Shown here: positions 1 to 64,000 of the stretch, piece by piece
How the letters are laid out: the number at the start of each line of letters is the position of its first letter
How positions within the stretch are numbered: position 1 is the first letter of the stretch
DNA from: Hyphomicrobiales bacterium
GTDB lineage: Bacteria; Pseudomonadota; Alphaproteobacteria; Rhizobiales; Xanthobacteraceae
DNA length: 64,000 nt
NCBI GenBank assembly: GCA_016185205.1
Contig: JACPOA010000011.1
Location: 1-64,000 of the forward strand
Direction of reading: 5' to 3'
Translations under genes and position numbers: made by a program
The notes under the pieces: model-generated
The model's database searches: none
The model's input: only the letters and a program-made list of their open reading frames with translations
Told to the model about the DNA's origin: nothing

Positions 1-729
1 GGCCATCGCCTTGTAGTCGAAACCCCTGACCAGCGTCGGCTTCACCACCTCGAAATAAGGCGAGATGTCGAAATCGCGCGGGGCATAGAGCGAGGAATGG
101 CGGATTTCCAGGATGTCCTGCCAGGCCGCCTCGCTGGCCGCGCGCGCCACCTTGGGCAGGATCGGATAGCGCACGGTCTCGAAGGCCTGCGCGATCAGCG
201 CCGAGCAGATGATACGGGTCGGCTGGCCGGAGCCGAGCGACATCATGCGCCGCCGCCAGCGCTGCGGCACCGGCAGCGGCAACAGATAGCGCAGCAGGTC
301 GATGATGTTCTTGAGGTCGTAGTCGAAGCCGATGCGCTCGGCCGCGTAAGCGCAGACGCGCGCGCGATCGTCCTCGATCAGGCCGGCCGGCCGGCAGATG
401 CGGGTGTGGAAGCGGGAATATTTCGACAGCGGCGCCGCCACCACGCCTTGCCCGATATTGGCCTCCACCAGCACCAGCGGCTCGCCCTCCTCGGTGACGC
501 GATCGCCGATCGGCCCGACATAGAGCGCGGCATGCGACCAGGTCGACTGCGTGAGGTATTTGATCACGCCGGAAATGTGATTGTTGCCTTCGACCAGCAG
601 CACGTCGCCGGGCCGCAGCGTCGCCCGCAATAAGTCGGGATCGCTCGGCGTGAACGGCTCGTAGCCTTTCACCGGCTTTTCCAGATAGTGGGCGAGAAAC
701 CGCCCGACCTCATCTGCCATCCAACTCAT
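1..729 (-). CDS. YiiX/YaeF-like permuted papain-fold hydrolase, 3' end outside the window
   Basis: Open reading frame from the ATG at 729 to the window edge (243 codons seen), missing from the ORF track because it runs off the end. It begins MSWMADEVGRFLAHYLEKP. The core LRPGDVLLVEGN, then STWSHAALYVG, then a later IICSALIAQAF matches the permuted NlpC/P60 (YiiX, C92) layout, with the His in WSHAALY and the Cys in IICSALI as the likely catalytic pair. Such enzymes are thought to hydrolyse amide or ester bonds in lipids or envelope material. No signal peptide is evident. An ECF-type promoter (861..887) points at it across about 130 bp. Substrate unknown. Confidence 0.75.
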   Translation of the reverse strand, partial: MSWMADEVGRFLAHYLEKPVKGYEPFTPSDPDLLRATLRPGDVLLVEGNNHISGVIKYLTQSTWSHAALYVGPIGDRVTEEGEPLVLVEANIGQGVVAAPLSKYSRFHTRICRPAGLIEDDRARVCAYAAERIGFDYDLKNIIDLLRYLLPLPVPQRWRRRMMSLGSGQPTRIICSALIAQAFETVRYPILPKVARAASEAAWQDILEIRHSSLYAPRDFDISPYFEVVKPTLVRGFDYKAMA

Positions 730-860
730 GCCGCACGGTCCTTGACGTCAGTTCTTGACGTCCAAGTTCGACGTTACGTTCCACGCGCGGTCGTTTCGTT
801 CGCACGGCTTGTTGCGCAAGCGTCAAATTGAAAGCGCCTAATGTGCGCTCTCATTCATAA

Positions 861-887
861 GTTCGGGGCAAACCATGGGTGGGTTAC
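861..887 (-). promoter_or_regulatory. ECF promoter P1 (GTAACC-N16-CGAA)
   Basis: Minus strand reads GTAACC, 16 bases, CGAACTTATGAATGAGAGCG. Motif and spacer equal those of P2-P4. It points to the YiiX-like gene starting at 729, implying a leader of about 120 nt. The plus-strand ORF 841..1077 on the track is a shadow of this site. Confidence 0.7.
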
Positions 888-1049
888 ACGTTCAGCAGGG
901 CATGATGGATATATTTTAGAGGGGGCCAACGGATGTTTTGGCGAAACAGAGCCGCACCGAGGTGCGCAAAGCTGTCCGCCGGCAATGCAAGTATCCACCC
1001 TCAGCGCAGAAAATGATTGCGCAAACTTGAAGTTAAGTTTCGCAAGTTC

Positions 1050-1073
1050 GAGGCCGCCACTTGAGGCGGCCTC
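1050..1073 (-). terminator. Hairpin downstream of 1112..1429
   Basis: GAGGCCGCC-ACTTGA-GGCGGCCTC, a perfect 9-bp stem with a 6-nt loop, about 40 bp past the stop of the small secreted-protein gene. There is no clear T-run, so terminator function is inferred from position. Confidence 0.5.
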
Positions 1074-1111
1074 TTGACTTGGTCAGTTCCAGGCATTGGG
1101 TGGGTATTATC

Positions 1112-1429
1112 CTAACGCTGGCTACGGATTGAGAAGTCCCTGTCTGCGGGACTGACGACATAAGGGGCGTCAGAATAAGGGGCGTCATACGCGTAGGACG
1201 ACTCTGCCTTTTGCGCTGCTCCAGATCGCCGAGCCGCGGCCGACGGCTTTCGCACCGCATCCGTATGCCCCAGAATAGAGAAGTGCTCACGTTGCAGGCT
1301 CGCCCGAACGTTTGGCGATGAATCTGTATAGGCCCCGGTCTGGGCACTCGCAGGGCCGGCGAAGCTAAGCGCTCCACCTGCCAGGGTCAGCGCAAGCCCG
1401 AGAATAACTAGGGTGTTGGATTTTGACAT
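1112..1429 (-). CDS. Small secreted protein, ECF-regulated
   Basis: 105 residues. The N-terminus MSKSNTLVILGLALTLAGGALSFAGPASAQ is a typical Sec signal peptide with cleavage after ASA or AQ. The mature part is short, Ser/Ala/Tyr-rich (SSYAYDAPYSDAPYVV) and has no cysteine or recognisable domain. It starts about 75 bp downstream of promoter P2, so it is probably part of the regulon of the sigma factor at 3477..4034. Function not recognised; a periplasmic stress protein is an inference. Confidence 0.6.
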   Translation of the reverse strand: MSKSNTLVILGLALTLAGGALSFAGPASAQTGAYTDSSPNVRASLQREHFSILGHTDAVRKPSAAARRSGAAQKAESSYAYDAPYSDAPYVVSPADRDFSIRSQR

Positions 1430-1506
1430 TTTTTGCTCCTCTATTCATCGCGCGTTATTGCCGATGATTCAGCTCGAAAGCGCCTGATGTTCGCTCTCAT
1501 TCATAA

Positions 1507-1533
1507 GTTCGGAGCAGGACGCTGGCGGGTTAC
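1507..1533 (-). promoter_or_regulatory. ECF promoter P2 (GTAACC-N16-CGAA)
   Basis: Minus strand GTAACC-N16-CGAACTTATGAATGAGAGCG, upstream of the secreted-protein gene at 1429. The 20 bases from the -10 element onward are identical to P1 (CGAACTTATGAATGAGAGCG), so promoter and leader were copied together. Confidence 0.75.
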
Positions 1534-1560
1534 AGGTTACAAAGATATTTTGTGGTTATG

Positions 1561-1708
1561 CTCACGCACGGCTGGCGACGCAGAACCGCATGCAAGCGAT
1601 TGCCGGCCTTTCACGGCGGCCCGTCCACCACGCAGGCGGCCCATTACGGCATGCGAAATCCCGCGCAGGCCGTGGCGTGAGTAAAATGGCAGTATCGGGA
1701 TCAGGCGG
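1561..1708. repeat. Diverged direct repeat, copy 1
   Basis: The stretch from CTCACGCACGGCTGGCGACG through CCGCATGCAAGC, CCCGTCCACCACGC and ATCGGGATCAGGCGGCC recurs in the same order and orientation at 2606..2843. Copy 2 carries about 60 extra bases and short indels. Copy 1 sits between P2 and the sigma remnant; copy 2 sits between P3 and the anti-sigma stop. It appears to be duplicated spacer, not coding. Confidence 0.6.
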
Positions 1709-1732
1709 CCGGAATGGCTAGCACGCGCAGCA

Positions 1733-1823
1733 GCGCGCATCGGGCGCAGCGCCACGGAGGCGGAGGGATCTTATGCAGGAGGCGCTGATGGCAATCCACA
1801 GCCGGCGTCACACCTACGATCCG
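1733..1823 (+). pseudogene. Fragment of an ECF sigma factor gene
   Basis: Reads ARIGRSATEAE, then after a one-base insertion DLMQEALMAIHSRRHTYDP. The intact sigma gene on the other strand has LARIGRSATEAEDLTQDALMAIHTRRHTYDP. Nucleotides are nearly identical (GCGCGCAT.GGGCGCAGCGCCAC; CGGCGTCACACCTACGATCCG). Only the end of region 2.1 and the start of region 2.2 survive; the frame is shifted and stops soon after. A relic of a duplicated or inverted sigma locus. Confidence 0.8.
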
Positions 1824-2169
1824 AGCGAGGCGTAAGTGCGGGCGGGTGTATTCATGTCGTCGCGGCTCATTCAATTGAATGGGACGACCGTCAATGCGGG
1901 CGGGCTGTTAGAGTTCTGCAGATATATCCAGCTAGCGTCGCCGACAAGCTGGCCACCCGGGACGGGTCATCAACAGACGAGGCCGACGGTGAGTTTGCCA
2001 AGCAGTAGGCACCATTCGAGGCCTTCGTGGGAACTTTTGCGCCTGGCAATCGCTTGACTGCCCGCGGGGGAATTTCCTTAAGGCTGGATTCTCCACCTTC
2101 GCGGGGAATGACCCGTCCGTGTCATCGCCCGGCTTGACCGCTCACAGAACGTAAAATTTAAGAATAGAC

Positions 2170-2200
2170 GGTACCCGGGCAAAGGGAGCGCCCGGGTACC
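2170..2200 (-). terminator. Rho-independent-like terminator of 2213..2494
   Basis: GGTACCCGGGC-N9-GCCCGGGTACC, a perfect 11-bp stem just past the stop. On the minus strand it is followed by GTCTATTCTTAAATTTTACG, which is T-rich. Confidence 0.7.
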
Positions 2201-2212
2201 GCTCTGCTCGCT

Positions 2213-2494
2213 TTATTGGAAATTTGCGTTTACCTCAGGGTCAAGCTTTATGGTCTTCATATACATTTTCCCGTTTATCATTATCATAGCCGTGTGGGTC
2301 GTATCGGTGTGGCCCACAACCTCCATATAGCCGGGAGGCACCGTATTTCCGTGCTTGTGCTTCATCACTTTCATTTCGCCCTTCGGGGTAACAAGAATTG
2401 CTGACCCGTCCTGCAGCTTCTGAGCGGCAGCAGGCGTGATGCTCGCAACCGCGAGCGCAGCCGCCACCAGTGCTCCTCTAAACAAAACAGACAT
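2213..2494 (-). CDS. Small secreted protein, ECF-regulated
   Basis: 93 residues from the ATG at 2494. The start is chosen because the track start (2551) overlaps the -10 element of P3, whereas 2494 has GGGAGAATGAA just upstream and opens with a signal peptide (MSVLFRGALVAAALAVASITPAAAQ). The mature part has Met and His clusters (GEMKVMKHKHGN, HTDTTHTAMIMINGKMYMK), which could bind metal. Expressed from P3 with a leader of about 50 nt. Family not recognised; a metal-stress periplasmic role is inferred from sequence and regulon. Confidence 0.65.
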   Translation of the reverse strand: MSVLFRGALVAAALAVASITPAAAQKLQDGSAILVTPKGEMKVMKHKHGNTVPPGYMEVVGHTDTTHTAMIMINGKMYMKTIKLDPEVNANFQ

Positions 2495-2552
2495 TTCATT
2501 CTCCCATGTTGGTCTTAGGTTCGAAAGCGAGCGATGTGCGCTCTCACTCATA

Positions 2553-2579
2553 GTTCGGAGTAGGATGCGGGCCGGTTAC
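2553..2579 (-). promoter_or_regulatory. ECF promoter P3 (GTAACC-N16-CGAA)
   Basis: Minus strand GTAACC-N16-CGAACTATGAGTGAGAGCGCAC. The spacer ends in CTC as in P2. It decides the start of the downstream gene at 2494. Confidence 0.75.
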
Positions 2580-2605
2580 AGTCACGGAAATATTTAGTGG
2601 CAATA

Positions 2606-2843
2606 CTCACGCACGGCTTGGCGACGAAGCTGCTGTGCTGGTAAGCCATTCCGACTGCCCTATCCCGACACTACCTGTTTAAATATAACCCACAAGCAGC
2701 GCCGCATGCAAGCAATTACCGGCCTTCCACGTCGACCCGTCCACCACGCCAGCGGTCCGTGGCGGCATGCGATAAAGGCCGCGCAGACTGCGGGCCACGT
2801 CGAAGCCGGTGACATCGGGATCAGGCGGCCAAAATGGCTTACC
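2606..2843. repeat. Diverged direct repeat, copy 2
   Basis: Second copy of the spacer seen at 1561..1708 (CCGCATGCAAGC, CCCGTCCACCACGC, ATCGGGATCAGGCGGCC). It ends at the 3' end of the anti-sigma gene. Confidence 0.55.
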
Positions 2844-3480
2844 AGCGCATGAGCTTTGGCCCGAGTCTCCAGCCGGCAAAGGTGCACAGGGCGATTGTCC
2901 CGCCATACCACAGCGCAAAGAAAGGCACCGAGTCATCGGCGCAATGAACAGCGTAACCGATTGCGCTCACGCAGCCCGCGACCAGACCGGCGAATGCGCC
3001 AGTGCGCGCGAGGTCGGTCGGCGCCATCTGGCGCACCGCCCAGACGATCACGGAAAACGGCACGATGGCGATGAGTGGGATCGATATGACGCATTCTAGC
3101 CACTCGTCTCCGAGAATTGTCCAATGTCCATGATAGCTCGGTGCGAATGTGTGGCTCAGTACGGCAAGCAGCATGACGGCGATAAATGGCAACACCACCA
3201 AGGTGACCGACGACCGTCGTTCCCCGCCCGGGCGGGTCAGCCTGATCAGGTAGATTGACGCCGGGACAAGGATGATGGCCGTAACGGCCACCTTCAAGAG
3301 CGCTGGGATAAAAGCTGCTACGGTTGTCAGGCCCGCGCGCGGGCCAAGCACAAAGAACACGATTCCCACAGCTACCGCGGCGCCCGCCGCGACCGCCATA
3401 CTGATGTTGCGCACGATCTGCCGATGGTCGACAGGCTCGACATTCGTGCTGAGCATGGCAATCAGGTCATCTGTCTTCAT
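2839..3480 (-). CDS. nrsF: NrsF-family (DUF1109) anti-sigma factor
   Basis: 213-residue inner-membrane protein with about six hydrophobic segments (VAAGAAVAVGIVFFVLG; VAVTAIILVPASIYLI; LVVLPFIAVMLLAVLSH; LIAIVPFSVIVWAV; FAGLVAGCVSAIGYAV; GGTIALCTFAGW). Length, topology and the cysteines in DEWLECVISIPL and YAVHCADD fit DUF1109/NrsF, which in Caulobacter holds SigF at the membrane and senses metals or oxidants through two conserved cysteines. It overlaps the sigma stop by 4 bp (ATGA), so the two are translationally coupled. The family call is confident; the inducing signal here is inferred. Confidence 0.85.
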   Translation of the reverse strand: MKTDDLIAMLSTNVEPVDHRQIVRNISMAVAAGAAVAVGIVFFVLGPRAGLTTVAAFIPALLKVAVTAIILVPASIYLIRLTRPGGERRSSVTLVVLPFIAVMLLAVLSHTFAPSYHGHWTILGDEWLECVISIPLIAIVPFSVIVWAVRQMAPTDLARTGAFAGLVAGCVSAIGYAVHCADDSVPFFALWYGGTIALCTFAGWRLGPKLMRW

Positions 3481-4034
3481 AGGCGCCCCTTCCGAGCAAC
3501 CGAAGTAACCAAGGCCTTCAATCCTCTATGCACGCTGACTTTTACGTCCGATTCCGACATGCCGCACTGGCTGGCCGCTTCGGCCACGCTCAAGCCATCC
3601 AGTTTCACCAACTGGATCGTGCGCCGCATTTTATCCGGCAGTTGGCCCAGAAGCCTATTGAGATCGTATGCACTTTCGCTGCCAACATGATCGTCCTGCG
3701 CCATGATTTCTTCGGCATCGTCGATGGGTAGATCCTTCATTGACGCATGTGTGTGGCGCAGATGGTCGATCAGCTTATAGCGCGCAATGGCGTGTACCCA
3801 TGGCATCAAAGGCGCGGCCGGATCGTAGGTGTGACGCCGGGTGTGGATTGCCATCAGTGCATCCTGGGTAAGGTCCTCCGCCTCTGTGGCGCTGCGCCCA
3901 ATGCGCGCAAGCCTGCCCTTATAATAGGCGCGTAGGTTGGCACTGAGCCGACTGAGCAGGGTACGGTACGCCGCCGCGTCGCCGCGAAGGCTCGCCCTCA
4001 TCAGCGCCCTGAGATCAGCCTCGTTCGCCACCAT
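3477..4034 (-). CDS. ECF sigma factor, SigF/ECF16-like
   Basis: 185 residues from the ATG at 4034, preceded by GAGGAAAGAGTAC. The longer track start (4049) lies at the -10 element of its own promoter. Region 2 (residues about 5-85) contains AEDLTQDALMAIHTRRHTYDP and PWVHAIARYKLIDHLR. Region 4 (about 120-180) contains LPDKMRRTIQLVKLDGLSVAEAASQCGMSESDVKVSVHRGLKAL. Followed by NrsF and preceded by P4, so it is probably autoregulated. Known SigF-type sigmas recognise GTAACC-N16-CGAA, which is the motif found five times here. Confidence 0.88.
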   Translation of the reverse strand: MVANEADLRALMRASLRGDAAAYRTLLSRLSANLRAYYKGRLARIGRSATEAEDLTQDALMAIHTRRHTYDPAAPLMPWVHAIARYKLIDHLRHTHASMKDLPIDDAEEIMAQDDHVGSESAYDLNRLLGQLPDKMRRTIQLVKLDGLSVAEAASQCGMSESDVKVSVHRGLKALVTSVARKGRL

Positions 4035-4050
4035 GTACTCTTTCCTCATA

Positions 4051-4077
4051 GTTCGTAAGCGAACGGGTTTCGGTTAC
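4051..4077 (-). promoter_or_regulatory. ECF promoter P4, autoregulatory
   Basis: Minus strand GTAACC-N16-CGAACTATGAGGAAAGAG. The -10 element is only about 15 bp from the sigma start codon, so the leader is very short and contains the ribosome-binding site. Confidence 0.8.
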
Positions 4078-4431
4078 AAAATATTTTCGTTCCGCGCACG
4101 CATGACCGATCTACTGGCGACGCCAACTTCTTGGCCCGCAGCTTTTCAGTGCCGACGACGGTGCCGCAGCTAGACGTTACGCCAGTGGATTTTGCTGTAA
4201 TTGCGCTTTGTCAAATCCGCCGACCACAAAAAAGGCCGGTGACTGAGTTTTGAGTGCCTATTTTTTAGGCTGATATCCGCGCCTTTATGACCTGCTTATA
4301 GCTTCGCATTGATTTTCCAATCGAATTCCTATGAGACCCCCACAGATTCCGAGCTGTGGTAGGCGCCGACGCGTGGCACGCGATTTGCGCAGCAATAGCG
4401 CGAGATTGATCAGGCCTGCCGGGAGATGAAA

Positions 4432-4755
4432 ATGCGTACACACCTCATCGCCACTGCGATTGTGTCGGCGATGTTGTTCGCCACATCGGCTTCTGCGACG
4501 ATCGTCCTCAACGACGACATTGGCGGCAAAATGGAGGAGTACACCGCCCGTTTTCAGCAGACGCAAGATTCGGGCCAAACTGTCATCATTGATGGGACAT
4601 GCTTATCGGCCTGCACAATGGTTCTGGGCTTAGGGCCCCGCGCGCAGCATCCGTCTCACGCGAGAAGCGCACCGTCGGCAGACGTCAAGCGCTCGGCAAA
4701 GACTCGCGCCGCGCCAGCTTTGAGGCGCGATGAAGAACTTCGGCCGCTCCAGTAA
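4432..4755 (+). pseudogene. Frameshifted secreted protein remnant
   Basis: Starts at the ATG at 4432 (GGGAG upstream) with signal peptide MRTHLIATAIVSAMLFATSASA. It then reads IVLNDDIGGKMEEYTARFQQTQDSGQTVIIDGTCLSACTMVLG, resembling a rhizobial family of exported proteins whose next block is PRxRICVTxxAxLGFHAA. That block appears in the +1 frame as RSIRLTREAH, after which both frames are degenerate. The listed C-terminus is therefore frameshift product. Recognition of the family is from memory of its pattern, so moderate. Confidence 0.6.
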
Positions 4756-4797
4756 CGCTCTAAGTAAGAATACTTAGTCATAAACAATCGTTTGCTT

Positions 4798-4824
4798 GTA
4801 ACCGACTTCTCGCCAGCTCCGAAT
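4798..4824 (+). promoter_or_regulatory. ECF promoter P5 (GTAACC-N16-CGAA)
   Basis: Plus strand GTAACC, GACTTCTCGCCAGCTC (16), CGAATTC. Same motif, spacer length and CTC before the -10 as in P2/P3, but on the opposite strand. It faces the RNase/phosphorylase/PRPP synthetase/PhaC operon, about 250 bp upstream of the first intact gene. Confidence 0.65.
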
Positions 4825-5038
4825 TCATACGTATAGAAGCGTACGACAGCGCTTCCTGGTAGACGGCGCCGGCCAGCGCTACGTACCACTCGCTTGGCAA
4901 GGTGACCCACCAAGTGGGCATCATCAAAAGGGTGTTCTACAATTTACGGCGCCAGCAGAGATGCCGAAGTCTGTCGAATTGCAAATCAAAGGTGTTGGCG
5001 GAGTGGCAACCAGAACGTTCCGATGGGAGGTCGAGTAG
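4802..5038 (+). pseudogene. Coding fragment without a start codon
   Basis: One open frame reads QRFLVDGAGQRYVPLAWQGD, then GVLQFTAPAEMPKSVELQIKGVGGVATRTFRWEVE and stops at 5038. Composition and the alternating beta-strand pattern look like the C-terminal domain of a real protein. There is no ATG, GTG or TTG in frame before most of it, and promoter P5 overlaps its first codons. I read it as a 5'-deleted gene, or one using a rare CTG start near 4855. Family not recognised; too short for the ORF track. Confidence 0.5.
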
Positions 5039-5083
5039 CGGTCGGCACCCGTAAGTCTTCGGCGCCCGCATTGCAAAACCAAA

Positions 5084-6448
5084 ATGACCTTAAGCCTCAC
5101 ATTCCTGGGCGGCGTCGGTACGGTCACCGGATCGAAGTATCTTGTCGAACACGAGCGGCATCGCATTCTCGTGGACTGCGGGTTGTTCCAAGGTTTCAAG
5201 GCGCTGCGCCTGAAGAACTGGGCGCCATTTCCGGTCGAGCCACGCAGTATCGAATCCATCATCCTGACGCACGCGCATATTGATCACTCGGGCTACCTCC
5301 CACTGCTGGTCAAACAGGGATTCGCGGGGCGCATCCTTTGTTCCAAGGCAACTGCCGATCTATGCGAAATCCTTCTGCCCGATGCCGGACACCTCCAGGA
5401 GAAGGATGCCGAGTTCGCCAATCGCCATGGCTTTTCGAAGCACAAGCCTGCGCTACCGCTTTACACGCTCAAGGACGCACAGAAAGTTCTTGAGCACTTA
5501 ACGCCTGTCGCCTTTGATCAAGATCGCACGCTTACCAGCGGAGGTCGTATCCGGCTTCGCCATGCCGGCCATATTCTAGGAGCCGCCACGGTCCAACTCG
5601 ATTGGGCAGGCAGTACGATCGTCTTTTCCGGCGACCTCGGACGATACGCCGATCCAATCATGTTCGATCCGGCGCCGATTGAACGGACCGATTACCTGCT
5701 GGTCGAATCGACCTATGGCGACCGCCGCCACGACAAGCGCGATCCCGCCGATGCTCTAGCCGAGATTGTCGAAACGACGATCGGACGCGGCGGTACAGTG
5801 GTCATCCCGGCTTTCGCGGTCGGGCGGGCGCAAAGCCTGATGTATCACCTCCAGCGCCTGAAATCGGCGGGCCGGCTGTCGAACGTTCCGGTCTTCCTCG
5901 ATAGTCCCATGGCGCAAGACGCCAGCGATATCTTCTGCGCAAACGTCAAAGACCAGAAGCTTCCACCGGCGGAGTGCCGCCGGTCTTGCGCCGTCGCGCA
6001 CTACGTCCGAAGCGTCGAGGAATCAAAGGCACTCACCGCCAATCCGATGCCAAAAGTGATCATCTCGGCGAGCGGAATGGCGACCGGTGGACGGGTGCTC
6101 CACCATATCAAGCGGTTTGCCCCCGACCCCAAAAACACCATTCTGTTTGCCGGGTTTCAAGCCGGCGGGACGCGCGGAGCCGCGATGATGGCAGGTGCAA
6201 AAAGCATCAAGATGTACGGCGACCATGTGCCAGTTCGTGCGCAAGTGCATAACCTCGATATGCTGTCGGCCCACGCCGATGCCGACGAAATCCTTCGCTG
6301 GTTGGGCGGTTTTAAGACCCCGCCACGGATGACGTTCATCACGCATGGCGAACCCGCGGCATCCGACGCCTTGCGCCATCGAATCGAGGAAGAGCTTAAG
6401 TGGCCATGCCTGGTCCCGGACCAGGGTCAAAGGGTCGAACTCGCATGA
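5084..6448 (+). CDS. Beta-CASP metallo-beta-lactamase-fold RNase (CPSF73-like)
   Basis: 454 residues. The metallo-beta-lactamase signature THAHIDHSG (H63, H65, D67, H68), then HAGHILGA, FSGDLGR, SASGMATGGR and a final THGEPAASDALR give the full set of metal ligands plus the beta-CASP insert (about residues 210-370) of RNA-specific nucleases related to CPSF73 and YSH1. Predicted role: metal-dependent RNA cleavage or 5'-3' trimming in the cytoplasm. First intact gene of a tight operon; the stop overlaps the next start (ATGA). Probably expressed from P5. Confidence 0.9.
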   Translation: MTLSLTFLGGVGTVTGSKYLVEHERHRILVDCGLFQGFKALRLKNWAPFPVEPRSIESIILTHAHIDHSGYLPLLVKQGFAGRILCSKATADLCEILLPDAGHLQEKDAEFANRHGFSKHKPALPLYTLKDAQKVLEHLTPVAFDQDRTLTSGGRIRLRHAGHILGAATVQLDWAGSTIVFSGDLGRYADPIMFDPAPIERTDYLLVESTYGDRRHDKRDPADALAEIVETTIGRGGTVVIPAFAVGRAQSLMYHLQRLKSAGRLSNVPVFLDSPMAQDASDIFCANVKDQKLPPAECRRSCAVAHYVRSVEESKALTANPMPKVIISASGMATGGRVLHHIKRFAPDPKNTILFAGFQAGGTRGAAMMAGAKSIKMYGDHVPVRAQVHNLDMLSAHADADEILRWLGGFKTPPRMTFITHGEPAASDALRHRIEEELKWPCLVPDQGQRVELA

Positions 6449-7983
6449 GCAACAACAGACCAGCACCATCGTCCGAAAACGCCACGACGAACACGGTTCG
6501 CGCGCGCCGGCTTGGTCTCGACACGCAATTCGAAGCCGTCGTGTTCATGCACAAAGAATGTCACGTCTGCCGCTCCGAAGGCTTCAGTGCGCATGCGCGT
6601 GTGTTGCTATGCCATGATGGACAGCAGGTGATCGCCACTTTGTATCAGGTCACCGGTAACCTCATCGCGCATAACGAAGCGGCGCTGTCCGAGTCTGCGT
6701 GGAAGCGGCTTGGTCTAAAGGACGGCGATCGTATCGTTGTCACACATCCCGATCCGCTCGATTCCCTGAGTCAGGTGCGTAGCCGCATCTATGGAAACGA
6801 TCTTGGCGAGTCTTCCTTTCACGCGATCATCGAGGATATCGTCGGCGGCAAATATTCCGACATCCATCTGTCATCGTTCATTACCGCCTGCGCGGCGCGC
6901 CCTCTCGATCACAAGGAGATCCTCGCGCTGACCCATGCGATGGTGGAAGCCGGCGAGAGACTGAGATGGCCAGCCGGTATCGTCGTCGACAAGCACAGCG
7001 TCGGCGGGCTTCCTGGAAATCGCACGACGCCTATCATTGTGGCGATCGCCGCCTCGCTCGGCCTCATGATGCCGAAGACCTCCTCGCGGGCGATCACATC
7101 GCCGTCGGGAACGGCCGATACCATGGAGACCATGGCGCCCGTCGATCTCGATACCGCGGCCATTCGGCGCGTGGTCGAGCATGAGGGCGGATGCGTCGTG
7201 TGGGGCGGCGCCGTCAGGTTGAGCCCAGCGGACGACATCCTGATCCGGGTTGAGCGCGCACTCGACCTCGATAGCGAGGGACAGATGATTGCCTCGGTGC
7301 TCTCGAAGAAAATCGCCGCTGGCTCAACCCACCTGGTGCTCGACCTCCCCGTCGGCCCAACCGCGAAGGTGCGCAGCCCCGAAGTAGCCCAAGCCCTTTC
7401 GCAAGGCCTGTCCAGCATTGCCGAGATATTCGGACTGCACACCAAAGTGGTCGTCGGCGACGGCTTGCAGCCGGTCGGTCGAGGCATCGGACCCGCACTT
7501 GAAGCTCGCGATGTTTTAGCCGTTCTGAAAGGCGGGCCGGATGCGCCCGACGACTTGCGACGGAGAGCGATTGCGCTCACCGGCGCGCTCCTCGAACTCG
7601 CAGGCGCCGCTCCCGGCGGCAAAGGCGAGGCCATGGCGGCACGGGAACTCGACAACGGCCGCGCCTGGGCGAAATTCCAGCGTATTTGCGAAGCTCAGGG
7701 CGGAATGCGTGTGCCACCGAAGTCGCAACAGCAACGGCCGATTGCCGCTGAACGACCTGGAAAGGTGCATGCAATCGACAACCGCAGGATTGCGCGACTA
7801 GCCAAATTGGCCGGCGCGCCCGACGACAAGGCGGCCGGTGTCGATCTGCATGTGAAGGTCGGAGATGCGGTTACGGCCGGACAGCCTCTGTGCACCGTCC
7901 ATGCCGACAGCCCGGGGGAACTGGCTTACGCTTTCGATTATGCCGCGTTGAACCCCGACATCATTGCGGTCCACGAGTCATGA
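6445..7983 (+). CDS. AMP/thymidine phosphorylase family protein
   Basis: 512 residues from the ATG at 6445, which overlaps the upstream stop; the track start at 6400 lies inside the previous gene. An N-terminal beta domain (residues about 20-100) precedes the NP-II phosphorylase core with DKHSVGGLPGNRTTP, PKTSSRAITSPSGTADTMETMA and a C-terminal barrel (HVKVGDAVTAGQPL). The extra N-terminal domain and length over 500 are typical of archaeal-type AMP phosphorylases rather than E. coli DeoA. Predicted reaction: phosphorolysis of nucleoside (mono)phosphates to base plus ribose-1(,5-bis)phosphate. Whether it prefers NMPs or thymidine cannot be told from sequence. Confidence 0.88.
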   Translation: MSNNRPAPSSENATTNTVRARRLGLDTQFEAVVFMHKECHVCRSEGFSAHARVLLCHDGQQVIATLYQVTGNLIAHNEAALSESAWKRLGLKDGDRIVVTHPDPLDSLSQVRSRIYGNDLGESSFHAIIEDIVGGKYSDIHLSSFITACAARPLDHKEILALTHAMVEAGERLRWPAGIVVDKHSVGGLPGNRTTPIIVAIAASLGLMMPKTSSRAITSPSGTADTMETMAPVDLDTAAIRRVVEHEGGCVVWGGAVRLSPADDILIRVERALDLDSEGQMIASVLSKKIAAGSTHLVLDLPVGPTAKVRSPEVAQALSQGLSSIAEIFGLHTKVVVGDGLQPVGRGIGPALEARDVLAVLKGGPDAPDDLRRRAIALTGALLELAGAAPGGKGEAMAARELDNGRAWAKFQRICEAQGGMRVPPKSQQQRPIAAERPGKVHAIDNRRIARLAKLAGAPDDKAAGVDLHVKVGDAVTAGQPLCTVHADSPGELAYAFDYAALNPDIIAVHES

Positions 7984-8876
7984 CGGCGTCAATTTTCATC
8001 GCGATGCCGGGCAACGAGGAGGCGGCAGGCGCGTTAGCACAAGCGCACGGCGCCACCACGGGTCAACTCGAATTGCGCGCATTCCCCGACGGGGAAAGCT
8101 ATTTGCGGTTTGGCACCGACCTCTCCAGACAGATGCTCGCGATCGTCTGCACGCTCGATCGTCCAAACGACAAGATCCTGTCTTTGTTGTTTGCGGCAGC
8201 GACAGCGCGCGAGCTTGGCGCCGCCAAGGTTGGGTTGGTCGCGCCCTACCTGGCCTATATGCGGCAGGACCGGCGTTTCAAGCCGGGCGAAGCGGTCACC
8301 TCACGCGAGGTTGCGCAACTGCTGTCGAATTCTTTCGACTGGCTGGTGACCGTCGATCCGCATCTCCACCGCTACGGATCGTTAGGCGAAATCTACCGAA
8401 TTCCAACCAGCGTCGTTCATGCTGCGTCATTGATGGCGGGCTGGATCAGGTCGAACGTCGCCGACGCGCTGATCATCGGCCCCGACAGCGAGAGTGAACA
8501 GTGGGTTTCGACCGTGGCCAAGGATGCCGGCGCGCCCTACACGGTGCTCGAAAAGATTCGCCGGGGCGATCGCGATGTCGAGATTTCCATACGGAACTTA
8601 GGAGACGTCAGCGGACGGACGCCGGTTCTCGTCGACGACATTATTTCAACCGGGCGAACGATGCTGGAAACGGTTCGTCTGCTCAAAGCGCGTGGGGTTG
8701 CCGCGCCGGTTTGTGTCGCCGTGCACGGCCTGTTCGCGGCCGATGCCTATGAAATGCTGATCAAGGCCGGCGCCCGCGTCGTTACATGCAATACGGTGCG
8801 TCACCCCAGCAATGCGATCGATGTGCACGGCGCCCTGGCCGAGGCACTGAAAACGCTGCGCGTGCCCGCCAATTGA
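7980..8876 (+). CDS. Ribose-phosphate pyrophosphokinase homologue
   Basis: 298 residues from the ATG at 7980, overlapping the previous stop by 4 bp. It has the Prs fold marks: FPDGESYLRF near residue 40, Mg-binding VDPHLHRYG, GPDSESEQW, and the PRPP loop VDDIISTGRTM. The usual DPHSAQIQGFF-type motif is altered (VDPHLHRYGSLG), so it belongs to a divergent branch seen beside phosphorylase genes, not the housekeeping prs. Likely makes PRPP from ribose-5-phosphate and ATP, linking nucleotide breakdown to salvage. Confidence 0.85.
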   Translation: MTASIFIAMPGNEEAAGALAQAHGATTGQLELRAFPDGESYLRFGTDLSRQMLAIVCTLDRPNDKILSLLFAAATARELGAAKVGLVAPYLAYMRQDRRFKPGEAVTSREVAQLLSNSFDWLVTVDPHLHRYGSLGEIYRIPTSVVHAASLMAGWIRSNVADALIIGPDSESEQWVSTVAKDAGAPYTVLEKIRRGDRDVEISIRNLGDVSGRTPVLVDDIISTGRTMLETVRLLKARGVAAPVCVAVHGLFAADAYEMLIKAGARVVTCNTVRHPSNAIDVHGALAEALKTLRVPAN

Positions 8877-8953
8877 TGCAGATCATGGTGCGCCGCAAAA
8901 AGGTGGGCTAGACGAAGGGTGTCGCAGCCCGTCGTAAATGAATGGGAGCGCAT

Positions 8954-10822
8954 ATGTTAGCCGCATCGAAAAACTCAACCGCTGCCCACACAGACGCGCA
9001 ACCAGGTGTAAAGTCGGCGGCGATGGCGGCATGTACCTGTCCGCCCGCGCAGGGAATTGATGCGACTGGGACAATCGGCGATCGCGATTCCTATGCTGTG
9101 ACGGCCTTCGCCGATATTGTTGACCGCTCACTCCATGCCACCGCTGCGCGCTTCACGATGGGCCTGTCGCCAGCGGCGCTTGCTGAGGCTTATTTGGATT
9201 GGGCAACCCATTTAGCCTTTTCGCCGGGCAAACGGATGCAGCTCATTGATAAGGCCACAAGGAAAGCGACCCGCTTCGCCAACCATGCCTGTCGATGCGC
9301 GTTAGAAAACGGTAAAGCCGAATGCTGTATCGAGCCGTTGCCGCAAGATCGCCGGTTCGTCGGGGCGGAATGGCAGAAATGGCCATACAGCTTCATGTAT
9401 CAAGCCTTCCTGCTCAATCAGCAATGGTGGCACAACGCGACGACCGGTATCCGCGGCGTTACGAAACAACATGAAAACATGGTGGAGTTCGGCTCGCGTC
9501 AGATCCTCGACATGTTCTCCCCGTCGAACTTCCTGCTGACAAATCCCGAGGTGCTTCGGCATACCGTCAGCAAGGGCGGAACGAATCTGGTGAACGGCCT
9601 GCGAAATCTCGCAGAAGATTGGGAGCGCGCCGTCAGCGGCAAGAAGCCGGTCGGCACCGAGGATTTCGTGGTCGGTCGCAATGTAGCGGTGACTCCGGGC
9701 AAGGTCATTTTTCGCAATCGATTGATCGAGCTGATCCAATATGCGCCGGCGACCGACCAGGTGCACCCCGAGCCGGTGCTCATCGTTCCGGCATGGATCA
9801 TGAAATATTACATCCTTGATCTTTCTCAGCAAAACTCGCTGGTGAAGTACCTCACCGAGCAAGGTTTCACGGTTTTCATGATTTCCTGGAAAAATCCTAG
9901 GCCGGAGGACCGTGACCTCGCACTGGACGACTATCGGACGCTTGGTGTCATGGCGGCGCTCGACGCGGTCCGCGCGATCGTGCCCGACCAAAAAGTACAT
10001 GCCGTCGGCTATTGCCTTGGCGGCACATTGCTGTCGATTGCCGCTGCCGCAATGGCGCGCGACGGTGATGATCGCCTGAAATCAATGACATTACTGGCAG
10101 CCCAAACCGATTTCCACGAAGCCGGCGAGCTAATGCTCTTTATCAACGAGAGCCAGCTTGCATTCCTTGAAGACATGATGTGGGAGCAGGGTTTCCTCGA
10201 TACCACGCAGATGGCCGGCGCCTTCCAGATGCTTCGCTCCACCGACCTTGTCTGGTCCCACATGATCCGCGATTACCTGATGGGCGAGCGCACCCCCATG
10301 ATCGATCTCATGGCGTGGAACACGGATGCCACCCGCATGCCCTATCGAATGCATGCGGAATATCTGCGGCGCCTGTTCCTTAATAACGATCTTGCCGAAG
10401 GGCGATTAATAGTCACGGGTAAGCCAATCGCGCTTTCGGACATACGAGCTCCGATCTTTACAGTCGGCACCGTGAGCGACCACGTCGCGCCATGGCGGTC
10501 GACGTACAAGATCAACCTGTTGACCGACACCGAGGTAACTTACCTGCTCACGAGCGGCGGTCATAATGCCGGAATCGTCTCTGAGCCCGGTCGTGACGGC
10601 CGCAGCTTCCAGGTTATGACTAAGAACGCGGACGATCACTACGTCGATCCGGAGACCTACTTGGCTGAGGCGCCGCGCAAGGAAGGTTCTTGGTGGCCGG
10701 AGTGGAGCGCTTGGCTTGACGGCCATTCTGGGGACCCGGCTGCGCCGCCCCCGATAGGCGCTGCTGCCGCGGGTTATGCCCCGCGCTGCGATGCTCCCGG
10801 AGCCTACGTCCTTCAAGCGTGA
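8954..10822 (+). CDS. phaC: Class I polyhydroxyalkanoate synthase
   Basis: 622 residues from the ATG at 8954 (GGGAG 5-7 bases upstream; the track start 8942 lacks this spacing). N-terminal PhaC domain followed by an alpha/beta hydrolase core with the lipase-like box GYCLGG (Cys near residue 356, nucleophile). The conserved Asp and His lie in VGTVSDHVAPWRSTYK and SGGHNAGIVSEPG. Polymerises hydroxyacyl-CoA into storage granules. Lies 77 bp after the PRPP synthetase, probably in the same transcript. No phaA, phaB or phasin gene is nearby, so this may be a stress-linked second copy. Confidence 0.92.
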   Translation: MLAASKNSTAAHTDAQPGVKSAAMAACTCPPAQGIDATGTIGDRDSYAVTAFADIVDRSLHATAARFTMGLSPAALAEAYLDWATHLAFSPGKRMQLIDKATRKATRFANHACRCALENGKAECCIEPLPQDRRFVGAEWQKWPYSFMYQAFLLNQQWWHNATTGIRGVTKQHENMVEFGSRQILDMFSPSNFLLTNPEVLRHTVSKGGTNLVNGLRNLAEDWERAVSGKKPVGTEDFVVGRNVAVTPGKVIFRNRLIELIQYAPATDQVHPEPVLIVPAWIMKYYILDLSQQNSLVKYLTEQGFTVFMISWKNPRPEDRDLALDDYRTLGVMAALDAVRAIVPDQKVHAVGYCLGGTLLSIAAAAMARDGDDRLKSMTLLAAQTDFHEAGELMLFINESQLAFLEDMMWEQGFLDTTQMAGAFQMLRSTDLVWSHMIRDYLMGERTPMIDLMAWNTDATRMPYRMHAEYLRRLFLNNDLAEGRLIVTGKPIALSDIRAPIFTVGTVSDHVAPWRSTYKINLLTDTEVTYLLTSGGHNAGIVSEPGRDGRSFQVMTKNADDHYVDPETYLAEAPRKEGSWWPEWSAWLDGHSGDPAAPPPIGAAAAGYAPRCDAPGAYVLQA

Positions 10823-10906
10823 TTGCACGGTGTGGAAGCCATCGACAGAGACAATCACGCCTCGGTACCCGCGGTGATCACGTTGGTTGACCACCGCACA
10901 CTCGCG

Positions 10907-11782
10907 TTAGATTGGATTCTTGCCTGATATAACCCAGGACGACGACTCCATCACGATCCCGTCGGCCTCTTTCTTCTGCGAATTGATGGCCTCGGCCAGA
11001 GCAGCTTGGATTTGCCCACGCTTTGCCTCTGCCTCTTCGCCCGCTTCTCTGAACACTTCGCCGGCGGGGCCGATGGCAAGCTGGAAATTGATGGCGTCCT
11101 CGACGGTTCTCCCGACCAGCACCGGGGCGTCGACCCGCTTGAAGGTGATGTCGCCGTAACCGGCAATCTCCATCATCTTGGTGACCGTAGCCTGGTCTGC
11201 CATCGAAAATGGCCCCGGCCCGCAGGTGAGCGCATCCTCGCCGGGCGGCGGCAAGAACTTCAGGACGACGTCCTTGGCCATGCTGAGCCACGGATTGTCG
11301 CTGCGGGTGCGCCAAACGATATGCGTCATGATCCCGCCCGGCTTCAGCGCCTTGCGCATGTTTCTCAATCCCGCCACCGGGTTGGCGAAAAACATCGTTC
11401 CGAAGCGCGAAAAGACGAAATCATACTCGGGCTCGAAGTGGTCGAGCAGCGCATCGCCATAGACGAACGAAACATTCCGCACGCCCAGCCTGGCGGCGTC
11501 CTTTCGGCCGTACTCCAGGAATGCCTCGCAGCAATCCTGCCCCACGACGCTACCGCTCTGCCCCACACGCCGGGCCAGTTTGATTGCGGTATCGCCAAAA
11601 CCACAGCCAATATCGAGAACTCTGTCACCTTCCTTGACCGGCAGCGACGGAAAAATAGCTTCACTGTGGTGCGTCAGCCCGTCGACCAAGATGTGCTTGT
11701 ATTTGATGAATTTCGGAACCAGGATTTCGTTCCAGAAATCCACGTATTGCGCGCTTTGCACGTTCGCTTCGGCTGTGCTCAT
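10907..11782 (-). CDS. Class I SAM-dependent methyltransferase
   Basis: 291 residues. Motif I VLDIGCGFGDTAIKLA (about residues 54-69), an acidic motif II (VVGQDCCEAF), YGDALLDHFEPEYDFVFSRFGTMFF and LKPGGIMTHIVWR give the UbiE/Coq5-like fold. The substrate cannot be predicted. It lies alone and convergent with phaC; the 3' ends are about 85 bp apart. Confidence 0.8.
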   Translation of the reverse strand: MSTAEANVQSAQYVDFWNEILVPKFIKYKHILVDGLTHHSEAIFPSLPVKEGDRVLDIGCGFGDTAIKLARRVGQSGSVVGQDCCEAFLEYGRKDAARLGVRNVSFVYGDALLDHFEPEYDFVFSRFGTMFFANPVAGLRNMRKALKPGGIMTHIVWRTRSDNPWLSMAKDVVLKFLPPPGEDALTCGPGPFSMADQATVTKMMEIAGYGDITFKRVDAPVLVGRTVEDAINFQLAIGPAGEVFREAGEEAEAKRGQIQAALAEAINSQKKEADGIVMESSSWVISGKNPI

Positions 11783-11982
11783 GGCCGTTCCTCCCAGAAT
11801 GCCAATCTGTGCTCGAATGCTTTTCTATTCCCTCCCAGGTGTCAACCTCTCCGTAGGTGTGAACTCATAAACGTGAGAATACAGACAGCGACGTTGGGGA
11901 TTTGTTTTCCAATATTGGCGCTAAATCGCCCTTCTTTTTATCCGCCGTTCGCGGCATTCTCACCGCCTATCGAAAAGCTCAA

Positions 11983-12606
11983 ATGTCACACAGCAAAGGC
12001 TGCCAAGACGTGGTGCTTCCTGGTTTTTTCAAAGGAACAGAAATGCCGACCGCTGGATGGTGGGAGGCATTATGGCCCGACCCCGCGACGGTGCTCAATC
12101 AAGTCGGCATCCGGGCCGGCATGACCGTGGTCGACCTGTGTTGCGGCGACGGCTGGTTCACTTTGCAGATTGCCAAGATCGCGAGCCGTGTTGTTGCCGT
12201 CGATATCGACGCCAAGCTTTTGGATGTGGCCAAGATACGCCTTGCGGAAAGTGGCCTCACGAACAGCAACTTTGTTGAAGGCAACGCCTATGACGTTGCG
12301 GAGGTCGTGCCGCAGCCAGCAGATTTTGTCTTTCTGGCAAATGCGTTTCATGGCGTGCCGGAGCGAACTCGCCTTGCGCGGGCCGTTGCGGATGCTCTCA
12401 AGTCGGGTGGCCATTTTGCGATTGTGAACTGGCACGCACGACCGCGCGAGGAGACGACCATCTTAGGTGAGCCGCGCGGTCCGCTGACCGGACTCAGGAT
12501 CACCGCGGACGTAACAATCGCTGCTGTGGAGCCGGCGGGCTTCAAGCTCGTTCGGATCGTCGAGCTGCTGCCGTATCACTACGGCGCGATTTTCGAAAAA
12601 CTTTAA
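11983..12606 (+). CDS. Class I SAM-dependent methyltransferase
   Basis: 207 residues from 11983. A shorter start at 12043 has the better AAAGGA site, but GFFKGTEMPTAGWWEALWPDP appears coding, so the start is uncertain. Motif I VVDLCCGDGWFTLQIA, motif II VVAVDID, then FVFLANAFHGVPE and LKSGGHFAIVNWH. Small methyltransferases with an AGWWEALWPDP opening are often found beside metal and stress genes. Substrate unknown. Confidence 0.75.
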   Translation: MSHSKGCQDVVLPGFFKGTEMPTAGWWEALWPDPATVLNQVGIRAGMTVVDLCCGDGWFTLQIAKIASRVVAVDIDAKLLDVAKIRLAESGLTNSNFVEGNAYDVAEVVPQPADFVFLANAFHGVPERTRLARAVADALKSGGHFAIVNWHARPREETTILGEPRGPLTGLRITADVTIAAVEPAGFKLVRIVELLPYHYGAIFEKL

Positions 12607-12685
12607 GCTGCGCGACATCAGCCACGCACTTGCTGCCGACGATCATTCCACCTTTTGGCTCGGACTTATGAGCTGAGAACCGGGG

Positions 12686-12976
12686 GCGCCGTCACTCATC
12701 CCGAAGAAAGCGGGCGATCGGGTCAAGACCAACCGGCGTGATGTGCTCGGACTGGTCAAGTTGCTGCGCGCTGGCGGTCACGTGATCATTGGAACGTCTG
12801 CGCTGGACCGCCCCGAGCGCCGCGGCGGCTTACCAGTCGTTCGCCATGATGCGGCGACACTCGGGGAATTGCTGGGCCCCTCGTTCGAACTAATTGAGAG
12901 CAGACGGCACGACCACCAGACGCCTACGGGTGCCATTCAGAAATTCCAATTCGGCCGGTATCGACGCATTTGGTAA
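12686..12976 (+). pseudogene. 3' fragment of a methyltransferase gene
   Basis: The frame reads LGLVKLLRAGGHVIIGTSALDRPERRGGLPVVRHDAATLGELLGPSFELIESRRHDHQTPTGAIQKFQFGRYRR. This is the C-terminal half of a SAM-dependent methyltransferase (post-motif LRxGGHVII, then the typical RHDHxTPxGxxQxFxFxRxRR tail). No motif I or good start lies upstream; the preceding 50 bases are in frame but degenerate. A 5'-deleted relic. Confidence 0.65.
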
Positions 12977-13120
12977 GTGATGCGCCTTGCCAGCGCCGAC
13001 ATTTGTCTTGGGCGATGCCGGCCGACCGTCAACCTTCCACGTTCAGAATCATCACAAGCCCTCCGCCACCTTGACTTTCCGTGTTGTTGTTTGTGGTGTT
13101 TTAACCGACATGTAGCGCCT

Positions 13121-13145
13121 GGAACCAAAGCGGGATTTCTATGTT
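13121..13145 (+). promoter_or_regulatory. Possible EcfG (general stress) promoter
   Basis: GGAAC-N16-TGTT, 90 bp before the secreted-protein gene at 13234. It matches the alphaproteobacterial general-stress promoter GGAAC-N16/17-cGTT except for T in place of C. Confidence 0.4.
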
Positions 13146-13233
13146 ACCTACCGAGCGCCCCGTGTTTGGGCTGCTTGGACCAAGCGGCCGTTCCGGCCTC
13201 GCCTTGCAATCCGCATTTGAGGAGTTCTTGGCG

Positions 13234-13518
13234 ATGACAAAATTATTCATGATTGCAGCAGCAGCGGCACTCATGTTGAGCGGATCGGCATCGGCGCAGG
13301 ACAAGGCGCCGGCCAGTGAACTAAAGCCATCGCTCAACTGTCATCCGCCGTCCAAGGGCGCACCCGCCTGGGATTCTCAGGCCGTTGAAAAAAGCGCCAT
13401 TCTGCCGTCTGCCGGCGGCGACACAACGACCGGCGCTGCGTCAACAGCGCAACGCCATGGCCTGTCCGTCGAGGCGCGCAGCGATTGTCCGCCGGAAATC
13501 AAAGGGCCCAAAGGCTAA
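13234..13518 (+). CDS. Small secreted protein of unknown function
   Basis: 94 residues from the ATG at 13234 (GAGGAG upstream), where a clean signal peptide MTKLFMIAAAAALMLSGSASAQ begins; the track start 13141 would put it inside the protein. The mature part has two cysteines (LNCHPP and SDCPPEI) that could form a disulphide and is Pro/Ala-rich. No family recognised. Possibly under general-stress control (see 13121..13145). Confidence 0.55.
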   Translation: MTKLFMIAAAAALMLSGSASAQDKAPASELKPSLNCHPPSKGAPAWDSQAVEKSAILPSAGGDTTTGAASTAQRHGLSVEARSDCPPEIKGPKG

Positions 13519-13789
13519 TCACGCGAAACAAGGATCTGTGAAATGATGAAGCAGATCAACATCTCCCGCGTCTGGGTCTGTAACTGAGCCATTCCGTACT
13601 GACCCCTTTTGACCATCAGTGGCCCAATTTTCCTTTGGAACGAAAGCGGTCGCGGTGAATTACATAACTAGTTCGGATCGCTAACTTGTGGCGCAGACCC
13701 CCGTCCCCCAGTCACCAGTTGGCAAAACATTCCGAGCCACTTAGGGGCCGCGTGGTAAGCGCAGCCCCAATTTTTTCAGGAGACTTACT

Positions 13790-14041
13790 ATGTCGTCAAT
13801 GCATCCCAACGCATCGCGTTTGCTAGCCGTGTTCGCGCTCGCGACCTTGAGCTTCGCGACCACTGCCGAGGCACAAATGTACGGTCAGGGTCAAGGTTCG
13901 GGGCCTGGTCAAGGCGGTGGTATGATGGGTGGCGACTGGGGATGGGGCATGGGTTACGGAATGGGCGGGTTCGGAGTGCTCGTGCTCGCTGTGGCCATCC
14001 TGGGTATCGCTGTCATGGCGTTCCGCCGCCGCAGTCCGTGA
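13790..14041 (+). CDS. Small Gly/Met-rich membrane protein
   Basis: 83 residues with a signal sequence (LLAVFALATLSFATTAEAQ), a Gly/Gln/Met-rich stretch (GQGQGSGPGQGGGMMGGDWGWGMGYGMGG), a transmembrane helix (FGVLVLAVAILGIAVMAF) and a basic end RRRSP. AGGAGACTTACT precedes the ATG. Small proteins of this build often accompany copper genes in rhizobia; Met/Gly metal binding is an inference. Directly upstream of the DUF302 gene. Confidence 0.6.
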   Translation: MSSMHPNASRLLAVFALATLSFATTAEAQMYGQGQGSGPGQGGGMMGGDWGWGMGYGMGGFGVLVLAVAILGIAVMAFRRRSP

Positions 14042-14082
14042 CCCGTATTGTCCCGCAGTGTTTTCAGCGCCGTTGAGGTCAA

Positions 14083-14469
14083 ATGAAATACTATATCGCG
14101 AAGACCGTGAGCGGGGGCTTTCCCGCCATAGTGGAACGCGTCATAGAGTCGCTCAAAGCCGAGGGCTTCGGTGTTCTGACCGAGATCGATGTCAAAGCGA
14201 CGATGAAGAAAAAACTAGATATCGATTTCCGAGATTACCGAATACTTGGCGCGTGTAATCCCCCGCTGGCGCACCAAGCATTGACCGCCGATGACAAGAT
14301 CGGAACCATGCTGCCGTGTAACGTAATCGTGCAGGACATTGGAAGCGGCCAGATCGAAGTTGCCGCCATCAACCCAGCCATCTCCATGGAACATGTCGGA
14401 AATCCGACGCTCAAGACGATCGCCGAATCCGTCACTGGCAAGCTTAAGCGCGTTATCGCCGCAATTTAA
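14083..14469 (+). CDS. DUF302 family protein
   Basis: 128 residues, full length for the family: the opening MKYYIAKTVSGGFPAIVERVIESLKAEGFGVLTEIDVKATMKKKL, the central DYRILGACNPPLAHQAL and CNVIVQD, and the closing NPAISMEHVGNPTLKTIAESV are the hallmark DUF302 blocks. The fold binds as a small alpha/beta dimer; biochemical function is not established. Often found with metal-resistance or sulphur genes. Confidence 0.88.
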   Translation: MKYYIAKTVSGGFPAIVERVIESLKAEGFGVLTEIDVKATMKKKLDIDFRDYRILGACNPPLAHQALTADDKIGTMLPCNVIVQDIGSGQIEVAAINPAISMEHVGNPTLKTIAESVTGKLKRVIAAI

Positions 14470-14497
14470 CGGCGCCACTTGCATGGGGAAACGCGCA

Positions 14498-15184
14498 ATG
14501 AGCGTGGTCGAAATTACATATTTCTCTGACGTCTTGTGCGTATGGGCATATACCTCGCAAGCTCGCATTGATGCAGTCAAAGAAGCATTTGGCGACTCCG
14601 TCCAGATAGAGCATCGATTCTGCTCCGTCTTCGGTAATACCGACCGGAAGATCACCTCGACCTGGAAAGACAAAGGCGGATATGACGGGTTCAACTCACA
14701 TTTGCGAACGATTGCGCAACGGTTCCCGCATATTGAAGTCCATCCAGATGTTTGGCTAAAGACGCGTCCGTCAACGTCGGCAAGCGCGCATTTGTTCATG
14801 ATCGCTGTCCGGCAATGGCAGCAGAAACAAGAAAGAGAAAGCGGATCAGCGATACCCGTCTTCGATAAGGTGATGTGGGCCTTCCGCTGTGCATTCTTCC
14901 GAGATTGCCGCGACATCGCCCGTTGGGATGTTCAATGCGATTTGGCTGAAGCTCATGGCATTGATATAAATGCGATTGAAAGAAACATTCACAATGGGAC
15001 CGCATTTGCCAGCCTCGCTACAGACTACCAAGACGCCGACAAGATGTGCATCGAAGGCAGCCCCAGCTTCGTATTGAACGACGGACGTCAGAAGCTATAC
15101 GGGAATGTCGGCTTCCGGATCATCGAAGCAAACATTCAGGAATTATTGCGGGTGCCGGGTGGCGAGCAAGCCAGTTGGTGCTGA
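14498..15184 (+). CDS. DsbA/FrnE-fold thioredoxin-like protein
   Basis: 228 residues from the ATG at 14498 (GGGGAA upstream); the track start 14339 overlaps DUF302. The opening VEITYFSDVLCVWAY matches the first strand and active-site loop of DsbA-type oxidoreductases such as FrnE and HCCA isomerase. The usual CPWC/CxxC is reduced to a single cysteine (LCVW). A later cis-Pro segment, CIEGSPSFVLNDGRQKLYGNVGFRII, is intact. No signal peptide, so cytoplasmic. Likely a glutathione- or thiol-dependent isomerase/reductase rather than a disulphide former. Confidence 0.75.
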   Translation: MSVVEITYFSDVLCVWAYTSQARIDAVKEAFGDSVQIEHRFCSVFGNTDRKITSTWKDKGGYDGFNSHLRTIAQRFPHIEVHPDVWLKTRPSTSASAHLFMIAVRQWQQKQERESGSAIPVFDKVMWAFRCAFFRDCRDIARWDVQCDLAEAHGIDINAIERNIHNGTAFASLATDYQDADKMCIEGSPSFVLNDGRQKLYGNVGFRIIEANIQELLRVPGGEQASWC

Positions 15185-15288
15185 ATATGGTCTATTCGAC
15201 GCGCTGCCTCGGCGCTGATTTGTCGATAGCGAAATTTTCTCCAATTCACGGTTGATGCGGAAATATATCCTCAAGCTGCAATAAAAAT

Positions 15289-15314
15289 GGAACCTAAATT
15301 CCCGTCGCGGCGTT
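15289..15314 (+). promoter_or_regulatory. EcfG-type general stress promoter
   Basis: GGAAC-N17-CGTT, an exact match to the alphaproteobacterial EcfG consensus, 41 bp before the ATG at 15355. Confidence 0.65.
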
Positions 15315-15354
15315 CGTCCTTTGCCGAAATAATCGGCATTCACAGGAGTAAACC

Positions 15355-15633
15355 ATGAAGACTTTGACCGGCCTTACGGCCGCCGCTGCCCTCATTGCGG
15401 CAATCGGTTTTGCGAATGCGCAGGGCACAGCGCCCGGAACGGCCCCAGGCGCAATGATGGACTGTTCGGATGCGGGCATGACCCACGCAAACAATTCGAT
15501 GATGAAGATGACAGACACCACCAAGAAAGCTGCGGCCATGAAAGAAATGGACACGGCCAAAGAGATGATGGCGAAAAAAGACATGGCTGGCTGCAAGACG
15601 CACATGGATAAAGCCATGGGCATGATGAAGTAA
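15355..15633 (+). CDS. Small Met/Lys-rich secreted protein, stress-induced
   Basis: 92 residues: signal peptide MKTLTGLTAAAALIAAIGFANAQ, then a helical, Met/Lys-rich mature part (NNSMMKMTDTTKKAAAMKEMDTAKEMMAKKDMAGCKTHMDKAMGMMK). Two cysteines (DCSD, AGCK) may pair. The twenty or so methionines suggest copper binding or oxidation buffering, an inference. AGGAG precedes the ATG. Followed by a strong terminator, so it is a single-gene transcript from the EcfG promoter. Confidence 0.65.
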   Translation: MKTLTGLTAAAALIAAIGFANAQGTAPGTAPGAMMDCSDAGMTHANNSMMKMTDTTKKAAAMKEMDTAKEMMAKKDMAGCKTHMDKAMGMMK

Positions 15634-15647
15634 TCCAAAGACGGATC

Positions 15648-15678
15648 GCGACATCCGCCACGTTGTGGCGGATGTCGC
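15648..15678 (+). terminator. Hairpin terminator of 15355..15633
   Basis: GCGACATCCGCCAC-GTT-GTGGCGGATGTCGC, a perfect 14-bp stem with a 3-nt loop, 15 bp past the stop. No long T-run follows. Confidence 0.65.
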
Positions 15679-15817
15679 GTAACTGTAAGCAGCTAAATGG
15701 GATGATGGAAGACGTGCGCGTAAAACCCGGAAATCAGAGCCTGGGACGTAGCTTCGCCGTAAGTTCGTTACTAGTGGCGCATTTGATGCCGTCATAGTCC
15801 GCCACGGCCACCGAAGG

Positions 15818-16282
15818 CTACACGAATTTCGCTCGGACCATTCTCTTCTGAGTGATGGTGAACGCGGTCGCTGGAATAACGACCCACTGGAATATTGGCG
15901 ATAAGCCGACGTGCAGGCCAAAGATTGAGACCACGGGCATCCATTCGGAGTAGGCCCACGATGCACGTACAACGACGTTCAACCATTCGCTGAAAATCGT
16001 ATAGCTAACTCCGAGTAACATTGTTACAGTTGCAACTCGCCAAAAGCGATCTCGTGGCCAAGCTGGGTTAGCGACAGCGACAAGCGTGGCCACCAGTGTG
16101 CTGAGGGCAATCAGCAGATCGCCCAGCGTACAATGAATGACAGCGAATGCCTGGTCACGAAATTGAGCTGTCCAGATCGTGTAAAGCGGAAGCTGAAGGA
16201 TTTCCCAGACAAGATGTCCGCCGGCGCTGGCGCTGAGATATATTCGTAACGCACTGATCCAGTTCGCTGAGATCATTATCAT
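15818..16282 (-). CDS. Four-helix membrane protein of unknown function
   Basis: 154 residues with about four transmembrane segments (AFAVIHCTLGDLLIALSTLVATLVAVA; FWRVATVTMLLGVSYTIFSEWLNVV; PVVSIFGLHVGLSPIFQWVVIPATAFTI; and a weaker N-terminal one around GGHLVWEILQLPLYTIW). Conserved-looking polar residues E, H and E lie in or beside helices. Family not recognised. It is divergent from the copper genes. Confidence 0.55.
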   Translation of the reverse strand: MIMISANWISALRIYLSASAGGHLVWEILQLPLYTIWTAQFRDQAFAVIHCTLGDLLIALSTLVATLVAVANPAWPRDRFWRVATVTMLLGVSYTIFSEWLNVVVRASWAYSEWMPVVSIFGLHVGLSPIFQWVVIPATAFTITQKRMVRAKFV

Positions 16283-16452
16283 TGACTTTCTGGTCGATCA
16301 CGATCGTACTGACCATTTCGTGAATAGCATTTGCAGGCGCAGCCAATTGACCGTGGCTTCAGAAGCCCTATCATTATGAGTTGCAGCACCAACCAAATCC
16401 GGCCATATTATAACGGTTTGATCGGATGCGCGGTGCCAGTGTAGCAAGGTAA

Positions 16453-16845
16453 ATGCGAAGATTTCTGTCAGATAAACGATGGCGAAAGGCAGCGGGTCTG
16501 CTCGTTGCCCTATATGCGTTGTGCGTCGTTGGCCCGGCCGCCGCTATTACGTTTGGCGACATCGAGACCGGCGCGCATTGTTTCACTGATGACCATCTTG
16601 AGACAGTAAAGATTTATGTCCACCAGGATGGGTCAAGCCATCGGCATTCCCTCCCCGCCGATGACCATGGTCAGCCCGGCAAGTGCTGTGGACTTTTTGC
16701 TCCAAGCGCTATCGCGCCAGCCACCGACTTTGTGGCGGAACCGCACATCCACAGCTTGCCTTTAGCGTCCGTCATTGCCAGGTCGCTCTCTGGCCGCGGC
16801 TTCGACCGCATCGATCGACCTCCGAGATACCTTCTGTCTCTTTGA
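16453..16845 (+). CDS. Secreted His-rich protein upstream of copper genes
   Basis: 130 residues: a basic start and hydrophobic segment (KAAGLLVALYALCVVGPAAA), then HLETVKIYVHQDGSSHRHSLPADDHGQPGKCCGLFAPSAIAP with seven His and a CC pair. Spacing resembles the short periplasmic DUF2946-like proteins next to copper-efflux operons, which may bind metal. It lies 66 bp before the lipoprotein/TolC genes in the same direction. Confidence 0.55.
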   Translation: MRRFLSDKRWRKAAGLLVALYALCVVGPAAAITFGDIETGAHCFTDDHLETVKIYVHQDGSSHRHSLPADDHGQPGKCCGLFAPSAIAPATDFVAEPHIHSLPLASVIARSLSGRGFDRIDRPPRYLLSL

Positions 16846-16911
16846 GTTCAAGCGCGACGCCGGCGTAACGCCCGCGCGCACTCGTCATCAATCGACGGAT
16901 GAGGGAGCATC

Positions 16912-17202
16912 ATGTCCAAACGGTTCTGGCCGCGGTCGGTTGCCGCAAATTGGCGTCCGGCTTTATGGCGATATCGACTACCTGCCGTCCTAGCGGCATG
17001 CGCGCTGCTGGCCCAAGGCTGTGCGGCAAGCCCGCCACGGCCATTCCAAGGCGCCGACGCTTCCAACCCGAACGCTCGCGTACCGCCGACAGCTTATCGC
17101 CCGGCACTCGGCACCTATTCCAGTCAGCGGCCGGTCGAGCCGGCGCCCTGGCGCGAGCGCAACGATCGCGTCGCCCCGGAACCGAAGAAGGACGGGCCAT
17201 GA
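16912..17202 (+). CDS. Small putative lipoprotein
   Basis: 96 residues. A basic N-region, hydrophobic LPAVLAACALLAQGC with a lipobox-like LAQGC, then a Pro/Arg-rich tail (RVPPTAYRPALGTYSSQRPVEPAPWRERNDR). GGGAGCATC precedes the ATG. The stop overlaps the TolC start by 4 bp (ATGA), which supports real translation and coupling. Function unknown. Confidence 0.55.
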   Translation: MSKRFWPRSVAANWRPALWRYRLPAVLAACALLAQGCAASPPRPFQGADASNPNARVPPTAYRPALGTYSSQRPVEPAPWRERNDRVAPEPKKDGP

Positions 17203-18632
17203 TGCGGACCGTATCCATGTCGCGGATCATCGCCGCCGTCGGCGGCACCTTGCTGCTGTCGGCTTGCAAGACCTTTTCGCCGGACGGCGGAATGAGCGTG
17301 CCGGCTGGCATTGCCGCCGACGAACTCAGAAAGGACGTGATCGCGGTGCGCACCGAGCAGGATGCGGCCGTCGCGCGCGCGAAGGTCGATCATCTGCTCA
17401 AGCGGCCTTTGACCGCCGACGCGGCCGTGCAGATCGCGCTGCTCAACAACCGCGGCCTGCAAGCGGCGTATAACGAGTTGGCCTTGGCCGAAGCCCGCAT
17501 GGTGGAGGGAAGCCTTCCGCCGAACCCCAACTTCTTGCTCAGCCGGACCTCGACGCCGGCCGAACTCGACATCGAGCGCCAGATCGTGGTCAACATCCTG
17601 TTGCTCGCAACCTTGCCGGTGCGGACGGAAATCGCGGCGGATCGGTTCCGCCAAGCACAGTTGCGCGCGGCGGAGGAGACGTTGCGCGTCGCGGCGGAAA
17701 CCCGGCGAAACTACTACCGCGCGGTGGCGGGGCGCGAGCTTGTCGGCTTCCTCACGCAGGCGCAAAGCGCGGCGAATATGGCGACCGAGTTTGCGGTACG
17801 TCTCGGCGAGACCGGCGCGATGAATAAGCTCGACCAGGCGCGCGAGCAGGTGTTCTACGCGGAACTTACTGGGCAGCTCGCCGCCGCACGGCAGCGCGCG
17901 ACCAGCGACCGGGAGGCACTGGTCCGCTCGCTCGGGCTCTGGGGCGCGGACCTGCAGTTCAAGCTGCCGAGCGCGCTGCCGGCGCTGCCCCCCGGGGCAA
18001 AGATGTTGCCCGGGGTCGAGCGGGAAGCGATCCGCAAGCGGGTCGATCTGCAGGTGGCGCGCATCGAATTGGATGCGCTCGCCAAATCCTACGGGCTGAC
18101 GCAGGCGACCCGATTCATCAATCTTTTGGACGTTGCAGGAGTTTCCCATACCCACCGCGAGGCGGAAGGTTCGAAGGTCAGCGGCAGCGGGGTCGCGGTC
18201 GAGTTCCAAGTTCCGATTTTCGACGGCGGCGAGGTGCGCGTTCGGCAGGCGGAGAGCACCTACATGGAGGCGGTCAACCGCCTCGCCGAGAGGGCGGTGA
18301 ACGTGCGGTCCGAGGCCCGCAACGCGTATCGCGTCTACCGCTCGGCCTACGACATCGCCAGCCATTACCGGCGCGAGGTCCTGCCGCTGCGTAAGATCAT
18401 CTCCGACGAAACCCTGCTCCGTTACAACGCGATGCAGATCGACGTTTTCTCGCTGCTCGCGGAAGCGCGTCAGCGCATCGCGGCCATCACGGCAGCCATC
18501 GAGGCGCAGCGGGATTTCTGGCTGGCGACCACGGACCTCAGCGTCGCCGTGGCCGGCGGCGGCGTGTCCGGCGGCAGAAGCGAAGGTCCGAAAGCCGAGG
18601 CCTCGCCTGCTGGCGGAGTTGGCGCGAACTGA
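17199..18632 (+). CDS. TolC-family outer-membrane efflux lipoprotein
   Basis: 477 residues from the ATG at 17199; the track start 16899 is in the upstream gene. Lipobox LLLSAC (Cys 23), then two TolC repeats: LTADAAVQIALLNNRGLQAAYNELALAEARMVEGSLPPNP and the second coiled half ending with VFSLLAEARQRIAAITAAIEAQRDFWLATTDLS. It should form the outer-membrane channel of a tripartite pump. No RND or membrane-fusion gene is adjacent, so it may serve a pump encoded elsewhere or act with the copper oxidase cluster. Confidence 0.85.
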   Translation: MMRTVSMSRIIAAVGGTLLLSACKTFSPDGGMSVPAGIAADELRKDVIAVRTEQDAAVARAKVDHLLKRPLTADAAVQIALLNNRGLQAAYNELALAEARMVEGSLPPNPNFLLSRTSTPAELDIERQIVVNILLLATLPVRTEIAADRFRQAQLRAAEETLRVAAETRRNYYRAVAGRELVGFLTQAQSAANMATEFAVRLGETGAMNKLDQAREQVFYAELTGQLAAARQRATSDREALVRSLGLWGADLQFKLPSALPALPPGAKMLPGVEREAIRKRVDLQVARIELDALAKSYGLTQATRFINLLDVAGVSHTHREAEGSKVSGSGVAVEFQVPIFDGGEVRVRQAESTYMEAVNRLAERAVNVRSEARNAYRVYRSAYDIASHYRREVLPLRKIISDETLLRYNAMQIDVFSLLAEARQRIAAITAAIEAQRDFWLATTDLSVAVAGGGVSGGRSEGPKAEASPAGGVGAN

Positions 18633-18651
18633 GACCGAAAAGGAGAAGCCC

Positions 18652-20043
18652 ATGCTCTCACGAAGAGGATTTCTCGGAACCGCAGCCGTACTCGCCGGCG
18701 CCAGCGCGGTCAGCGGACGCGTCCAGGCGGCGAGCATTCCCGAGGCGCCGACCACGACGACCAACACCATGCAACCGCCGCTTTTTCCGTCAAGCGGCCC
18801 CGACTACCAGCCCGTCGTCACGCTTAACGGCTGGACGCTGCCGTGGCGGATGAACGGCGACTGGAAGGAGTTCCATCTGGTCGCCGAGCCGGTAGTGCGC
18901 GAGATGGCGCCCGGCATGAAGGCTCATCTTTGGGGCTACAACGGCCAGTCGCCGGGCCCGACCATTGAGGCGGTCGAGGGCGACAAGGTTCGCATCTACG
19001 TCACCAACAAACTGCCCGAGCATACGTCCATCCATTGGCACGGCATGTTGCTGCCGAGCGGCATGGATGGCGTCGGCGGCCTCACCCAGCCGCAAATCAA
19101 GCCGGGCAAGACCTTCGTCTACGAGTTCGAGCTCAAGAAGAGCGGCAGCTTCATGTACCACCCGCACGCCGACGAGATGGTGCAGATGGCGATGGGCATG
19201 ATGGGCTCCTTCGTGATTCACCCGCGCGATCCGAAGTTCATGCGGGTCGACCGCGACTTCGTGTTCCTGCTCAGCACCTATGACATGGATCCCGGCACAT
19301 ACGTACCCAAGGTCACCGAGATGACCAACTTCAGCATGTGGACCTTCAACACGAGGGTCTTCCCCGGTATCGACCACTTGGTGGTGCGCAAGAACGACCG
19401 CGTGCGGGTCCGGATCGGCAACCTGAGCATGACCAACCACCCGATCCATATGCATGGCTACGATTTCAAGGTGACGTGCACCGACGGCGGTTGGGTGCCG
19501 GAGAGCGCACGCTGGCCCGAGACCACCATCGACATGCCTATCGGATCCATCCGTGCCTATGAGTTCGACGCGATCTACCCAGGCGACTGGGCGATGCATT
19601 GTCACAAATCGCACCACACCATGAATGCCATGGGGCATGACGTGAAGACTTTCATCGGCGTGCAGAAGCGCGATCTGGCCAAGGCGATCCGCAAGATCGT
19701 GCCCGACTACATGCCGATGGGCTCGGCCGGCATGGCCGACATGGGCGAGATGGAAATGCCGCTCCCCGACAACACGCTGCCGATGATGACCGGCTTCGGT
19801 CAGTTCGGCCCGATCGAGATGGGCGGCATGTTCACGGTGGTGAAGGTCCGCGAAGGAATCGCCGCCAACGATTACAGAGACCCAGGCTGGTACAGCCATC
19901 CGCCGGGCACCGTTGCTTACGAGGTGAGTACGCCAGCCACTGGCGAGCCACCGCGCCAGCAAGGCAAAGCGCCGAACCGCCCAGCGGTCGAAGTCGATGT
20001 GGTCAAGCCGAGAATGAAGGGGGGCCACACCGGGCAACATTGA
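18652..20043 (+). CDS. Periplasmic multicopper oxidase
   Basis: 463 residues from the ATG at 18652 (AAGGAG upstream). The twin-arginine signal SRRGFLGTAAVLAGASAV directs folded export. Copper-ligand blocks in order: SIHWHGMLLPSG, MYHPHADEM, NHPIHMHGYDF, and AMHCHKSHHTMNAMGH, which supplies type 1, 2 and 3 sites. The C-terminal Met-rich region (MPMGSAGMADMGEMEMPLPDNTLPMM) resembles Cu(I)-oxidising CopA/CueO-type enzymes. Likely detoxifies Cu(I) with electrons passed to oxygen. A fragment of a second copy lies at 20831..21119. Confidence 0.92.
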   Translation: MLSRRGFLGTAAVLAGASAVSGRVQAASIPEAPTTTTNTMQPPLFPSSGPDYQPVVTLNGWTLPWRMNGDWKEFHLVAEPVVREMAPGMKAHLWGYNGQSPGPTIEAVEGDKVRIYVTNKLPEHTSIHWHGMLLPSGMDGVGGLTQPQIKPGKTFVYEFELKKSGSFMYHPHADEMVQMAMGMMGSFVIHPRDPKFMRVDRDFVFLLSTYDMDPGTYVPKVTEMTNFSMWTFNTRVFPGIDHLVVRKNDRVRVRIGNLSMTNHPIHMHGYDFKVTCTDGGWVPESARWPETTIDMPIGSIRAYEFDAIYPGDWAMHCHKSHHTMNAMGHDVKTFIGVQKRDLAKAIRKIVPDYMPMGSAGMADMGEMEMPLPDNTLPMMTGFGQFGPIEMGGMFTVVKVREGIAANDYRDPGWYSHPPGTVAYEVSTPATGEPPRQQGKAPNRPAVEVDVVKPRMKGGHTGQH

Positions 20044-20158
20044 TGCGCACCAAACAAGCGAGAACGATGGCGGGCGGGTCGGGGGGCTCGGTCGCGGGTA
20101 TCGAGAAATTCATTGTTCTCAGATCCCGCAGACGGGCGCGCACAATTTGGAGAACCCC

Positions 20159-20731
20159 ATGAAGTTTCCGACCTGTTTTCTCTCAGGCCTAGTGGCCGCT
20201 GTCATGGCCGCGGTCGTGGCCGCGGTCGTTTATGTATACAGCGGTACTTTCAATGTCGCTGCAGTGGCGCCACATACGGCGCTGGAGTTCTGGGTATTAA
20301 ACGCCGCACTGGAGAGGTCGGTAAAGGTGCGAGCTCAAACCATCACACCGCCGCCGGTGCCGCCCAGTCAGAAGATCGGCGAAGCTTTTCGAACATTCAA
20401 TGAGATGTGCGTGCAATGCCACAGTGCACCGGGAAAAGAGCCCACCATGGTCGGCAAGGGCCTCAATCCGCCTCCTCCAAAGCTGAGCGATGCAGCGCAA
20501 CGTTGGAGTCGGGCCGAGCTGTTCTGGATTGTGAAAAACGGAATCAAAATGACCGGAATGCCGGCGTTCGGTCCAACGCATTCCGACGAAGAGCTCTGGC
20601 TGGTGGTAGCTTTCCTACAGCGACTTCCGAACATCAGCCCCGAAGAGTTTAAAGAGATGGCCGATAAATTTGACTCTAAACCCGGCAGTGGCATGGACAT
20701 GAAAGGGATGTCTCCGGGCCATAAGATGTGA
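20159..20731 (+). CDS. Membrane-anchored mono-haem cytochrome c
   Basis: 190 residues from the ATG at 20159 (GGAG upstream). An uncleaved N-terminal helix (LVAAVMAAVVAAVVYVY) anchors it to the inner membrane. Haem site CVQCH (84-88) and the distal Met in KMTGMPAFGPTHSDEELW place it in the class I cytochrome c family. It could donate or accept electrons for the multicopper oxidase. The end is Met/Lys-rich (MDMKGMSPGHKM). Confidence 0.88.
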   Translation: MKFPTCFLSGLVAAVMAAVVAAVVYVYSGTFNVAAVAPHTALEFWVLNAALERSVKVRAQTITPPPVPPSQKIGEAFRTFNEMCVQCHSAPGKEPTMVGKGLNPPPPKLSDAAQRWSRAELFWIVKNGIKMTGMPAFGPTHSDEELWLVVAFLQRLPNISPEEFKEMADKFDSKPGSGMDMKGMSPGHKM

Positions 20732-20734
20732 GTT

Positions 20735-21119
20735 TCAAAGAAATGGCGGAGAAATTCGGGGAACCGCGGCAAGGCGAACAGCCGCAGCACGGCCACAAGC
20801 ATATTGAGAGTCCGACAGCAGGAGAAAAACATGGAAATGCCAATGCCTAACAACACGCTGATGATGACCGGCGCCGGCCAGTTCAGACCGCTCGAGATGG
20901 GCGGCATGTTCACTGTGGTCAAAGCTCGAGAAGGGCTTGCCGCCGGCGATTACAAAGACCCCGGTTGGTACAGGCACATCCGAAGGTACCGTCGCGTATG
21001 AATACGCGGGTCCAGTGTCCGATGCCGCGCGCCAAAAGCGCGATGTCGAAACAACCAAACCGGCCATCGAAATGAATGTGGTCAAGCCGGATAAAGGCGG
21101 CCATTCCGGACGACATTGA
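20735..21119 (+). pseudogene. Fused fragments of a second cytochrome c and multicopper oxidase
   Basis: Right after the cytochrome stop the DNA reads FKEMAEKFGEPRQGEQPQHGHKH, matching its tail FKEMADKF. At 20831 it then reads MEMPMPNNTLMMTGAGQFRPLEMGGMFTVVKAREGLAAGDYKDPGWY, matching the oxidase C-terminus. A frameshift follows, then GTVAYEYAGP..AIEMNVVKPDKGGHSGRH continues the same match to its very end. So a second cytochrome/oxidase pair once stood here and was deleted and frameshifted. Confidence 0.8.
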
Positions 21120-21159
21120 ACGCAACGACACCGTCAACCTCAATCAAAGGAGAATGGAA

Positions 21160-21639
21160 ATGAAGATGCTGCGTCTCGGAATATTATCCTTGCCAATGCT
21201 GTTCGCTTCAGGCCTGGCCTTCGCGGCCGCTGGGGCGCCCGGGCATGGCCACGAGACATTCTCGGCCGGCGAGCCCGGCAATCCCAAGAAGCCGGCGCGG
21301 GTCGTGCAGATCACGATGCGCGAAGGCGATGGCAAGATGATGTATATCCCCGAAAAAGTTGAGGTGCGGAAGGGCGAGCAGATCAAATTCGTTATCCGCA
21401 ACAACGGCGAGTTGGAGCATGAATTCGTCCTCGCGACCACCGAGGAAAACCTCAAACACGCCGAGCAAATGAAGAAGAACCCGGAGATGGAACACGACGA
21501 TCCGAACGCCAAACGACTTGCGCCAAAGCAAGTCGACGAAATCGTCTGGAAGTTCACCAAGGCGGGCACCTTCGAGTTCGGCTGCCTTATCCCCGGACAC
21601 CGTGAGGCCGGCATGACCGGCAAAGTGGTCGTGAAATAA
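21160..21639 (+). CDS. Periplasmic cupredoxin (plastocyanin-like)
   Basis: 159 residues from the ATG at 21160 (GGAG 7 bases upstream). Signal peptide MLRLGILSLPMLFASGLAFAAA. The cupredoxin fold shows as YIPEKVEVRKGEQIKFVIRNNGELEHEF (first His ligand) and the C-terminal loop GCLIPGHREAGM giving Cys-x4-His-x4-Met, so all four type 1 copper ligands are present. An extended helical insert (ENLKHAEQMKKNPEMEHDDPN) lies between. Likely shuttles copper or electrons in the periplasm. Confidence 0.9.
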   Translation: MKMLRLGILSLPMLFASGLAFAAAGAPGHGHETFSAGEPGNPKKPARVVQITMREGDGKMMYIPEKVEVRKGEQIKFVIRNNGELEHEFVLATTEENLKHAEQMKKNPEMEHDDPNAKRLAPKQVDEIVWKFTKAGTFEFGCLIPGHREAGMTGKVVVK

Positions 21640-21666
21640 CGCTGCAATGTCACAAGGAGAAAAGCG

Positions 21667-21966
21667 ATGCTCAACAAAACTCTGATCGCGGCCGCCGCGA
21701 TTGCGCTCGCTCTCGCATGGCCGTACGCCGCCAGCGCGCAGGCTCTGATCGACGGTCAAGTCACCAAAGTCGATGAATCGGCCGGCAAGATCACCCTCAA
21801 ACACGGGCCGATCAAAAAGTTCGACATGGACGAAGGCATGACCATGGTGTTTCGCGCGGCCGACCCGGCGATGCTCAAAGCGGTCAAAGCCGGCGACAAG
21901 GTGCAATTCGATGCTGATAAGGTCAACGGCCAGTTCACCGTGACGAAGATACAAAAAGTGAAGTGA
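21667..21966 (+). CDS. CusF-like periplasmic copper-binding protein
   Basis: 99 residues; signal peptide to SAQA, then the CusF beta-barrel DGQVTKVDESAGKITLKHGPIKKFDMDEGMTMVFRAADPAMLKAVKAGDKVQFDADKVNGQFTVTKIQKV. The Met pair in GMTMVF is kept and H44 is available; the Cu-capping Trp of E. coli CusF (MTMRF/W) is not obvious. AAGGAG precedes the ATG. A typical Cu(I) chaperone at the end of the copper cluster, 27 bp after the cupredoxin. Confidence 0.88.
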   Translation: MLNKTLIAAAAIALALAWPYAASAQALIDGQVTKVDESAGKITLKHGPIKKFDMDEGMTMVFRAADPAMLKAVKAGDKVQFDADKVNGQFTVTKIQKVK

Positions 21967-22076
21967 TCTTATCGTAAGTCACCCGCCACTGCATGCTTGT
22001 CAGTCAAGGTATGGCGTGCAGTGGCGCGCTATTATTGCTATGCATTCTTGCGAATGCTTTCGCAACGGGGCCCTGA

Positions 22077-24524
22077 TTGCGCGAAAAGGAACTCCGCATA
22101 GCGCTTGTCTGTTTCGGCGGCGTCTCGCTCGCGGTCTACATGCATGGGATCACCAAGGAGGTCCTCAAGCTGGCGCGCGCGTCGAGCGCCCTTCATGCCA
22201 TCACCAATCGGGCCAAGCGGTCGGCCGCAACATTTTTCGACACGCGCGACCGTTCCGATCCCGAATACGACACCGAAACGATCTATTTCGATCTTCTGCG
22301 CGACATCGGTCGAACGGTTGAGCTGCGGGTCGTCGTCGATATCGTCGCGGGAGCCTCTGCGGGCGGAATCAATGGGGTTATGCTGGCCCGGGCGTTAAGT
22401 CACAACCTGTCCATGGGCCGGCTGCGCGACCTCTGGCTTGAGAATGCCGATGTCACTGAACTCCTCGCACCGGAAGCGAGAGCGCGCAGATGGAGCAAAT
22501 GGTTTCTTCGACCGTTCTTTTGGGCGGTAGGCCCGAAATTCGTCGGCGATCCCGAGGTGCGCTCCAAGCTGTCGCTATTCATACGATCTCGCTGGTTCCA
22601 GCCTCCGCTTGACGGGCTGAAGATGGCCGCATTGATGTATGACGCGGTCAACGCGATGGGAGCGCAACGCGAATTGGCGTCGTCGCTGCTTCCGTCAGGT
22701 CAGGGGCTCGATTTGTTCGTGACAGTGACGGATTTCTATGGCTCCCAGCAACTGATGCAGATTCACGATCCGCCCATAATCCACGAACGAGAGCACCGTC
22801 ATGTGCTGCATTTCAAATATCGCCGCAGCACTAGCGGAGCCGTCGACAGTGATTTCGACCTGGAAAATGCACCGGCGCTGGCGTTTGCCGCGCGCGCGAC
22901 GTCGTCCATTCCTGGGGCTTTCCCGCCGGCGCGGATCCTGGAGATGGACCAGCTTGTCGAAGAGCGAGCGGCCGACTGGCCGCGTCGCACGGAGTTCATG
23001 GCGCGAAATTTCGAGCAGTACGCCAAGTTGAATGTCGACGTGGCTTCCGTTCCGTTCATTGACGGAAGCGTGTTAAACAGCCGGCCATTCCGGGAGGCAA
23101 TCACCGCGATCCGCGACCGCCCCGCCTATCGCGAGGTGGATCGCCGGTTGGTTTACATCGATCCGAATCCGGCGCCAGCCGGCTCACCCGCGCATCACGG
23201 CATGCCAGGCTTCTTCGCGACGCTGAAAGGCGCGCTGTCGGACATTCCATTGGCCGAACCTCTGACGGACGAGCTCAATTGGATTGCCCGCTTCAACGCG
23301 CGGGCGCGCCGGCTCAAAGCCATCGTCGAAAGTGCGCGCCCTCATATCAACCGCCTGGTTGCCGAGGTGATTGCCACTGACCGCGACGAACGGGTCAGCG
23401 AAGATCGCATCCGAAGCTGGCGCGAGCGAGCCAATAGTAAGGCTGCCCGCGATGCAGGCTATGCGTACGAAGCCTATGTCCGTCTCAAACTCGCCTCGGC
23501 GCTTAGCTTCGTCAGCAAACTAATCATGGACATCCGTGGCGTGCGGCCGGGATCTCCGTTCGCCCACGCCATCGCGGAAGTCGTCGATGCCTGGGCCGTC
23601 CAGGCCGGAGTGACATACGAGCCGACAGATAGCCGATCGCTGCACGCGGAAACTGCGACAGATTCTGAATTTGCATCGAAATGGGTGGCATTTCTGCTGA
23701 CGTTTGACGTCGACTATCGCAAGCGACGGCTGCATTTTCTTATTGAAGGTCAGAACCGGCTTTATCAACTGCTGGGTTCAAGAGGGTTCGAAGATCTTGA
23801 TGCCGTTGCCGTCGATCGGCTCAAACGCAAGTTTTACGAGGCTATAGAGACGTTGGAACGACGGGATGCGGTTGCGTCGCTCAATGCGATAACCGGGGAC
23901 ATGGTCGAAGATATCTTTCGGTCGGCACCCTCCCCTAGCGAGTTTAGGCAGATCGCGAAATACGCTCAGTCCTTCGTTGCGCGGCACAAAGATCAGCTCG
24001 ATCTGCTCATCGAGCAGCTTGGCCTGGATATCGACCTCAAGACCAGCACACGAGACATCGACGCTCTTCTTTCGGAAACCGAGGGGTGGCCGCCCGGCGG
24101 GCTGCACGAGGTCCTCGTGAATTATCTCGGGTTTCCGTTCTGGGACGTACTGACGTTTCCGGTCTTACGATGGCGAGAGGCCGGTGAGTTCAATGAAATC
24201 CGCATCGACCGGATCAGCGCACAGGATGCCACCGGAATCGAACGGCTTGGAGCTTTCCGCCTGAAGGGCACCACGTTCAATCAGTTTGCGGCGTTTTTGT
24301 CGCGCGCGTTTCGCGAAAACGACTATCTGTTAGGTCGGCTGCATGCAGTCGATCGTCTGATCGATATTGTCTGCGACGCAGCCAGCCCAGACTCCCTGAG
24401 CCAAGTTGCGGTGGCGGCGCTGAAGAAGAATGCCATCATTCGGATTCTAGATGCAGAGGAACCGCATCTATCGACGTGCAAGCACATGATCGCGGAGCTT
24501 CGCGCCACAGTCGATGCCGGTTAG
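22077..24524 (+). CDS. Patatin-like phospholipase, long form
   Basis: 815 residues with a TTG start: an in-frame TGA directly precedes it, and starting later would remove the oxyanion-hole block FGGVSLAVYMHG. Nucleophile elbow GASAGGINGV (Ser about 94) and the catalytic Asp in FIDGSVLNSRPF (about 325) form the Ser-Asp dyad. The length and a long helical C-terminal half match the patatin-related (TIGR03607-type) bacterial lipases. No signal peptide. Substrate is likely membrane phospholipid; no immunity or effector-export gene is adjacent. Confidence 0.85.
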   Translation: MREKELRIALVCFGGVSLAVYMHGITKEVLKLARASSALHAITNRAKRSAATFFDTRDRSDPEYDTETIYFDLLRDIGRTVELRVVVDIVAGASAGGINGVMLARALSHNLSMGRLRDLWLENADVTELLAPEARARRWSKWFLRPFFWAVGPKFVGDPEVRSKLSLFIRSRWFQPPLDGLKMAALMYDAVNAMGAQRELASSLLPSGQGLDLFVTVTDFYGSQQLMQIHDPPIIHEREHRHVLHFKYRRSTSGAVDSDFDLENAPALAFAARATSSIPGAFPPARILEMDQLVEERAADWPRRTEFMARNFEQYAKLNVDVASVPFIDGSVLNSRPFREAITAIRDRPAYREVDRRLVYIDPNPAPAGSPAHHGMPGFFATLKGALSDIPLAEPLTDELNWIARFNARARRLKAIVESARPHINRLVAEVIATDRDERVSEDRIRSWRERANSKAARDAGYAYEAYVRLKLASALSFVSKLIMDIRGVRPGSPFAHAIAEVVDAWAVQAGVTYEPTDSRSLHAETATDSEFASKWVAFLLTFDVDYRKRRLHFLIEGQNRLYQLLGSRGFEDLDAVAVDRLKRKFYEAIETLERRDAVASLNAITGDMVEDIFRSAPSPSEFRQIAKYAQSFVARHKDQLDLLIEQLGLDIDLKTSTRDIDALLSETEGWPPGGLHEVLVNYLGFPFWDVLTFPVLRWREAGEFNEIRIDRISAQDATGIERLGAFRLKGTTFNQFAAFLSRAFRENDYLLGRLHAVDRLIDIVCDAASPDSLSQVAVAALKKNAIIRILDAEEPHLSTCKHMIAELRATVDAG

Positions 24525-24937
24525 TGGCCTAATTTCTTAAGAGCCGGGAGCCTGGCTCGATCATTTTCTCCCAGAACACCGAATGATTGCGCGGCGCTTC
24601 GATCTTTACACAACCGCGGATGTGCTTTGACAAGCACGCTAAGACTGGCAACGCCCGGTGGTTCGATGACGAAAGAGTCCTCGCCCATGATGCGGCTAAG
24701 AGAACGGATCTACGGCGCTACCCGCGTTCCAAGGTGCAGAGGCCGTTTTCGTGAGGTTGCAAATTCGTCGCGTTTTCTCGCGGCAAATCGCGAGTGAGAG
24801 CCGTTCGCGAAGAGACGGTGGCGGAGGGAGCGCTATTCGAACTGAGCGTACGGATGCCCATAAAGAATCTTTGTTGGAGAAAATTTGGAGATTTCGAGCG
24901 AGGTAGCCTCAAGAACTCAATAAGACCTTGAAATCAT
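24525..24937. other. Gene-free stretch before the island
   Basis: About 410 bases between the lipase stop and attL. It holds a weak hairpin (GAGCC..GGCTC, followed by ATTTTC) just past the lipase stop, possibly its terminator. No convincing coding frame, RNA or promoter seen. Confidence 0.5.
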
Positions 24938-24952
24938 TGGCGCTCCCTAGGG
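24938..24952. repeat. attL of the tRNA-Glu island
   Basis: TGGCGCTCCCTAGGG, identical to the last 15 bases (including CCA) of the tRNA-Glu gene read on the opposite strand. The match breaks on both sides. This is the displaced tRNA 3' end. Confidence 0.8.
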
Positions 24953-25211
24953 AAGCGCATGAATTCCACAATTTCAACGGCTTGGCCGCAGGTTTGGGCA
25001 AATCCAGGGGCATTGGCCATCAACGGCTATTTTTAGCGCTGCCCAAACCAAATTGCTTATCGATGACTCGGCCGATCATTCGTCGGCCGACGCCTCGCGC
25101 CCCCGCACCCCCGCGCGCGAGGGGCGGCGGCCTCTCACCCTCCCAGGCGGGAACGCCGCGCACGTTGCTAACGCGTAGCGGAGGCCTCCAGCGAGCGCAC
25201 AGGGGCACACC

Positions 25212-25610
25212 ATGACAACCGACCGGCCTCGTAACGCGCGCGCGCGGCTGCCGGCCGGCGCAGGCGCGGAGCTGCGGTTTATGCGCTCGGCTTGGGCGAA
25301 CTCCGGGGCGAAAGCGCGCCAGGCCTTCCTGTCGGAATTGTTGGCGCCGATCTCCGATCCGCCACGCGTAGAGGCTGCCGCCGCACCTTCCTGGTTTAAT
25401 GAATTCATAGCGGACCGATTGCAGCGCTCGCCGGGCGAGCGCGTGAGAGCGCATGAGCTACTCGACTCCTACAGAGATTGGGCGTCCGCGAAGGGCGCGC
25501 CGAAGCTTGGACCGTTACGGCTCTGTCGGTTGATGACCGCGAGCGGGTTCAAGCGGAAAAAGTCTAGCGAGATTTTTTGGTGCGACGTTCGCCTGCGGGG
25601 TGACCGATGA
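25212..25610 (+). CDS. Stand-alone Pox_D5-like winged-helix protein
   Basis: 132 residues. After a basic N-terminus, the block WFNEFIADRLQRSPGERVRAHELLDSYRDWASAKGAPKLGPLRLCRLMTASGFKRKKSSEIFWCDVRL matches the C-terminal winged helix of D5/P4-type phage and plasmid primase-helicases (ELYxxYxxWxxxxG..L..GF.kkr). The helicase part is absent, so this is a truncated relative or a free DNA-binding module acting at the nearby candidate origin. First gene inside attL. Confidence 0.6.
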   Translation: MTTDRPRNARARLPAGAGAELRFMRSAWANSGAKARQAFLSELLAPISDPPRVEAAAAPSWFNEFIADRLQRSPGERVRAHELLDSYRDWASAKGAPKLGPLRLCRLMTASGFKRKKSSEIFWCDVRLRGDR

Positions 25611-26328
25611 TGCGCGCGGATTGTTTTTTCGTTCTTTTGGATACCGGAACCCTCCCACCCTCCCAATTATTGGGAGGGTGCAGCATGCGAGATACTATTG
25701 ATTTTGGCTCGCTTGTGAAACTTCGGGAGGGTTGGGAGCGTTTTGCAACAACTGTGACTCACGCGTGCGCGCGCGTGCGCGCGCGCACATGCGCGGGGAC
25801 ATTGGTTAAACCCTCCCAACCCTCCCAATATTTAAAACAAACTATCTTATCTCTTTGCCGCTCAATGGCTTTCGAGCATGGGAGGCTTTTCAGAAATCAA
25901 TTTATAGGCCTCCCTCAGCCTCCCTCAATCTCCCGAAGCCCAAGATGGCACGCTCAAGTGCGACCGGCTTCAGAGAGTCCGCGCGACCGTGAGACCTTCT
26001 GGGAAATTCCCAGAAGGTCGATGCTGCCTCAAATCACCGTGGGCAAATTGCCCGGAGTGTCCCCGCCTCTTCGCCCGACCCTGGGGCAAATTGCCCTAGG
26101 GTTGATATCTTTATTCCCATGTCGCCGCCGAACGACAGCAATTGCTGCACGTGTGTGGCATTTGGAATTCGGCCTTCGCCTTGACTCGCGCGCTGCTCGG
26201 GCTGGAAGGGGGATAGGGGGGTCTTTTCTTTGCGACCCTCTCCCTTCGGACCGTTTGGGTAGTCCAAAAAAAACCGCCGCGAAATTTGCGGAATTTGTTT
26301 TTTTTCTCCATTGCGAGTGGTGCTGGCG
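25611..26328. other. Gene-poor stretch with iterons and hairpins; candidate origin
   Basis: Repeated CCCTCCCA words: ACCCTCCCACCCTCCCAATTATTGGGAGGGT (25649..25679, containing an 11-bp inverted repeat), its inverse GGGAGGGTTGGGAG (25725..25738), and ACCCTCCCAACCCTCCCAAT (25810..25829). An alternating purine-pyrimidine GC tract lies at about 25762..25797. Palindromes follow at 25993..26019 and 26078..26102. The ORF at 25607..26332 is open through this DNA but has no protein-like composition. Replication-origin function is inference. Confidence 0.45.
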
Positions 26329-26658
26329 ATGATTGAAAAAGCCGCACTGCTGTCATCAGCGCGTCGTGCGCCGCGATTTGTTTCTCGCCGTACCGCCGCC
26401 GCGCTGCTCGATCTTTCCGGTTCAGGATTCAACAATTGGGTCAAGCGCGGACTATTGCCGCCGCCGGCTGCTGGCACGCCGAACGATGAACCGCGATGGG
26501 AGTGGGAGGAGATCGCGCGCTACATGCGCGGCGACCGATCGAGTGCGCCGCGCGATCTCTTGGGCATGCCGGCGCCCGTACAGCATGGGCACAAACGCGG
26601 GCCAGCACCAGGCCACGGCGGCCGGCCGCGCAATTCAGCGGAGCAAGATCATGGCTGA
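26329..26658 (+). CDS. MerR/AlpA-type helix-turn-helix protein
   Basis: 109 residues from the ATG at 26329. ARRAPRFVSRRTAAALLDLSGSGFNNWVKRGLLPPPAAGTPNDEPRWEWEEIARYMRG is a compact winged HTH as in AlpA or excisionase-like regulators. The tail is basic and Pro-rich (HKRGPAPGHGGRPRNSAEQDHG). Its last bases and the next start form a block, GCGGAGCAAGATCATGGCT, repeated at 27462 with a decayed copy of this gene. Likely a regulator of the island. Confidence 0.6.
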   Translation: MIEKAALLSSARRAPRFVSRRTAAALLDLSGSGFNNWVKRGLLPPPAAGTPNDEPRWEWEEIARYMRGDRSSAPRDLLGMPAPVQHGHKRGPAPGHGGRPRNSAEQDHG

Positions 26659-26995
26659 GATTCTGCGCATGGCGCTGGCGAACGCAACGAACGCGCCAAA
26701 CCTTCGGCAAATTTTCCGAAGGTTTAGTAGCCGGAAGCCTGAACGGCTGAACGTGTTGGCGCGATTATTTTCAATGGTGAGGTATGTCGTCAAACGAAAC
26801 TTTGAGACGCGCCCCGATCGAACCTCGCGGCCGGAGCGGGGACTAAATTCGAATCGTAGCCCCCTGCCGCTAAGGGGCCTGAGAGTGACTTTTAGCCCCC
26901 CACCACATGGGGGGCTAAACGAATCGCAGCGACTCAGTAGCGACTCAGTAGCTACTGAGTCGCCCCCCACCACATGGCAGGGCAATCGCATATGA
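26651..26995 (+). pseudogene. Decayed copy of the 27473..27721 gene
   Basis: Starts MAEILRMALANATNAPNLRQIF, parallel to MAKVLRLHSANDDAPLYERF of the intact gene and sharing the 19-base start junction. Soon afterwards the frame runs through hairpins (26698..26725, 26893..26917, 26941..26962) and into the MITE. Only the first dozen or so codons look original. Confidence 0.45.
26893..26962. repeat. Cluster of perfect hairpins
   Basis: TAGCCCCCC-ACCACAT-GGGGGGCTA (26893..26917) and the 22-bp palindrome CGACTCAGTAGCTACTGAGTCG (26941..26962), the latter preceded by another GACTCAGTAG. A second copy of the first hairpin is split by the MITE. Confidence 0.75.
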
Positions 26996-27120
26996 GTATA
27001 GGAGGAGTCAAAAGATTCTCCCGAGGCAGTATTCGCAAAGTAGTTTGGAGGATTTTGATTCACGACCGCTTCGATCCGGAGAACCAGATTCTCCGCCGAA
27101 TTCCATATGCGATTGCCCTG
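26978..27120. mobile_element. MITE with 17-bp terminal inverted repeats
   Basis: 143 bp. The left end CAGGGCAATCGCATATG and right end CATATGCGATTGCCCTG are perfect inverted repeats. It is flanked by an exact 10-bp direct repeat CACCACATGG (26968..26977, 27121..27130) that belongs to a second copy of the CCCCCCACCACATGGGGGG hairpin. The intact parent hairpin at 26893 shows the empty site. No room for a transposase. A 10-bp target duplication and CAGGG ends suggest mobilisation by an IS4-like transposase (inference). Confidence 0.8.
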
Positions 27121-27255
27121 CACCACATGGGGGGCTAACTTTGACGCGCATATAGAGAGCTGCGCCGCGATGTCGTGCGCCTCTAACTCTTAACTCTTAG
27201 ATAAACCCCCCAACCCCCCTGCGGGGGGCTTCTCGATCGATGAGCGATCAAAAAA

Positions 27256-27480
27256 ATGAAATACAACGGAAGCCAATTAAAAAATCTTGGACGCGCGTTC
27301 CCGGAGATAGCTCGCGACGTGCGCGGCGATCGATCGTGCGCGGCGCGCGATCTCTTGGGCATGGCGGCGCCTGCACATCGGGCGAAGAAGCGCCTTGTCG
27401 CAAAGCCGATGATGCTAAATCGGCAAATTTGCCGATTTTCCGGCCGGTCGCGCAAAACTGCGGAGCAAGATCATGGCTAA
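27256..27480 (+). pseudogene. Truncated copy of the HTH gene 26329..26658
   Basis: The second half, FPEIARDVRGDRSCAARDLLGMAAPAHRAKKR..KTAEQDHG, matches EEIARYMRGDRSSAPRDLLGMPAPVQHGHKR..NSAEQDHG of the intact gene. The HTH itself is missing and the front is unrelated. A 22-bp perfect palindrome, AAATCGGCAAATTTGCCGATTT (27417..27438), sits within it. Remnant of a tandem duplication. Confidence 0.6.
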
Positions 27481-27721
27481 AGTTCTGCGCCTGCACTCGG
27501 CAAACGACGATGCGCCGCTCTACGAGCGATTTGCGGAACGTGCGATTACTGCCGCGACTTCACGCGGGCTGCCGCCTGTGCTGGTTGCCGGCTCGCTGCT
27601 CTCGAAATCGATCAACGTCCTGATCGACGAGCTGGGCGCCGATGAAACGGCGCAGCTGCTGGACGCGCTTGCGCTGAGAATTTCCACCGCGTTGCCGCCG
27701 GGTGCCGACGATGCCGCATAA
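27473..27721 (+). CDS. Small acidic island protein
   Basis: 82 residues, MAKVLRLHSANDDAPLYERFAERAITAATSRGLPPVLVAGSLLSKSINVLIDELGADETAQLLDALALRISTALPP. Predicted all-helical, with a regular LIDELGADETAQLLDALA segment. No family recognised. It lies upstream of, and overlaps, the gene leading to the capsid protein, so a packaging or regulatory role is possible. Confidence 0.5.
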   Translation: MAKVLRLHSANDDAPLYERFAERAITAATSRGLPPVLVAGSLLSKSINVLIDELGADETAQLLDALALRISTALPPGADDAA

Positions 27722-28127
27722 TTGTTTGACTAAAGCTGGAGAATCTGATTCTGCTAACTCAGCCGAAACGGAGATTGCGGCGCCGGTTATGCCGGGCCAC
27801 TCCGCAGAGGCCACCTTGATCGGCGCCAGTCAGGCTGGGCCACGGGTTGAACGGGCGGAAGCCCGGCAGCAACGTGATGATCCGGTGGCCGTGGCGCCTA
27901 AGCCCTCAGTCAACGTCTCCGACATCACGGATTACAAGGCATTCGTGGCCTTCCTGCACAATGTAGGATTTTCACGGGCCTTTGCGAGGCGCGTCACAAA
28001 TCGAGACGCCTTCAAGTCCGCTGCCGAGCCATCCGCCGACAATCAACAGGTCGCGAACGCGATCAAATCTCAACTCGCAGCTCTCTGCGAAACACTGAAA
28101 GGCCCTGACCATGAGACTAAGAAATAG
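27702..28127 (+). CDS. Putative capsid-associated protein (protease or scaffold remnant?)
   Basis: Up to 141 residues (GTG at 27702 or ATG at 27711). The N-terminal half is low-complexity. The C-terminal segment ITDYKAFVAFLHNVGFSRAFARRVTNRDAFKS resembles the short helical motif (xxLEAxLRDAGFSRxxAKxxAxxGF) at the end of HK97 prohead proteases or at capsid N-termini. No protease catalytic His/Ser motif is present. It overlaps the capsid gene start by 17 bp. Tentative. Confidence 0.45.
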   Translation: MPTMPHNCLTKAGESDSANSAETEIAAPVMPGHSAEATLIGASQAGPRVERAEARQQRDDPVAVAPKPSVNVSDITDYKAFVAFLHNVGFSRAFARRVTNRDAFKSAAEPSADNQQVANAIKSQLAALCETLKGPDHETKK

Positions 28128-29364
28128 ATTGGCACGCAGCTCGATGATGACTTCGCCACTGGAAATCAAAGACGGGAGTGGCGGAGCGAGCGACGAAGGG
28201 ACGGCGGAAACGATCTCAGAAATCAATGAGGCGGTCAAAAGATTCATCGACCGCAACGAAGCCGAGACGAAGGCGCTCAAAGTCCAGCTCGCCGCCGAAA
28301 AGAAACGCGTCGATGCACTGGAAAAGAAATCCAATCGGCCGAACCTCGGCAGCGACGTTGCGCCGAATAACAAAATCGATCCAGCGGCGCTCGCGCTCGA
28401 ACGCAAGGCAATGGCGGCTTTCGTGCGCAGCGACGGCAATGGCGATCTTAGCGAAGTCAAAGCAATGTCGGTCAGCACCGACCCGGACGGCGGCTATCTC
28501 GTTCTGCCGCAACGATCCAGCGTCATGACCACGCGGCTCTATGAGGAATCGCCGGTGCGCCGGCTGGCGCGCAATGTGACGATGACGACCGGCGATGCAT
28601 TCGAGGAACCGTTCGACATCGACAATGTGGAGGCGATCTGGGTTGGCGAGAAGCAGGCCCGGCCGGAGACAGATTCGCCCAAGCTTGGCCTGCTAAACAT
28701 ACCGTTGCAGGAGGTCTATGCGAATCCGAAAGCAACGCAAAAACTGCTCGACACCAGCTATATCGATATAGGCGCTTGGCTGGACGGCAAGATCAACGAC
28801 AGGTTTGCGCGTTCGGATGCCGAGTCTTTTGTGAGCGGCGATGGCATCAACCGACCGCGCGGTTTCCTGAACTACGATACGACGACGGAGAACGATTTCG
28901 ACCGCGCCTGGGGCAAGCTGCAATACATCAAAACCGGAGCTGCGACGGCGTTCGCCGCCGTGTCGCCGGGCGACGTGCTGCGCGATCTGGTCTGGTCTTT
29001 GCGAGCGCCTTATCGCAAGAACGCGGTTTTCCTGATGAACAGTTTGACCGCGAGCGTGATCGACAAGTTCAAGAACGGCACGGGCGACTACATCTGGCGC
29101 GATGGCATGACCGCCGGGGCACCGCCGATCCTGTGCGGCTATCCCGTCGAAATCGACGAGAACATGCCGGCCCTTGGCGCCAACACCTATCCGATCGCGT
29201 TCGGAAATTTCGCGCTCGGCTATACGATTCCCGAAAGGCCGGGCCTCAAGATGCTACGCGATCCGTTCACCGACAAGCCGAACGTGTTTTTCTACGCCTA
29301 TCGCCGCGTCGGCGGCGGCGTGTCGAATTTCGACGCGATCAAGCTGCTGAAGTGTGAGGCGTAA
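28111..29364 (+). CDS. HK97-fold phage major capsid protein
   Basis: 417 residues; 28111 has AAAGG upstream, while 28147 (MTSPLEIKDG) is the more usual protein start. Residues about 25-75 form the coiled scaffold (delta) domain EINEAVKRFIDRNEAETKALKVQLAAEKKRVDALEKK. The HK97 body starts near ALERKAMAAFVRSDGN and contains GGYLVLPQ, ETDSPKLGLLNIPLQEVYANPKATQKLLDTSYIDIGAWL, FVSGDGINRPRGFLNY and the final GYTIPERPGLKMLRDPFTDKPNVFFYAYRRVGGGVSNFDAIKLLK. Full length and undamaged, which argues it is still used. Confidence 0.92.
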   Translation: MRLRNRLARSSMMTSPLEIKDGSGGASDEGTAETISEINEAVKRFIDRNEAETKALKVQLAAEKKRVDALEKKSNRPNLGSDVAPNNKIDPAALALERKAMAAFVRSDGNGDLSEVKAMSVSTDPDGGYLVLPQRSSVMTTRLYEESPVRRLARNVTMTTGDAFEEPFDIDNVEAIWVGEKQARPETDSPKLGLLNIPLQEVYANPKATQKLLDTSYIDIGAWLDGKINDRFARSDAESFVSGDGINRPRGFLNYDTTTENDFDRAWGKLQYIKTGAATAFAAVSPGDVLRDLVWSLRAPYRKNAVFLMNSLTASVIDKFKNGTGDYIWRDGMTAGAPPILCGYPVEIDENMPALGANTYPIAFGNFALGYTIPERPGLKMLRDPFTDKPNVFFYAYRRVGGGVSNFDAIKLLKCEA

Positions 29365-29419
29365 GGCTTCACGCTGACTGCCGTCGCGGCCACGGATGAA
29401 CTGGCCGCGATGGCGTAAC

Positions 29420-29449
29420 GCGGGGGCGGCCGGCGGAAGCCGCCCCCGC
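29420..29449 (+). terminator. Hairpin after the capsid gene
   Basis: GCGGGGGCGGC-N8-GCCGCCCCCGC, a perfect 11-bp GC stem 56 bp past the capsid stop. No T-run follows. Confidence 0.55.
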
Positions 29450-29575
29450 ACATTGCTCTGATCGAGCAAATTCGATGCTAAATTTCAGGGCGGTTAAGTC
29501 TGCCCGCGTTTGAACGGATAGTGCAGCGTTGGCCTAGCAACACGATAGGCTCAATAATCAATAGCTTCCCACAAC

Positions 29576-30680
29576 GGCGGCCGGCTCGATCGCGGCGAAC
29601 GCGGTGCAGCTCGCCGGATATCCCGAGCGCGGACCCGTGACGGCGATGATCGATCACGCTGGCGACTGGGCACGCGATGCGCCGGCAGGATCACGGCAGC
29701 AATCCTCGATCACGCTGGCGACCAAGGCGGACGCCGCAATGGCTACAGGCTCGATCGCGGCAAACGTGTGACGCGACACTTCAAGTGTCACCGCTGCGCC
29801 ACTTCAAATGTCACCTCCCGCGAGATCGGAATTAGCGCGAACGTGAAGTCACTTAGACCCCGTTTGCACTGTCTTGATGTCCCAGTTCGTGTCCCAGTTT
29901 CGCAGCAACGCATTCAAGAAGTGCCCGCATTTACTGGAGTCCGAACTGGGACACGGTCCTATTCTTGGTCCCCCAAGAGTCTCAGTTCGGCGATGCCGCA
30001 CTGAAAATGCTTGCGATTTTCGGCTCGCATATTGAGGGTGGTGACATTTGAAGTGACGCAGACCTACCGGACCAGGAACCAGCAACTCCGGGAAAACATA
30101 CGCAGATCAAGGAGATATTGCGTCTAGGTTGCCTCGCAACTCAACAGGCGGCGGTGACACTTGAAGTGTCGCGTCACACAAGCACGCGATGCGCGGGCAG
30201 GATCACGGCGGCAATCCTCGATCATGCTGGCGACCAGGGCGGACGCCGCGATGGCCGCCGGCTCGATCGCAGCGAACGCGGCGCGGCTCGCCGGACATGC
30301 CGAGCGCGGACAAGTGACGGTGACGGGACGCCGCAACAGCCGCCGGCTCGATCGCGGCGAACGCGGCGCGGCTCGCCGGACATGCCGAGCGCGGACCCGT
30401 GGCAGCGATGCTCGATCATGCTGGCGATCGGGCGCGCGACGGCGGCCGGCTCGATCGCGGCGCGCGTGACGCAACTCGCCGGCTATGCCGGGCGCGGACA
30501 CGCGGCAGCGATGCTCGATCACGCTGGCGACCGGGCGCGCGATGCGCCGGCTCGATCGCCGCGAACGTGGCACAGCTCGCAGGATATGCCGAGCGCGGAC
30601 CCGTGGCCGCGATGCTCGATCACGCTGGCGACCGGGCGCGCGATGCACCGGCTCGATCGTCGGTGGCTTTGTGCAGCTGA
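29576..30680. repeat. Degenerate tandem repeat, period about 101 bp
   Basis: The word GGCTCGATCG recurs at 29583, 29748, 30260, 30345, 30448, 30549 and 30650 (last intervals 103, 101 and 101). Each is followed by GCGGCGAACGCGG..CTCGCCGGA.ATGCCGAGCGCGGAC and GATGCTCGATCA.GCTGGCGAC. One frame per unit reads SIAANAxQLAGYxERGPVxAMLDHAGDxARD, but units shift frame relative to each other, so no long protein survives. Interrupted by the inverted-repeat element. DNA from 30681 to about 30980 shows nothing further. Confidence 0.65.
29766..30179. mobile_element. 414-bp inverted-repeat element, non-autonomous
   Basis: Ends are perfect 29-bp inverted repeats (GTGTGACGCGACACTTCAAG.. and its complement). 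Inside lie a second inverted pair, GGTGACATTTGAAGTG(A/G)CGCA (29795..29815, 30040..30060), and a third, CGTGTCCCAGTT..AACTGGGACACG. Layered terminal repeats recall IS21-type ends. No transposase gene and no clear target duplication. It splits the tandem repeat. Confidence 0.6.
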
Positions 30681-30982
30681 CCACGATCACCGAAAACACG
30701 TTTCTTTCCGCCGTGATCTGGCGCTGGCCGGACTTGATCGGGGAGACGATCACGCCCGCACCGTTTCCCGTTGGCTTTGGACCGTCGACAGAGGGCATGG
30801 CAAGGCCGTGAGCCGAGAAAGCCGGGCCGAATACCTCGACATCGCCAGCGGTGCTTATTCCGGCTCCAGCGGCAAATGCTGCCCATGGGCGGCATTTGCG
30901 GCGCGCTGATCGGCCGCGACAAAAAACGCCGCAGCGCTCCCCGCAGGGAGCTTGCACGCGGGCGGCAAATCAGAGAATCTGT

Positions 30983-31243
30983 CCGTGGGTGTAAGAACCC
31001 GGACCAGTGACAGGCGGAAGCCCCTGCAAGGGCGCCGGCCTGGTGCAAGCCGCGCATCATATTGCGGCCTGCAAAGCGACGGCTTGGCGGCCGTCCGCTA
31101 CCGACAATCCTATGTCGGGAGGCGGGCGCCATACAAGACCCTCACGGGGAAAACGTCCGACCTGTCTCACTGGCAGGTTCTTACCCTCCCGGCGCCACGG
31201 CGGACCCCGTGGCGAGGCTGTAAGAAGCCGAACCAGTGAGCCA
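30983..31243 (+). ncRNA. Possible structured RNA with two covarying hairpins
   Basis: Hairpin A GGGT-GTAAGA-ACCC then GGACCAGTGA (30987..31010); hairpin B GGCT-GTAAGA-AGCC then GAACCAGTGA (31216..31239). Loop and tail are shared while the stem base pair has changed on both sides. Between them, TCACTGGCAGGTTCTTAC (31167..31184) is complementary to A (9+7 bp) and B (7+7 bp), so alternative pairings are possible. A further stem GCCACGG..CCGTGGC lies at 31194..31213. It ends about 115 nt before the gene at 31360. Family not recognised. Confidence 0.4.
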
Positions 31244-31359
31244 ACACCATGATCGCTCAGAGAACCCACCGTGCCGCCCTGACCGGCGCCGCTCGCGCTA
31301 TTGTGTTGCCCGGCAGCGCATCCGCGCGGCCATCAAAATTGATCAGCAGGAGAAGCATC

Positions 31360-32016
31360 ATGCTCGGTAGTGTTGCGTGCGTTGCCGCCCCTTTATCCCC
31401 GTCTCTCGCTGCCCCTTCAATCGCCGGTCCTGGAGGACCTGATCGGGACGATCCTATTTTTGCTGCGATCGAGAGACACCGCGCAGCTCGTGCCGACTAT
31501 GATCGCCAAGCTGGCATCACTATCGAGATGTCCAATTCGTGCCCGGCCGATCTTGCCGGACCGCATAGCGTTCAGATCGGTAAGATTCTCGGTTCCAACG
31601 GCGAGTCCGATCGGCCGCATATGGCTTGGTCGCACGATTGCATTGATGAACACTTCGACGCCAACGCTAAGACGATGCAATCAATGTGGGGCGACAACTG
31701 GCATCCGGAAAAGCTTGAGGAAATGCGGCGGGCGAAGCATGCCGAACTCGACGAATTGTTGACGCCGCACGATGCTTGGAGTGAAAAATCCGGCCTTAAC
31801 GCCGCCGATGCGGAATTGGAGCGACTATCGGATATAGAGATCGCGCGGCTCGACGAACTCGACAAGACCGCCTCGAGCACGGTGGCCGGCCTGCACGCGT
31901 ACGTGCGCTACCGCCTGGAGCTCGAACACCGGATCGACCCTGATATCGAGCAAGAAGTGAGCTGGCTGTTGCTTCGTAATGCTGGCGATGCCCTTACGCG
32001 GCTGTTGGCCGCTTAG
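31360..32016 (+). CDS. Island protein with possible signal sequence, unknown function
   Basis: 218 residues from the ATG at 31360, which has AGGAG 8 bases upstream; the track start 31249 has none. The opening MLGSVACVAAPLSPSLAAPSIA looks like an export signal; the upstream in-frame LISRRSIM would make it twin-arginine-like. Then DPIFAAIERHRAARADYDRQAGI, a helical acidic body (NWHPEKLEEMRRAKHAELDELLTPHDAWSEK) and EQEVSWLLLRNAGDALTRLL. Similar DPIFAAIExHRAA proteins are common, uncharacterised rhizobial accessory genes. Confidence 0.65.
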   Translation: MLGSVACVAAPLSPSLAAPSIAGPGGPDRDDPIFAAIERHRAARADYDRQAGITIEMSNSCPADLAGPHSVQIGKILGSNGESDRPHMAWSHDCIDEHFDANAKTMQSMWGDNWHPEKLEEMRRAKHAELDELLTPHDAWSEKSGLNAADAELERLSDIEIARLDELDKTASSTVAGLHAYVRYRLELEHRIDPDIEQEVSWLLLRNAGDALTRLLAA

Positions 32017-32175
32017 TCTTACCGGCCGGCGGTTGGGAGTCATAGGCTGCTATTGGGAATGCCGCGATTCGCGCTCCGCTCCGAAAAAGGGCGGGGCGCG
32101 AAATTTTTAAGATGGCATTTGCGACTTGCTGGCCGGTGATATTTATAGGGGGCCTCTCAAGCCAAGGAGGCACCT

Positions 32176-32577
32176 ATGTACGGCATCATCTCCCCTTCCG
32201 CCCTGCCCGCCTCGCGCCGCCGACGCGCGCGCATGGACAATCACGCCGCGGCGCAGGCCAGCTACCGCAAAAAGCTGAAGGCAAACTGCGTTCCCGATCG
32301 CGAGGACGTCGCCATCGCGGCGCTGACGGTGGCGCTGATGATGGTGAACAACGATCCCGCTAACGAAGTCGTTGCCGGCATGCGCCGCGCGATCATCGGC
32401 GAACTGGTCTGCGTAGGCTTCAATCGCGACCAGGCGCTGCGCCGTTTCGACGGGATGGTGGAGAATATCCACGAGGATCGCGCGAAGCGACAACGCTACC
32501 GCGAATGGGAGACTGCGCGAGCTGCCGAGCGGGCGGCGTCCGACCGTGGCGACGGATCACCGGGTGGTGCGGTGTAA
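32176..32577 (+). CDS. Uncharacterised island protein
   Basis: 133 residues; strong site AAGGAGGCACCT before the ATG. A basic N-terminus (SRRRRARMDNHAAAQASYRKKLKANC), then a helical part VAIAALTVALMMVNNDPANEVVAGMRRAIIGELVCVGFNRDQALRRFDGMVENI. No signal peptide or known motif. Codon pattern and ribosome-binding site support a real gene. Confidence 0.6.
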   Translation: MYGIISPSALPASRRRRARMDNHAAAQASYRKKLKANCVPDREDVAIAALTVALMMVNNDPANEVVAGMRRAIIGELVCVGFNRDQALRRFDGMVENIHEDRAKRQRYREWETARAAERAASDRGDGSPGGAV

Positions 32578-32667
32578 CGGGGGGACGAGGCGAAATAGAT
32601 CGTCATCCGGTGATCGGTGCCTCCCCACGAGGCCGAGTTCTTCACAGCAGCCGGGATGGCTCTTGCC

Positions 32668-32695
32668 AAGTATACATTGACTCAAGTATACATAG
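32668..32695. promoter_or_regulatory. Operator-like direct repeat
   Basis: CAAGTATACATTGA-CT-CAAGTATACATAGA: two copies of CAAGTATACAT with GTATAC cores, 16 bp apart, 28 bp before the HTH gene at 32723. One and a half helical turns between centres suits dimeric repressor binding, possibly by that HTH protein. Confidence 0.45.
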
Positions 32696-32722
32696 AATCA
32701 ATTTGGGACCGCGAGTCTGCCG

Positions 32723-33229
32723 ATGATCGAAAGCAGCAATAGGATTTTCAGCTACGCCGAAATTGAGGCGATGACGCTCGGCTGGGCCGATAAGCGGATG
32801 ATTCAAAATCGGCGGGCTTTGAAATTATGGCTGACGCCGGTCGCGGAACCGCCGAAGGGCAAGGCTTACGACTATCGCTGGCCGCACGTCTTCGAAATGG
32901 TGATTTCGGCGGAGTTGGTGAAGCGCGGCTTCACACACGAGTCGGCAACTGAGGCGATCAGGAATCGATTACGGGCTGCGTCGGGTCGCCGGGGCGGATG
33001 GGCCGCCGATCTTAAATTCTCGGAACTGCCAGAAATCGACGGACGCGATTGCTATTGGGTCATGAACGTTATGCCGGATCAGCATTGGGGCTTGGTCCCG
33101 GGTGCGGTGCTGGCGTGCTGGTCACAGCAAGAGGTGGGGGCGGCGATCGCTGATTTGGACGCGGCTCTTGTGTTGAACGTCGCGCGCGTGCTTCGCGAAG
33201 CCCGCGCGCGCCTGCCGGCGGGGGAGTAA
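32723..33229 (+). CDS. MerR-like HTH protein of the island
   Basis: 168 residues. FSYAEIEAMTLGWADKRMIQNRRALKLWLTPVAEPPKGKAYDYRWPHVFEMVISAELVKRGFTHESATEAI resembles a MerR-type winged helix with dimer helix. The C-terminal part (DCYWVMNVMPDQHWGLVPGAVLACW) may be a sensing domain. It sits at the start of the int/xis gene run behind the CAAGTATACAT repeats, so it may be the island's regulator. 2 bp separate it from the next gene. Confidence 0.6.
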   Translation: MIESSNRIFSYAEIEAMTLGWADKRMIQNRRALKLWLTPVAEPPKGKAYDYRWPHVFEMVISAELVKRGFTHESATEAIRNRLRAASGRRGGWAADLKFSELPEIDGRDCYWVMNVMPDQHWGLVPGAVLACWSQQEVGAAIADLDAALVLNVARVLREARARLPAGE

Positions 33230-33231
33230 CC

Positions 33232-33606
33232 ATGGCTCCCAAAATTGCGGATTGCATCGTCATCACTGGAATTAGTCTCGCTGGGCAGAATTCCAAAAAT
33301 GCCGGCCGGCGCGTGATTGCATACTTCGATGTGAGGATCATCGACGCGATCGAGCTGCGCGGCTGCATCCTCGTGCGCACCGCTAATGACGGTGTTGCGA
33401 TCGCGCCGCCACGTTTCGACAATTCCGACCCGCGCCGGGCGATCGCTATCGTCGATAGCAGCTTTCAAAACATGATCTGCGTCGCTGCACGGGAGGCATA
33501 CAAGAGCTTGGGAGGCGTTGATTTGCCCGATTGGGCGATGGGCACGAAAATTCCGCTTCCGGCTTGCAGGCCGGCGGACGATGATCGGGACCATGGCACG
33601 CTATGA
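33232..33606 (+). CDS. Uncharacterised island protein, weakly SpoVG-like
   Basis: 124 residues. RRVIAYFDVRIIDAIELRGCILVRTANDGVAIAPPRFDNSDPRRAIAIVDSSFQNMICVAAREAYKSL has the strand order and spacing of SpoVG-type DNA-binding proteins (AxFDVxx..i.g..lv...dG..iapP.). The resemblance is visual and weak. Stop overlaps the start of the excisionase-like gene by 14 bp; same operon as int. Confidence 0.5.
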   Translation: MAPKIADCIVITGISLAGQNSKNAGRRVIAYFDVRIIDAIELRGCILVRTANDGVAIAPPRFDNSDPRRAIAIVDSSFQNMICVAAREAYKSLGGVDLPDWAMGTKIPLPACRPADDDRDHGTL

Positions 33607-33868
33607 CGCCTTACCGCCGACCCTTGCACCCCGGCTGATTAGCCGGGAAGCTGCGGCGGCGTACGTGTGCGTGTCGCCGAACACGTTTGATGAAATGATA
33701 AAGGATGGCCGGATGCCCGGCGCGAAGCGCCTCAGCGATCGGCGCATCGCATGGGATGTCCGCGAACTCGACGCGGCTGTTGACCGACTGCCCGCCTCCG
33801 CCGGCGGCGGCGGTACTGACGAAAGCTGGAGCGACGTTGATGCCTCGCAAGCGTCCGCCATTCGTTGA
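33593..33868 (+). CDS. Excisionase-like (AlpA/Xis) HTH protein
   Basis: 91 residues from the ATG at 33593. PRLISREAAAAYVCVSPNTFDEMIKDGRMPGAKRLSDRRIAWDVRELDAAVDRLP is a textbook MerR-like excisionase winged helix. Overlaps both neighbours, directly upstream of the integrase, which fits a recombination directionality factor for the 15-bp att sites. Confidence 0.8.
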   Translation: MARYDALPPTLAPRLISREAAAAYVCVSPNTFDEMIKDGRMPGAKRLSDRRIAWDVRELDAAVDRLPASAGGGGTDESWSDVDASQASAIR

Positions 33869-34952
33869 GCTTTGGCGCGATCGACACGGCAAGGTCCGCG
33901 TCTATTTCCGCAAGGACCGTGGGCCGCGCATTCGTTTGCCCGACGCCATCGGCTCCGATGAATTCAATTCCGCTTATCAGGCCGCGCTGCTTGGCCAGCC
34001 GGCGCCCATCCAGGATCGGTTCACGCGCACGGCGCCGGGCTCGATGGCGGCCCTCGTCGTTTCATACCTCAAAAGCCCCGCTTATATGGTTCTCAGGGAC
34101 ACGACGAAAACCGGTTACAGCAGCCGGATCGAGACGTTACGCGAACAGCACGGCCTCCGCAGTGTTATGGGCCTCACGCGCGAGCGTATCGAGAGCGGAA
34201 TTCTCGGGCCTTACGCCGGTCGTCCAGGCTCGCAGCTCGCGATTCTCAAGATGCTGCGCGTGCTGATTAGGCATGCGATGAGCCTCGAGCGCGGCAATCC
34301 TTTGAAATTGTCGGCAGATCCATCCGAAGGCATCGCGCGGCCGAAGGGTCACGAGATCCGCGCCTGGACCGATGCCGAGACGGCGGCATTCGAAAGGCGC
34401 TGGCCGATCGGCACGAAGCAGCGGACCGCCTATTCGCTCATGCTATTCGTGGGCACCGCACGCGTCGACGTGCACCGGATGACGTGGACGCAATTCGATG
34501 CCGGCGGCGTCGGCTATGTCCGCAGCAAGACCGGGGTCGGCGTCGACATGGCCGTGCATGCAGAACTGCAGCGCGCCCTGGCCGTTGCCGATCGCAGCCA
34601 TGTCACGATCCTGAACACCGACTATGGCCGCCCCTTCACGGTCAGCGGTTTCAGCAACTTCATGCGCGATGCGATCTCGGAAGCTGGACTACCGCTCGCC
34701 TGCAAGCCGCATGGCCTCCGCAAGACGCTCGGCCGGCGCCTGGCCGACGCCGGCTGCACCGCGCACGAGATCATGGCCATGCTCGGCCATACCACGCTGG
34801 AGGAAGCCGAGCGCTACACGCGCGAAGCCGATCGGCGTCGCGGCGGCCGCCAGGCCATTATCAAGCTTGAGGCACACAAAGCGAACGCGGATGCCCAAAC
34901 CGCCTTTCTGGGTTTGGGAAAAGGCGGAAAAAGAAAAAGGAAATCAACGTGA
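33840..34952 (+). CDS. int: Tyrosine recombinase (island integrase)
   Basis: 370 residues from the ATG at 33840, overlapping the xis stop; the track start 33705 lies inside xis. An N-terminal SAM-like/core-binding part (about 80-170), then the catalytic domain with VGTARVDVHRMTWTQ (first Arg), KPHGLRKTLG (His-x-x-Arg), MLGHTTLEEAERYT (His and the nucleophilic Tyr). The end is very basic (GKGGKRKRKST). The gene ends 12 bp before attR in tRNA-Glu. Confidence 0.92.
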   Translation: MPRKRPPFVELWRDRHGKVRVYFRKDRGPRIRLPDAIGSDEFNSAYQAALLGQPAPIQDRFTRTAPGSMAALVVSYLKSPAYMVLRDTTKTGYSSRIETLREQHGLRSVMGLTRERIESGILGPYAGRPGSQLAILKMLRVLIRHAMSLERGNPLKLSADPSEGIARPKGHEIRAWTDAETAAFERRWPIGTKQRTAYSLMLFVGTARVDVHRMTWTQFDAGGVGYVRSKTGVGVDMAVHAELQRALAVADRSHVTILNTDYGRPFTVSGFSNFMRDAISEAGLPLACKPHGLRKTLGRRLADAGCTAHEIMAMLGHTTLEEAERYTREADRRRGGRQAIIKLEAHKANADAQTAFLGLGKGGKRKRKST

Positions 34953-34964
34953 AAGCCGATGCGC

Positions 34965-34979
34965 TGGCGCTCCCTAGGG
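34965..34979. repeat. attR, 3' end of tRNA-Glu
   Basis: TGGCGCTCCCTAGGG, identical to attL at 24938. It covers CCA, discriminator base, acceptor 3' strand and the start of the T stem. Confidence 0.8.
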
Positions 34980-35040
34980 GACTCGAACCCCTGTTTTCGC
35001 CGTGAGAGGGCGACGTCCTGGGCCGCTAGACGAAGGGAGC
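34965..35040 (-). tRNA. tRNA-Glu (anticodon CTC)
   Basis: Minus strand GCTCCCTTCGTCTAGCGGCC..: 7-bp acceptor GCTCCCT/AGGGAGC, D arm CGTCTAGCGGCCCAGGACG, anticodon arm TCGCC-CTCTCAC-GGCGA with CTC at 34-36, T arm CAGGGGTTCGAGTCCCCTA, and an encoded CCA. 76 nt. It is the island's integration site and remains intact. Confidence 0.93.
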
Positions 35041-35199
35041 TTGGCCAAGACCATCGAGATAGCCGCGATCCTGCGCCCGCGCAAGCGCGGCCGGTCATGC
35101 GGTTCAAGTCATGACAACCCACCCTGCCGGCAGGTTTGCTTGCGCGCGAAAACCAGCGCCCGGCGCACGTTCACCCCGAACGCGCGCCGGCGGCGCGGG

Positions 35200-35544
35200 C
35201 TATTTCTGCTTCGCGACGATCTTGTCTTTGATGGCGTCGTAGGCGTTCTGCGGGATGATCTTCTTGTTGATCAGGTCATCCTTGCCCTTGTACGGACGGC
35301 CCTTGATGATCGCATCGGCGCGCGCCGAGCCGATTTGCGGCAAAGCGTCGAGCTCGGCTTTGGTCGCAGAATTGATATCGAGCAGCGCCGCCGCTGCCGG
35401 CTTGGCGGCGGTGGCAGGCTTGGCCGCGGGTGCTGCGGCAGGGGCCATCTTGGTTGCCGGCGCCGGCGCTGGCGTTTGCGCGCTGGCCGGGACCGCAATG
35501 AACAGCGACAACATTAAAGCAACCAGGAACTGTGACAGGCGCAT
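35200..35544 (-). CDS. Secreted helix-hairpin-helix protein, ComEA-like
   Basis: 114 residues: signal peptide MRLSQFLVALMLSLFIAVPASAQ, an Ala/Pro/Lys-rich linker, then LLDINSATKAELDALPQIGSARADAIIKGRPYKGKDDLINKKIIPQNAYDAIKDKIVAKQK, a double HhH as in ComEA. Predicted to bind double-stranded DNA without sequence specificity in the periplasm; a role in uptake is not shown. The upstream leader contains a tandem 22-bp repeat (35555..35596). Confidence 0.82.
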   Translation of the reverse strand: MRLSQFLVALMLSLFIAVPASAQTPAPAPATKMAPAAAPAAKPATAAKPAAAALLDINSATKAELDALPQIGSARADAIIKGRPYKGKDDLINKKIIPQNAYDAIKDKIVAKQK

Positions 35545-35552
35545 GATCGTGA

Positions 35553-35596
35553 CCTCCAGGATTAAGCGATGTTACCTCCAGGATTAAGCGATGTTA
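35553..35596. repeat. Tandem 22-bp repeat
   Basis: ACCTCCAGGATTAAGCGATGTT occurs twice in direct succession, upstream of the ComEA-like gene. On the minus strand each unit carries CCTGGAGGT, so the ribosome-binding site itself is duplicated. Confidence 0.6.
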
Positions 35597-35639
35597 AATG
35601 ATAGGCTTTGTCGCCGCGCGGGTAAATGCCACACAAATG

Positions 35640-37262
35640 CTAGCGCCGCAGAATGCCGCCGAGCGTGCCGCGCACAATCGCCCGGCCGATGGTGCCGCCG
35701 ACCGAGCCCCCCAGCGATTTGCCCAGATCGGCGGCGAGCTTGCCGGCCACACGATTGGTAACGGAGCGCGTGATTTCGCGGGTCACCAGTTGCCCGGTCG
35801 TCAGGCGCGTGCCACGCGAACGATTGGTGCCAAAGATCGAGCCCAGAACACCGCCGATCTGACCGAGCAGGCCGCCACCTTGCCCATCCTGCGCCTGCCC
35901 GGGCGTTCCCGGCGCCGTGGTTGCGCCCGTATTACGAATGCGTTTTTGCAAGATTTCGTAGGCCGATTCGGCGTCGACGGCGGTGTCGTATTTGCCCATG
36001 AGCGGGCTCGCCGCGGTCGTGGCATTGCGCTCCGCGACCGTAACGGTGCCGAGCCGCGCCGAGGGCGCGCGGATCATGGTGCGTTCGACCATCGAGGGCA
36101 CGCCATTCCCTTCGAGGAAGGACACCAGAGCCTCGCCTTTGCCGAGTTCGGTGATGATCTGCGCGGTATTCAGCTTTGGGTTCGGGCGGAATGTATCCGC
36201 CGCCGCCTTGACCGCTTTCTGGTCGCGCGGCGTGAAGGCGCGCAGGGCATGCTGCACGCGATTGCCAAGCTGCGCGAGCACCGTTTCCGGCACGTCGAGC
36301 GGGTTTTGCGTGACGAGGAAAACACCGACGCCCTTCGAGCGAACCAGGCGCACGACTTGCTCGATCTTTTCGAGCAAAGGTTTCGGCGCATCATTGAAAA
36401 GCAGATGCGCCTCATCGAAAAAGAAAACCAGCTTCGGCTTCTCGGGGTCGCCGATCTCCGGCAATTTCTCGAACAGTTCGGACAACATCCACAACAGAAA
36501 CGTCGCATAGAGCCGCGGATTGGCGATCAGCTTATCGGCCGAAAGGATATTGATCACGCCGCGGCCATCTCGGTCCACACGCATGAAGTCATTGATGTCG
36601 AGCGCGGGCTCGCCGAAAAACGAGGTGGCGCCCTGGTTTTCCAGGACAAGAAGCTGCCGCTGAATCGTGCCGACCGTCGCGGCCGAGACGTTGCCGTAGA
36701 CTTTCTGCAACTCCGCCGCATTTTCCGCGACGAGGTTGAGCATGGCGCGCAGATCTTTGAGGTCGAGCAACGCCAATCCTTGCTCGTCGGCGACACGAAA
36801 GGCGATATTGAGAACGCCTTCCTGGGTATCGTTGAGCTGCAACAGGCGCGAGAGCAGCAGCGGTCCCATTTCCGACATCGTGGCGCGGATCGGATGGCCT
36901 TGGCTACCGAACACATCCCAGAACACCGTGGTGAACTGGTCGGGCTGGTAGGGCAGCCCCATCGCTTGCGCGCGCTTGACGAAAGCGTCCTTGGCTTCAC
37001 CCGCCGCGCTGACCCCCGACAGATCGCCCTTGATGTCGGCGGCGAAGACCGGCACGCCGGCTTGCGCAAATCCTTCCGCCAGAACCTGGAGGGTGACCGT
37101 TTTGCCAGTGCCGGTTGCGCCGGTGACGAGGCCGTGACGGTTGCCGAATTTGAGGTCGAGCACCTCGTATTTCGTGCTCTTGCCGACGACGATCCCGCCT
37201 TTTGGATTCGCTGTGGCAGGCGCGGCTTTCGGACTTGCTTTGGTTGGCGCTTTCGCTGCCAT
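35640..37262 (-). CDS. HerA/YjgR-like ATPase (DUF853)
   Basis: 540 residues from the ATG at 37262 (GGAG upstream). Walker [15 protein letters not shown] (about 45-58), Walker [14 protein letters not shown], and the DUF853 blocks [38 protein letters not shown] and [12 protein letters not shown]. The C-terminal Gly/Arg stretch ([34 protein letters not shown]) is typical of YjgR. A hexameric DNA- or membrane-associated translocase is expected; role undefined. No NurA partner is adjacent. Confidence 0.88.
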
Positions 37263-37345
37263 CGTTGAGCTCCACACATTATGAATTATGAACGTGAACT
37301 AGCATCCCATTGATGCGCACCGCAAATGGGCCGACTGTTGGAGGC

Positions 37346-37681
37346 TTAAGGCTCCTTGGCGAACACCAACCGGCCGGCGGGCTTGAAGGTCCGGGCGTCG
37401 AACATGCGGATTTCGATCCCAGCGGCAGTCTCGATGGTTATGGCGAGTTGGTTGTCACCGATGGCGGTGGAAATGACTTTGGCGCCCGCCGGCAGCGTCG
37501 CAGTGGCGACCGGAAACGCCGGCGGCGCACTTCCCTGCAGATGGAAAACGCGATAGCCGATGACGGCCAGGACCACCGCCACCGCCAGGAAAGTGGTTGC
37601 GCTGGCGATCATCATCAAGCGGCGGATGCGCGCCACGACGCGCGCCGCTTCGGGATCGAGTGGTTTTTCGTCGTCGGACAT
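37346..37681 (-). CDS. Small single-pass membrane protein (DUF6476-like)
   Basis: 111 residues from the ATG at 37681; the 423-codon track ORF extends antisense through rluA and is not real. SDDEKPLDPEAARVVARIRRLMMIASATTFLAVAVVLAVIGYRVF gives a cytoplasmic start and one transmembrane helix, followed by a periplasmic beta domain ending MFDARTFKPAGRLVFAKEP. Divergent from rluA. The family name is a guess from size and context. Confidence 0.6.
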   Translation of the reverse strand: MSDDEKPLDPEAARVVARIRRLMMIASATTFLAVAVVLAVIGYRVFHLQGSAPPAFPVATATLPAGAKVISTAIGDNQLAITIETAAGIEIRMFDARTFKPAGRLVFAKEP

Positions 37682-37720
37682 CGTGAGCCAAAAGGTTTGG
37701 GTTGAACCAAAGACCAGAGC

Positions 37721-38755
37721 ATGCCGGATAGCGCCAGCGAGACCGTCATTATCGCCGCCGAGGAGAGCGGCGGCCGGCTCGATCGCGTGCTGGCCGCGCG
37801 CATCCCGGCGCTGTCGCGTTCGCGCCTGAAGGCGCTGATCTTGGCCGGCCAAGTCAGAGTCATAACACCAAGCGCCCATTACACGATCCGCGATCCGGCC
37901 ACGGAGGTCAAATCCGGCGACATCATCACCGTCACCCTGCCGCCGCCCGAGCCGGCCAAACCCGCCGGCGAGGCGATCCCGCTTAACGTCGTCTACGAGG
38001 ACGACGCGCTGATCGTGATCGACAAACAGAGCGGCCTGGTCGTGCACCCGGCCGCCGGCCATGCCAGCGGCACCCTGGTCAATGCCCTGATCGCCCATTG
38101 CGGCGACAGCCTGTCCGGCATCGGCGGGGTCAAACGACCGGGCATCGTGCACCGGCTCGACAAGGACACCAGCGGCCTGATGGTGGCGGCCAAGAACGAC
38201 CGCGCCCATCGCGCGCTCAGCAAGCAGTTCGCCAATAAACGCGAAGGCCCGCTTAAGCGGGGTTATCTGGCCTTCGTCTGGGGCGCGCCCGGCCGCCCGA
38301 GAGGCACCATCGACGCCCCGCTCGACCGCAACCCGCATGCCCGCGACAAGCGCGCGGTGCGAGAAGGTGGGCGCGCGGCGGTGACCCATTGGCAGCTGCT
38401 GGAGCGCTTTGCCGGTCGCGACGGCAAGCCGGTGGCGAGCCTGCTCGCCTGTACGCTCGAAACCGGCCGCACCCATCAGATCCGCGTGCATCTCGCCCAT
38501 ATCGGCCACCCGATCCTGGGCGATGCCACCTATGCCACCGGCTTCAAGAGCAAGGCCAGCCGGCTCGGCCCGCAGACCCAGGCCGCCTTGCAAGCCCTTG
38601 GCCGGCAGGCCCTGCATGCCTATCTATTGGCCATTGAACACCCAGATACCGGACAGGCCCTGGAATTTCGCGCGGAACTTCCGGGCGATCTGCGTCGTTT
38701 ACGTGATGCCTTTGCCGCCGATGGCGGCGAGGCGGCGTCCCAGCGTACCGAATAG
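37721..38755 (+). CDS. RluA-family 23S rRNA/tRNA pseudouridine synthase
   Basis: 344 residues. N-terminal S4 domain (GGRLDRVLAARIPALSRSRLKALILAGQVRV), then the catalytic core with HRLDKDTSGLMVAAKNDRAHRALSKQF (catalytic Asp) and LETGRTHQIRVHLAHIGHPILGDATY. RluC/RluD-like by the S4 domain; the exact target uridines cannot be assigned. Precedes rpoH, as in many rhizobia. Confidence 0.9.
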   Translation: MPDSASETVIIAAEESGGRLDRVLAARIPALSRSRLKALILAGQVRVITPSAHYTIRDPATEVKSGDIITVTLPPPEPAKPAGEAIPLNVVYEDDALIVIDKQSGLVVHPAAGHASGTLVNALIAHCGDSLSGIGGVKRPGIVHRLDKDTSGLMVAAKNDRAHRALSKQFANKREGPLKRGYLAFVWGAPGRPRGTIDAPLDRNPHARDKRAVREGGRAAVTHWQLLERFAGRDGKPVASLLACTLETGRTHQIRVHLAHIGHPILGDATYATGFKSKASRLGPQTQAALQALGRQALHAYLLAIEHPDTGQALEFRAELPGDLRRLRDAFAADGGEAASQRTE

Positions 38756-38959
38756 ATCAATCCCGCCAAAGGCTTGATCGCGCCGCCGGGGAGTCACGGC
38801 GACGTGACGGGAACTTGCCTTTCTTTTGCCGCCCCGTTTCGTTATGCTGCACCTGCGATCAACTTCGTTCGCGGTCGCACAATTCGCGCCGTCGGCTCGG
38901 GGAGCGGCGGCGACAATCGCCTGCCGATCCGTCGGGGGCACTATAAGGAGGGCGCTATC

Positions 38960-39871
38960 ATGGCCCGTTCTGCCGCACTGCCGGCACTCAAGGCCGAATC
39001 CGGTCTTTCTCACTACCTGGAAGAAATCCGCCGGTTCCCGATGCTGGAACCGCAGCAAGAATACATGCTGGCGCGCAGCTGGCGTGAGCACGGCGATCGT
39101 GAGGCCGCGCACAAGCTCGTTACCAGCCATCTCCGCCTGGTCGCCAAGATCGCCATGGGCTATCGCGGCTACGGCCTGCCGATTTCGGAAGTGGTGTCGG
39201 AAGGCAATGTCGGCCTGATGCAGGCGGTCAAGCGCTTCGAGCCCGAGAAGGGCTTCCGGCTCGCCACCTACGCCATGTGGTGGATCAAGGCCGCCATCCA
39301 GGAATACATCCTGCGCTCGTGGTCGCTGGTGAAGATGGGCACCACCGCCAATCAGAAGAAGCTGTTCTTCAACCTGCGCAAGGCCAAGAGCAAGATTTCC
39401 GCGCTCGAGGAAGGCGATCTGCGGCCCGATCAGGTCAAGATCATCGCCAAGCGGCTGGGCGTCAACGAGCAGGACGTGGTCGACATGAACCGCCGGCTCG
39501 GCGGCGACGCCTCGCTCAACGCACCGATCCGCGACGACGGCGAAAGCGGCGAGTGGATGGACTGGCTGGTCGACGATGCGCCGAGCCAGGAGCGCATCCT
39601 GGCCGACAGCGAGGAAAGCGATAACCGCCACCAGGCGCTGATCTCCGCGCTCGACGTGCTCAACGAGCGCGAGAGGCGCATCTTCCAGGCGCGCCGCTTG
39701 GCCGACGATCCGATCACGCTCGAGGATCTGGCGAGCGAATTCGGCGTCTCGCGCGAGCGCGTGCGCCAGATCGAGGTGCGCGCCTTCGAGAAGGTGCAGA
39801 AGGCGGTGAAGAACCGCATCGCCGCCATGGAGCAGCCGAGCCAAGGCGCGGCCGCGGCGACGATGCACTAA
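38960..39871 (+). CDS. rpoH: RNA polymerase sigma-32 factor
   Basis: 303 residues from the ATG at 38960 (AAGGAGG upstream; the track start 38774 adds an unlikely extension). Region 2 EGNVGLMQAVKRFEPEKGFRLATYAMWWIKAAIQEYILRSWSLVKMGTT, the RpoH box QKKLFFNLRKAKSKI, and region 4 with LADDPITLEDLASEFGVSRERVRQIEVRAFEKVQ. Controls heat-shock genes. Alphaproteobacteria often have two rpoH copies; only one is in this window. Confidence 0.95.
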   Translation: MARSAALPALKAESGLSHYLEEIRRFPMLEPQQEYMLARSWREHGDREAAHKLVTSHLRLVAKIAMGYRGYGLPISEVVSEGNVGLMQAVKRFEPEKGFRLATYAMWWIKAAIQEYILRSWSLVKMGTTANQKKLFFNLRKAKSKISALEEGDLRPDQVKIIAKRLGVNEQDVVDMNRRLGGDASLNAPIRDDGESGEWMDWLVDDAPSQERILADSEESDNRHQALISALDVLNERERRIFQARRLADDPITLEDLASEFGVSRERVRQIEVRAFEKVQKAVKNRIAAMEQPSQGAAAATMH

Positions 39872-39903
39872 CCGACACGTTTCACTCGACGATAGATACA
39901 GAT

Positions 39904-39930
39904 GGCCGGGCATTGCCCGGCCATTTTGAT
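39904..39930 (+). terminator. Terminator after rpoH
   Basis: GGCCGGGC-ATT-GCCCGGCC followed by ATTTTGATT, 33 bp past the rpoH stop. Confidence 0.8.
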
Positions 39931-40017
39931 TCAGAGCTGTCGCTGCGGCCCACATCGGATGGAACCAAAAGGCACGCACTCCATTCTCACCCGAGGGAAC
40001 CAGAGAGGGCTCAACCC

Positions 40018-40380
40018 ATGAAAACGACAAAGTTGCTGGGTGTGGTCGAACGACAGGCCGGCGCACGGGTAACACGGCTGCTGAAGGCAGCGCGTAAGGG
40101 CTATGACCGCCTAACGCGCTCGGCCACGAAGGTGACCAATACCGCGCAGCAGCGGCGCTACATCCGCGCCGTGCGGCAGACCATCGCCAGCGCGGAAAAG
40201 ATCATCGCGCAATTGAAGCGGCGGGTGGACACGGTCGAGACTTTGTTGGGCCGCGGCAACAGGCGGCGGCGGAGGCCTGTCAGGCGCGGGGCCGCTACGC
40301 GCGCCAGACGCCCGGCGCGGACGGTCAAGCGCACTGCGAAGCGGACGGCATCACGGACGAGACGCAGGGCGCGTGGCTGA
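40018..40380 (+). CDS. Basic histone H1-like protein
   Basis: 120 residues from the ATG at 40018. The first 75 residues are helical (YIRAVRQTIASAEKIIAQLKRRVDTVETLL). The rest is an Arg/Lys/Ala tail (NRRRRRPVRRGAATRARRPARTVKRTAKRTASRTRRRARG) like the C-terminus of bacterial histone H1 proteins. Probably binds nucleic acid without sequence specificity. Behind the rpoH terminator, so separately transcribed; no EcfG promoter fits well. Confidence 0.65.
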   Translation: MKTTKLLGVVERQAGARVTRLLKAARKGYDRLTRSATKVTNTAQQRRYIRAVRQTIASAEKIIAQLKRRVDTVETLLGRGNRRRRRPVRRGAATRARRPARTVKRTAKRTASRTRRRARG

Positions 40381-40383
40381 GGC

Positions 40384-41103
40384 TCAGACGCCGCGCTTGT
40401 TGCCCCAGGCCAGTACGTGCAGTTGCGGCAACACGTGGGCTGCGAACCAGCGGTCGGCGATCACCTTGCCCGCCAGCCAGCGCAGGCGGCGCATCAGGTC
40501 GTCGATATCGGCGCGCTCCCCTGCATTCGACAGTGGCGCCGGATTACCGACCTGCAGGTACACCGGCAGCGCCGGATAGAGTGCGGCCGTGGCCCGCGCA
40601 TAGGCGTAATCGGCATCGTCGAACACCACGATCTTGAGCGCGCAGCGCGGGTGGCCGCGCGCGGCGGCAAGACAGGCTTCGACGCTGCTTGCGTCGGTCA
40701 TCGTTTGCGACGACGGCGGTTTCGGGCTCAGAATGAGCCAATCGAGTTGCGCAAACCATGCTTGCGCCACGCTGCCTTGCGTCTCCAGCGCAAAGCGATG
40801 GCCATCGCTACGGCCGAGCGCGATCACGCCATCCAGCGGCTGCAACGCGGGATTGCCGCCCGACAGCGAGACCAACACAGGCTGGCCGCCGGCCAGCTCA
40901 TTCACCCGCGACACGATCTCGGCCGGCGTCATCGGCGTCCAGGAGTCGCGATGTTCGGGCAGCACTGCGTAGAGCGTGTCGCACCAGACGCAGCGGTAGT
41001 CACAGCCGCCGGTGCGCACGAACACCGTCGGCTGCCCGATCAGCGGGCCCTCGCCCTGGATGGTCGGCCCAAAGATCTCGCTGATGCGAATTTGCTTGGT
41101 CAC
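40384..41103 (-). CDS. queE: 7-carboxy-7-deazaguanine synthase
   Basis: 239 residues from a GTG at 41103 that overlaps the queD stop (GTGA). Radical-SAM cluster [12 protein letters not shown] (Cx3Cx2C), substrate-side [11 protein letters not shown] and FALETQGS, and the closing [23 protein letters not shown] are QueE hallmarks. Converts carboxytetrahydropterin to CDG in queuosine synthesis. Paired with queD; queC and queF are not in the window. Confidence 0.92.
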
Positions 41104-41456
41104 GGCCGATATTCGGCCCAGGTCTGCGGCGTCTCGCAGACGCGCACGGCGACAACTTCCGGCCAGCGCGCCTTGCACCAATCGTACAGCCAGCGCGCGA
41201 TGACTTCCGCCGTCGTGCGGTCGTGGCCGAACACATCGTTAAGATGCCTGTGCTCGACGGTGGTGTCGAGAAATTGCCGCAGCGCGCCAAGCTCGAAATA
41301 ATCGCGCACGAAGCCCGAGCCGTCGAGCTCAGGCGATTGCAGGATGACCTCGACCTCGTAATTGTGCCCATGCAGCCGGGCGCATGGATGCTCGGCCGGC
41401 AAGCCGCCGATGATATGCGAGGCGGAAAACGCGAAACGTTTGGCGATGGTATACAT
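41100..41456 (-). CDS. queD: 6-carboxy-5,6,7,8-tetrahydropterin synthase
   Basis: 118 residues, usual size. Zinc-binding FSASHIIGG and [10 protein letters not shown] histidines, catalytic Cys in HPCARLHGH, and [16 protein letters not shown]. Makes carboxytetrahydropterin from dihydroneopterin triphosphate, feeding QueE. GAGGGAACGGCC precedes the ATG; the leader has a GCCGTTCCC..GGGAACGGC hairpin covering this site and a possible 18-codon upstream ORF. Confidence 0.93.
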
Positions 41457-41648
41457 GGCCGTTCCCTCAGCGGGAACGGCGCAAAGCGACGCAACAAGCG
41501 CCGCCGACGGCGATCGGTCTCATCTCAGAGCTCCTTGTTTTAACCGGGTAGGCTGCGACCGGATCGGCCAATTTCGATCATTGGCCGATAATTCATCCGC
41601 CGCACATGCAGCGGTTACGCCAGCGCTGTCAACTTTATTGCAGCGGCG

Positions 41649-41945
41649 TCACAAATCATTCGGCGCAACCGGAGCGCGGGCCCCGTGCCGGATGTGCAGA
41701 ATCAGCAACTCATCGGCCGAAACCGTATAGAAGATGAGATAGGGATAGCGCGCCAGCGGCATGACCCGCACGTTGCGTCGCTGCGTCAGCAGCCGGCCAC
41801 TGCCGGAAAATTCGCTCAGCAGATCGATTGTTCTTCGAACAGCCGCCTCGACGGAGCGCGCCGCCGAAGAATTGCGTTCTCTCAAATAATCGGCGATGGC
41901 AATGAGATCTTCAGTCGCGCGTGGAAATTTGAATTGCGCATGACC
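41649..41945 (-). pseudogene. RelE/ParE-type toxin, start destroyed by a REP element
   Basis: The frame from the element on reads QFKFPRATEDLIAIADYLRERNSSAARSVEAAVRRTIDLLSEFSGSGRLLTQRRNVRVMPLARYPYLIFYTVSADELLILHIRHGAR, a complete RelE/ParE toxin apart from its first residues. The palindromic repeat at 41936..41984 replaced the start; the only listed start (TTG, 41885) is internal. Probably not expressed as active toxin. Confidence 0.75.
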
Positions 41946-41984
41946 TTATCCGAAAACCGGTTCCCACTTTTCGGGATCATGCGC
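41936..41984. repeat. Rhizobial palindromic (REP) element
   Basis: GCGCATGACCTTATCCGAAAACCGGTTCCCACTTTTCGGGATCATGCGC: 49 bp with imperfect inverted arms (GCGCATGACC/GGATCATGCGC, CCGAAAA/TTTTCGG). The core GTGGGAACCGGTTTTCGG is the widespread intergenic repeat of rhizobia. It sits between antitoxin and toxin. Confidence 0.85.
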
Positions 41985-41994
41985 TACCGAACCT

Positions 41995-42167
41995 TCATTC
42001 TCGAAATCGACGGAACGCCGCGGCAACCTCGGCGTCGCTGGCAAACTCGCCGCGGTGTAGGTGGCCCCCAATCGGTCGAGCGCGAGCAGCATTTCCGCCG
42101 CCTCTTCCTGGCGCGAAGCCGGCCAACGGCCCATAGCGGCCAATGCCTTTTCAAGTAAATCCGTCAT
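41995..42167 (-). pseudogene. Antitoxin gene with internal deletion and frameshift
   Basis: Frame 1 reads MTDLLEKALAAMGRWPASRQEEAAEMLLALDRLGATYT. The true C-terminus continues in another frame as GEFASDAEVAAAFRRFRE and stops at 41995. Normal members of this antitoxin family have about 15 more residues between these blocks. With the toxin start lost as well, the pair is a relic. Confidence 0.7.
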
Positions 42168-42256
42168 GAGGCTATGTTTAGCACAATCGGCATGACGTGA
42201 AAATGGGGCGCCAATTCACGAAACAAGACTCGTCGGCGACAATGCGTGCGCGGCCG

Positions 42257-43609
42257 TTACTGCCCCCACGCCCGGAACGCTTCCTCGAAGGCGCGGCTGC
42301 CGGGCGTGCCCTTCTCGATCGCCAGAATGGCGCGCTTGCCGCTGGTATAGACCACCGGGATGTCGAACCAGTCGCGCTCCTTGAGCAGTTGTACGTTGCG
42401 CTGCACGTCGACCTCGACCGCCGACAGTCCGACCAGGAAATAGCCGTTGGTCACTTTCACGGCGAGGCCGGCGAGCGGCTGGCCGCGCGCGCTCTCGTTC
42501 TGCTTCATCAGCACGCCCGGTACGTTGCCGATGCCGCCCTCGGCGAAATCCGCCGGGATCGTGAACATGATCTCGATGGTGTGGCTGGCCGGCAGCGCCG
42601 TGTCGGTGTTGCGGCGCAGCGACCAGGTCATGCGCAGGCGCCGCTCGGGAATTTCCACGTCGGCGCGGATCGCCAGCTCGGGCGCCAGACCCGAGCCCGG
42701 CGACACCGTCTCGGTGCGCCAGAGCGCCGAGCCGACATAGCGCTTGCCCTGCGGATCGTTCGGATCCTCGTCGTACAGCACGACTTTCTGCGCGACCGCG
42801 GCGGCCGGCGCATTGGCGGCATTCGACGACGTATCGCCGCCGATGCGGTCGGCGATCTTCGGCCGGCCGGTCGGCTGCACCGCCTCGCGCGGCTTCGGCG
42901 CCGACGTGGATTTAGTGAGGCCGGAGACCAACGAGCTGATCGAATGACGCTGCCAGTAGCCGGCACCGGCCACGCCGACGATCAGCAGCAGCAACACGGC
43001 ATATTTGACGATGCGGCCATAGGAGCGCGCCGGCCGCGCCAAGGCCTCGTCCGGCTCGTAGCTTCCCCCCGGCGGCTGATGCGCGTGGGGCGGCTCATCG
43101 GCGGGCGGCCGCTGGTCGAACGCATACGGCTCCACCGGCGGCAGTTCGGATTGGTCGGCGGCCGGCGGCTCGAAATAATGCTCAGGCGGAGCGTGCGCCC
43201 CGTCGCCGGGCGGGTGCGCATGCTCGCCCTGCACCATGTTGAAACTCGCATGCGCCGAACGCGTGGCCTCGGCCGCCGCATCGCCGAGGCCTTCGGCTTC
43301 CGCCACGCTGTCGCGGAAGTCGCGCAGGCCATGATTGCCCAGGGACGACGGCTGCTCGCGCGGCGGCTCGTGAGACCAATCATCGTCCGGCCGCGAGCGC
43401 TTGGCGGCTTCCGTCTCCACCTTGCGGATCGCCTCCTCCAGCGCCAGCCGCTCGCGCGTGATGTCGGATTCCTCGAGCGCGGGCTCGACGCCGCGCAACT
43501 GATTGACCAGCGCGGTGCGCGCGCGCTCGTACAGCACACGGCGGTTCTCGCCCGTGTTCTTGTCGAGCCCGGCGACGGCGCGGGAAATCAGCGGATGATA
43601 ATCAGCCAT
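42257..43609 (-). CDS. Rhizobial membrane-anchored protein of unknown function
   Basis: 450 residues. A conserved start MADYHPLISRAVAGLDKNTGENRRVLYERARTALVNQLRGVEPALEESDITRERLALEEAIRKVE, a Pro/Glu-rich linker (about 85-190), one transmembrane helix (IVKYAVLLLLIVGVAGAGYW), and a globular C-terminal domain (VVLYDEDPNDPQGKRYVGSALWRTE..ELAIRADVEIPERRLRMTWSLRRN..IEIMF). This build is common next to purA in rhizobia. Function not recognised; envelope scaffold or sensor by architecture. Confidence 0.7.
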   Translation of the reverse strand: MADYHPLISRAVAGLDKNTGENRRVLYERARTALVNQLRGVEPALEESDITRERLALEEAIRKVETEAAKRSRPDDDWSHEPPREQPSSLGNHGLRDFRDSVAEAEGLGDAAAEATRSAHASFNMVQGEHAHPPGDGAHAPPEHYFEPPAADQSELPPVEPYAFDQRPPADEPPHAHQPPGGSYEPDEALARPARSYGRIVKYAVLLLLIVGVAGAGYWQRHSISSLVSGLTKSTSAPKPREAVQPTGRPKIADRIGGDTSSNAANAPAAAVAQKVVLYDEDPNDPQGKRYVGSALWRTETVSPGSGLAPELAIRADVEIPERRLRMTWSLRRNTDTALPASHTIEIMFTIPADFAEGGIGNVPGVLMKQNESARGQPLAGLAVKVTNGYFLVGLSAVEVDVQRNVQLLKERDWFDIPVVYTSGKRAILAIEKGTPGSRAFEEAFRAWGQ

Positions 43610-43650
43610 TGCGTTAGTTTAATTGGCCCTACTTCGTGGCTTTTCGGCGA

Positions 43651-44946
<1,296 letters not shown>

Positions 44947-45104
44947 AACGACTTGTTCCTGCACCAGTTTGCGGACACTGGCGCCGGGACGCCCCAGCCA
45001 GGTCCACCTTCGGATAAAGGAACCAGCCCGCGGAGGCAAGCGCGCAAGCCCGCCCGGCGGTAACCGGGCGCGGCTCATAACAGATTGAACCTACTCCATT
45101 ATTT

Positions 45105-46688
45105 TCAGAAATGCAGCGCCTTGGCCTGCTGCACCTGCGGCAGCGCGCGCACCTTGGCGAGCACGTCGGCCGGCAGCTCGCCGTCGATCTCGATCAGCGC
45201 GATGGCGCTGGCGCCGGGCGCCTCGCGGCCGACATGGAAGGTGGCGATGTTGATGCCGGCCTCGCCCAGCGTCGAGGAGAAGCGGCCGATGAAGCCCGGC
45301 TTGTCGAGATTGGTGATGTAGATCATCGAGGGGCCGAACTCGGCGTCCATGCGGATACCCTTGATGTTGACGATGCGCGGACGGCCGTCGGCATAGACCG
45401 TGCCCGACACCGAGCGCGTCAGCGCCTGGGTCACGACGGTGATGGTGATCAGACTTTCATAATCTCCGGCAGCGTCGCGGGTCGTTTCCTCGACCGCCAT
45501 GCCGCGCTCGCGCGCCACCACCGGCGCCGACACCACGTTGACGTCGCCGAGCATCGGCCGCAGCAGGCCGGACAGCACCGCCGAGGTGAGCGCCTTGATC
45601 TTCATCTGCGCCACCGCGCCCTCGTAGGTGATGTGCACTTCCTTGATCGGGTCCTCGGTGAGCTGGCCGGCGAAGGAGCCGAGCTTCTCGGCGAGCGCGA
45701 TGAACGGCCGCAGCTTGGGCGCCTCCTCGGCGCTGATCGAGGGGAAATTGACCGCGTTGGAGATGGCGCCGCGCAGCAGGTAATCCGCCATCTGCTCGGC
45801 GACCTGCAGCGCGACGTTTTCCTGCGCCTCCGAGGTGGCGGCGCCGAGATGCGGCGTCGACACCACATTGGGATGACCGAACAGAACGTTCTCGGTTGCC
45901 GGTTCCGTGACGAACACGTCGAAGGCGGCACCCGCTACCTTGCCGGCATCGAGCGCGGCGCGCAGCGCGGCCTCGTCGACCAGACCGCCGCGCGCGCAAT
46001 TGACGATGCGCACGGAAGGTTTCATCTTGGCGAGCGCCTTCGCATCGATGATGTTGCGGGTCTTGTCGGTGAGCGGGGTGTGCAGCGTGATGAAATCGGC
46101 GCGCTTGAACAGCTCGTCGAGCTCGACCTTCTCGACGCCGATCTCCATCGCGCGCTCGGCCGTGAGAAACGGATCGTAGGCGATCACTTTCATCTTCAGC
46201 CCGATGGCGCGGTCGGCGACGATGGAGCCGATATTGCCGCAGCCGATGATGCCGAGCGTCTTGGCGGTGATCTCGACGCCCATGAATTTGTTCTTTTCCC
46301 ATTTGCCGGCCTGTGTCGAGCGGTCGGCTTCCGGAATCTGCCGCGCCAAGGCCAGCATCAGCGTGATGGCGTGCTCGGCGGTGGTGATGGAATTGCCGAA
46401 CGGCGTGTTCATCACGATGATGCCGCGCGCGGTCGCCGCCGGAATGTCGACATTGTCGACGCCGATGCCGGCGCGCCCGATCACCTTCAGGTTTTTGGCC
46501 TTTTCCAGAATCTTCGGCGTCACCTTGGTGGCCGAGCGGATGGCGAGCCCGTCGTAATTGCCGATCAGCTCGGCGAGTTTGTCCTTGTCCTTGCCGAGAT
46601 TGGGCTGGAAATCGACCTCGATGCCACGATCCTTGAAGATCTGCACGGCGGCGGGCGACAGCGAATCGGAGATGAGAACTTTGGGCAT
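45105..46688 (-). CDS. serA: D-3-phosphoglycerate dehydrogenase
   Basis: 527 residues, the long form. NAD-binding GIIGCGNIGSIVADRA, catalytic Arg/Glu/His blocks (NCARGGLVDEAAL; TPHLGAATSEAQENV), an intervening ASB domain and a C-terminal ACT domain (IVNIKGIRMDAEFGPSMIYITNLDKPGFIGRFSSTLGEAGINIATFHVGR) that usually binds serine. First step of serine synthesis; downstream of serC with 133 bp between. Confidence 0.97.
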   Translation of the reverse strand: MPKVLISDSLSPAAVQIFKDRGIEVDFQPNLGKDKDKLAELIGNYDGLAIRSATKVTPKILEKAKNLKVIGRAGIGVDNVDIPAATARGIIVMNTPFGNSITTAEHAITLMLALARQIPEADRSTQAGKWEKNKFMGVEITAKTLGIIGCGNIGSIVADRAIGLKMKVIAYDPFLTAERAMEIGVEKVELDELFKRADFITLHTPLTDKTRNIIDAKALAKMKPSVRIVNCARGGLVDEAALRAALDAGKVAGAAFDVFVTEPATENVLFGHPNVVSTPHLGAATSEAQENVALQVAEQMADYLLRGAISNAVNFPSISAEEAPKLRPFIALAEKLGSFAGQLTEDPIKEVHITYEGAVAQMKIKALTSAVLSGLLRPMLGDVNVVSAPVVARERGMAVEETTRDAAGDYESLITITVVTQALTRSVSGTVYADGRPRIVNIKGIRMDAEFGPSMIYITNLDKPGFIGRFSSTLGEAGINIATFHVGREAPGASAIALIEIDGELPADVLAKVRALPQVQQAKALHF

Positions 46689-46700
46689 GGGTCCCTCAAT

Positions 46701-46815
46701 TTGTCATTCCGGCCGAGCGCGCAGCGCGAGAGCCGGAATCCAGTGATGAAAAATCAGCGTTTGTTGTGTGGCTCTGGATTCCGGGTTCGCGGGCTTTGCC
46801 CGCGCCCCGGAATGA
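46701..46815. repeat. Intergenic palindromic repeat (serC-serA)
   Basis: TCATTCCGG..CCGGAATGA outer arms with two inner hairpins (GGCCGAGCGCGCAGCGCGAGAGCC; CGCGGGCTTTGCCCGCG). Typical noncoding repeat of Bradyrhizobiaceae genomes. Confidence 0.7.
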
Positions 46816-46821
46816 CCGGTT

Positions 46822-47994
46822 TTACGCTGCCTTCGGCAACGCAGCCTTTGCTTCGCCAAATGCCCAGTCGAGCCAGGGCGTGAGCGCCTCGATGTCGCTT
46901 CGCTCCACCGTCGCCCCGCACCAGATGCGCAGGCCCGGCGGCGCGTCGCGATAATAGGCGATGTCGTAGGCGACGCCTTCCTTCTCCAGCAGCCCCGCCA
47001 GCGTCTTGGCGAAGGCCGCCTGATCGTCGGCCGACAGACGCGTCACCGCCGGATCGACCACCTTCAGGCAGACCGAGGTATTGGAGCGCTGGTTGGCATT
47101 CTTGGCGAGGTTCTCGACCCAGGGCGTGACCGCGACCCAGTCGGAAAGCGCCTTGGCGTTGGCGTCCGAACGCGCGATGGTGGCGGTGAGCCCGCCGACC
47201 GATTTCGCCCAGCTCAGCGTGTCGAGATAATCCTCCACGCACAGCATCGACGGCGTGTTGATGGTTTCGCCGGTGAAGATGCCCTCGATCAGCTTGCCGC
47301 CCTTGGTCATGCGAAAGATCTTCGGCAGCGGCCACGCCGGCTTGTAGCTCTCCAGCCGCGCCACGGCGCGGGGCCCAAGGATCAGCATGCCGTGCGCGCC
47401 CTCGCCGCCCAGCGCCTTCTGCCAGGAGAAGGTGACGACATCGAGCTTGGCCCAGTCGAGCTGTTGCGCGAACGCCGCCGAGGTGGCGTCGCAGATGGTG
47501 AGGCCGGAGCGGTCAGCGGCGATCCAGTCGCCGTTCGGCACGCGCACGCCCGAGGTGGTGCCGTTCCAGGTGAAAACAACGTCGGTCTTGAAATCGACTT
47601 TGCTCAGATCGGGAAGTTCGCCATACGGCGCTTTCAGCACCGTGACGTCCTTGAGCTTGAGCTGTTTCTCGACGTCGGTGACCCAGCCTTCGCCGAAGCT
47701 CTCCCAGGCCAGCATGGTCACGGGGCGCGCGCCCAGCAGCGACCACAGCGCCATTTCCACCGCGCCGGTGTCGGAGGCCGGCACGATGCCGATGCGATAA
47801 TCGGCGGGAATCGCCAGCAGTTCGCGGGTCAGATCGATGGCGCGCTTGAGCTTCGCCTTGCCGATCTTGGCACGGTGCGAACGTCCTAAAGCTGCGTCGG
47901 TGAGGGCTTGCAGGCTCCAGCCGGGGCGCTTGGCGCAGGGGCCGGACGAGAAGTGCGGGATGGCCGGCCGCACGCCGGGCTTCGTTGCTGTCAT
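46822..47994 (-). CDS. serC: Phosphoserine aminotransferase
   Basis: 390 residues, the alphaproteobacterial long type ([17 protein letters not shown] start). PLP-binding lysine in [18 protein letters not shown], phosphate-binding [15 protein letters not shown]. Converts 3-phosphohydroxypyruvate to phosphoserine. It has the serC leader element and is followed by serA, forming the serine operon. Confidence 0.96.
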
Positions 47995-48061
47995 AGTCTA
48001 TCCTTCCAGATAGGCGCCCTTCGTTGGGGAAGGGTGTCCCACTGGCGGAGATAGGCTACTT
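47995..48061 (-). ncRNA. serC leader RNA motif
   Basis: Minus strand AGCCTATCTCCGCCAGTGGG, ACACCCTTCC-CCAAC-GAAGGGC, then CCTATCTGGAAGGATAG directly before the ATG. Two stems (CCCTTC/GAAGGG and CTATC/GATAG) and the repeated CCTATCT match the serC motif known upstream of serC in Alphaproteobacteria. The ligand, if any, is unknown; the last stem covers the ribosome-binding site (GGAAGG). Confidence 0.75.
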
Positions 48062-48573
48062 GGCCGCCGCGGTCAACAGCAGCGATGCGGAAAAAAGGAT
48101 AAGGCGGTAGCGGCAGGACTAGGGCGTGTCCTCATCAAAACACGCCGTGTTGCACCTCCGCTCTTCCCCCCAAAGTGGACATTCCGTGCGCTGGTCGGCA
48201 CGTCCGCTTTGTGCTGATTGTGTTGCAAAAATCTTTTTGCATCGCTGGTCACAAAATTTCCGAGCTGTAGGCGCGATTTTCGAATAAACATATGAGGGGA
48301 CCACATTACCAGGTGACAAACTCACCGGCGACTTCGGTAACGAACTTGTGGCTATATCAATCGGCGATTGCGGCTTGTTTCGTCTTCTGGCGAGTAATTT
48401 GTCGCATGGCATTTTGGGACTTTTGCAACGCAATCTGCCATTAGCGACCATCGCATTCTGAACGAGGACTTCGACCGCACCGACATCCATGGCACTCACG
48501 TGCCAGTGGAGTGGCCGTCCACAGCATCAGAACCGGACGTTCGTGGCCGAAACGCGCAGGTGCGTGGGTCAAA
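48062..48573. other. Gene-free stretch
   Basis: About 510 bases between the serine operon and the kinase/BON gene. The listed ORFs (48073..48306, 48119..48499) lack ribosome-binding sites and protein-like composition. Only a short TGGCAC-TCAC-GTGCCA hairpin near 48490 stands out. Confidence 0.5.
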
Positions 48574-49401
48574 TCAAAGGCCGCGCGGTCCGCGCACGAC
48601 GATAATACCGTTCTGGACCTCTTTGACGCCTGCAATCGCACCCGCGATCCTGCCGGCGTCGGCCACCAGCGTAGTGTGGATCGCTGTGCCGCTCAGCACG
48701 ACCCTGCCATCGTTGACCGTTGCCTCGACGCCGCTGACGCCGGTACCGACTGTGAACCGTTCGCGAAGTTTGATGCGAATGTGCGCTTCCAAAGTTTTGT
48801 CGTTGAGGATAGCTCGGGAGGCCTCGGTTTCTTGGAATTCCGGGCTCTCAACGAGATCGCAAACGAGCTTCACACAAGTCTCGATCGAGTTGCGATCGGT
48901 GTTCAACACCATATCGTAGAGCAAGGGGTCCTCCCAGTCGACGCCATACGCGATTTGCAAGATGCGCTTATGGGTAGCGTCGTTGCGTTCGATATCCCGC
49001 CGCGCGGCACTCCTGTCCTTGAGGGCGTACCGCTCCATTACTACCCGCTCGCGGACTTCCATAGGGGTACAGACGCGGACCCGCACCACGTGCGACACGT
49101 CCCGCAGAACGATACACGCTCCCCAGCCGCGGATCAGGACGTTTCCGCGATTCGCGAGATCGAGGATTTCCTCCCCCATGTAACGAGCCAAGCGCTTGCT
49201 GCCGATTTGCCAATGCTCGCGCAGCTTGGCGCCGCCTTCGAGAAGGTGATGGACCGCACTATCCCGCACATGCAGGTGCTCCGCGAGATCATGCTCGACC
49301 ATTTCGTGGAGAATCAGCGTCAGCCCCATTTTGTCGGCAACACGTTGTGCAACCTCCCTGCCGCCGGAACCCATTTCCCGCGTCATCGCAATGACAGGCA
49401 T
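48574..49401 (-). CDS. Cytidylate kinase-like protein fused to a BON domain
   Basis: 275 residues from the ATG at 49401 (GGAGG upstream). Residues 1-185 resemble the cytidylate kinase-like family: MPVIAMTREMGSGGREVAQRVADKMGLTLI as phosphate loop, then GNVLIRGWGACIVLRDVSHVVRVRVCTPMEVRERVVMER. Residues about 205-275 are a BON domain (EAHIRIKLRERFTVGTGVSGVEATVNDGRVVLSGTAIHTTLVADAGRIAGAIAGVKEVQNGIIV). Such fusions occur in stress gene clusters; the kinase substrate is unknown. 140 bp downstream of the cation ATPase, same strand. Confidence 0.8.
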   Translation of the reverse strand: MPVIAMTREMGSGGREVAQRVADKMGLTLILHEMVEHDLAEHLHVRDSAVHHLLEGGAKLREHWQIGSKRLARYMGEEILDLANRGNVLIRGWGACIVLRDVSHVVRVRVCTPMEVRERVVMERYALKDRSAARRDIERNDATHKRILQIAYGVDWEDPLLYDMVLNTDRNSIETCVKLVCDLVESPEFQETEASRAILNDKTLEAHIRIKLRERFTVGTGVSGVEATVNDGRVVLSGTAIHTTLVADAGRIAGAIAGVKEVQNGIIVVRGPRGL

Positions 49402-49541
49402 GATGTCCTCCATGGTTTCGGCGGTCTACGCGCCGATACGCATTCACAGTGTCTCGATGCCCTTCGCTCCGGGCATGACTTCGGGCGGCTTGCACCGTGG
49501 GCGACGCCAGCGAAAGCCGTGGCCATGGCCAGCCTCACCCG

Positions 49542-52478
49542 TCACTGCGCGGACGCGCCGGCGCGCTTCATGCGCTGCGCCACTTTGAACAGCTCCACAA
49601 TGACGAGCAGTGTGGCCGAGACGCCCGTCAAGACCAGCCAATCGGTCGCCGATAGCGCAACCGTATGGAACGCCGTCTGCAGGAACGGGACATAGATCAC
49701 CATCACGTGCGTGGACAGCGAGAAGATCACCGCAACGAGCAGCCACTTATTGTCGAAGAACCCGCTGAAGGCGCTGCGCCAATTCGAGCGGCAGTTGTAG
49801 ACGTTGAAGAGCTGGAACATCATCAGCGTCGTAAAGGCCATGGTGCGCGCGTAGGCCTCGTCGGCCGTGTTCGGTCCGGTGCCCTTCGCGAACAGCGTGA
49901 ACAGCCCGCCGGGATAATAGGCATCGAGCACGGCGAGCGTTCCGACCATCATCACCGAACCGACGCCGGCGAGGTACCACCAGTCCGCCACCGTCAGCAC
50001 GCCGGTGCCGCGCTGTCGCGGCTCCCACTCCATGACGTCGGGGTCTTTCGGGTCGACGCCGAGCGCCAGCGCGGGCGGCCCATCGGTGATCAAGTTGATC
50101 CAAAGGAGCTGCGCGGCGAGCAGCGGCAGGAACAGTCCAGGCTCTGCCGAGGTGAGGCCGAGCACGCCCGCAAACATCACGCCCGCGAACATCGTGAGCA
50201 ATTCGCCGGCGTTCGAAGACAAGAGATAGATCAGGTACTTGCGGATGTTTGCGTAGACTCCGCGCCCTTCCTCGATTGCTTTGACGATGCTGGCGAAGTT
50301 GTCGTCGGTCAGCACCATGTCGGCCGCCTCCTTCGAGACGTCCGTGCCGGTGATGCCCATGGCGACGCCGATATTGGCAGACTTGAGTGCCGGCGCGTCA
50401 TTGATGCCGTCGCCGGTCATGGCGACGATATGACCCTTGCGCTGGAGCGCGCTCACAATACGCAACTTGTGTTCGGGATCGACGCGGGCGAATACGCGTA
50501 CTTGCTCGACAATTGCATCGAGCTGGGCATCGTCCATGGTCCGCATCTCGACGCCGGTAACGGTCCGCGCCCCCGGCTCGAATATTTCCAGCTCGCGTGC
50601 GATCGCCTCGGCGGTCGCCGGGTGGTCGCCGGTGATCATCACCGAGCGGATATGCGCCCGCTTGGCGATAGCGACAGCGACCTTCGCCTCCGCCCGCGGC
50701 GGGTCGATCATGCCGACCAAGCCGAGCAGCACGAGGTCGTCCTCGATGCTGTCCGGCAGCTCGATCGTCGATGTGCGATTGGCGGTGGCAGCCTGCGGAT
50801 CGATACCCAAAGAGGCGGCAGGCATGGTGCGCGTGGCAATTGCCAGTGTGCGGAGCGCCTGGGCCGCGAGCGCGTCGTTGCGCCGCGAGAAGTCCGCGCG
50901 GCCGTCCTCGCCGAGCGGGACGATCTTGCCGCCTTGCCACAAATAACGACTGTTTGCCAGCAGAACTTCGGGCGCGCCTTTGACGAAGATGCGCAGTTCA
51001 CTCGGGTTCTCGCGATCGACATGGACGGTAGTGTGGCGCTTGCGCTCGGAGGTGAAGGGGATTTCCGCGATGCGGGGAAAGCGCTCGAGCTCAGCGGCGG
51101 AGATGCCGAACTTGCGCGCCGCGACCACCAGTGCGCCTTCGGTCGGGTCGCCCTGCACACGCCAACGCCCTTCGCGGTTGACGAGTTCCGCATCGTTGGC
51201 AAGCGCGGCCGCGCGCAATGTCTGCACGATCGACTCGCGTTGCGGCGACGTCTCCGCGAGTTTTTTACCCTCGACGGTGAAGTCCCCCTCGGGGATGTAG
51301 CCGCTGCCGCCGACTTCGACCAGCGCCTCGGCCGTCATGATCGCACGCACGGTCATCTCGTTGCGCGTCAGAGTGCCGGTCTTGTCGGAGCAGATCACGG
51401 TCGCAGCGCCGAGGGTTTCGACCGCCGGCAGCTTGCGAACGATGGCATGGGCCGCCGCCATGCGCCGCACGCCGAGACTCAGCCCCACGGTTACGATCGC
51501 CGGCAGCGCCTCGGGGATCGCGGCGACAGCGAGCGCCACTGCGAACAGGAACAAGCTGAGCACGATGTTGAGCGTGAAGGTGGAAGTGCTGAACAGGCCG
51601 GCCGCGAACACGATGGCGCAGATTCCCAGCATGATGATGCTCAGCCGTTTGCCGGTGCGGTCGAGCTCCTGTTGCAGCGGTGTCGGCTCCTTTTCGGCGG
51701 CTTCCAGCAGCCCCGCGATGCGGCCGACCTCAGTCCCCATCCCGGTCGCGACAACGATGGCCCGGCCGCGCCCGTAGGTGGCGACCGTGCCCGAGTACAG
51801 CATGTTGCGGCGGTCGCCGATGCCGACGTCCCCGGAAATAGGCTTGACGTCCTTCGACACCGGCACGCTCTCGCCGGTGAGCGGGGCCTCGTCGGCTTGC
51901 AAATTCGCAACCTCGATGATCCGGGAGTCCGCCGGGATCTTGTCCCCGGCTTCCACCAGCACGATGTCGCCGGGCACGATCTCGTGGGTCGCGACGCGCT
52001 GGCGGTCACCGTCGCGCACCACCGTAGTTTCCGGGGCGGCCAGCGCCATCAGCGCCCGCACCGACTTTTCAGCCCTTGATTCCTGTATGAAGCCCAGCAT
52101 TGAGTTGAGCACGATGATCGCCATGATGACGATCGCCTCGTACGGCAGGGCGGTCTCGCGCGGGTCCTGCAGCAGCCACTCGATCATCGAAATGACGACG
52201 GCGACGAGCAGGATGATCACCAGGAAGTTCTGGAATTGCTCTAGCAGCCGCGTCCACCAGGGCGTTTCCGGCGCGCTCTTCAGCCGGTTCGGCCCGTACC
52301 GCTCGAGGCGCTGTTGCACCTCGGCCCGGCTCAGGCCGCGCGCAACGTCGGAGCCGAGCGCGGCGACCACCGCGTCAGCCGCTTCGCGGTGGGGGTTAGC
52401 CGTGACAAACGAAACGGGGCTGACCGAATTGCGTTCGCCCTCGTCCTGCGGGCGCGCTGGGATCGCGGTCTGCAACAT
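49542..52478 (-). CDS. P-type cation-transporting ATPase (P2, Ca2+/Mg2+ type)
   Basis: 978 residues, full length. AGGAGCCAACG precedes the ATG. Actuator LTGESVPVSK, M4 motif AVAAIPEALPAIVT, phosphorylation site CSDKTGTLT (Asp about 364), nucleotide-binding KGAPE, hinge MTGDGINDAPALKSANIGVAMG, and six C-terminal helices. N-terminal cation-ATPase domain (GLSRAEVQQRLERYGPNRL). Overall SERCA/PMA-like (P2A), exporting or importing a divalent or monovalent cation; the exact ion cannot be read with confidence. The track's 804-codon plus-strand ORF is its antisense shadow. Confidence 0.92.
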   Translation of the reverse strand: MLQTAIPARPQDEGERNSVSPVSFVTANPHREAADAVVAALGSDVARGLSRAEVQQRLERYGPNRLKSAPETPWWTRLLEQFQNFLVIILLVAVVISMIEWLLQDPRETALPYEAIVIMAIIVLNSMLGFIQESRAEKSVRALMALAAPETTVVRDGDRQRVATHEIVPGDIVLVEAGDKIPADSRIIEVANLQADEAPLTGESVPVSKDVKPISGDVGIGDRRNMLYSGTVATYGRGRAIVVATGMGTEVGRIAGLLEAAEKEPTPLQQELDRTGKRLSIIMLGICAIVFAAGLFSTSTFTLNIVLSLFLFAVALAVAAIPEALPAIVTVGLSLGVRRMAAAHAIVRKLPAVETLGAATVICSDKTGTLTRNEMTVRAIMTAEALVEVGGSGYIPEGDFTVEGKKLAETSPQRESIVQTLRAAALANDAELVNREGRWRVQGDPTEGALVVAARKFGISAAELERFPRIAEIPFTSERKRHTTVHVDRENPSELRIFVKGAPEVLLANSRYLWQGGKIVPLGEDGRADFSRRNDALAAQALRTLAIATRTMPAASLGIDPQAATANRTSTIELPDSIEDDLVLLGLVGMIDPPRAEAKVAVAIAKRAHIRSVMITGDHPATAEAIARELEIFEPGARTVTGVEMRTMDDAQLDAIVEQVRVFARVDPEHKLRIVSALQRKGHIVAMTGDGINDAPALKSANIGVAMGITGTDVSKEAADMVLTDDNFASIVKAIEEGRGVYANIRKYLIYLLSSNAGELLTMFAGVMFAGVLGLTSAEPGLFLPLLAAQLLWINLITDGPPALALGVDPKDPDVMEWEPRQRGTGVLTVADWWYLAGVGSVMMVGTLAVLDAYYPGGLFTLFAKGTGPNTADEAYARTMAFTTLMMFQLFNVYNCRSNWRSAFSGFFDNKWLLVAVIFSLSTHVMVIYVPFLQTAFHTVALSATDWLVLTGVSATLLVIVELFKVAQRMKRAGASAQ

Positions 52479-53111
52479 CGTTGGCTCCTACGATTGCGGG
52501 CAAACGTCATTGACCGCCGTCCCCGCGGGGAGCCGGCGCGACACGACACGCCGGCACCCCCAAGGGGATACCGGCTCGTCGTCCTTGATGCTTTGGCTGG
52601 CATGCCTGTTGGCGCAGAGAGAAATCTGCAACCAACTGATCGGCACCAATGCTTTCAGCATGGCGACCTCAGACCAGGTGAAACAAAGCCGTCAGCCCTT
52701 CCGTTCAGCCCCGACGATCTGGGCCTGCCGCAAGCGAATTCGGCTCAAAGTTCCTGGCAAAGGTCTCGCTGCAACGCTTCAGTGCGTTGCCCGTACGCCC
52801 GGAGATTAAATCAATCTCGTGCTGACGGCCGTACGGATGAGGCTACTCCCCTTTGACGGGTAGTGCTGAGATTGTAGTACGCGAATTGCAAAAGGGAAGG
52901 GCTCTTTCCGGGCGCTGACAGGCTTTTCTGGGCGAGCCGATACGGGCCTGGGTGAGACCCATCAGCCACACAACGTTGCGACTACGCACCACCGCAGCTT
53001 CGGGTCAATGGACATTCCGCGTTGCCCGCATCATGTCCGATTTACCCCTGCCGGACATTGGCGACGGCTCGTACGGATCGGCTTTTGGCCGTGCGTTTAT
53101 GAATCGACGTG
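52479..53111. other. Gene-free stretch
   Basis: About 630 bases between the ATPase start and the barrel gene. It contains GC-rich short inverted repeats near 52525..52580 but no frame with coding character. It presumably holds the ATPase promoter; no known sigma motif matched clearly. Confidence 0.45.
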
Positions 53112-54020
53112 CTAGAACTTCACGCCCAGGGCGACGCGGCCGGTATTGATGGCGCTCCTGATGCCGTTGGCCGGCGCGAAACCGACGAACTCCCATTCGC
53201 CGCGCAAGAACACATTCGGCAGCACCGCCACGTCCATGCCGAGGCCGACGGTGAAGCCGCCGACGACGGCATTGTCCTTGTTGTTGCTTTGCGTGATTGG
53301 ACCGAATGTGAAAGGAGGAGTCGGCGCCGGCGGCGTCTCGTCGGACGTCACGGTTGCGCTGCTGGTATAGTTGAAACGGCCGACCGCGCCGCCGACAAAG
53401 GCATAGGGCAGGAATTGGCCGACCGCATAGCCGGCCCGCATGCGCAGTGTCGCGTAGTCGACGAGTTTCATGGTCGACTGTGCCGTGATGGTCACGTCGT
53501 GTGTGACGCCGTCCGACGTTGTCACGCGGCGGCTGATCGAATCGCTGGCCGACGCCTGCATTGACGACGGGCGATTATAGGCCGCGTCGATGCCGAGCAC
53601 GAGCTGCTCCCACTGCGTGCTGTAGCCGAGAAAGGCGCCGTAGTTGCGGCTGTTGGTGATGTTGTGCGGCAGCGCCGTCCAGGACGAAGGCGACGCCTCG
53701 CTTTCCAGCGTGCTGTTGCGCAGGATATAGGCGACCAACTGGCTTGTACTGTTGCCGAAATCGGTATCCATGCTGGTGAGGCCGAGCTGGATGCCGAAAT
53801 TGACGCCGTCCCAGCGGCTGTATCTGCTCGCGCTGAACATATCCGAATACGAGCCGCGTAGAATCGAATCGTCCAGATCGGCGGCGCCGGCGGCCGGCGC
53901 CAGCAGAGTCACGGCGAGCATGGCTATACCGGCGCGCAAACGCCAGCGGCGGCGGCAGAGGCCCGCAACGCATCGGCGGCGGCGCGCAGCGGCGCCGTTA
54001 TCGCGTGTAACGCAGATCAT
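53112..54020 (-). CDS. Outer-membrane beta-barrel protein
   Basis: 302 residues from the ATG at 54020, chosen for GGAGCTTCG upstream; it overlaps the previous gene by 23 bp. An Arg-rich N-region, then signal helix AGIAMLAVTLLAPAAGAA. Mature part has alternating barrel strands (WDGVNFGIQLGLTS; LVLGIDAAYNRPS; YATLRMRAGYAVGQFLPYAFVGGAVGRFNY; VGGFTVGLGMDVAVLPNVFLRGEWEFVGF) and the C-terminal RVALGVKF ending in Phe. Member of the Omp25/porin-like 8-strand family. Confidence 0.8.
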   Translation of the reverse strand: MICVTRDNGAAARRRRCVAGLCRRRWRLRAGIAMLAVTLLAPAAGAADLDDSILRGSYSDMFSASRYSRWDGVNFGIQLGLTSMDTDFGNSTSQLVAYILRNSTLESEASPSSWTALPHNITNSRNYGAFLGYSTQWEQLVLGIDAAYNRPSSMQASASDSISRRVTTSDGVTHDVTITAQSTMKLVDYATLRMRAGYAVGQFLPYAFVGGAVGRFNYTSSATVTSDETPPAPTPPFTFGPITQSNNKDNAVVGGFTVGLGMDVAVLPNVFLRGEWEFVGFAPANGIRSAINTGRVALGVKF

Positions 54021-54741
54021 CGAAGCTCCAGCGCAACCCGACGCGCAGCTCGTGCGCCGCGACATTCTTGAAGGTCGTCGCCGCGAACGCGTCGCTGCCA
54101 GTCGAGAGGTTGCCGATATTGAGGTAGCGGTAGCCGACATCGATCAACATGTTGTGCGCGATGGGAGCGGCGACGCCGGCCATGCCGGCCCAGGCGAAAT
54201 TCCACCGGTTCTTGGCGGCTTCGCCGGCAACAGGCGGAGCGGCGGTGCCCACATAATCGGATACGCGCGCATAGGCAACGCCGGCGCCGCCGCCGATATA
54301 GGGCGTGAAGCGGTACCAGGTGCCGAGATCGATATAGCCGTTGAACAGCGCGGTGGTCGCCTGGATCTTGGCGGTGGTGTCGCCGGCGGCCGCGACCGTG
54401 CCCTGATATTTCACCGGCGATGCGTAATCGATGGTGACGTCGGTGCGCAGCCAGCTGCTCTTGATGCCGGCGCCGAGGCTGGCGGTCATGCCGCTGCCGA
54501 GACTGTTGTCGGTCGGATTTGGCGGCGACGCCGATTCCGCACCGCCGATCAGACCCCAATGCGCGCCGAGATCGCCGCGCAGGTACCAGCCGCTATTGGC
54601 GTCGATGAACGAAGTGCGGAATTGCGGCTGGGGCGGCGGCAGCGGATATCCCGGCATATCGGCGGCCTGTGCGAGCGCAGATGAAAGCGCCAACGCCGAA
54701 CCGGAAACCGCAAGCGTCCTCAAGTACCCCTTGCAACCCAT
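53998..54741 (-). CDS. Outer-membrane beta-barrel protein (Omp25-like)
   Basis: 247 residues. Signal peptide to AQAADMPG, the family start SGWYLRGDLGAHWG, then IDLGTWYRFTPYIGGGAGVAYARVSDY, NRWNFAWAGMAGVAAPIAHNMLIDVGYRYLNIG and HELRVGLRWSFDD at the end. Strand pattern and conserved IDLGTWY/WNFAWAxMAG blocks are shared with the gene at 54867, so the three barrels probably arose by duplication. Confidence 0.85.
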   Translation of the reverse strand: MGCKGYLRTLAVSGSALALSSALAQAADMPGYPLPPPQPQFRTSFIDANSGWYLRGDLGAHWGLIGGAESASPPNPTDNSLGSGMTASLGAGIKSSWLRTDVTIDYASPVKYQGTVAAAGDTTAKIQATTALFNGYIDLGTWYRFTPYIGGGAGVAYARVSDYVGTAAPPVAGEAAKNRWNFAWAGMAGVAAPIAHNMLIDVGYRYLNIGNLSTGSDAFAATTFKNVAAHELRVGLRWSFDDLRYTR

Positions 54742-54866
54742 GACCCGAATTCCTCGCTACGCTTACTGCGGCAGACGCGCCGCTTACCGTTCATTCACCA
54801 TGCCGCACAGAAGTTAAGGCGTGGCTAACCATGAAAATTGACCACGCCTGTTAACCGGGCGCGGCC

Positions 54867-55793
54867 CTAGCCTCTGCTGCGCAGCGGCGGCTGGTAGACC
54901 GGCGGCGCGTAGACCGGCGGCGGCACGTATGTCTGGGGTTGCGCGTAGTATTGGACCGGCCTGGAGCGCTCGGTCAAACCTTCAAGATTGAAGCGCAGGC
55001 CGAGTTTGACGTCGTGCGACGTCAGGTGGCGGAATTCGAACGGCGGGAAGGTCTGGGAGCGATCGAAATTAATGCCGTTGCCCGTCGTCGCATTGCCGAG
55101 GTCGATATAGCGATAGGCCAGCTCGACCGTGAAATTTTTTGTCACCCTGTAGGCCAGACCCGCGTGCAGCGCCCAGGCGAAGTTCCACTTGCTTGCGGTA
55201 TCGAAGGACGCATCGCTCCCGCCGCTGACCGAGCATGAAGTGCTGTTGATGCAGGTCGAGAAGTCGCCGAAATTGCTGATCGTGTTGCGGCTCATGCCGA
55301 CACCGGCGCCGACGAATGGCGTGACGTTGTACCAGGTGCCGAGATCGACGTAGCCGTTGAGCAGGAAGGTCAACTCGGACTTGCTGGCGGTGTAGCGGTC
55401 GACGATGTAACATGGAGGAGCGCCGCCACACGCTCCGGCAGGCCAGGTACCGATATCGAGGCCGTGGAAATTGGCTTTGCCGCGGTATTCACCGGTCAGG
55501 TCAAAGCGCAGCCAATCGTTATAATTATAACCGATACCGAGACCGAAGAACGGCGCCGAGTCGAAACCCCTGTCGACATTCTGCACCGAGGCTAAGCCCG
55601 CGTATTGATCGCTGAACAGGCTGCCGAGCTGCTGATTGCTGAAGCCGATATCGCCGCGCAGGTACCAGCTGGAGAATTCTTCGATTACCGGCGGCTGCAT
55701 ATAAACCGGCTGCGGATAATCGGCGGCATGCGCCGCGCTGGCGGCGAGCAAGGTCGCGGCGCAGATCGAAATCGGAAGGCGCGCACTTAACAT
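54867..55793 (-). CDS. Outer-membrane beta-barrel protein (Omp25-like)
   Basis: 308 residues. Signal peptide MLSARLPISICAATLLAASAAHA, SSWYLRGDIGFSNQQ, VDLGTWYNVTPFVGAGVGMS, KWNFAWALHAGLAYRVTKNFTVELAYRYIDLGNA and HDVKLGLRFNL. After the last strand there is a Pro/Tyr-rich tail (YYAQPQTYVPPPVYAPPVYQPPLRSRG) not seen in its neighbours, perhaps a peptidoglycan or surface linker. Two loops carry Cys pairs (CGGAPPC, CINSTSC). Confidence 0.85.
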   Translation of the reverse strand: MLSARLPISICAATLLAASAAHAADYPQPVYMQPPVIEEFSSWYLRGDIGFSNQQLGSLFSDQYAGLASVQNVDRGFDSAPFFGLGIGYNYNDWLRFDLTGEYRGKANFHGLDIGTWPAGACGGAPPCYIVDRYTASKSELTFLLNGYVDLGTWYNVTPFVGAGVGMSRNTISNFGDFSTCINSTSCSVSGGSDASFDTASKWNFAWALHAGLAYRVTKNFTVELAYRYIDLGNATTGNGINFDRSQTFPPFEFRHLTSHDVKLGLRFNLEGLTERSRPVQYYAQPQTYVPPPVYAPPVYQPPLRSRG

Positions 55794-55997
55794 GTTATCG
55801 TCCCTCGTCGGTTCCGCCGGACGGATGGCGGAAGGATGAGCGGGACGATGGCAGCAAATCCTTAAGTGCGGCTTAACCGTGTTTTTTAACCACGCGGCTT
55901 AACGAAATGATGCGGCTGACGCTGCACGTGGACGCGGCTCGCGCGCGCAGCGATTCGGGTATTAAGAAATTGTTTACGCTTGCGGCGGCGCCCGTCT

Positions 55998-56489
55998 CTA
56001 GTCCTTGCCGCCCTCGCCCATCTCGCCGATGTGATGCTGGGCGTAGAGTTCCAGGCCGAGCTTGGCCACCAGGTCGAGCTGGGTCTCGAGGAAGTCGATG
56101 TGGTGCTCCTCGTCCGCCATCAGCTTCTCGAACAGATCGCGGGTGACGTAGTCCTTGACCGAATGGCAGTGGGTGGCGGCCTCCTGGTAGAGCGCGCGCG
56201 CCGACATTTCCGCCGCCAGGTCGCAGTCCAGCACCTCTTTCACGTTCTGTCCGATGTGGAGCGGATCGAGCACCTGCATGTTGGGAAAGCCGTCGAGGAA
56301 GATGACGCGTTCGACCAGTTTGTCGGCGTGCTCCATCTCTTCGATCGACTCCTTGCGCCACTGCTTGGCAAGGTCCTTGTAGCCCCAGTTGTCGAGCAGC
56401 CGGTAATGCAGCCAATACTGGTTCACCGCCGTAAGCTCGTGGCGCAGCGCCTTGTTGAGGTATTCGATAACCTTGGCATCGCCCTTCAT
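55998..56489 (-). CDS. bfr: Bacterioferritin
   Basis: 163 residues. [36 protein letters not shown], ferroxidase ligands (E18, E51/H54 in EEMEHADK, E94, E127/H130 in [12 protein letters not shown]) and the haem-binding Met in EEMEH. Twenty-four subunits store iron as ferric mineral. Its release partner Bfd is encoded at 59826..60044. Confidence 0.96.
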
Positions 56490-56593
56490 GGCACGCTCCT
56501 ATACTGGGCCGCGGAGCCCATTGTCATAGCTCATTCTGGGGCATTTTCGAATGGGCGAGCGGCTAGGCCATCGGCGGCGGGCGGCCTTGCGGC

Positions 56594-56863
56594 TCAGCGC
56601 TGCTGCACCTTGCGCAGCCAGTCGTAGCTGACCAGACGCTCGGCCAGCACGATCAGCGAGGAGCGCGCGCTCGCATCCTCGATCGCCAGGAAGGCCTCGA
56701 TCAACCGCATGGCTTCCTGCGTGCGCGGATCGTCCGGGCTGCCGGCGGCGGCGAGCGCGCCGGGCGCGGCCGCTGGAAAATCACGCGTCAGAGCGCATTT
56801 TTCCGTGGTTTTCAAAGACATAGGCACGACACTGAGATCGGGCTTGCGGGGGTACTTATTCAT
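56594..56863 (-). CDS. Small uncharacterised protein
   Basis: 89 residues from the ATG at 56863 (MNKYPRKPDLSVV); an alternative is 56821 (MSLKTTEK). The C-terminal part DPRTQEAMRLIEAFLAIEDASARSSLIVLAERLVSYDWLRKVQQR is a helical pair typical of short rhizobial regulators of unknown role. Lies between bfr and a LysR gene. Confidence 0.55.
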   Translation of the reverse strand: MNKYPRKPDLSVVPMSLKTTEKCALTRDFPAAAPGALAAAGSPDDPRTQEAMRLIEAFLAIEDASARSSLIVLAERLVSYDWLRKVQQR

Positions 56864-57027
56864 GGCGCCGTCGACTCGGATAAGCGGGCTTCGTTCACTG
56901 GCGGCAGGCCCGGCGCGCAACGAAGCAAAGCGCGTGCGACAACTTAGCGTTGAGCCTCGGCTTATGGCGGCCGGTTGTCATTAACGGCGTCATGGCATTT
57001 TATGAGCTTTCATCTCATAATATTCCA

Positions 57028-57921
57028 ATGGAACTCCGCCATCTGAAATATTTCGTCGCGGTCGCCGAGGAGCTGCATTTCGGCCGTGCGGCGGCGCGTC
57101 TCAATATTTCCGCGCCCACGCTCAGCCACCAGATCGCCGCCTTGGAAACGATGCTCGGCGCCAAGCTGCTGACGCGCAAGACCAAGAGCGCGGTCGCGCT
57201 CACGCAGCCCGGAAAGCGCTTTCTCGTCGAGGCCCATGCGACCCTCAAGCAGGCCTCCCAAGCAGAACTGATCGGGCGCCGGGCCGCCCGCGGCGCCGTC
57301 GGCTCAATCGCCGTGGGCTACATTTTCTCGGCCGGCTGCAGCGGCCTGGTCTCGTCGGCCCTGTTCGACTTCCGGAAGACGCATCCGGACGTGTCGATTC
57401 AGTTGCGGTGGATGCTGACCTTTGCGCAGTTCAGGGCGCTGCTCGACGACTCACTCGACGTCGGCTTCACGCAGGCGCTGCTGCGTTATCCATCCGGACT
57501 GAGCGCCTTCATCGTCGACCGGCAAACGTTCTGGCTGGCGATACCGAAGGGGCACTATCTCGCAGCGCGCAAGCATATCACGCCGGCCATGCTGGCCGAG
57601 GAGACCTTCATCGCGGTGTCGTTGGAAATGGAAGTCGGATTTGACGGCTATATCAAGGCCGTCAGCTCGCCAGGCATTTCGCCACGCATCGTCGAACGTG
57701 TGCCGGATGTCTTCACGGTGTTGACGCTGGTGGCCGCAGGAGCAGGCATCGGCGTGGTGTCGGAACCGCTCTCGCGCTTAGCCATGCCTGGCATCGTCTT
57801 TCGCAAAATCGCCGACCTCACGCGCACGTCGGATCTTGCCGTGGTTTTCCGCAAGAACGAAAGCTCGCCGGCGGTAAAGGCGTTCGTCGATTTCCTACGC
57901 GCCAGGGCGCGCGTGCGGTGA
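57028..57921 (+). CDS. LysR-family transcriptional regulator
   Basis: 297 residues from the ATG at 57028. N-terminal winged HTH MELRHLKYFVAVAEELHFGRAAARLNISAPTLSHQIAALETMLGAKLLTR, then the periplasmic-binding-like effector domain (VGSIAVGYIFSAGCSG..LAAGAGIGVVSEPLSRL). Convergent with and overlapping the dienelactone hydrolase gene by 27 bp; likely target genes are that hydrolase and the binding-protein gene. Confidence 0.92.
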   Translation: MELRHLKYFVAVAEELHFGRAAARLNISAPTLSHQIAALETMLGAKLLTRKTKSAVALTQPGKRFLVEAHATLKQASQAELIGRRAARGAVGSIAVGYIFSAGCSGLVSSALFDFRKTHPDVSIQLRWMLTFAQFRALLDDSLDVGFTQALLRYPSGLSAFIVDRQTFWLAIPKGHYLAARKHITPAMLAEETFIAVSLEMEVGFDGYIKAVSSPGISPRIVERVPDVFTVLTLVAAGAGIGVVSEPLSRLAMPGIVFRKIADLTRTSDLAVVFRKNESSPAVKAFVDFLRARARVR

Positions 57922-58683
57922 ATGCGTGAGCTGTCGGCCGAACATGGCGAAGATCTCGCGCCAGTCCGCCTCGACAGCGGCGCGGTCGTGGACATCGCGG
58001 TCGGGCAGCGCATAGCCATGATTGGCGCCGGCATGCAAGTTGAAACGATAGCTGACATCGGCGCAGCTTGCGAACGCCCGCGCAAGCGCGGAAACCACTT
58101 CCGGCCCGCCGAAGCGATCGTGTGCGCCGTAGCCGCAATAGACCTCGCCACGCATGCGATGCGCGAGGCGATGCGGCGAGTCGGGCGCATCGGTCACCAG
58201 CCAGGTGCCGTGCAGGCTGGCGTTGGCGCAAAATCGCTGCGGAAACTCTTGACCGGCGTGGAGGGCGATGCGGCCGCCCATGCAGAAGCCGACCGATCCG
58301 GCGGCGCCGGCATCGACCGGCTCAGTGCGGCAGAAATCGAGGATCGCCGCGATATCGGTGCGCGCCGTCTGCCGGTTGAGCGCCCGCGCGTGGCTGCTGA
58401 TTTCATTTTGCAGCGCGGCCGGCAGCGCATCGAACGACACCATCTTGCCGGCGGCATTGCGGCGCTCGTAGCGGATTTTTCCTTCGCGGTAGAACAGGTT
58501 CGGCACCACGCAGTAATAGCCTTGCGCCGCCACCCGGCGCGCGATCGCATATAATTCCTCGCGCAGGCCCCACACGTCCATGAACAGCACGACCAGCGCG
58601 AACTTAGCCCCGCCGGCCGGATGGGCGGCATAGCCGTCCATCGTCCCGTCCGGGGTGGGAATATCGACCGCTTTTCCGATCAT
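57895..58683 (-). CDS. Dienelactone hydrolase family protein
   Basis: 262 residues. Alpha/beta hydrolase with nucleophile elbow GFCMGGRIALH (Cys), Asp in YGAHDRFGGPEV and His in AGANHGYALPDR, the Cys-Asp-His triad of dienelactone hydrolases. Such enzymes open lactone rings in chloro- or hydroxy-aromatic breakdown, but many family members have other esters as substrate. 16 bp downstream of the Bug-family gene. Confidence 0.88.
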   Translation of the reverse strand: MIGKAVDIPTPDGTMDGYAAHPAGGAKFALVVLFMDVWGLREELYAIARRVAAQGYYCVVPNLFYREGKIRYERRNAAGKMVSFDALPAALQNEISSHARALNRQTARTDIAAILDFCRTEPVDAGAAGSVGFCMGGRIALHAGQEFPQRFCANASLHGTWLVTDAPDSPHRLAHRMRGEVYCGYGAHDRFGGPEVVSALARAFASCADVSYRFNLHAGANHGYALPDRDVHDRAAVEADWREIFAMFGRQLTHSPHARPGA

Positions 58684-58699
58684 GCGACCACTGTGTACG

Positions 58700-59689
58700 C
58701 TATTTGCTGGAATCGAGGCTCATACCGGAGAGGATAGGCGACCATGCGGCACGATCGGCAATCACGCGGTCGCGCAGCCGCTCGGGCGAGCCGCCGAGCG
58801 TGTTCAGCCCCATCTTGCTGAACTTGGCGCGCGTCTCTGGATCGCGGAGAAAGGCATCCATCGCGGCATTGAGCTTGAGCACGATCGGACGCGGCACCCC
58901 GGCGGGCGCGTAAATCGCGATCCAGGTGGAGCAGACGATGTTGTAGCCGCTTTCCTTAAACGTCGGCACATTGGGCAGGAAATCCATGCGCTCCTCGGAA
59001 CCCACCGCCAGCATCTTCACCGCATCCCATCCTGGGCCGTAGGCCGGAATACCGGTGTCGATCTGGCCGCCCAGGAGGTCGGCGACGATGGGCGTCCCGG
59101 CCCGGTAGGCGATAAAGTTACCGCCGATATGAGCCTGCTTTGCGAACTCCACGCCGCACAGATGGCCCATGGTACCAGGGCCGGGATGGGCGATGCTGAG
59201 CCTATGCTGGTTCTTGTCGGCATAAGCGACCAGTTCCTTGAGCGTATTGACGCCGAGCTTTGGCGCGGCCAACAGCACATTCGGGGTGTCGCCGACCAGA
59301 ATGACCGGCGCCAAGTCCTTGTCCACGTCGTAGCCGACGCTCTTGTCCATGATCGGGCGAAACACCAGCGGACCGACCGCCGACACCACCAGGGTGTAAC
59401 CGTCCGGCGCGGCCTTGGCAGCCGACACGATGCCAACGACGCCGCCGCCGCCCGGCTTGATTTCGACAATGACCGGCTGACCGAGCGCCGTCGTCAGCAC
59501 GCTCGCGAGCGAGCGGCTGACATAGTCCATCATTCCGCCGGGCCCGAAGGTGACCATCAGCGTCACCGGCCGCGTCGGCCAATCCTCGGCCGCCGCCGGA
59601 CGCGGGGCGGCGCCCAGCATGGCCGCGACCGCGACGAGAATAACCATTTTGCAAAACGATAGTCTGGGCATGACGGGCCATGCGCGCAT
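58700..59689 (-). CDS. Bug-family tripartite tricarboxylate-type binding protein
   Basis: 329 residues (GGAGG before the ATG). Signal peptide to PAAAEDWPTRPVTLMVTFGPGGMMD, the standard Bug opening; GQPVIVEIKPGGGGVVGIVSAAKAAPDGYTLV; and GTMGHLCGVEFAKQAHI with YRAGTPIVADLLGGQID. Binds a small carboxylate in the periplasm. The membrane subunits TctA/TctB are absent, as is usual for orphan Bug proteins. Confidence 0.92.
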   Translation of the reverse strand: MRAWPVMPRLSFCKMVILVAVAAMLGAAPRPAAAEDWPTRPVTLMVTFGPGGMMDYVSRSLASVLTTALGQPVIVEIKPGGGGVVGIVSAAKAAPDGYTLVVSAVGPLVFRPIMDKSVGYDVDKDLAPVILVGDTPNVLLAAPKLGVNTLKELVAYADKNQHRLSIAHPGPGTMGHLCGVEFAKQAHIGGNFIAYRAGTPIVADLLGGQIDTGIPAYGPGWDAVKMLAVGSEERMDFLPNVPTFKESGYNIVCSTWIAIYAPAGVPRPIVLKLNAAMDAFLRDPETRAKFSKMGLNTLGGSPERLRDRVIADRAAWSPILSGMSLDSSK

Positions 59690-59825
59690 CGCTCATCCTC
59701 CACCGATTTTGACGTTTCTTGAGGGCATCCTCGTGCAGGTCGCGGGCACAAGCAATGCTGGTGTGGCCAGCACTCGCGTTTTTTCGCCGCAGGCTGTCGC
59801 CGGCCACAAGCAGCGGATTTGAGGG

Positions 59826-60044
59826 TCAGGAGGCCTTATGATGCGCGGCGCAAGCGCATCCGGCCGGGCAGCCGGCGCCGGTCAGCGCTTCATCCATGAT
59901 CTTGCGGATCGTGCGCGCGCAGCGGCCGCATTGGGCGTTGCAGCCGAGACAGCCATAGACCTGGCAAGTGGTGCGCGGCGCGGCCGTGGCCACGGCGCTG
60001 CGCACCTCATGGTCGCTCAGCACGTTGCAGGAACAGACGATCAT
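59826..60044 (-). CDS. bfd: Bacterioferritin-associated ferredoxin
   Basis: 72 residues. MIVCSCNVLSDHEVRSAV..CQVYGCLGCNAQCGRCARTIRKIMDEAL gives the four Bfd-type Cys ligands (CxC and Cx2C) for a 2Fe-2S cluster. Reduces the haem of bacterioferritin to release iron. The C-terminal tail adds CPAGCACAAHH. An Irr-like box lies about 85 bp upstream. Confidence 0.92.
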   Translation of the reverse strand: MIVCSCNVLSDHEVRSAVATAAPRTTCQVYGCLGCNAQCGRCARTIRKIMDEALTGAGCPAGCACAAHHKAS

Positions 60045-60127
60045 CGGCGGTCCAGCGATTGCGAATGATTTGCAGAATGACGCATGTCGCTACCGATTTC
60101 CTTGACCCAAGTCAAACCAAAACGGTC

Positions 60128-60144
60128 TTTGAAGTTATTCTAAA
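60128..60144 (-). promoter_or_regulatory. Possible Irr box (iron control element) before bfd
   Basis: Minus strand TTTAGAATAACTTCAAA, close to the rhizobial ICE inverted repeat TTTAGAA..TTCTAAA with one mismatch in the right arm. Position and the iron gene downstream support it. Confidence 0.45.
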
Positions 60145-60238
60145 GTATTGATGGAACTTGTATTTTCGCCGAGCCTGGTTCCCGACCGGCGCAGCGCGCC
60201 CGTTCAAAGCTGTCGGAAATGACAAGAAAATAGGCGGA

Positions 60239-61582
60239 TCAGGCCGCGACCAGGGACAGCGCCTCGATCACGTCGTCGACCACCGCCTCGACCAGGATCT
60301 TGTCGTCGCCTTCGCCCATCACACGGATCACCGGTTCGGTGCCGGACGGGCGCACGATCAGCCGGCCGCCGCGGCCGAGTTTCTTTTCGGCGCTGGCGAT
60401 GGCCGAGCGCACGCCGGCGTTCTCCAGCGGCTTGCCCTTCTGGTAACGGATGTTCTTGAGCACCTGCGGCAGCGGCTCGAAGCGATGGCAGACTTCCGAC
60501 ACCGGCTTGTTGCTGCGCTTGATCACCGCCAGCAATTGCAGCGCGGCGACAAAGCCGTCGCCGGTGGTGGTGTAGTCCGACAGGATGATGTGGCCGGAGG
60601 GCTCGCCGCCGATATTGTAGCCGTGCGCGCGCATGTGCTCGAGCACATAGCGGTCGCCGACCGGGGTGCGGATCAGCTCGAGGCCGAGGCCCCGCAGATG
60701 GCGCTCGAGTCCGAGATTGGACATTACAGTCGCCACCACGCCCGGGCGCTGCAGCCTGCCGTCTTCCTTCCAGCTTTCGGCGATGACGGCGAGCAGCTGA
60801 TCGCCGTCCACCACATGGCCGCGCTCATCCACGATCATGACGCGATCGGCGTCGCCGTCGAGCGCGATGCCGATATCGGCGCGCATCTCGCGCACCTTGT
60901 GGGCGATCGCGGCGAGATCGGTGGAGCCGCAATCCTTGTTGATATTCATGCCGTCGGGATCGACGCCGATCGCAATGACGTCGGCGCCCATTTCCCACAG
61001 CGCGCCGGGCGCCACCTTGTAGGCGGCGCCATTGGCGCAATCGATGACGATGCGCAAGCCCTCGAACGACACCGACTTCGGCAGCGTGTGCTTGGCGAAT
61101 TCGATGTAGCGGTCCTGCACGCCGTCGATACGCTTGGCGCGGCCGAGGTCCTCGCTTTTGGCCAGCCGCTTGCTGAGATCGGCATCGAGCAGCTTCTCGA
61201 TCTTGGCTTCGACCTCGTCGCTGAGCTTGAAGCCGTCGGGGCCGAACAGCTTGATGCCGTTGTCGTCGAACGGATTATGCGAGGCCGAGATCATGACGCC
61301 GAGATCGGCGCGCATCGAACGCGCCAGCATGCCGACCGCCGGCGTCGGAATCGGGCCGGTGAGCAAGACATCCATACCAACGGAAGTGAAGCCGGCGACC
61401 AGCGCGGTCTCGATCATGTAGCCGGACAGCCTGGTGTCCTTGCCGATCAGCACACGATGCCGGTGCTCGCCGTTCTTGAAGACCAGTCCGGCGGCCTGCC
61501 CGACTTTGAGCGCCAATTCGGGGGTGATGACTTTGTTGGCCCGGCCGCGGATACCGTCGGTGCCGAAATAACGACGAACCAT
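60239..61582 (-). CDS. glmM: Phosphoglucosamine mutase
   Basis: 447 residues, full length. [11 protein letters not shown], active-site phosphoserine [14 protein letters not shown], Mg-binding [33 protein letters not shown], and phosphate-binding [12 protein letters not shown]. Converts GlcN-6-P to GlcN-1-P for peptidoglycan and LPS. Confidence 0.97.
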
Positions 61583-61828
61583 GAACTGCCCCTAGCCCCG
61601 CACGAGGTGGTATTGGGCGGGCGGCCCAGCCAAGCCCGCACGGCTGTATATAAAGCCAACGCGTGGAAGTTACTTCAAAAATTGTGAGTAATCATTACCG
61701 AGGGGGTTAATCGGGGGCCGGCACGCGCGCTTTTCCACCGGGAACGGCGCCAGAACGGCCCATTTCGCTGGCCTTGGCGCTGTGCTAACCCCCATTAACC
61801 TTCGTCGTCCGTAGAGTAAATTTTCCCC

Positions 61829-63007
61829 ATGAAAAACATCACCTGCATCGACGACCTGCGGCAGCTTGCCCGCCGCCGGGTTCCGCGCGCCTTTTTCGAT
61901 TACGCCGACAGCGGCTCCTACCAGGAGGAGACGCTGCGCGCCAACCGCACCGATCTGGAGGCGATCAAGCTGCGCCAGCGCATTTTGGTCGACGTCTCCC
62001 AGCGCAGCCTCGCCACCACCGTCATCGGGCAGAAGCTGTCCTCGCCGATGATCCTGGCGCCGGTCGGGCTCGCCGGCATGCAGCATGGCGACGGCGAAAT
62101 CCTGTCGGCGATGGCCGCCAACGCGGCCGGCATTCCCTTCACGCTCTCGACCATGTCGATCTGCTCGATCGAGGACGTGGCGGAGGCGACGAGCAAGCCG
62201 TTCTGGTTCCAGCTCTACGTCATCCGCGACCGCGACTTCTCCAAGGACATCCTGGCGCGCGCGATCGCCGCCAAGTGCAGCGCGCTGGTGCTCACCGTCG
62301 ATTTGCAAGTGCTCGGCCAGCGCCACCGCGACATCAAGAACGGCATGACGGTGCCGCCGGAAATCCGCATCGCGAACATCATCGACGTGGCGACCAAGCC
62401 GGCCTGGGCCTGGAGCATTCTCAACGGCCGCCGCAAGACCTTCGGCAATCTCGCCGGCCACGTGAAGGGCATGGACAACGTCAACGAGCTCGCCAAATGG
62501 GTCGGCGAGCAGTTCGATCCGGCGCTGTCCTGGAAGGACGTCGAGTGGATCAAGAAGATCTGGCCCGGCAAGCTGATCCTCAAGGGCATTCTCGACGCCG
62601 ACGACGCCCGCACCGCGGTCAAGCTCGGTGCCGACGCCATCGTGGTGTCGAACCATGGCGGCCGCCAGCTCGACGGCGCGCCGTCCTCGATCTCGGCGTT
62701 GCCGGCGATCGCCGATGCCGTAGGTTCGGACACGGAAGTGCTGTTCGACGGCGGCATCCGCACCGGCGCCGACATCATGCGCGCGCTGGCGCTGGGCGCG
62801 CGCGCCTGCATGATCGGGCGCGCCTATATCTACGGACTCGGCGCGGCCGGGCAAGCCGGCGTCGCCAAGGCGATCGATATCCTCGAGAAGGAGCTGAGCG
62901 TCACCATGGCGCTCACCGGCACCAACCGCATCGCCGATATCGGGCCGCACGTGCTGGTCGGGGCTGAGGCGAAGAAGAAGACGAAGGCGAAGCGGAAGAA
63001 GGCGTAG
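61829..63007 (+). CDS. lldD: FMN-dependent L-lactate/alpha-hydroxy acid dehydrogenase
   Basis: 392 residues. FFDYADSGSYQEETLRANR, FMN-binding APVGLAGMQHGDGE, QLYVIRDRDF, and the catalytic SNHGGRQLDGAPSS. Oxidises L-lactate or a similar alpha-hydroxy acid with electrons to the respiratory chain. The C-terminal tail is Lys-rich (KKKTKAKRKKA). Confidence 0.9.
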   Translation: MKNITCIDDLRQLARRRVPRAFFDYADSGSYQEETLRANRTDLEAIKLRQRILVDVSQRSLATTVIGQKLSSPMILAPVGLAGMQHGDGEILSAMAANAAGIPFTLSTMSICSIEDVAEATSKPFWFQLYVIRDRDFSKDILARAIAAKCSALVLTVDLQVLGQRHRDIKNGMTVPPEIRIANIIDVATKPAWAWSILNGRRKTFGNLAGHVKGMDNVNELAKWVGEQFDPALSWKDVEWIKKIWPGKLILKGILDADDARTAVKLGADAIVVSNHGGRQLDGAPSSISALPAIADAVGSDTEVLFDGGIRTGADIMRALALGARACMIGRAYIYGLGAAGQAGVAKAIDILEKELSVTMALTGTNRIADIGPHVLVGAEAKKKTKAKRKKA

Positions 63008-63131
63008 CCCGGATTGAGCGCCAGCGAAATCCGGGTCAGCGGCGCCACTCACCAAAATCTCTACCCCGGATTTCGCGGAGCCTGTCATCGGGCGGCGCTT
63101 CGCGCCGGCCCGTTGGCTCAATCCGGGCTAC
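63004..63131. repeat. Intergenic inverted-repeat element
   Basis: GTAGCCCGGATTGAGC at the left and GCTCAATCCGGGCTAC at the right form 16-bp perfect inverted arms around 96 bp, with internal AAATCCGGG copies. A common rhizobial repeat; a related copy is at 63886..63970. Confidence 0.8.
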
Positions 63132-63187
63132 CATGGCCGCGCCGTCGACCCTTGCGCACCCCCGTCGTTAGGCTTATATTCTCTTCC

Positions 63188-63871
63188 ATGCGACCACCCC
63201 TCTTCTCCCCTTCCATCGTCCGCCTCCGCGTGCTCCCGGACGAACCCGGCGCCGTGGTGGGGACGCGGCCGCGCGGCTCGCGCCGGCCGCACCAGGACGC
63301 CACGGTCGGCGAGGTGCGCCGCCTGATCGAGCAGACCGCGCTGACCTACGGCGAGATCGCCAAGCGCAGCGGCGTCGGGCGCGCCAGCATCTGCCGCTGG
63401 ACGCGCGACGGCGGCTGGCAGCGGCCCGTGTTCGCGCCGCGCGCGACCGACACGGTGCCGCGCCCGCGCGCCGGGCAAAAGCTCAAGCTGCGTCTGCTGG
63501 CCGAGCGGCTGCGAACGCTCGCCGAACGTTATGTGCGCGAGCTGGAGGAGACGCCGGGCGTCGATCTCGACAGACTCGTGCAGGCGCTCGAAGTGGTGAA
63601 GATGGCGCGGCTCGCGGCGATGGGCCGCAGGCGGCGCCGGCGCTTATCCGCCGACGCGTCCGCAGGCTCGTTCAAGACCTTGGACGCGACCGCGCGCGCC
63701 GCCTTGCTCGAGGATTTGCGCGCCGCAGGCGTCAACGTCGAACGCGCCCCGCCGGCGGCGCTGGAGGATTTCATCGCCAGCCACGCAGCCCCGCGCGCGG
63801 AGCCCGTGCTGCGCCAGAAGGGCCGCTACTCCAAACGCAACCGCGAGCATGCAAGGATGTTGGAGCCGTAG
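63188..63871 (+). CDS. Helix-turn-helix protein, uncharacterised
   Basis: 227 residues from the ATG at 63188; the longer track start runs through the repeat. RPHQDATVGEVRRLIEQTALTYGEIAKRSGVGRASICRWTRDGGWQRP is a homeodomain-like HTH as in phage terminase small subunits and resolvase ends. A basic coiled region (LKLRLLAERLRTLAERYVRELEETPGVDLDRLVQALEVVKMARLAAMGRRRRRRLS) and an Ala/Arg-rich tail follow. Common in Bradyrhizobiaceae; DNA-binding role inferred. Confidence 0.65.
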   Translation: MRPPLFSPSIVRLRVLPDEPGAVVGTRPRGSRRPHQDATVGEVRRLIEQTALTYGEIAKRSGVGRASICRWTRDGGWQRPVFAPRATDTVPRPRAGQKLKLRLLAERLRTLAERYVRELEETPGVDLDRLVQALEVVKMARLAAMGRRRRRRLSADASAGSFKTLDATARAALLEDLRAAGVNVERAPPAALEDFIASHAAPRAEPVLRQKGRYSKRNREHARMLEP

Positions 63872-63885
63872 CGCAGTTGAGGACC

Positions 63886-63970
63886 GTAGCCCGGATGAAG
63901 CGAAGCGAAATCCGGGGCTGCTTTATTGTGCGCGAGAAACCCGGATTACGCTGCGCTCCATCCGGGCTAC
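63886..63970. repeat. Intergenic inverted-repeat element
   Basis: GTAGCCCGGATG..CATCCGGGCTAC, 12-bp perfect arms with inner GAAATCCGGG and CCCGGATTAC. Same family as 63004..63131. Confidence 0.8.
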
Positions 63971-64000
63971 GCTTGCTACGCTTGCTACGTGCTTTGGCCA

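Follow-up and report, generated by a model that had tools for sequence, protein, structure and literature searches.

A hairpin-dense segment as the probable replication-origin and control region of a tRNA-integrated, satellite-like element

Within the window, the 64-kb stretch of DNA that was analyzed as a whole, an integrative element of 10,042 bp occupies positions 24938–34979 and is bounded by an exact 15-bp repeat. Its borders and genes, the latter called by a simple longest-ORF method, are as follows (the strand is given where a feature has one):

24938–24952: left attachment repeat (attL) TGGCGCTCCCTAGGG, an exact 15-bp match to 34965–34979
25212–25610, plus: 132-aa ORF, predicted stand-alone C-terminal winged-helix domain of a P4-type phage primase and presumed origin-binding protein (profile, alignment, fold model)
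26311–26658, plus: HTH ORF (excisionase/AlpA-like), 115 aa (PHROG 597/66, E 3e-5 to 1e-4)
28111–29364, plus: HK97-type major capsid protein, 417 aa (Pfam Phage_capsid, E 4e-75)
33705–34952, plus: tyrosine integrase, adjoining tRNA-Glu (Pfam PF00589, E 1e-12)
34965–34979: right attachment repeat, within the 3′ end of tRNA-Glu (34965–35040, minus)

The HTH ORF has a partial second copy at 27298–27480 (repeats D1/D2), and degenerate repeats are located at 29.5–30.7 kb. Beyond the capsid, no terminase, portal or protease was recognized among the ORFs tested of this element. Because a terminase or portal gene is not among them, its status as a phage satellite is one of resemblance: judged by sequence, it looks like a 10-kb, tRNA-integrated, capsid-gene-carrying satellite. 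Genome searches took in samples of genomes: As homologous islands, the nearest capsid relatives share 55% capsid identity and lack the hairpin cluster, relatives of the HTH ORF are few and distant with no hairpin cluster nearby, and for a 255-aa protein no close relative was found in plasmids or in 60 relatives.

The left part of the element, starting about 120 bp inside its left end, is formed by the hairpin-dense segment (25066–27752). The original prediction had listed ten palindromes here, all of which are found at their positions, and had called for a comparison with shuffled sequence. Counting perfect stems with loops of up to 8 nt against dinucleotide-shuffled controls, we observed nine stems of at least 8 bp (shuffled mean 0.71, maximum 3 among 100 shuffles), eight of at least 9 bp (shuffled mean 0.19, maximum 2) and seven of at least 10 bp (0.07 in shuffled sequence). 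The density is real and far above that of the shuffles, and nine of the 31 stems of at least 8 bp in the window fall within these 2.7 kb. Two strong palindromes were missing from the earlier list, one within an ORF (25424–25442) and one at 25765–25788 (GTGCGCGCGCGTGCGCGCGCGCAC); those at 27214 and 27740 (6 bp each) are unremarkable taken singly. Of the listed palindromes, stated to be perfect, the one at 26078 carries one mismatch. Their description as unrelated holds insofar as they do not constitute one family, but several are related: The palindrome at 25657 is built from a unit, ACCCTCCC, that recurs nearby, the hairpin at 26893 has a second copy split by a MITE, and a further set shares an AAATT center. 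The hairpins of the segment are best read as a mixture of putative origin parts, terminators, a small transposon and AAATT-centered palindromes.

The 132-aa ORF matches the end of the PHROG DNA primase profile (E 5e-5) and aligns with the C-termini of full primases, albeit at a low identity of 26–42%. Its AF2 model reaches pLDDT values of 95–97 across residues 61–130. The best Foldseek matches of this model (best E = 1.4e-3) are the RFX DNA-binding domain (TM 0.73 by target) and full-length AsfvPrimPol, at its C-terminus, which fit the winged-helix end of a primase-helicase. For the P4-type primase core, the ORF gave no NCBIfam match (TIGR01613); it contains neither a primase nor a helicase domain, the DNA-unwinding part is missing, and the protein might for this reason be a decayed remnant. 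Two tested primases, out of those located 5′ of ACCCTCCC arrays, score well above the TIGR01613 cut-off (‘phage/plasmid primase, P4 family’), and a genome search with the 132-aa protein returned both short stand-alone relatives and full primases. Of the P4-type primase gene, the DNA-binding end is left here, and it is modeled as an RFX-like winged helix resembling the C-terminus of viral PrimPol.

The adjacent stretch 25648–25936 matches a conserved iteron origin that is sited directly 3′ of phage P4-type primase genes. ACCCTCCC units at 25649, 25657, 25672, 25725, 25810 and 25819 are arranged in an inverted pair and a direct pair, with reversed copies in addition, and the stretch is composed as follows (L numbers denote related loci):

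25648–25740: iteron set 1, ACCCTCCC units with an inverted pair (palindrome 25656–25680) and reversed GGGAGGGTTGGGAG; same architecture 3′ of the primase in L554, L556, L562, L564, L575, L576 and contig 65 of the same genome
25765–25788: alternating GC palindrome GTGCGCGCGCGTGCGCGCGCGCAC, flanked by GACTCAC; L571/L575 have the near-identical GTGCGCGCGCGTGCGCGCGCAC in this position, and L562 and L556 have related tracts
25809–25828, plus: iteron set 2, AACCCTCCCAACCCTCCCAA (sequence comparison)
25827–25856: AT-rich stretch and candidate unwinding site, the lowest-GC 30-mer (17%) of the 10-kb element
25908–25934, plus: iteron set 3, GCCTCCCTCAGCCTCCCTCAATCTCCC; comparable units in L562, L571 and L576

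The lowest-GC 30-mer is thus positioned between iteron sets, and the palindrome at 25657 is, by its composition, an inverted iteron pair. A scan of viral contigs for the direct pair yielded 12, and in four viral contigs the ACCCTCCC array immediately follows, on the 3′ side, a gene that aligns at its C-terminus with the 132-aa ORF. The order of parts in L562 is that of the window: inverted pair, reversed repeats, TTTTGCAA, GACTCAC, a GC-alternating tract, the direct pair, AT-rich DNA and more iterons. Genomes of the host family show the same arrangement, sometimes behind a short stand-alone domain (contig 65, L575), and L571/L575 harbor, besides their GC palindrome, a second, diverged origin with AACCCTCG-type units. 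Contig 65 contains a sister element with a stand-alone domain, an origin with ACCTTCCC units and an integrase, together with a ClpP-like protease, an HK97 capsid, a 1136-aa protein with a Dsr1 match and a regulator-like ORF. The DNA pattern of the alternating GC palindrome was rejected as an origin marker, as its viral matches were mostly due to chance. We consider the left part of the hairpin segment best read as the putative replication origin of the element.

Conservation and covariation of the stems in relatives had been named as a further check. The stems are indeed kept and covary: At 25657, both-side changes affect four of the nine stem pairs over eight sequences with 95.8% of cells paired, and the covariation score was reached by none of 500 shuffles. 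In seven of the eight loci, both palindrome arms equal an iteron variant found elsewhere in that origin, and these variants differ between loci, the arms matching the local iterons (ACCCTCCC, ACGCTCCC, ATCCTCCC, ACCTTCCC). The simplest cause of the covariation is consequently a joint change of all iterons within an origin, and with this concerted change as its explanation, the covariation does not demonstrate single-stranded hairpin folding. It rather supports an origin that would have its own specificity. Ten homologous downstream regions contain 13 palindromes, compared to 1.5 expected.

Further to the right, the hairpins are of a more ordinary kind:

26266–26306: terminator-like A8–CCGCGAAATTTGCGG–T run (sequence)
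26891–26919: terminator-like hairpin TTTAGCCCCCCACCACATGGGGGGCTAAA (stem; repeat D3)
26978–27120: 143-bp MITE with inverted ends CAGGGCAATCGCATATG and a 10-bp target duplication CACCACATGG at 26968–26977 and 27121–27130

A terminator-like appearance is also seen at 27205–27230. The MITE sits in a hairpin loop, within the second copy of the 26891 hairpin; its inverted ends measure 17 bp, and four copies exist in its own genome. Exact 10-bp duplications flank the copies in the window, contig 19 and contig 83, and the contig 83 copy likewise interrupts a palindromic stem. Its insertion accounts for the three CACCACATGG copies and for the long inverted pair 26977/27091, which represents its ends. 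Short, non-coding, multicopy and provided with inverted ends and a target duplication, 26978–27120 can be classed as a MITE. The original prediction had stated that terminators do not explain the segment and had suggested a role in replication. The suggestion of replication is supported for the left third, where iterons, the lowest-GC 30-mer and palindromes occupy a conserved position 3′ of a primase-type DNA-binding domain. Several hairpins are terminator-like stems or belong to the MITE. For packaging, another suggestion, no evidence was found.

The AAATT center pointed out earlier is common to six sites with AAATT(T), at 25993, 26041, 26084, about 26283, 26698 and 27417, five of which are listed here:

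25993–26019: AAATT-centered palindrome GACCTTCTGGGAAATTCCCAGAAGGTC, 13-bp stem; L572, L576 and L575 have other palindromes in this position
26041–26053: AAATT-centered palindrome GGGCAAATTGCCC, its center 41 bp from that of the 25993 palindrome
26078–26102: AAATT-centered palindrome ACCCTGGGGCAAATTGCCCTAGGGT, its center 43 bp from that of the 26041 palindrome; resembles GACCCTTTGGCCAAGTTGGGCAAGGGTTG of L571
26698–26725: AAATT-centered palindrome AAACCTTCGGCAAATTTTCCGAAGGTTT, one base different in several viral contigs
27417–27438: AAATTT-centered palindrome; the two HTH gene copies differ in length by 27 nt (offsets 795 vs 822), and it lies within this difference

The first three form a trio (25993–26102) 3′ of the iterons. 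In its place, L572 has AAACCGGCCAATTGGCCGGTTT, L576 GAACGCTGTGCGAAAATTTCGCGGAGCGTTC and L571 GACCCTTTGGCCAAGTTGGGCAAGGGTTG, which indicates that some origins share an A/T-centered palindrome behind the iterons, though their stems differ; L562, L564 and L556 have no palindrome there. The trio as a cluster was not found in 249 genomes of the order, and the array was rejected as a widespread feature, since paired GGSAAATTSCC in 249 genomes gave only chance-like matches besides the window. CTGGGNAAATTNCCCAG occurs in four of 150 family genomes with zero control matches, two of the four being within about 12 kb of phage capsid genes. We regard the AAATT palindromes, with moderate confidence, as dyads that bind a protein and most likely belong to the origin or to a regulator.

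An observation in its own right concerns phage ParB-like genes: Strong in-frame palindromes occur in their coding linker, immediately behind the HTH. The phage relatives were picked by protein alone, and only such sets were used for rates because viral pattern scans select for palindromes. Linker stems of at least 8 bp are present in 45 of 71 cases, control stretches having them in 0 of 71, 2 of 69 and 3 of 65, and 35 linker palindromes exceed all 60 synonymous reshuffles. By these counts, the linker palindromes are kept at the DNA level; their sequence and reading frame vary among phages, with most phages having one of their own. As a rule, a single copy of the palindrome is present within the surrounding 10 kb, and with this general lack of recurrence, dispersed operators were rejected for these phages. 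In ParB/MT-A70 genes, SANLP palindromes consist for the most part of short cores, with extended forms limited to a subset, and were therefore not counted as evidence of function. The link of the ParB-like palindromes to the window does not go beyond resemblance. It is a doubtful, though conceivable, idea that the AAATT palindromes, like the linker palindromes, are members of a broader class of dyads in phage DNA that keeps its symmetry while the sequence changes, that such a dyad is a self-encoded recognition site co-evolving with its protein, and that the satellite uses or mimics a system of this type.

Other explanations have to be weighed against an origin. A tentative one, which we rank as the most serious, is that the trio (25993, 26041, 26084) serves the HTH regulator encoded at 26311 as an array of operators, with no part in replication. 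The spacing of the centers by 41 and 43 bp, about four helical turns, the dyad symmetry and the position upstream of the HTH ORF would suit such an array. Operators of one protein are usually alike, however, whereas the arms differ from site to site, and the sister element has a palindrome there with no recognizable HTH ORF after it. We deem it improbable that the AAATT palindromes represent insertion elements of a small palindromic type, similar to the Rickettsia palindromic elements, that land in coding and non-coding phage or island DNA: One of them does lie within the 27-nt length difference between gene copies, and a near-same palindrome encodes SANLP in ParB-like genes and another viral ORF and appears in another frame in the window, but clean empty sites with target duplications were not found, the stems vary from copy to copy unlike those of a mobile family, and the palindrome holds a fixed single place in the phage ParB-like genes. 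A family of hairpin RNAs, as had been proposed, or RNA processing sites with AAAUU loops are highly improbable. Although predicted RNA folds are strong (−17 to −25 kcal/mol for several) and the AAATT center is common, the symmetry runs through the palindrome center, as double-stranded dyads would show, the iteron copies explain the covariation, and an Rfam scan gave no family in the segment, the Rfam matches of the window being located elsewhere.

It also seems unlikely that the whole is a decayed prophage remnant, with a truncated primase and with hairpins left over from phage terminators and operators that were kept by chance in non-coding DNA. The persistence of the last primase domain alone, the failure to find a terminase or portal, the degenerate repeats at 29.5–30.7 kb, the partial duplicate of the HTH gene and the MITE would be in line with decay; yet the capsid and integrase ORFs, the iterons and the palindromes are intact, the att repeats are exact, and the second element in the same genome combines its own iteron variant with the same stand-alone domain and layout.

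We hold it probable that the hairpin-dense segment constitutes the origin of replication and the control region of a satellite-like element, 10 kb long and integrated at a tRNA gene. The parts, their order, the conservation of this order near primase genes and the fold prediction are observations, to which we add binding, origin activity, helper dependence and the role of the AAATT sites as conditional elements of a mechanism: The 132-aa winged-helix protein would bind the ACCCTCCC iterons directly downstream of its gene and melt the AT-rich stretch 25827–25856, and the replisome would be recruited from elsewhere, that is, from a helper phage or the host. The inverted iterons and the alternating GC palindrome would be parts of the origin, for the AAATT palindromes past the last iterons, a role as additional dyads bound by protein is probable, either in the origin or in the promoter of the next gene, and the remaining hairpins would be terminator-like stems, one carrying the MITE. 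If this is true, satellite-like elements reduce a P4-type initiator to its origin-binding domain and keep an iteron origin that has diversified, one genome containing two versions of it side by side. It would then become possible to test how replication is started by an initiator that has no helicase and whether the divergence of iterons maintains compatibility among resident satellites. As a general caution, covariation of origin stems can result from concerted iteron change instead of folding.

Among known systems, the P4 alpha protein with its origin and the TIGR01613 primases share with the window a homologous C-terminal region that contains the winged helix, and adjacent iterons; the protein of the window lacks the primase-helicase core, and its iteron sequence is different. 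In PICIs, the initiator gene is immediately followed on its 3′ side by the origin, in which two sets of iterons lie on either side of an AT-rich region (PMC6092414). This replication module (pri-rep then ori; PMC6092414) resembles the window in both respects, and PICIs are likewise integrated islands with their own integrase and attachment site (here a 15-bp att repeat, tRNA-Glu and a tyrosine integrase). Unlike pri-rep, the presumed initiator here is the C-terminal winged helix alone, and the element, known here from its sequence, carries a capsid gene. Capsid-forming PICIs (cfPICI) are similarly small, integrated and equipped with an HK97 capsid gene of their own; their head and packaging set (terminase, portal, protease) was not recognized in the element of the window, and a ClpP-like protease is present in the sister element only. 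The PLE of Vibrio cholerae has a satellite initiator without helicase or primase that needs a helper phage (PMC7145576), and its semi-palindromic iterons converge on a poly-A tract, to which the AAATT sites are similar in form (PMC7145576). Its RepA has a RepA_N fold as opposed to the RFX-like winged helix, and for the window's element helper dependence is presumed. Finally, pRN1 requires a stem-loop 3′ of its primase-SF3-winged-helix gene ORF904 (PMC4234260): This is one long stem-loop, compared to several short palindromes in the window, one of them an iteron pair, but in both cases structured DNA lies directly 3′ of a primase-type gene, and stems are kept in structure more than in sequence.

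The 10-kb element and its source genome hold the following further features:

26978-27120: MITE of 143 bp, also found on contigs 19, 29 and 83 of the same genome
29530-30680: degenerate repeated DNA made of GATCACGCTGGCGACCGGGCGCGCGATGC-type units, between the capsid gene and the downstream genes
31114-31201 (region 30990-31240): match to Rfam sRNA-Xcc1, score at the gathering threshold
L572 (contig 65 of the same genome), 1259-11427: second capsid-carrying element

The 143-bp MITE interrupts hairpin or terminator stems and is accompanied by 10-bp duplications. Diverged MITE ends, CAGGGGAATCGCATGTG, which perhaps represent the parent IS, lie at several contig ends. Next to the sRNA-Xcc1 match, GTAAGAACC..CCAGTGA is repeated in inverted as well as direct orientation.

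The contig-65 element encodes a protease and a Dsr1-like protein of 1136 aa, and its iteron variant is its own. In the related locus L575, tandem origins (n = 2) follow a single stand-alone initiator domain at about 8690-9400, their iterons being of the CCTCCC type in one and of the CCCTCG type in the other. A possible origin lies in L586 at about 3900-4150, where TGTTAC-type repeats surround a ACTCACGCGTGCGCGCG tract.

Among ParB-like/MT-A70 genes of viral contigs (L356-L435), SANLPT/SANLQT is encoded with a short palindromic core of the CAAATTTG type, which occurs in nearly all of these relatives and fits the codons GCA AAT TTG. Strong in-frame palindromes are also seen in phage ParB-like genes (viral contigs L276-L355), in the linker directly after the HTH: 45 of 71 genes carry a stem of at least 8 there, as against 0-3 in control stretches. 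These linker palindromes exceed what synonymous codon reshuffling yields, and their sequence differs between most phages.

Follow-up and report, generated by a model that had tools for sequence, protein, structure and literature searches.

The question raised by this locus is why an HK97-type major capsid gene should lie intact in a genomic island with much decayed DNA, and what its protein could do there. The original prediction proposed that it may redirect a helper phage into island-specific capsids, interfere with helper assembly, or form a shell owned by the cell. We examined the window, by which we mean the whole stretch of 64,000 nucleotides that was analysed, and compared its island with related elements found in searches of up to about 400 genomes each of the order and the family, plus GTDB and IMG/VR.

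The island and its capsid cassette

An integrase beside a tRNA-Glu gene and a 15-bp att repeat delimit an element of 10,042 bp at 24938-34979. The number of exact 15-bp att copies expected by chance in 64 kb is about 6e-5, and the integrase ends 13 bp away from the tRNA gene. This is a small integrative element with an integrase, exact att repeats and a specific site, as a phage satellite would be. A clean empty tRNA-Glu site was not found in congeners, where the right flank is conserved beside tRNA-Glu and the left flank of the window is unmatched. The element contains the following features.

24938-24952, attL, exact 15-bp copy of the tRNA-Glu 3' end (TGGCGCTCCCTAGGG), direct repeat with 34965-34979
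25212-25610, + strand, C-terminal remnant of a phage/satellite DNA primase (PHROG 1156, 5e-5; tblastn to L052, 8e-4)
26311-26658, + strand, small HTH/excisionase-like DNA-binding protein (PHROG 597, 3e-5; PHROG 66, 1e-4)
27473-27721, + strand, 82-aa gene, first of the capsid cassette (position and weak similarity to the small gene of relatives)
27702-28127, + strand, 141-aa gene, HK97 prohead protease C-terminal domain without the catalytic domain (profile, E=2e-4)
28111-29364, + strand, major capsid protein with delta domain, alternative start 28144 (Pfam PF05065, 4e-75; AlphaFold2/Foldseek)
29574-30663, + strand, decayed ~102-bp repeat array, a pseudogene that once encoded a protein of ~34-aa repeats (repeat search)
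31249-32016, + strand, cargo gene with a Tat-like signal, start may be 31528 (ORF list, codon use)
32176-32577, + strand, cargo gene (ORF list, codon use)
32723-33229, + strand, 168-aa island gene common to L053 (tblastn, 30% over 169 aa, 1.3e-11)
33518-33868, + strand, AlpA-like regulator (PHROG 25900, 4e-12; 57% identity to the AlpA-like protein of L065)
33840-34952, + strand, tyrosine integrase (Pfam PF00589, 1e-12; tblastn to L065, 2e-39, and to L037, 6e-22)
34965-35040, - strand, tRNA-Glu(CTC), the target gene (ARAGORN); its 3' end, 34965-34979, is attR

The island was rightly described as holding much decayed DNA. The primase remnant at 25212-25610 aligns just to the last ~85 positions of PHROG 1156, and the repeat array at 29574-30663 is broken. 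Because the primase is reduced to its C-terminus the window copy may not replicate alone, and with most of that gene lost it may no longer move. The integrase and AlpA-like regulator of a PICI are both in place (33840-34952 and 33518-33868), the replication module is represented by the primase C-terminus alone, and no TerS-like gene was recognised in the window element. Membership among PICI-like elements is plausible for this island, in which the replication gene is broken and neither a packaging gene nor a packaging site was recognised.

Some of the remaining DNA has features of its own. The repeat array encodes a peptide like GSIAANVAQLAGYAERGPVAAMLDHAGDRARDA, with frameshifts. A 32-nt inverted repeat (97%) lies at 29766-30179 with ~350 bp between its arms and other inverted repeats adjoining, and is possibly a small mobile element. 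ORFs judged by eye to resemble the cargo gene at 31249-32016 occur in the related elements L037 and L038.

The ORF at 28111-29364 (417 aa) matches the whole Pfam Phage_capsid model PF05065 at E=4e-75 and the PHROG major head protein at 1.7e-60. An AlphaFold2 model from an alignment of 35 relatives (pLDDT 80) predicts a long N-terminal delta-type helix at residues 31-74, followed by the HK97 fold. When this model was searched with Foldseek, the RcGTA capsid came first, the capsid of the cf-PICI EcCI2 second (1e-25), and then other phages including HK97; a profile search of the PDB sequences agreed, with the RcGTA and EcCI2 capsids nearest. The gene is an intact HK97-fold major capsid gene including the delta (scaffold) domain, and the expectation of a full-length, undamaged protein was confirmed by Pfam, PHROG and AlphaFold2 alike. 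No homologue above 63% was found in the genomes searched. The protein deviates at 4 of 73 conserved columns, which is within the range of other capsids, and its branch in the capsid tree (0.38) is no longer than that of its sister from L052 (0.46); judged by branch length and conserved columns it does not appear to be decaying fast. The delta domain has 126 residues before the GG column, or 115 from the alternative start. Median lengths are 99.5 in islands, 121.5 in phages and 128 in GTAs (p=0.006, with kinship ignored), so that island delta domains are overall shorter than those of phages and GTAs; the one in the window is not shortened.

A capsid gene that is intact amid decayed parts of an element could also point to an encapsulin-like or other shell owned by the cell, given that HK97-fold proteins can be domesticated. 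We find this scarcely credible, and the idea gained no support from the analysis. The protein matches Phage_capsid, delta helix included, and no encapsulin family, it has no cargo enzyme partner, and the gene always travels within mobile elements delimited by att sites.

The capsid gene closes a unit of three genes at 27473-29364 (82 aa, 141 aa and the capsid) that overlap or nearly do so. The 82-aa gene matches in place a gene of 58-90 aa upstream of the capsid in L035, L037, L038, L053 and L067, with weak similarity (tblastn to L038, 9e-4; profile E=0.027, the best non-training match). A profile built from 12 complete proteases, with their C-terminal domains alone, matches the last ~60 aa of the 141-aa protein; at E=2e-4 this match ranks second of 2568 stop-to-stop ORFs, after the S49-type capsid protease of L067. 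The gene occupies the slot of the full protease in L034, L052, L053 and L065, where the order is small gene, prohead protease and capsid (L053 and L065) or protease and capsid (L034 and L052). The protease catalytic domain was not found in the window element by tblastn or by six-frame profile search. The second small gene, 27702-28127, is thus a protease of which the non-catalytic tail is left. The scaffold of lambda (Nu3) and that of P2 (gpO) are made from the C-terminal part of the protease gene, which suggests that the 141-aa protein may have a scaffold or capsid-binding role; a leftover of a deletion is the plainer alternative. The conservation of the cassette supports the suggestion that the two small genes are partners of the capsid. 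A protease tail in every protease-less island was also considered but is not put forward as a rule, as the profile supports it in the window alone (E=2e-4), with a weak match in L038 (0.23) and none detected in L035, L037 and L062. An imperfect duplication (~80%) between 26508-26684 and 27303-27506 involves the end of the regulator gene and the start of the 82-aa gene.

Related elements in other genomes

The window element is no isolated remnant but belongs to a recurring type. A related capsid gene was found in twelve further elements, in which six-frame profiles that detected all controls gave no TerL or portal match. In a set of 10 elements that includes the window, none of 2054 six-frame ORFs matched the TerL or portal profiles, and all control loci were detected. 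The twelve occupy eight or more different attachment sites. Seven are delimited by direct repeats, with sizes of 9.05-10.85 kb, and five are not delimited:

L052, tRNA-Pro, 9,914 bp, direct repeats
L053, tRNA-Gly, 10,256 bp, direct repeats
L035, tRNA-Ser, 10,237 bp, direct repeats
L038, tRNA-Arg, 10,004 bp, direct repeats
L062, tRNA-Lys, 9,051 bp, direct repeats, in a Methylovulum MAG (gammaproteobacterium)
L112, in comEC, ~10.82 kb, direct repeats, host G684
L111, in comEC, ~10.85 kb, direct repeats, host G742
Not delimited: L034 (tRNA-Thr), L037 (tmRNA), L110 (tRNA-Ser), and the metagenomic contigs L065 and L067

The hosts span several alphaproteobacterial families and the one gammaproteobacterial MAG. 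L035 and L038 are both in genome G120, L035 being from Nitrobacter sp. Nb-311A, and L052 and L112 are in single-contig genomes. The usual contents are an integrase, an AlpA or MerR-like regulator, primase/D5 or AAA replication genes and variable cargo. Primase genes are present in L035, L062 and L111, and a prohead protease with its catalytic domain in L034, L052, L053 and L065. Taken together this is a type of satellite-like integrative element of ~10 kb. Its members encode an integrase and an AlpA-like regulator, as a rule also a primase, along with cargo that varies and a small capsid cassette; TerL, portal and connectors are absent. Eight of 399 family genomes have a capsid match at E<=1e-96. 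In seven of these eight, our own genome included, the capsid gene lies in an island that has no portal, which is a lower bound because the weaker matches were covered in part. The remaining one (G121, locus L036) has it near a contig start with tail genes beside it. Direct terminal repeats, a sign of packaged circular genomes, were absent from the IMG/VR contigs.

Individual members have further genes. Tape measure proteins (TMP_2) adjoin the capsid gene at L053:7008-9158 (716 aa) and L110:10846-13788 (980 aa), in islands without portal or TerL, and given these genes a satellite might also set tail length. PADLOC identified cargo of defence type, a ShosA-like DprA at L052:12843-13559 and a PDC-S60-like metallophosphatase at L037:4786-8091. 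L067 (IMG/VR, 10,375 bp) has a TerS-like gene, a 79-aa gene, the capsid and an S49 protease downstream, with TerL and portal not found. L111 and L112 come from genomes of one genus, where they are inserted in the competence gene comEC between direct repeats of 19-21 bp.

A maximum-likelihood tree of 38 capsids places the GTA capsids in one group and the island capsids in another, with 100/99 on the separating branch. Several phage capsids (L036, L064, L066 and L068) fall within or next to the island group, so repeated capture of the capsid from phages is possible from the shape of the tree. The window capsid is sister to that of L052 (92/96), which comes from another family, and both are inside a group of seven (100/97), five of them from islands. 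Selection was read from L035 and L037, whose sole common DNA is the cassette (80 aa, 102 aa and capsid; 1808 bp, 82%). Between them the capsid gene has a dN/dS of 0.08-0.10, and the two small genes have values of 0.14-0.24 (80 aa) and 0.10-0.16 (102 aa). In this pair, to which the figures apply and not to the window copy, purifying selection acts on the cassette. Because the two share the cassette alone, at low dN/dS, selection maintains it and it passes between elements that differ in integrase and site. The values for the window against L052 or L053 (0.21-0.30) have saturated dS and are not relied on. Neutral dN/dS had been named in advance as a result that would count against a special role for the gene; in the homologous L035/L037 cassette the ratio is far below 1.

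These observations bear on the possibility that the island is a decayed prophage, its capsid gene being all that is left intact of a former phage. The truncated primase, the protease without its catalytic domain and the broken repeat gene in the same island are what such decay could leave. Even so, we consider this explanation unlikely, though it deserves to be weighed. Elements of 9-11 kb with the same reduced gene set occupy many sites, some of them in the single-contig genomes G256 and G684, several relatives have intact primases and full-length integrases, and the L035/L037 cassette is under purifying selection. Random decay would not repeatedly spare the capsid and never the portal or terminase. 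The head, packaging, tail and lysis genes that a prophage should have at least in part are not what the window island contains.

Missing phage genes and a possible helper

No terminase, portal or tail gene was found in the window island, which has only the capsid gene and the protease tail. The original prediction that terminase, portal, protease and tail genes are absent holds for TerL and portal in the six-frame searches and for the tail genes; for the protease it holds for the catalytic part, the C-terminal domain being present. Nor were the missing genes found displaced nearby. A search of the whole 4.38-Mb assembly found Phage_portal elsewhere only at a separate GTA locus on contig C83, which also has protease- and tail-like genes. 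In this GTA-like cluster (L004, 6318-15656 of C83) protease and capsid are separated by several unrelated genes, and there is an incomplete second capsid copy with one stop; the GTA may be damaged.

The sole HK97-type portal found in the assembly is thus that of the GTA, and the closest solved capsid is that of RcGTA, so one could imagine that the island capsid is combined with portal, terminase and tail taken from the host gene transfer agent. This seems to us very unlikely. Island and GTA capsids are separated by the 100/99 branch, and Phage_portal has no match anywhere in G684 or G742, the genomes that carry the islands L112 and L111. The RcGTA head holds ~4 kb, for which a 10-kb element is too big. 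The island is not itself a GTA, its capsid lying outside the GTA clade (100/99) and the GTA being on C83.

The gene content of the elements (no TerL, portal or tail) implies that transfer would depend on a helper. We think it probable, if far from certain, that the capsid gene is part of a PICI-like phage satellite and that its protein, like Ccm of SaPIbov5, becomes part of particles whose assembly the helper directs. When a helper tailed phage infects the cell, or upon induction, the capsid protein of the island would assemble, alone or mixed with the helper capsid protein, with the portal, terminase and tail of the helper, and with the helper protease where the island one is missing. Assembly would be biased to a shell suited to ~10 kb and the yield of the helper would be lowered, as by Ccm for SaPIbov5. 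The 141-aa protease tail would here bind the capsid as a scaffold or else be a remnant. With its primase truncated, the window copy may only interfere, or be mobilised with functions provided in trans.

Among the three ideas first put forward, redirection of a helper into island-specific capsids is by analogy the best supported, with a published precedent in Ccm of SaPIbov5 (PMC5052747, PMC8569155), and the helper-dependent particles are what we infer. Interference with helper assembly would follow from the redirecting act itself. A more far-reaching proposal, to which we give little credence, is that the elements are an undescribed satellite type with a 'geometry kit', taking the motor, portal and tail body from the helper. 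The kit would consist of the capsid, the free-standing protease C-terminal domain as a dedicated scaffold (compare lambda Nu3) and in some members a tape measure, so that the satellite could set head size as well as tail length.

The capsid protein could instead be purely an anti-phage decoy, which co-assembles with and poisons the procapsids of incoming phage and protects the cell, the island itself not being packaged. The loss of the primase in the window copy, the defence-type cargo of relatives (the ShosA-like DprA of L052 and PDC-S60-like phosphatase of L037) and the fall of 10^3-10^4 in helper titre when Ccm is expressed alone (PMC5052747) all fit such a role. We regard it as improbable, since the relatives retain an integrase, replication genes and a narrow element size that a pure decoy would not need. 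The two roles are also not clearly separate, as in known cases one protein does both interference and redirection.

Comparison with known systems

The nearest parallel for entry into helper-directed particles is Ccm of SaPIbov5. This capsid homologue, encoded by the satellite, cannot make capsids on its own; it takes the pentamer positions in capsids made by the helper, giving T=4 shells (PMC5052747, PMC8569155). In both cases an HK97-fold capsid homologue with a delta domain is carried by a small integrative element without portal or TerL, and the rest of the particle comes from the helper, which for the window element is read from its genes. No protease has been identified in SaPIbov5, and the window element likewise lacks a catalytic one. 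The differences are that the capsid here is of another lineage, with RcGTA and cf-PICI EcCI2 as the nearest PDB sequences, that the window delta domain is not shortened, that several relatives have their own prohead protease and two a tape measure protein, and that the hosts are mostly Alphaproteobacteria. The likeness to Ccm would therefore be one in the way of working; descent from the Ccm family is not claimed.

Among Gram-negative PICIs, PmCI172 and EcCICFT073 are described as having a lone capsid homologue (PMC6893505). By that description they share with the elements here the single capsid homologue and the need of a helper for the particle, whereas a cassette with small gene and protease, or its protease-tail form, is not mentioned in the passages that describe them. 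The cf-PICIs, such as EcCI2, also have their own capsid protein, but they encode portal, connectors, both terminase subunits and HNH (PMC10690885), with an average size given as 14 kb (PMC10803314); the elements here have no portal or TerL and measure 9-11 kb. Identity with a cf-PICI was considered for the window element and is excluded by the missing portal and TerL under the definition in PMC10690885; a head maturation protease with its catalytic domain was likewise not found in the window element. The P4-like satellites (Sid, Psu) are similar in their ~10 kb, primase, integrase and logic of capsid-size piracy, but P4 uses an external scaffold and not a capsid homologue. The gene transfer agents of Rhodobacterales type have a related HK97 capsid (44% between the window capsid and the GTA capsid of its own genome), but they are full head-tail clusters with a separate capsid clade.

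Compared with the known cases in the literature searched, these elements add recurrence, a uniform size of ~10 kb, a protease-tail gene and, in two members, a tape measure. Satellites are usually sorted into those that build a whole head (cf-PICI) and those that build none (P4 and most PICI). The elements described here are in between, with a shell protein and often a protease but no portal and no terminase large subunit. If confirmed, they would extend the Ccm strategy to a new host group and a different capsid lineage, and offer a compact unit of three genes for testing how much of the capsid programme is required by a satellite. They would also be a warning against calling a lone capsid gene a prophage remnant by default.
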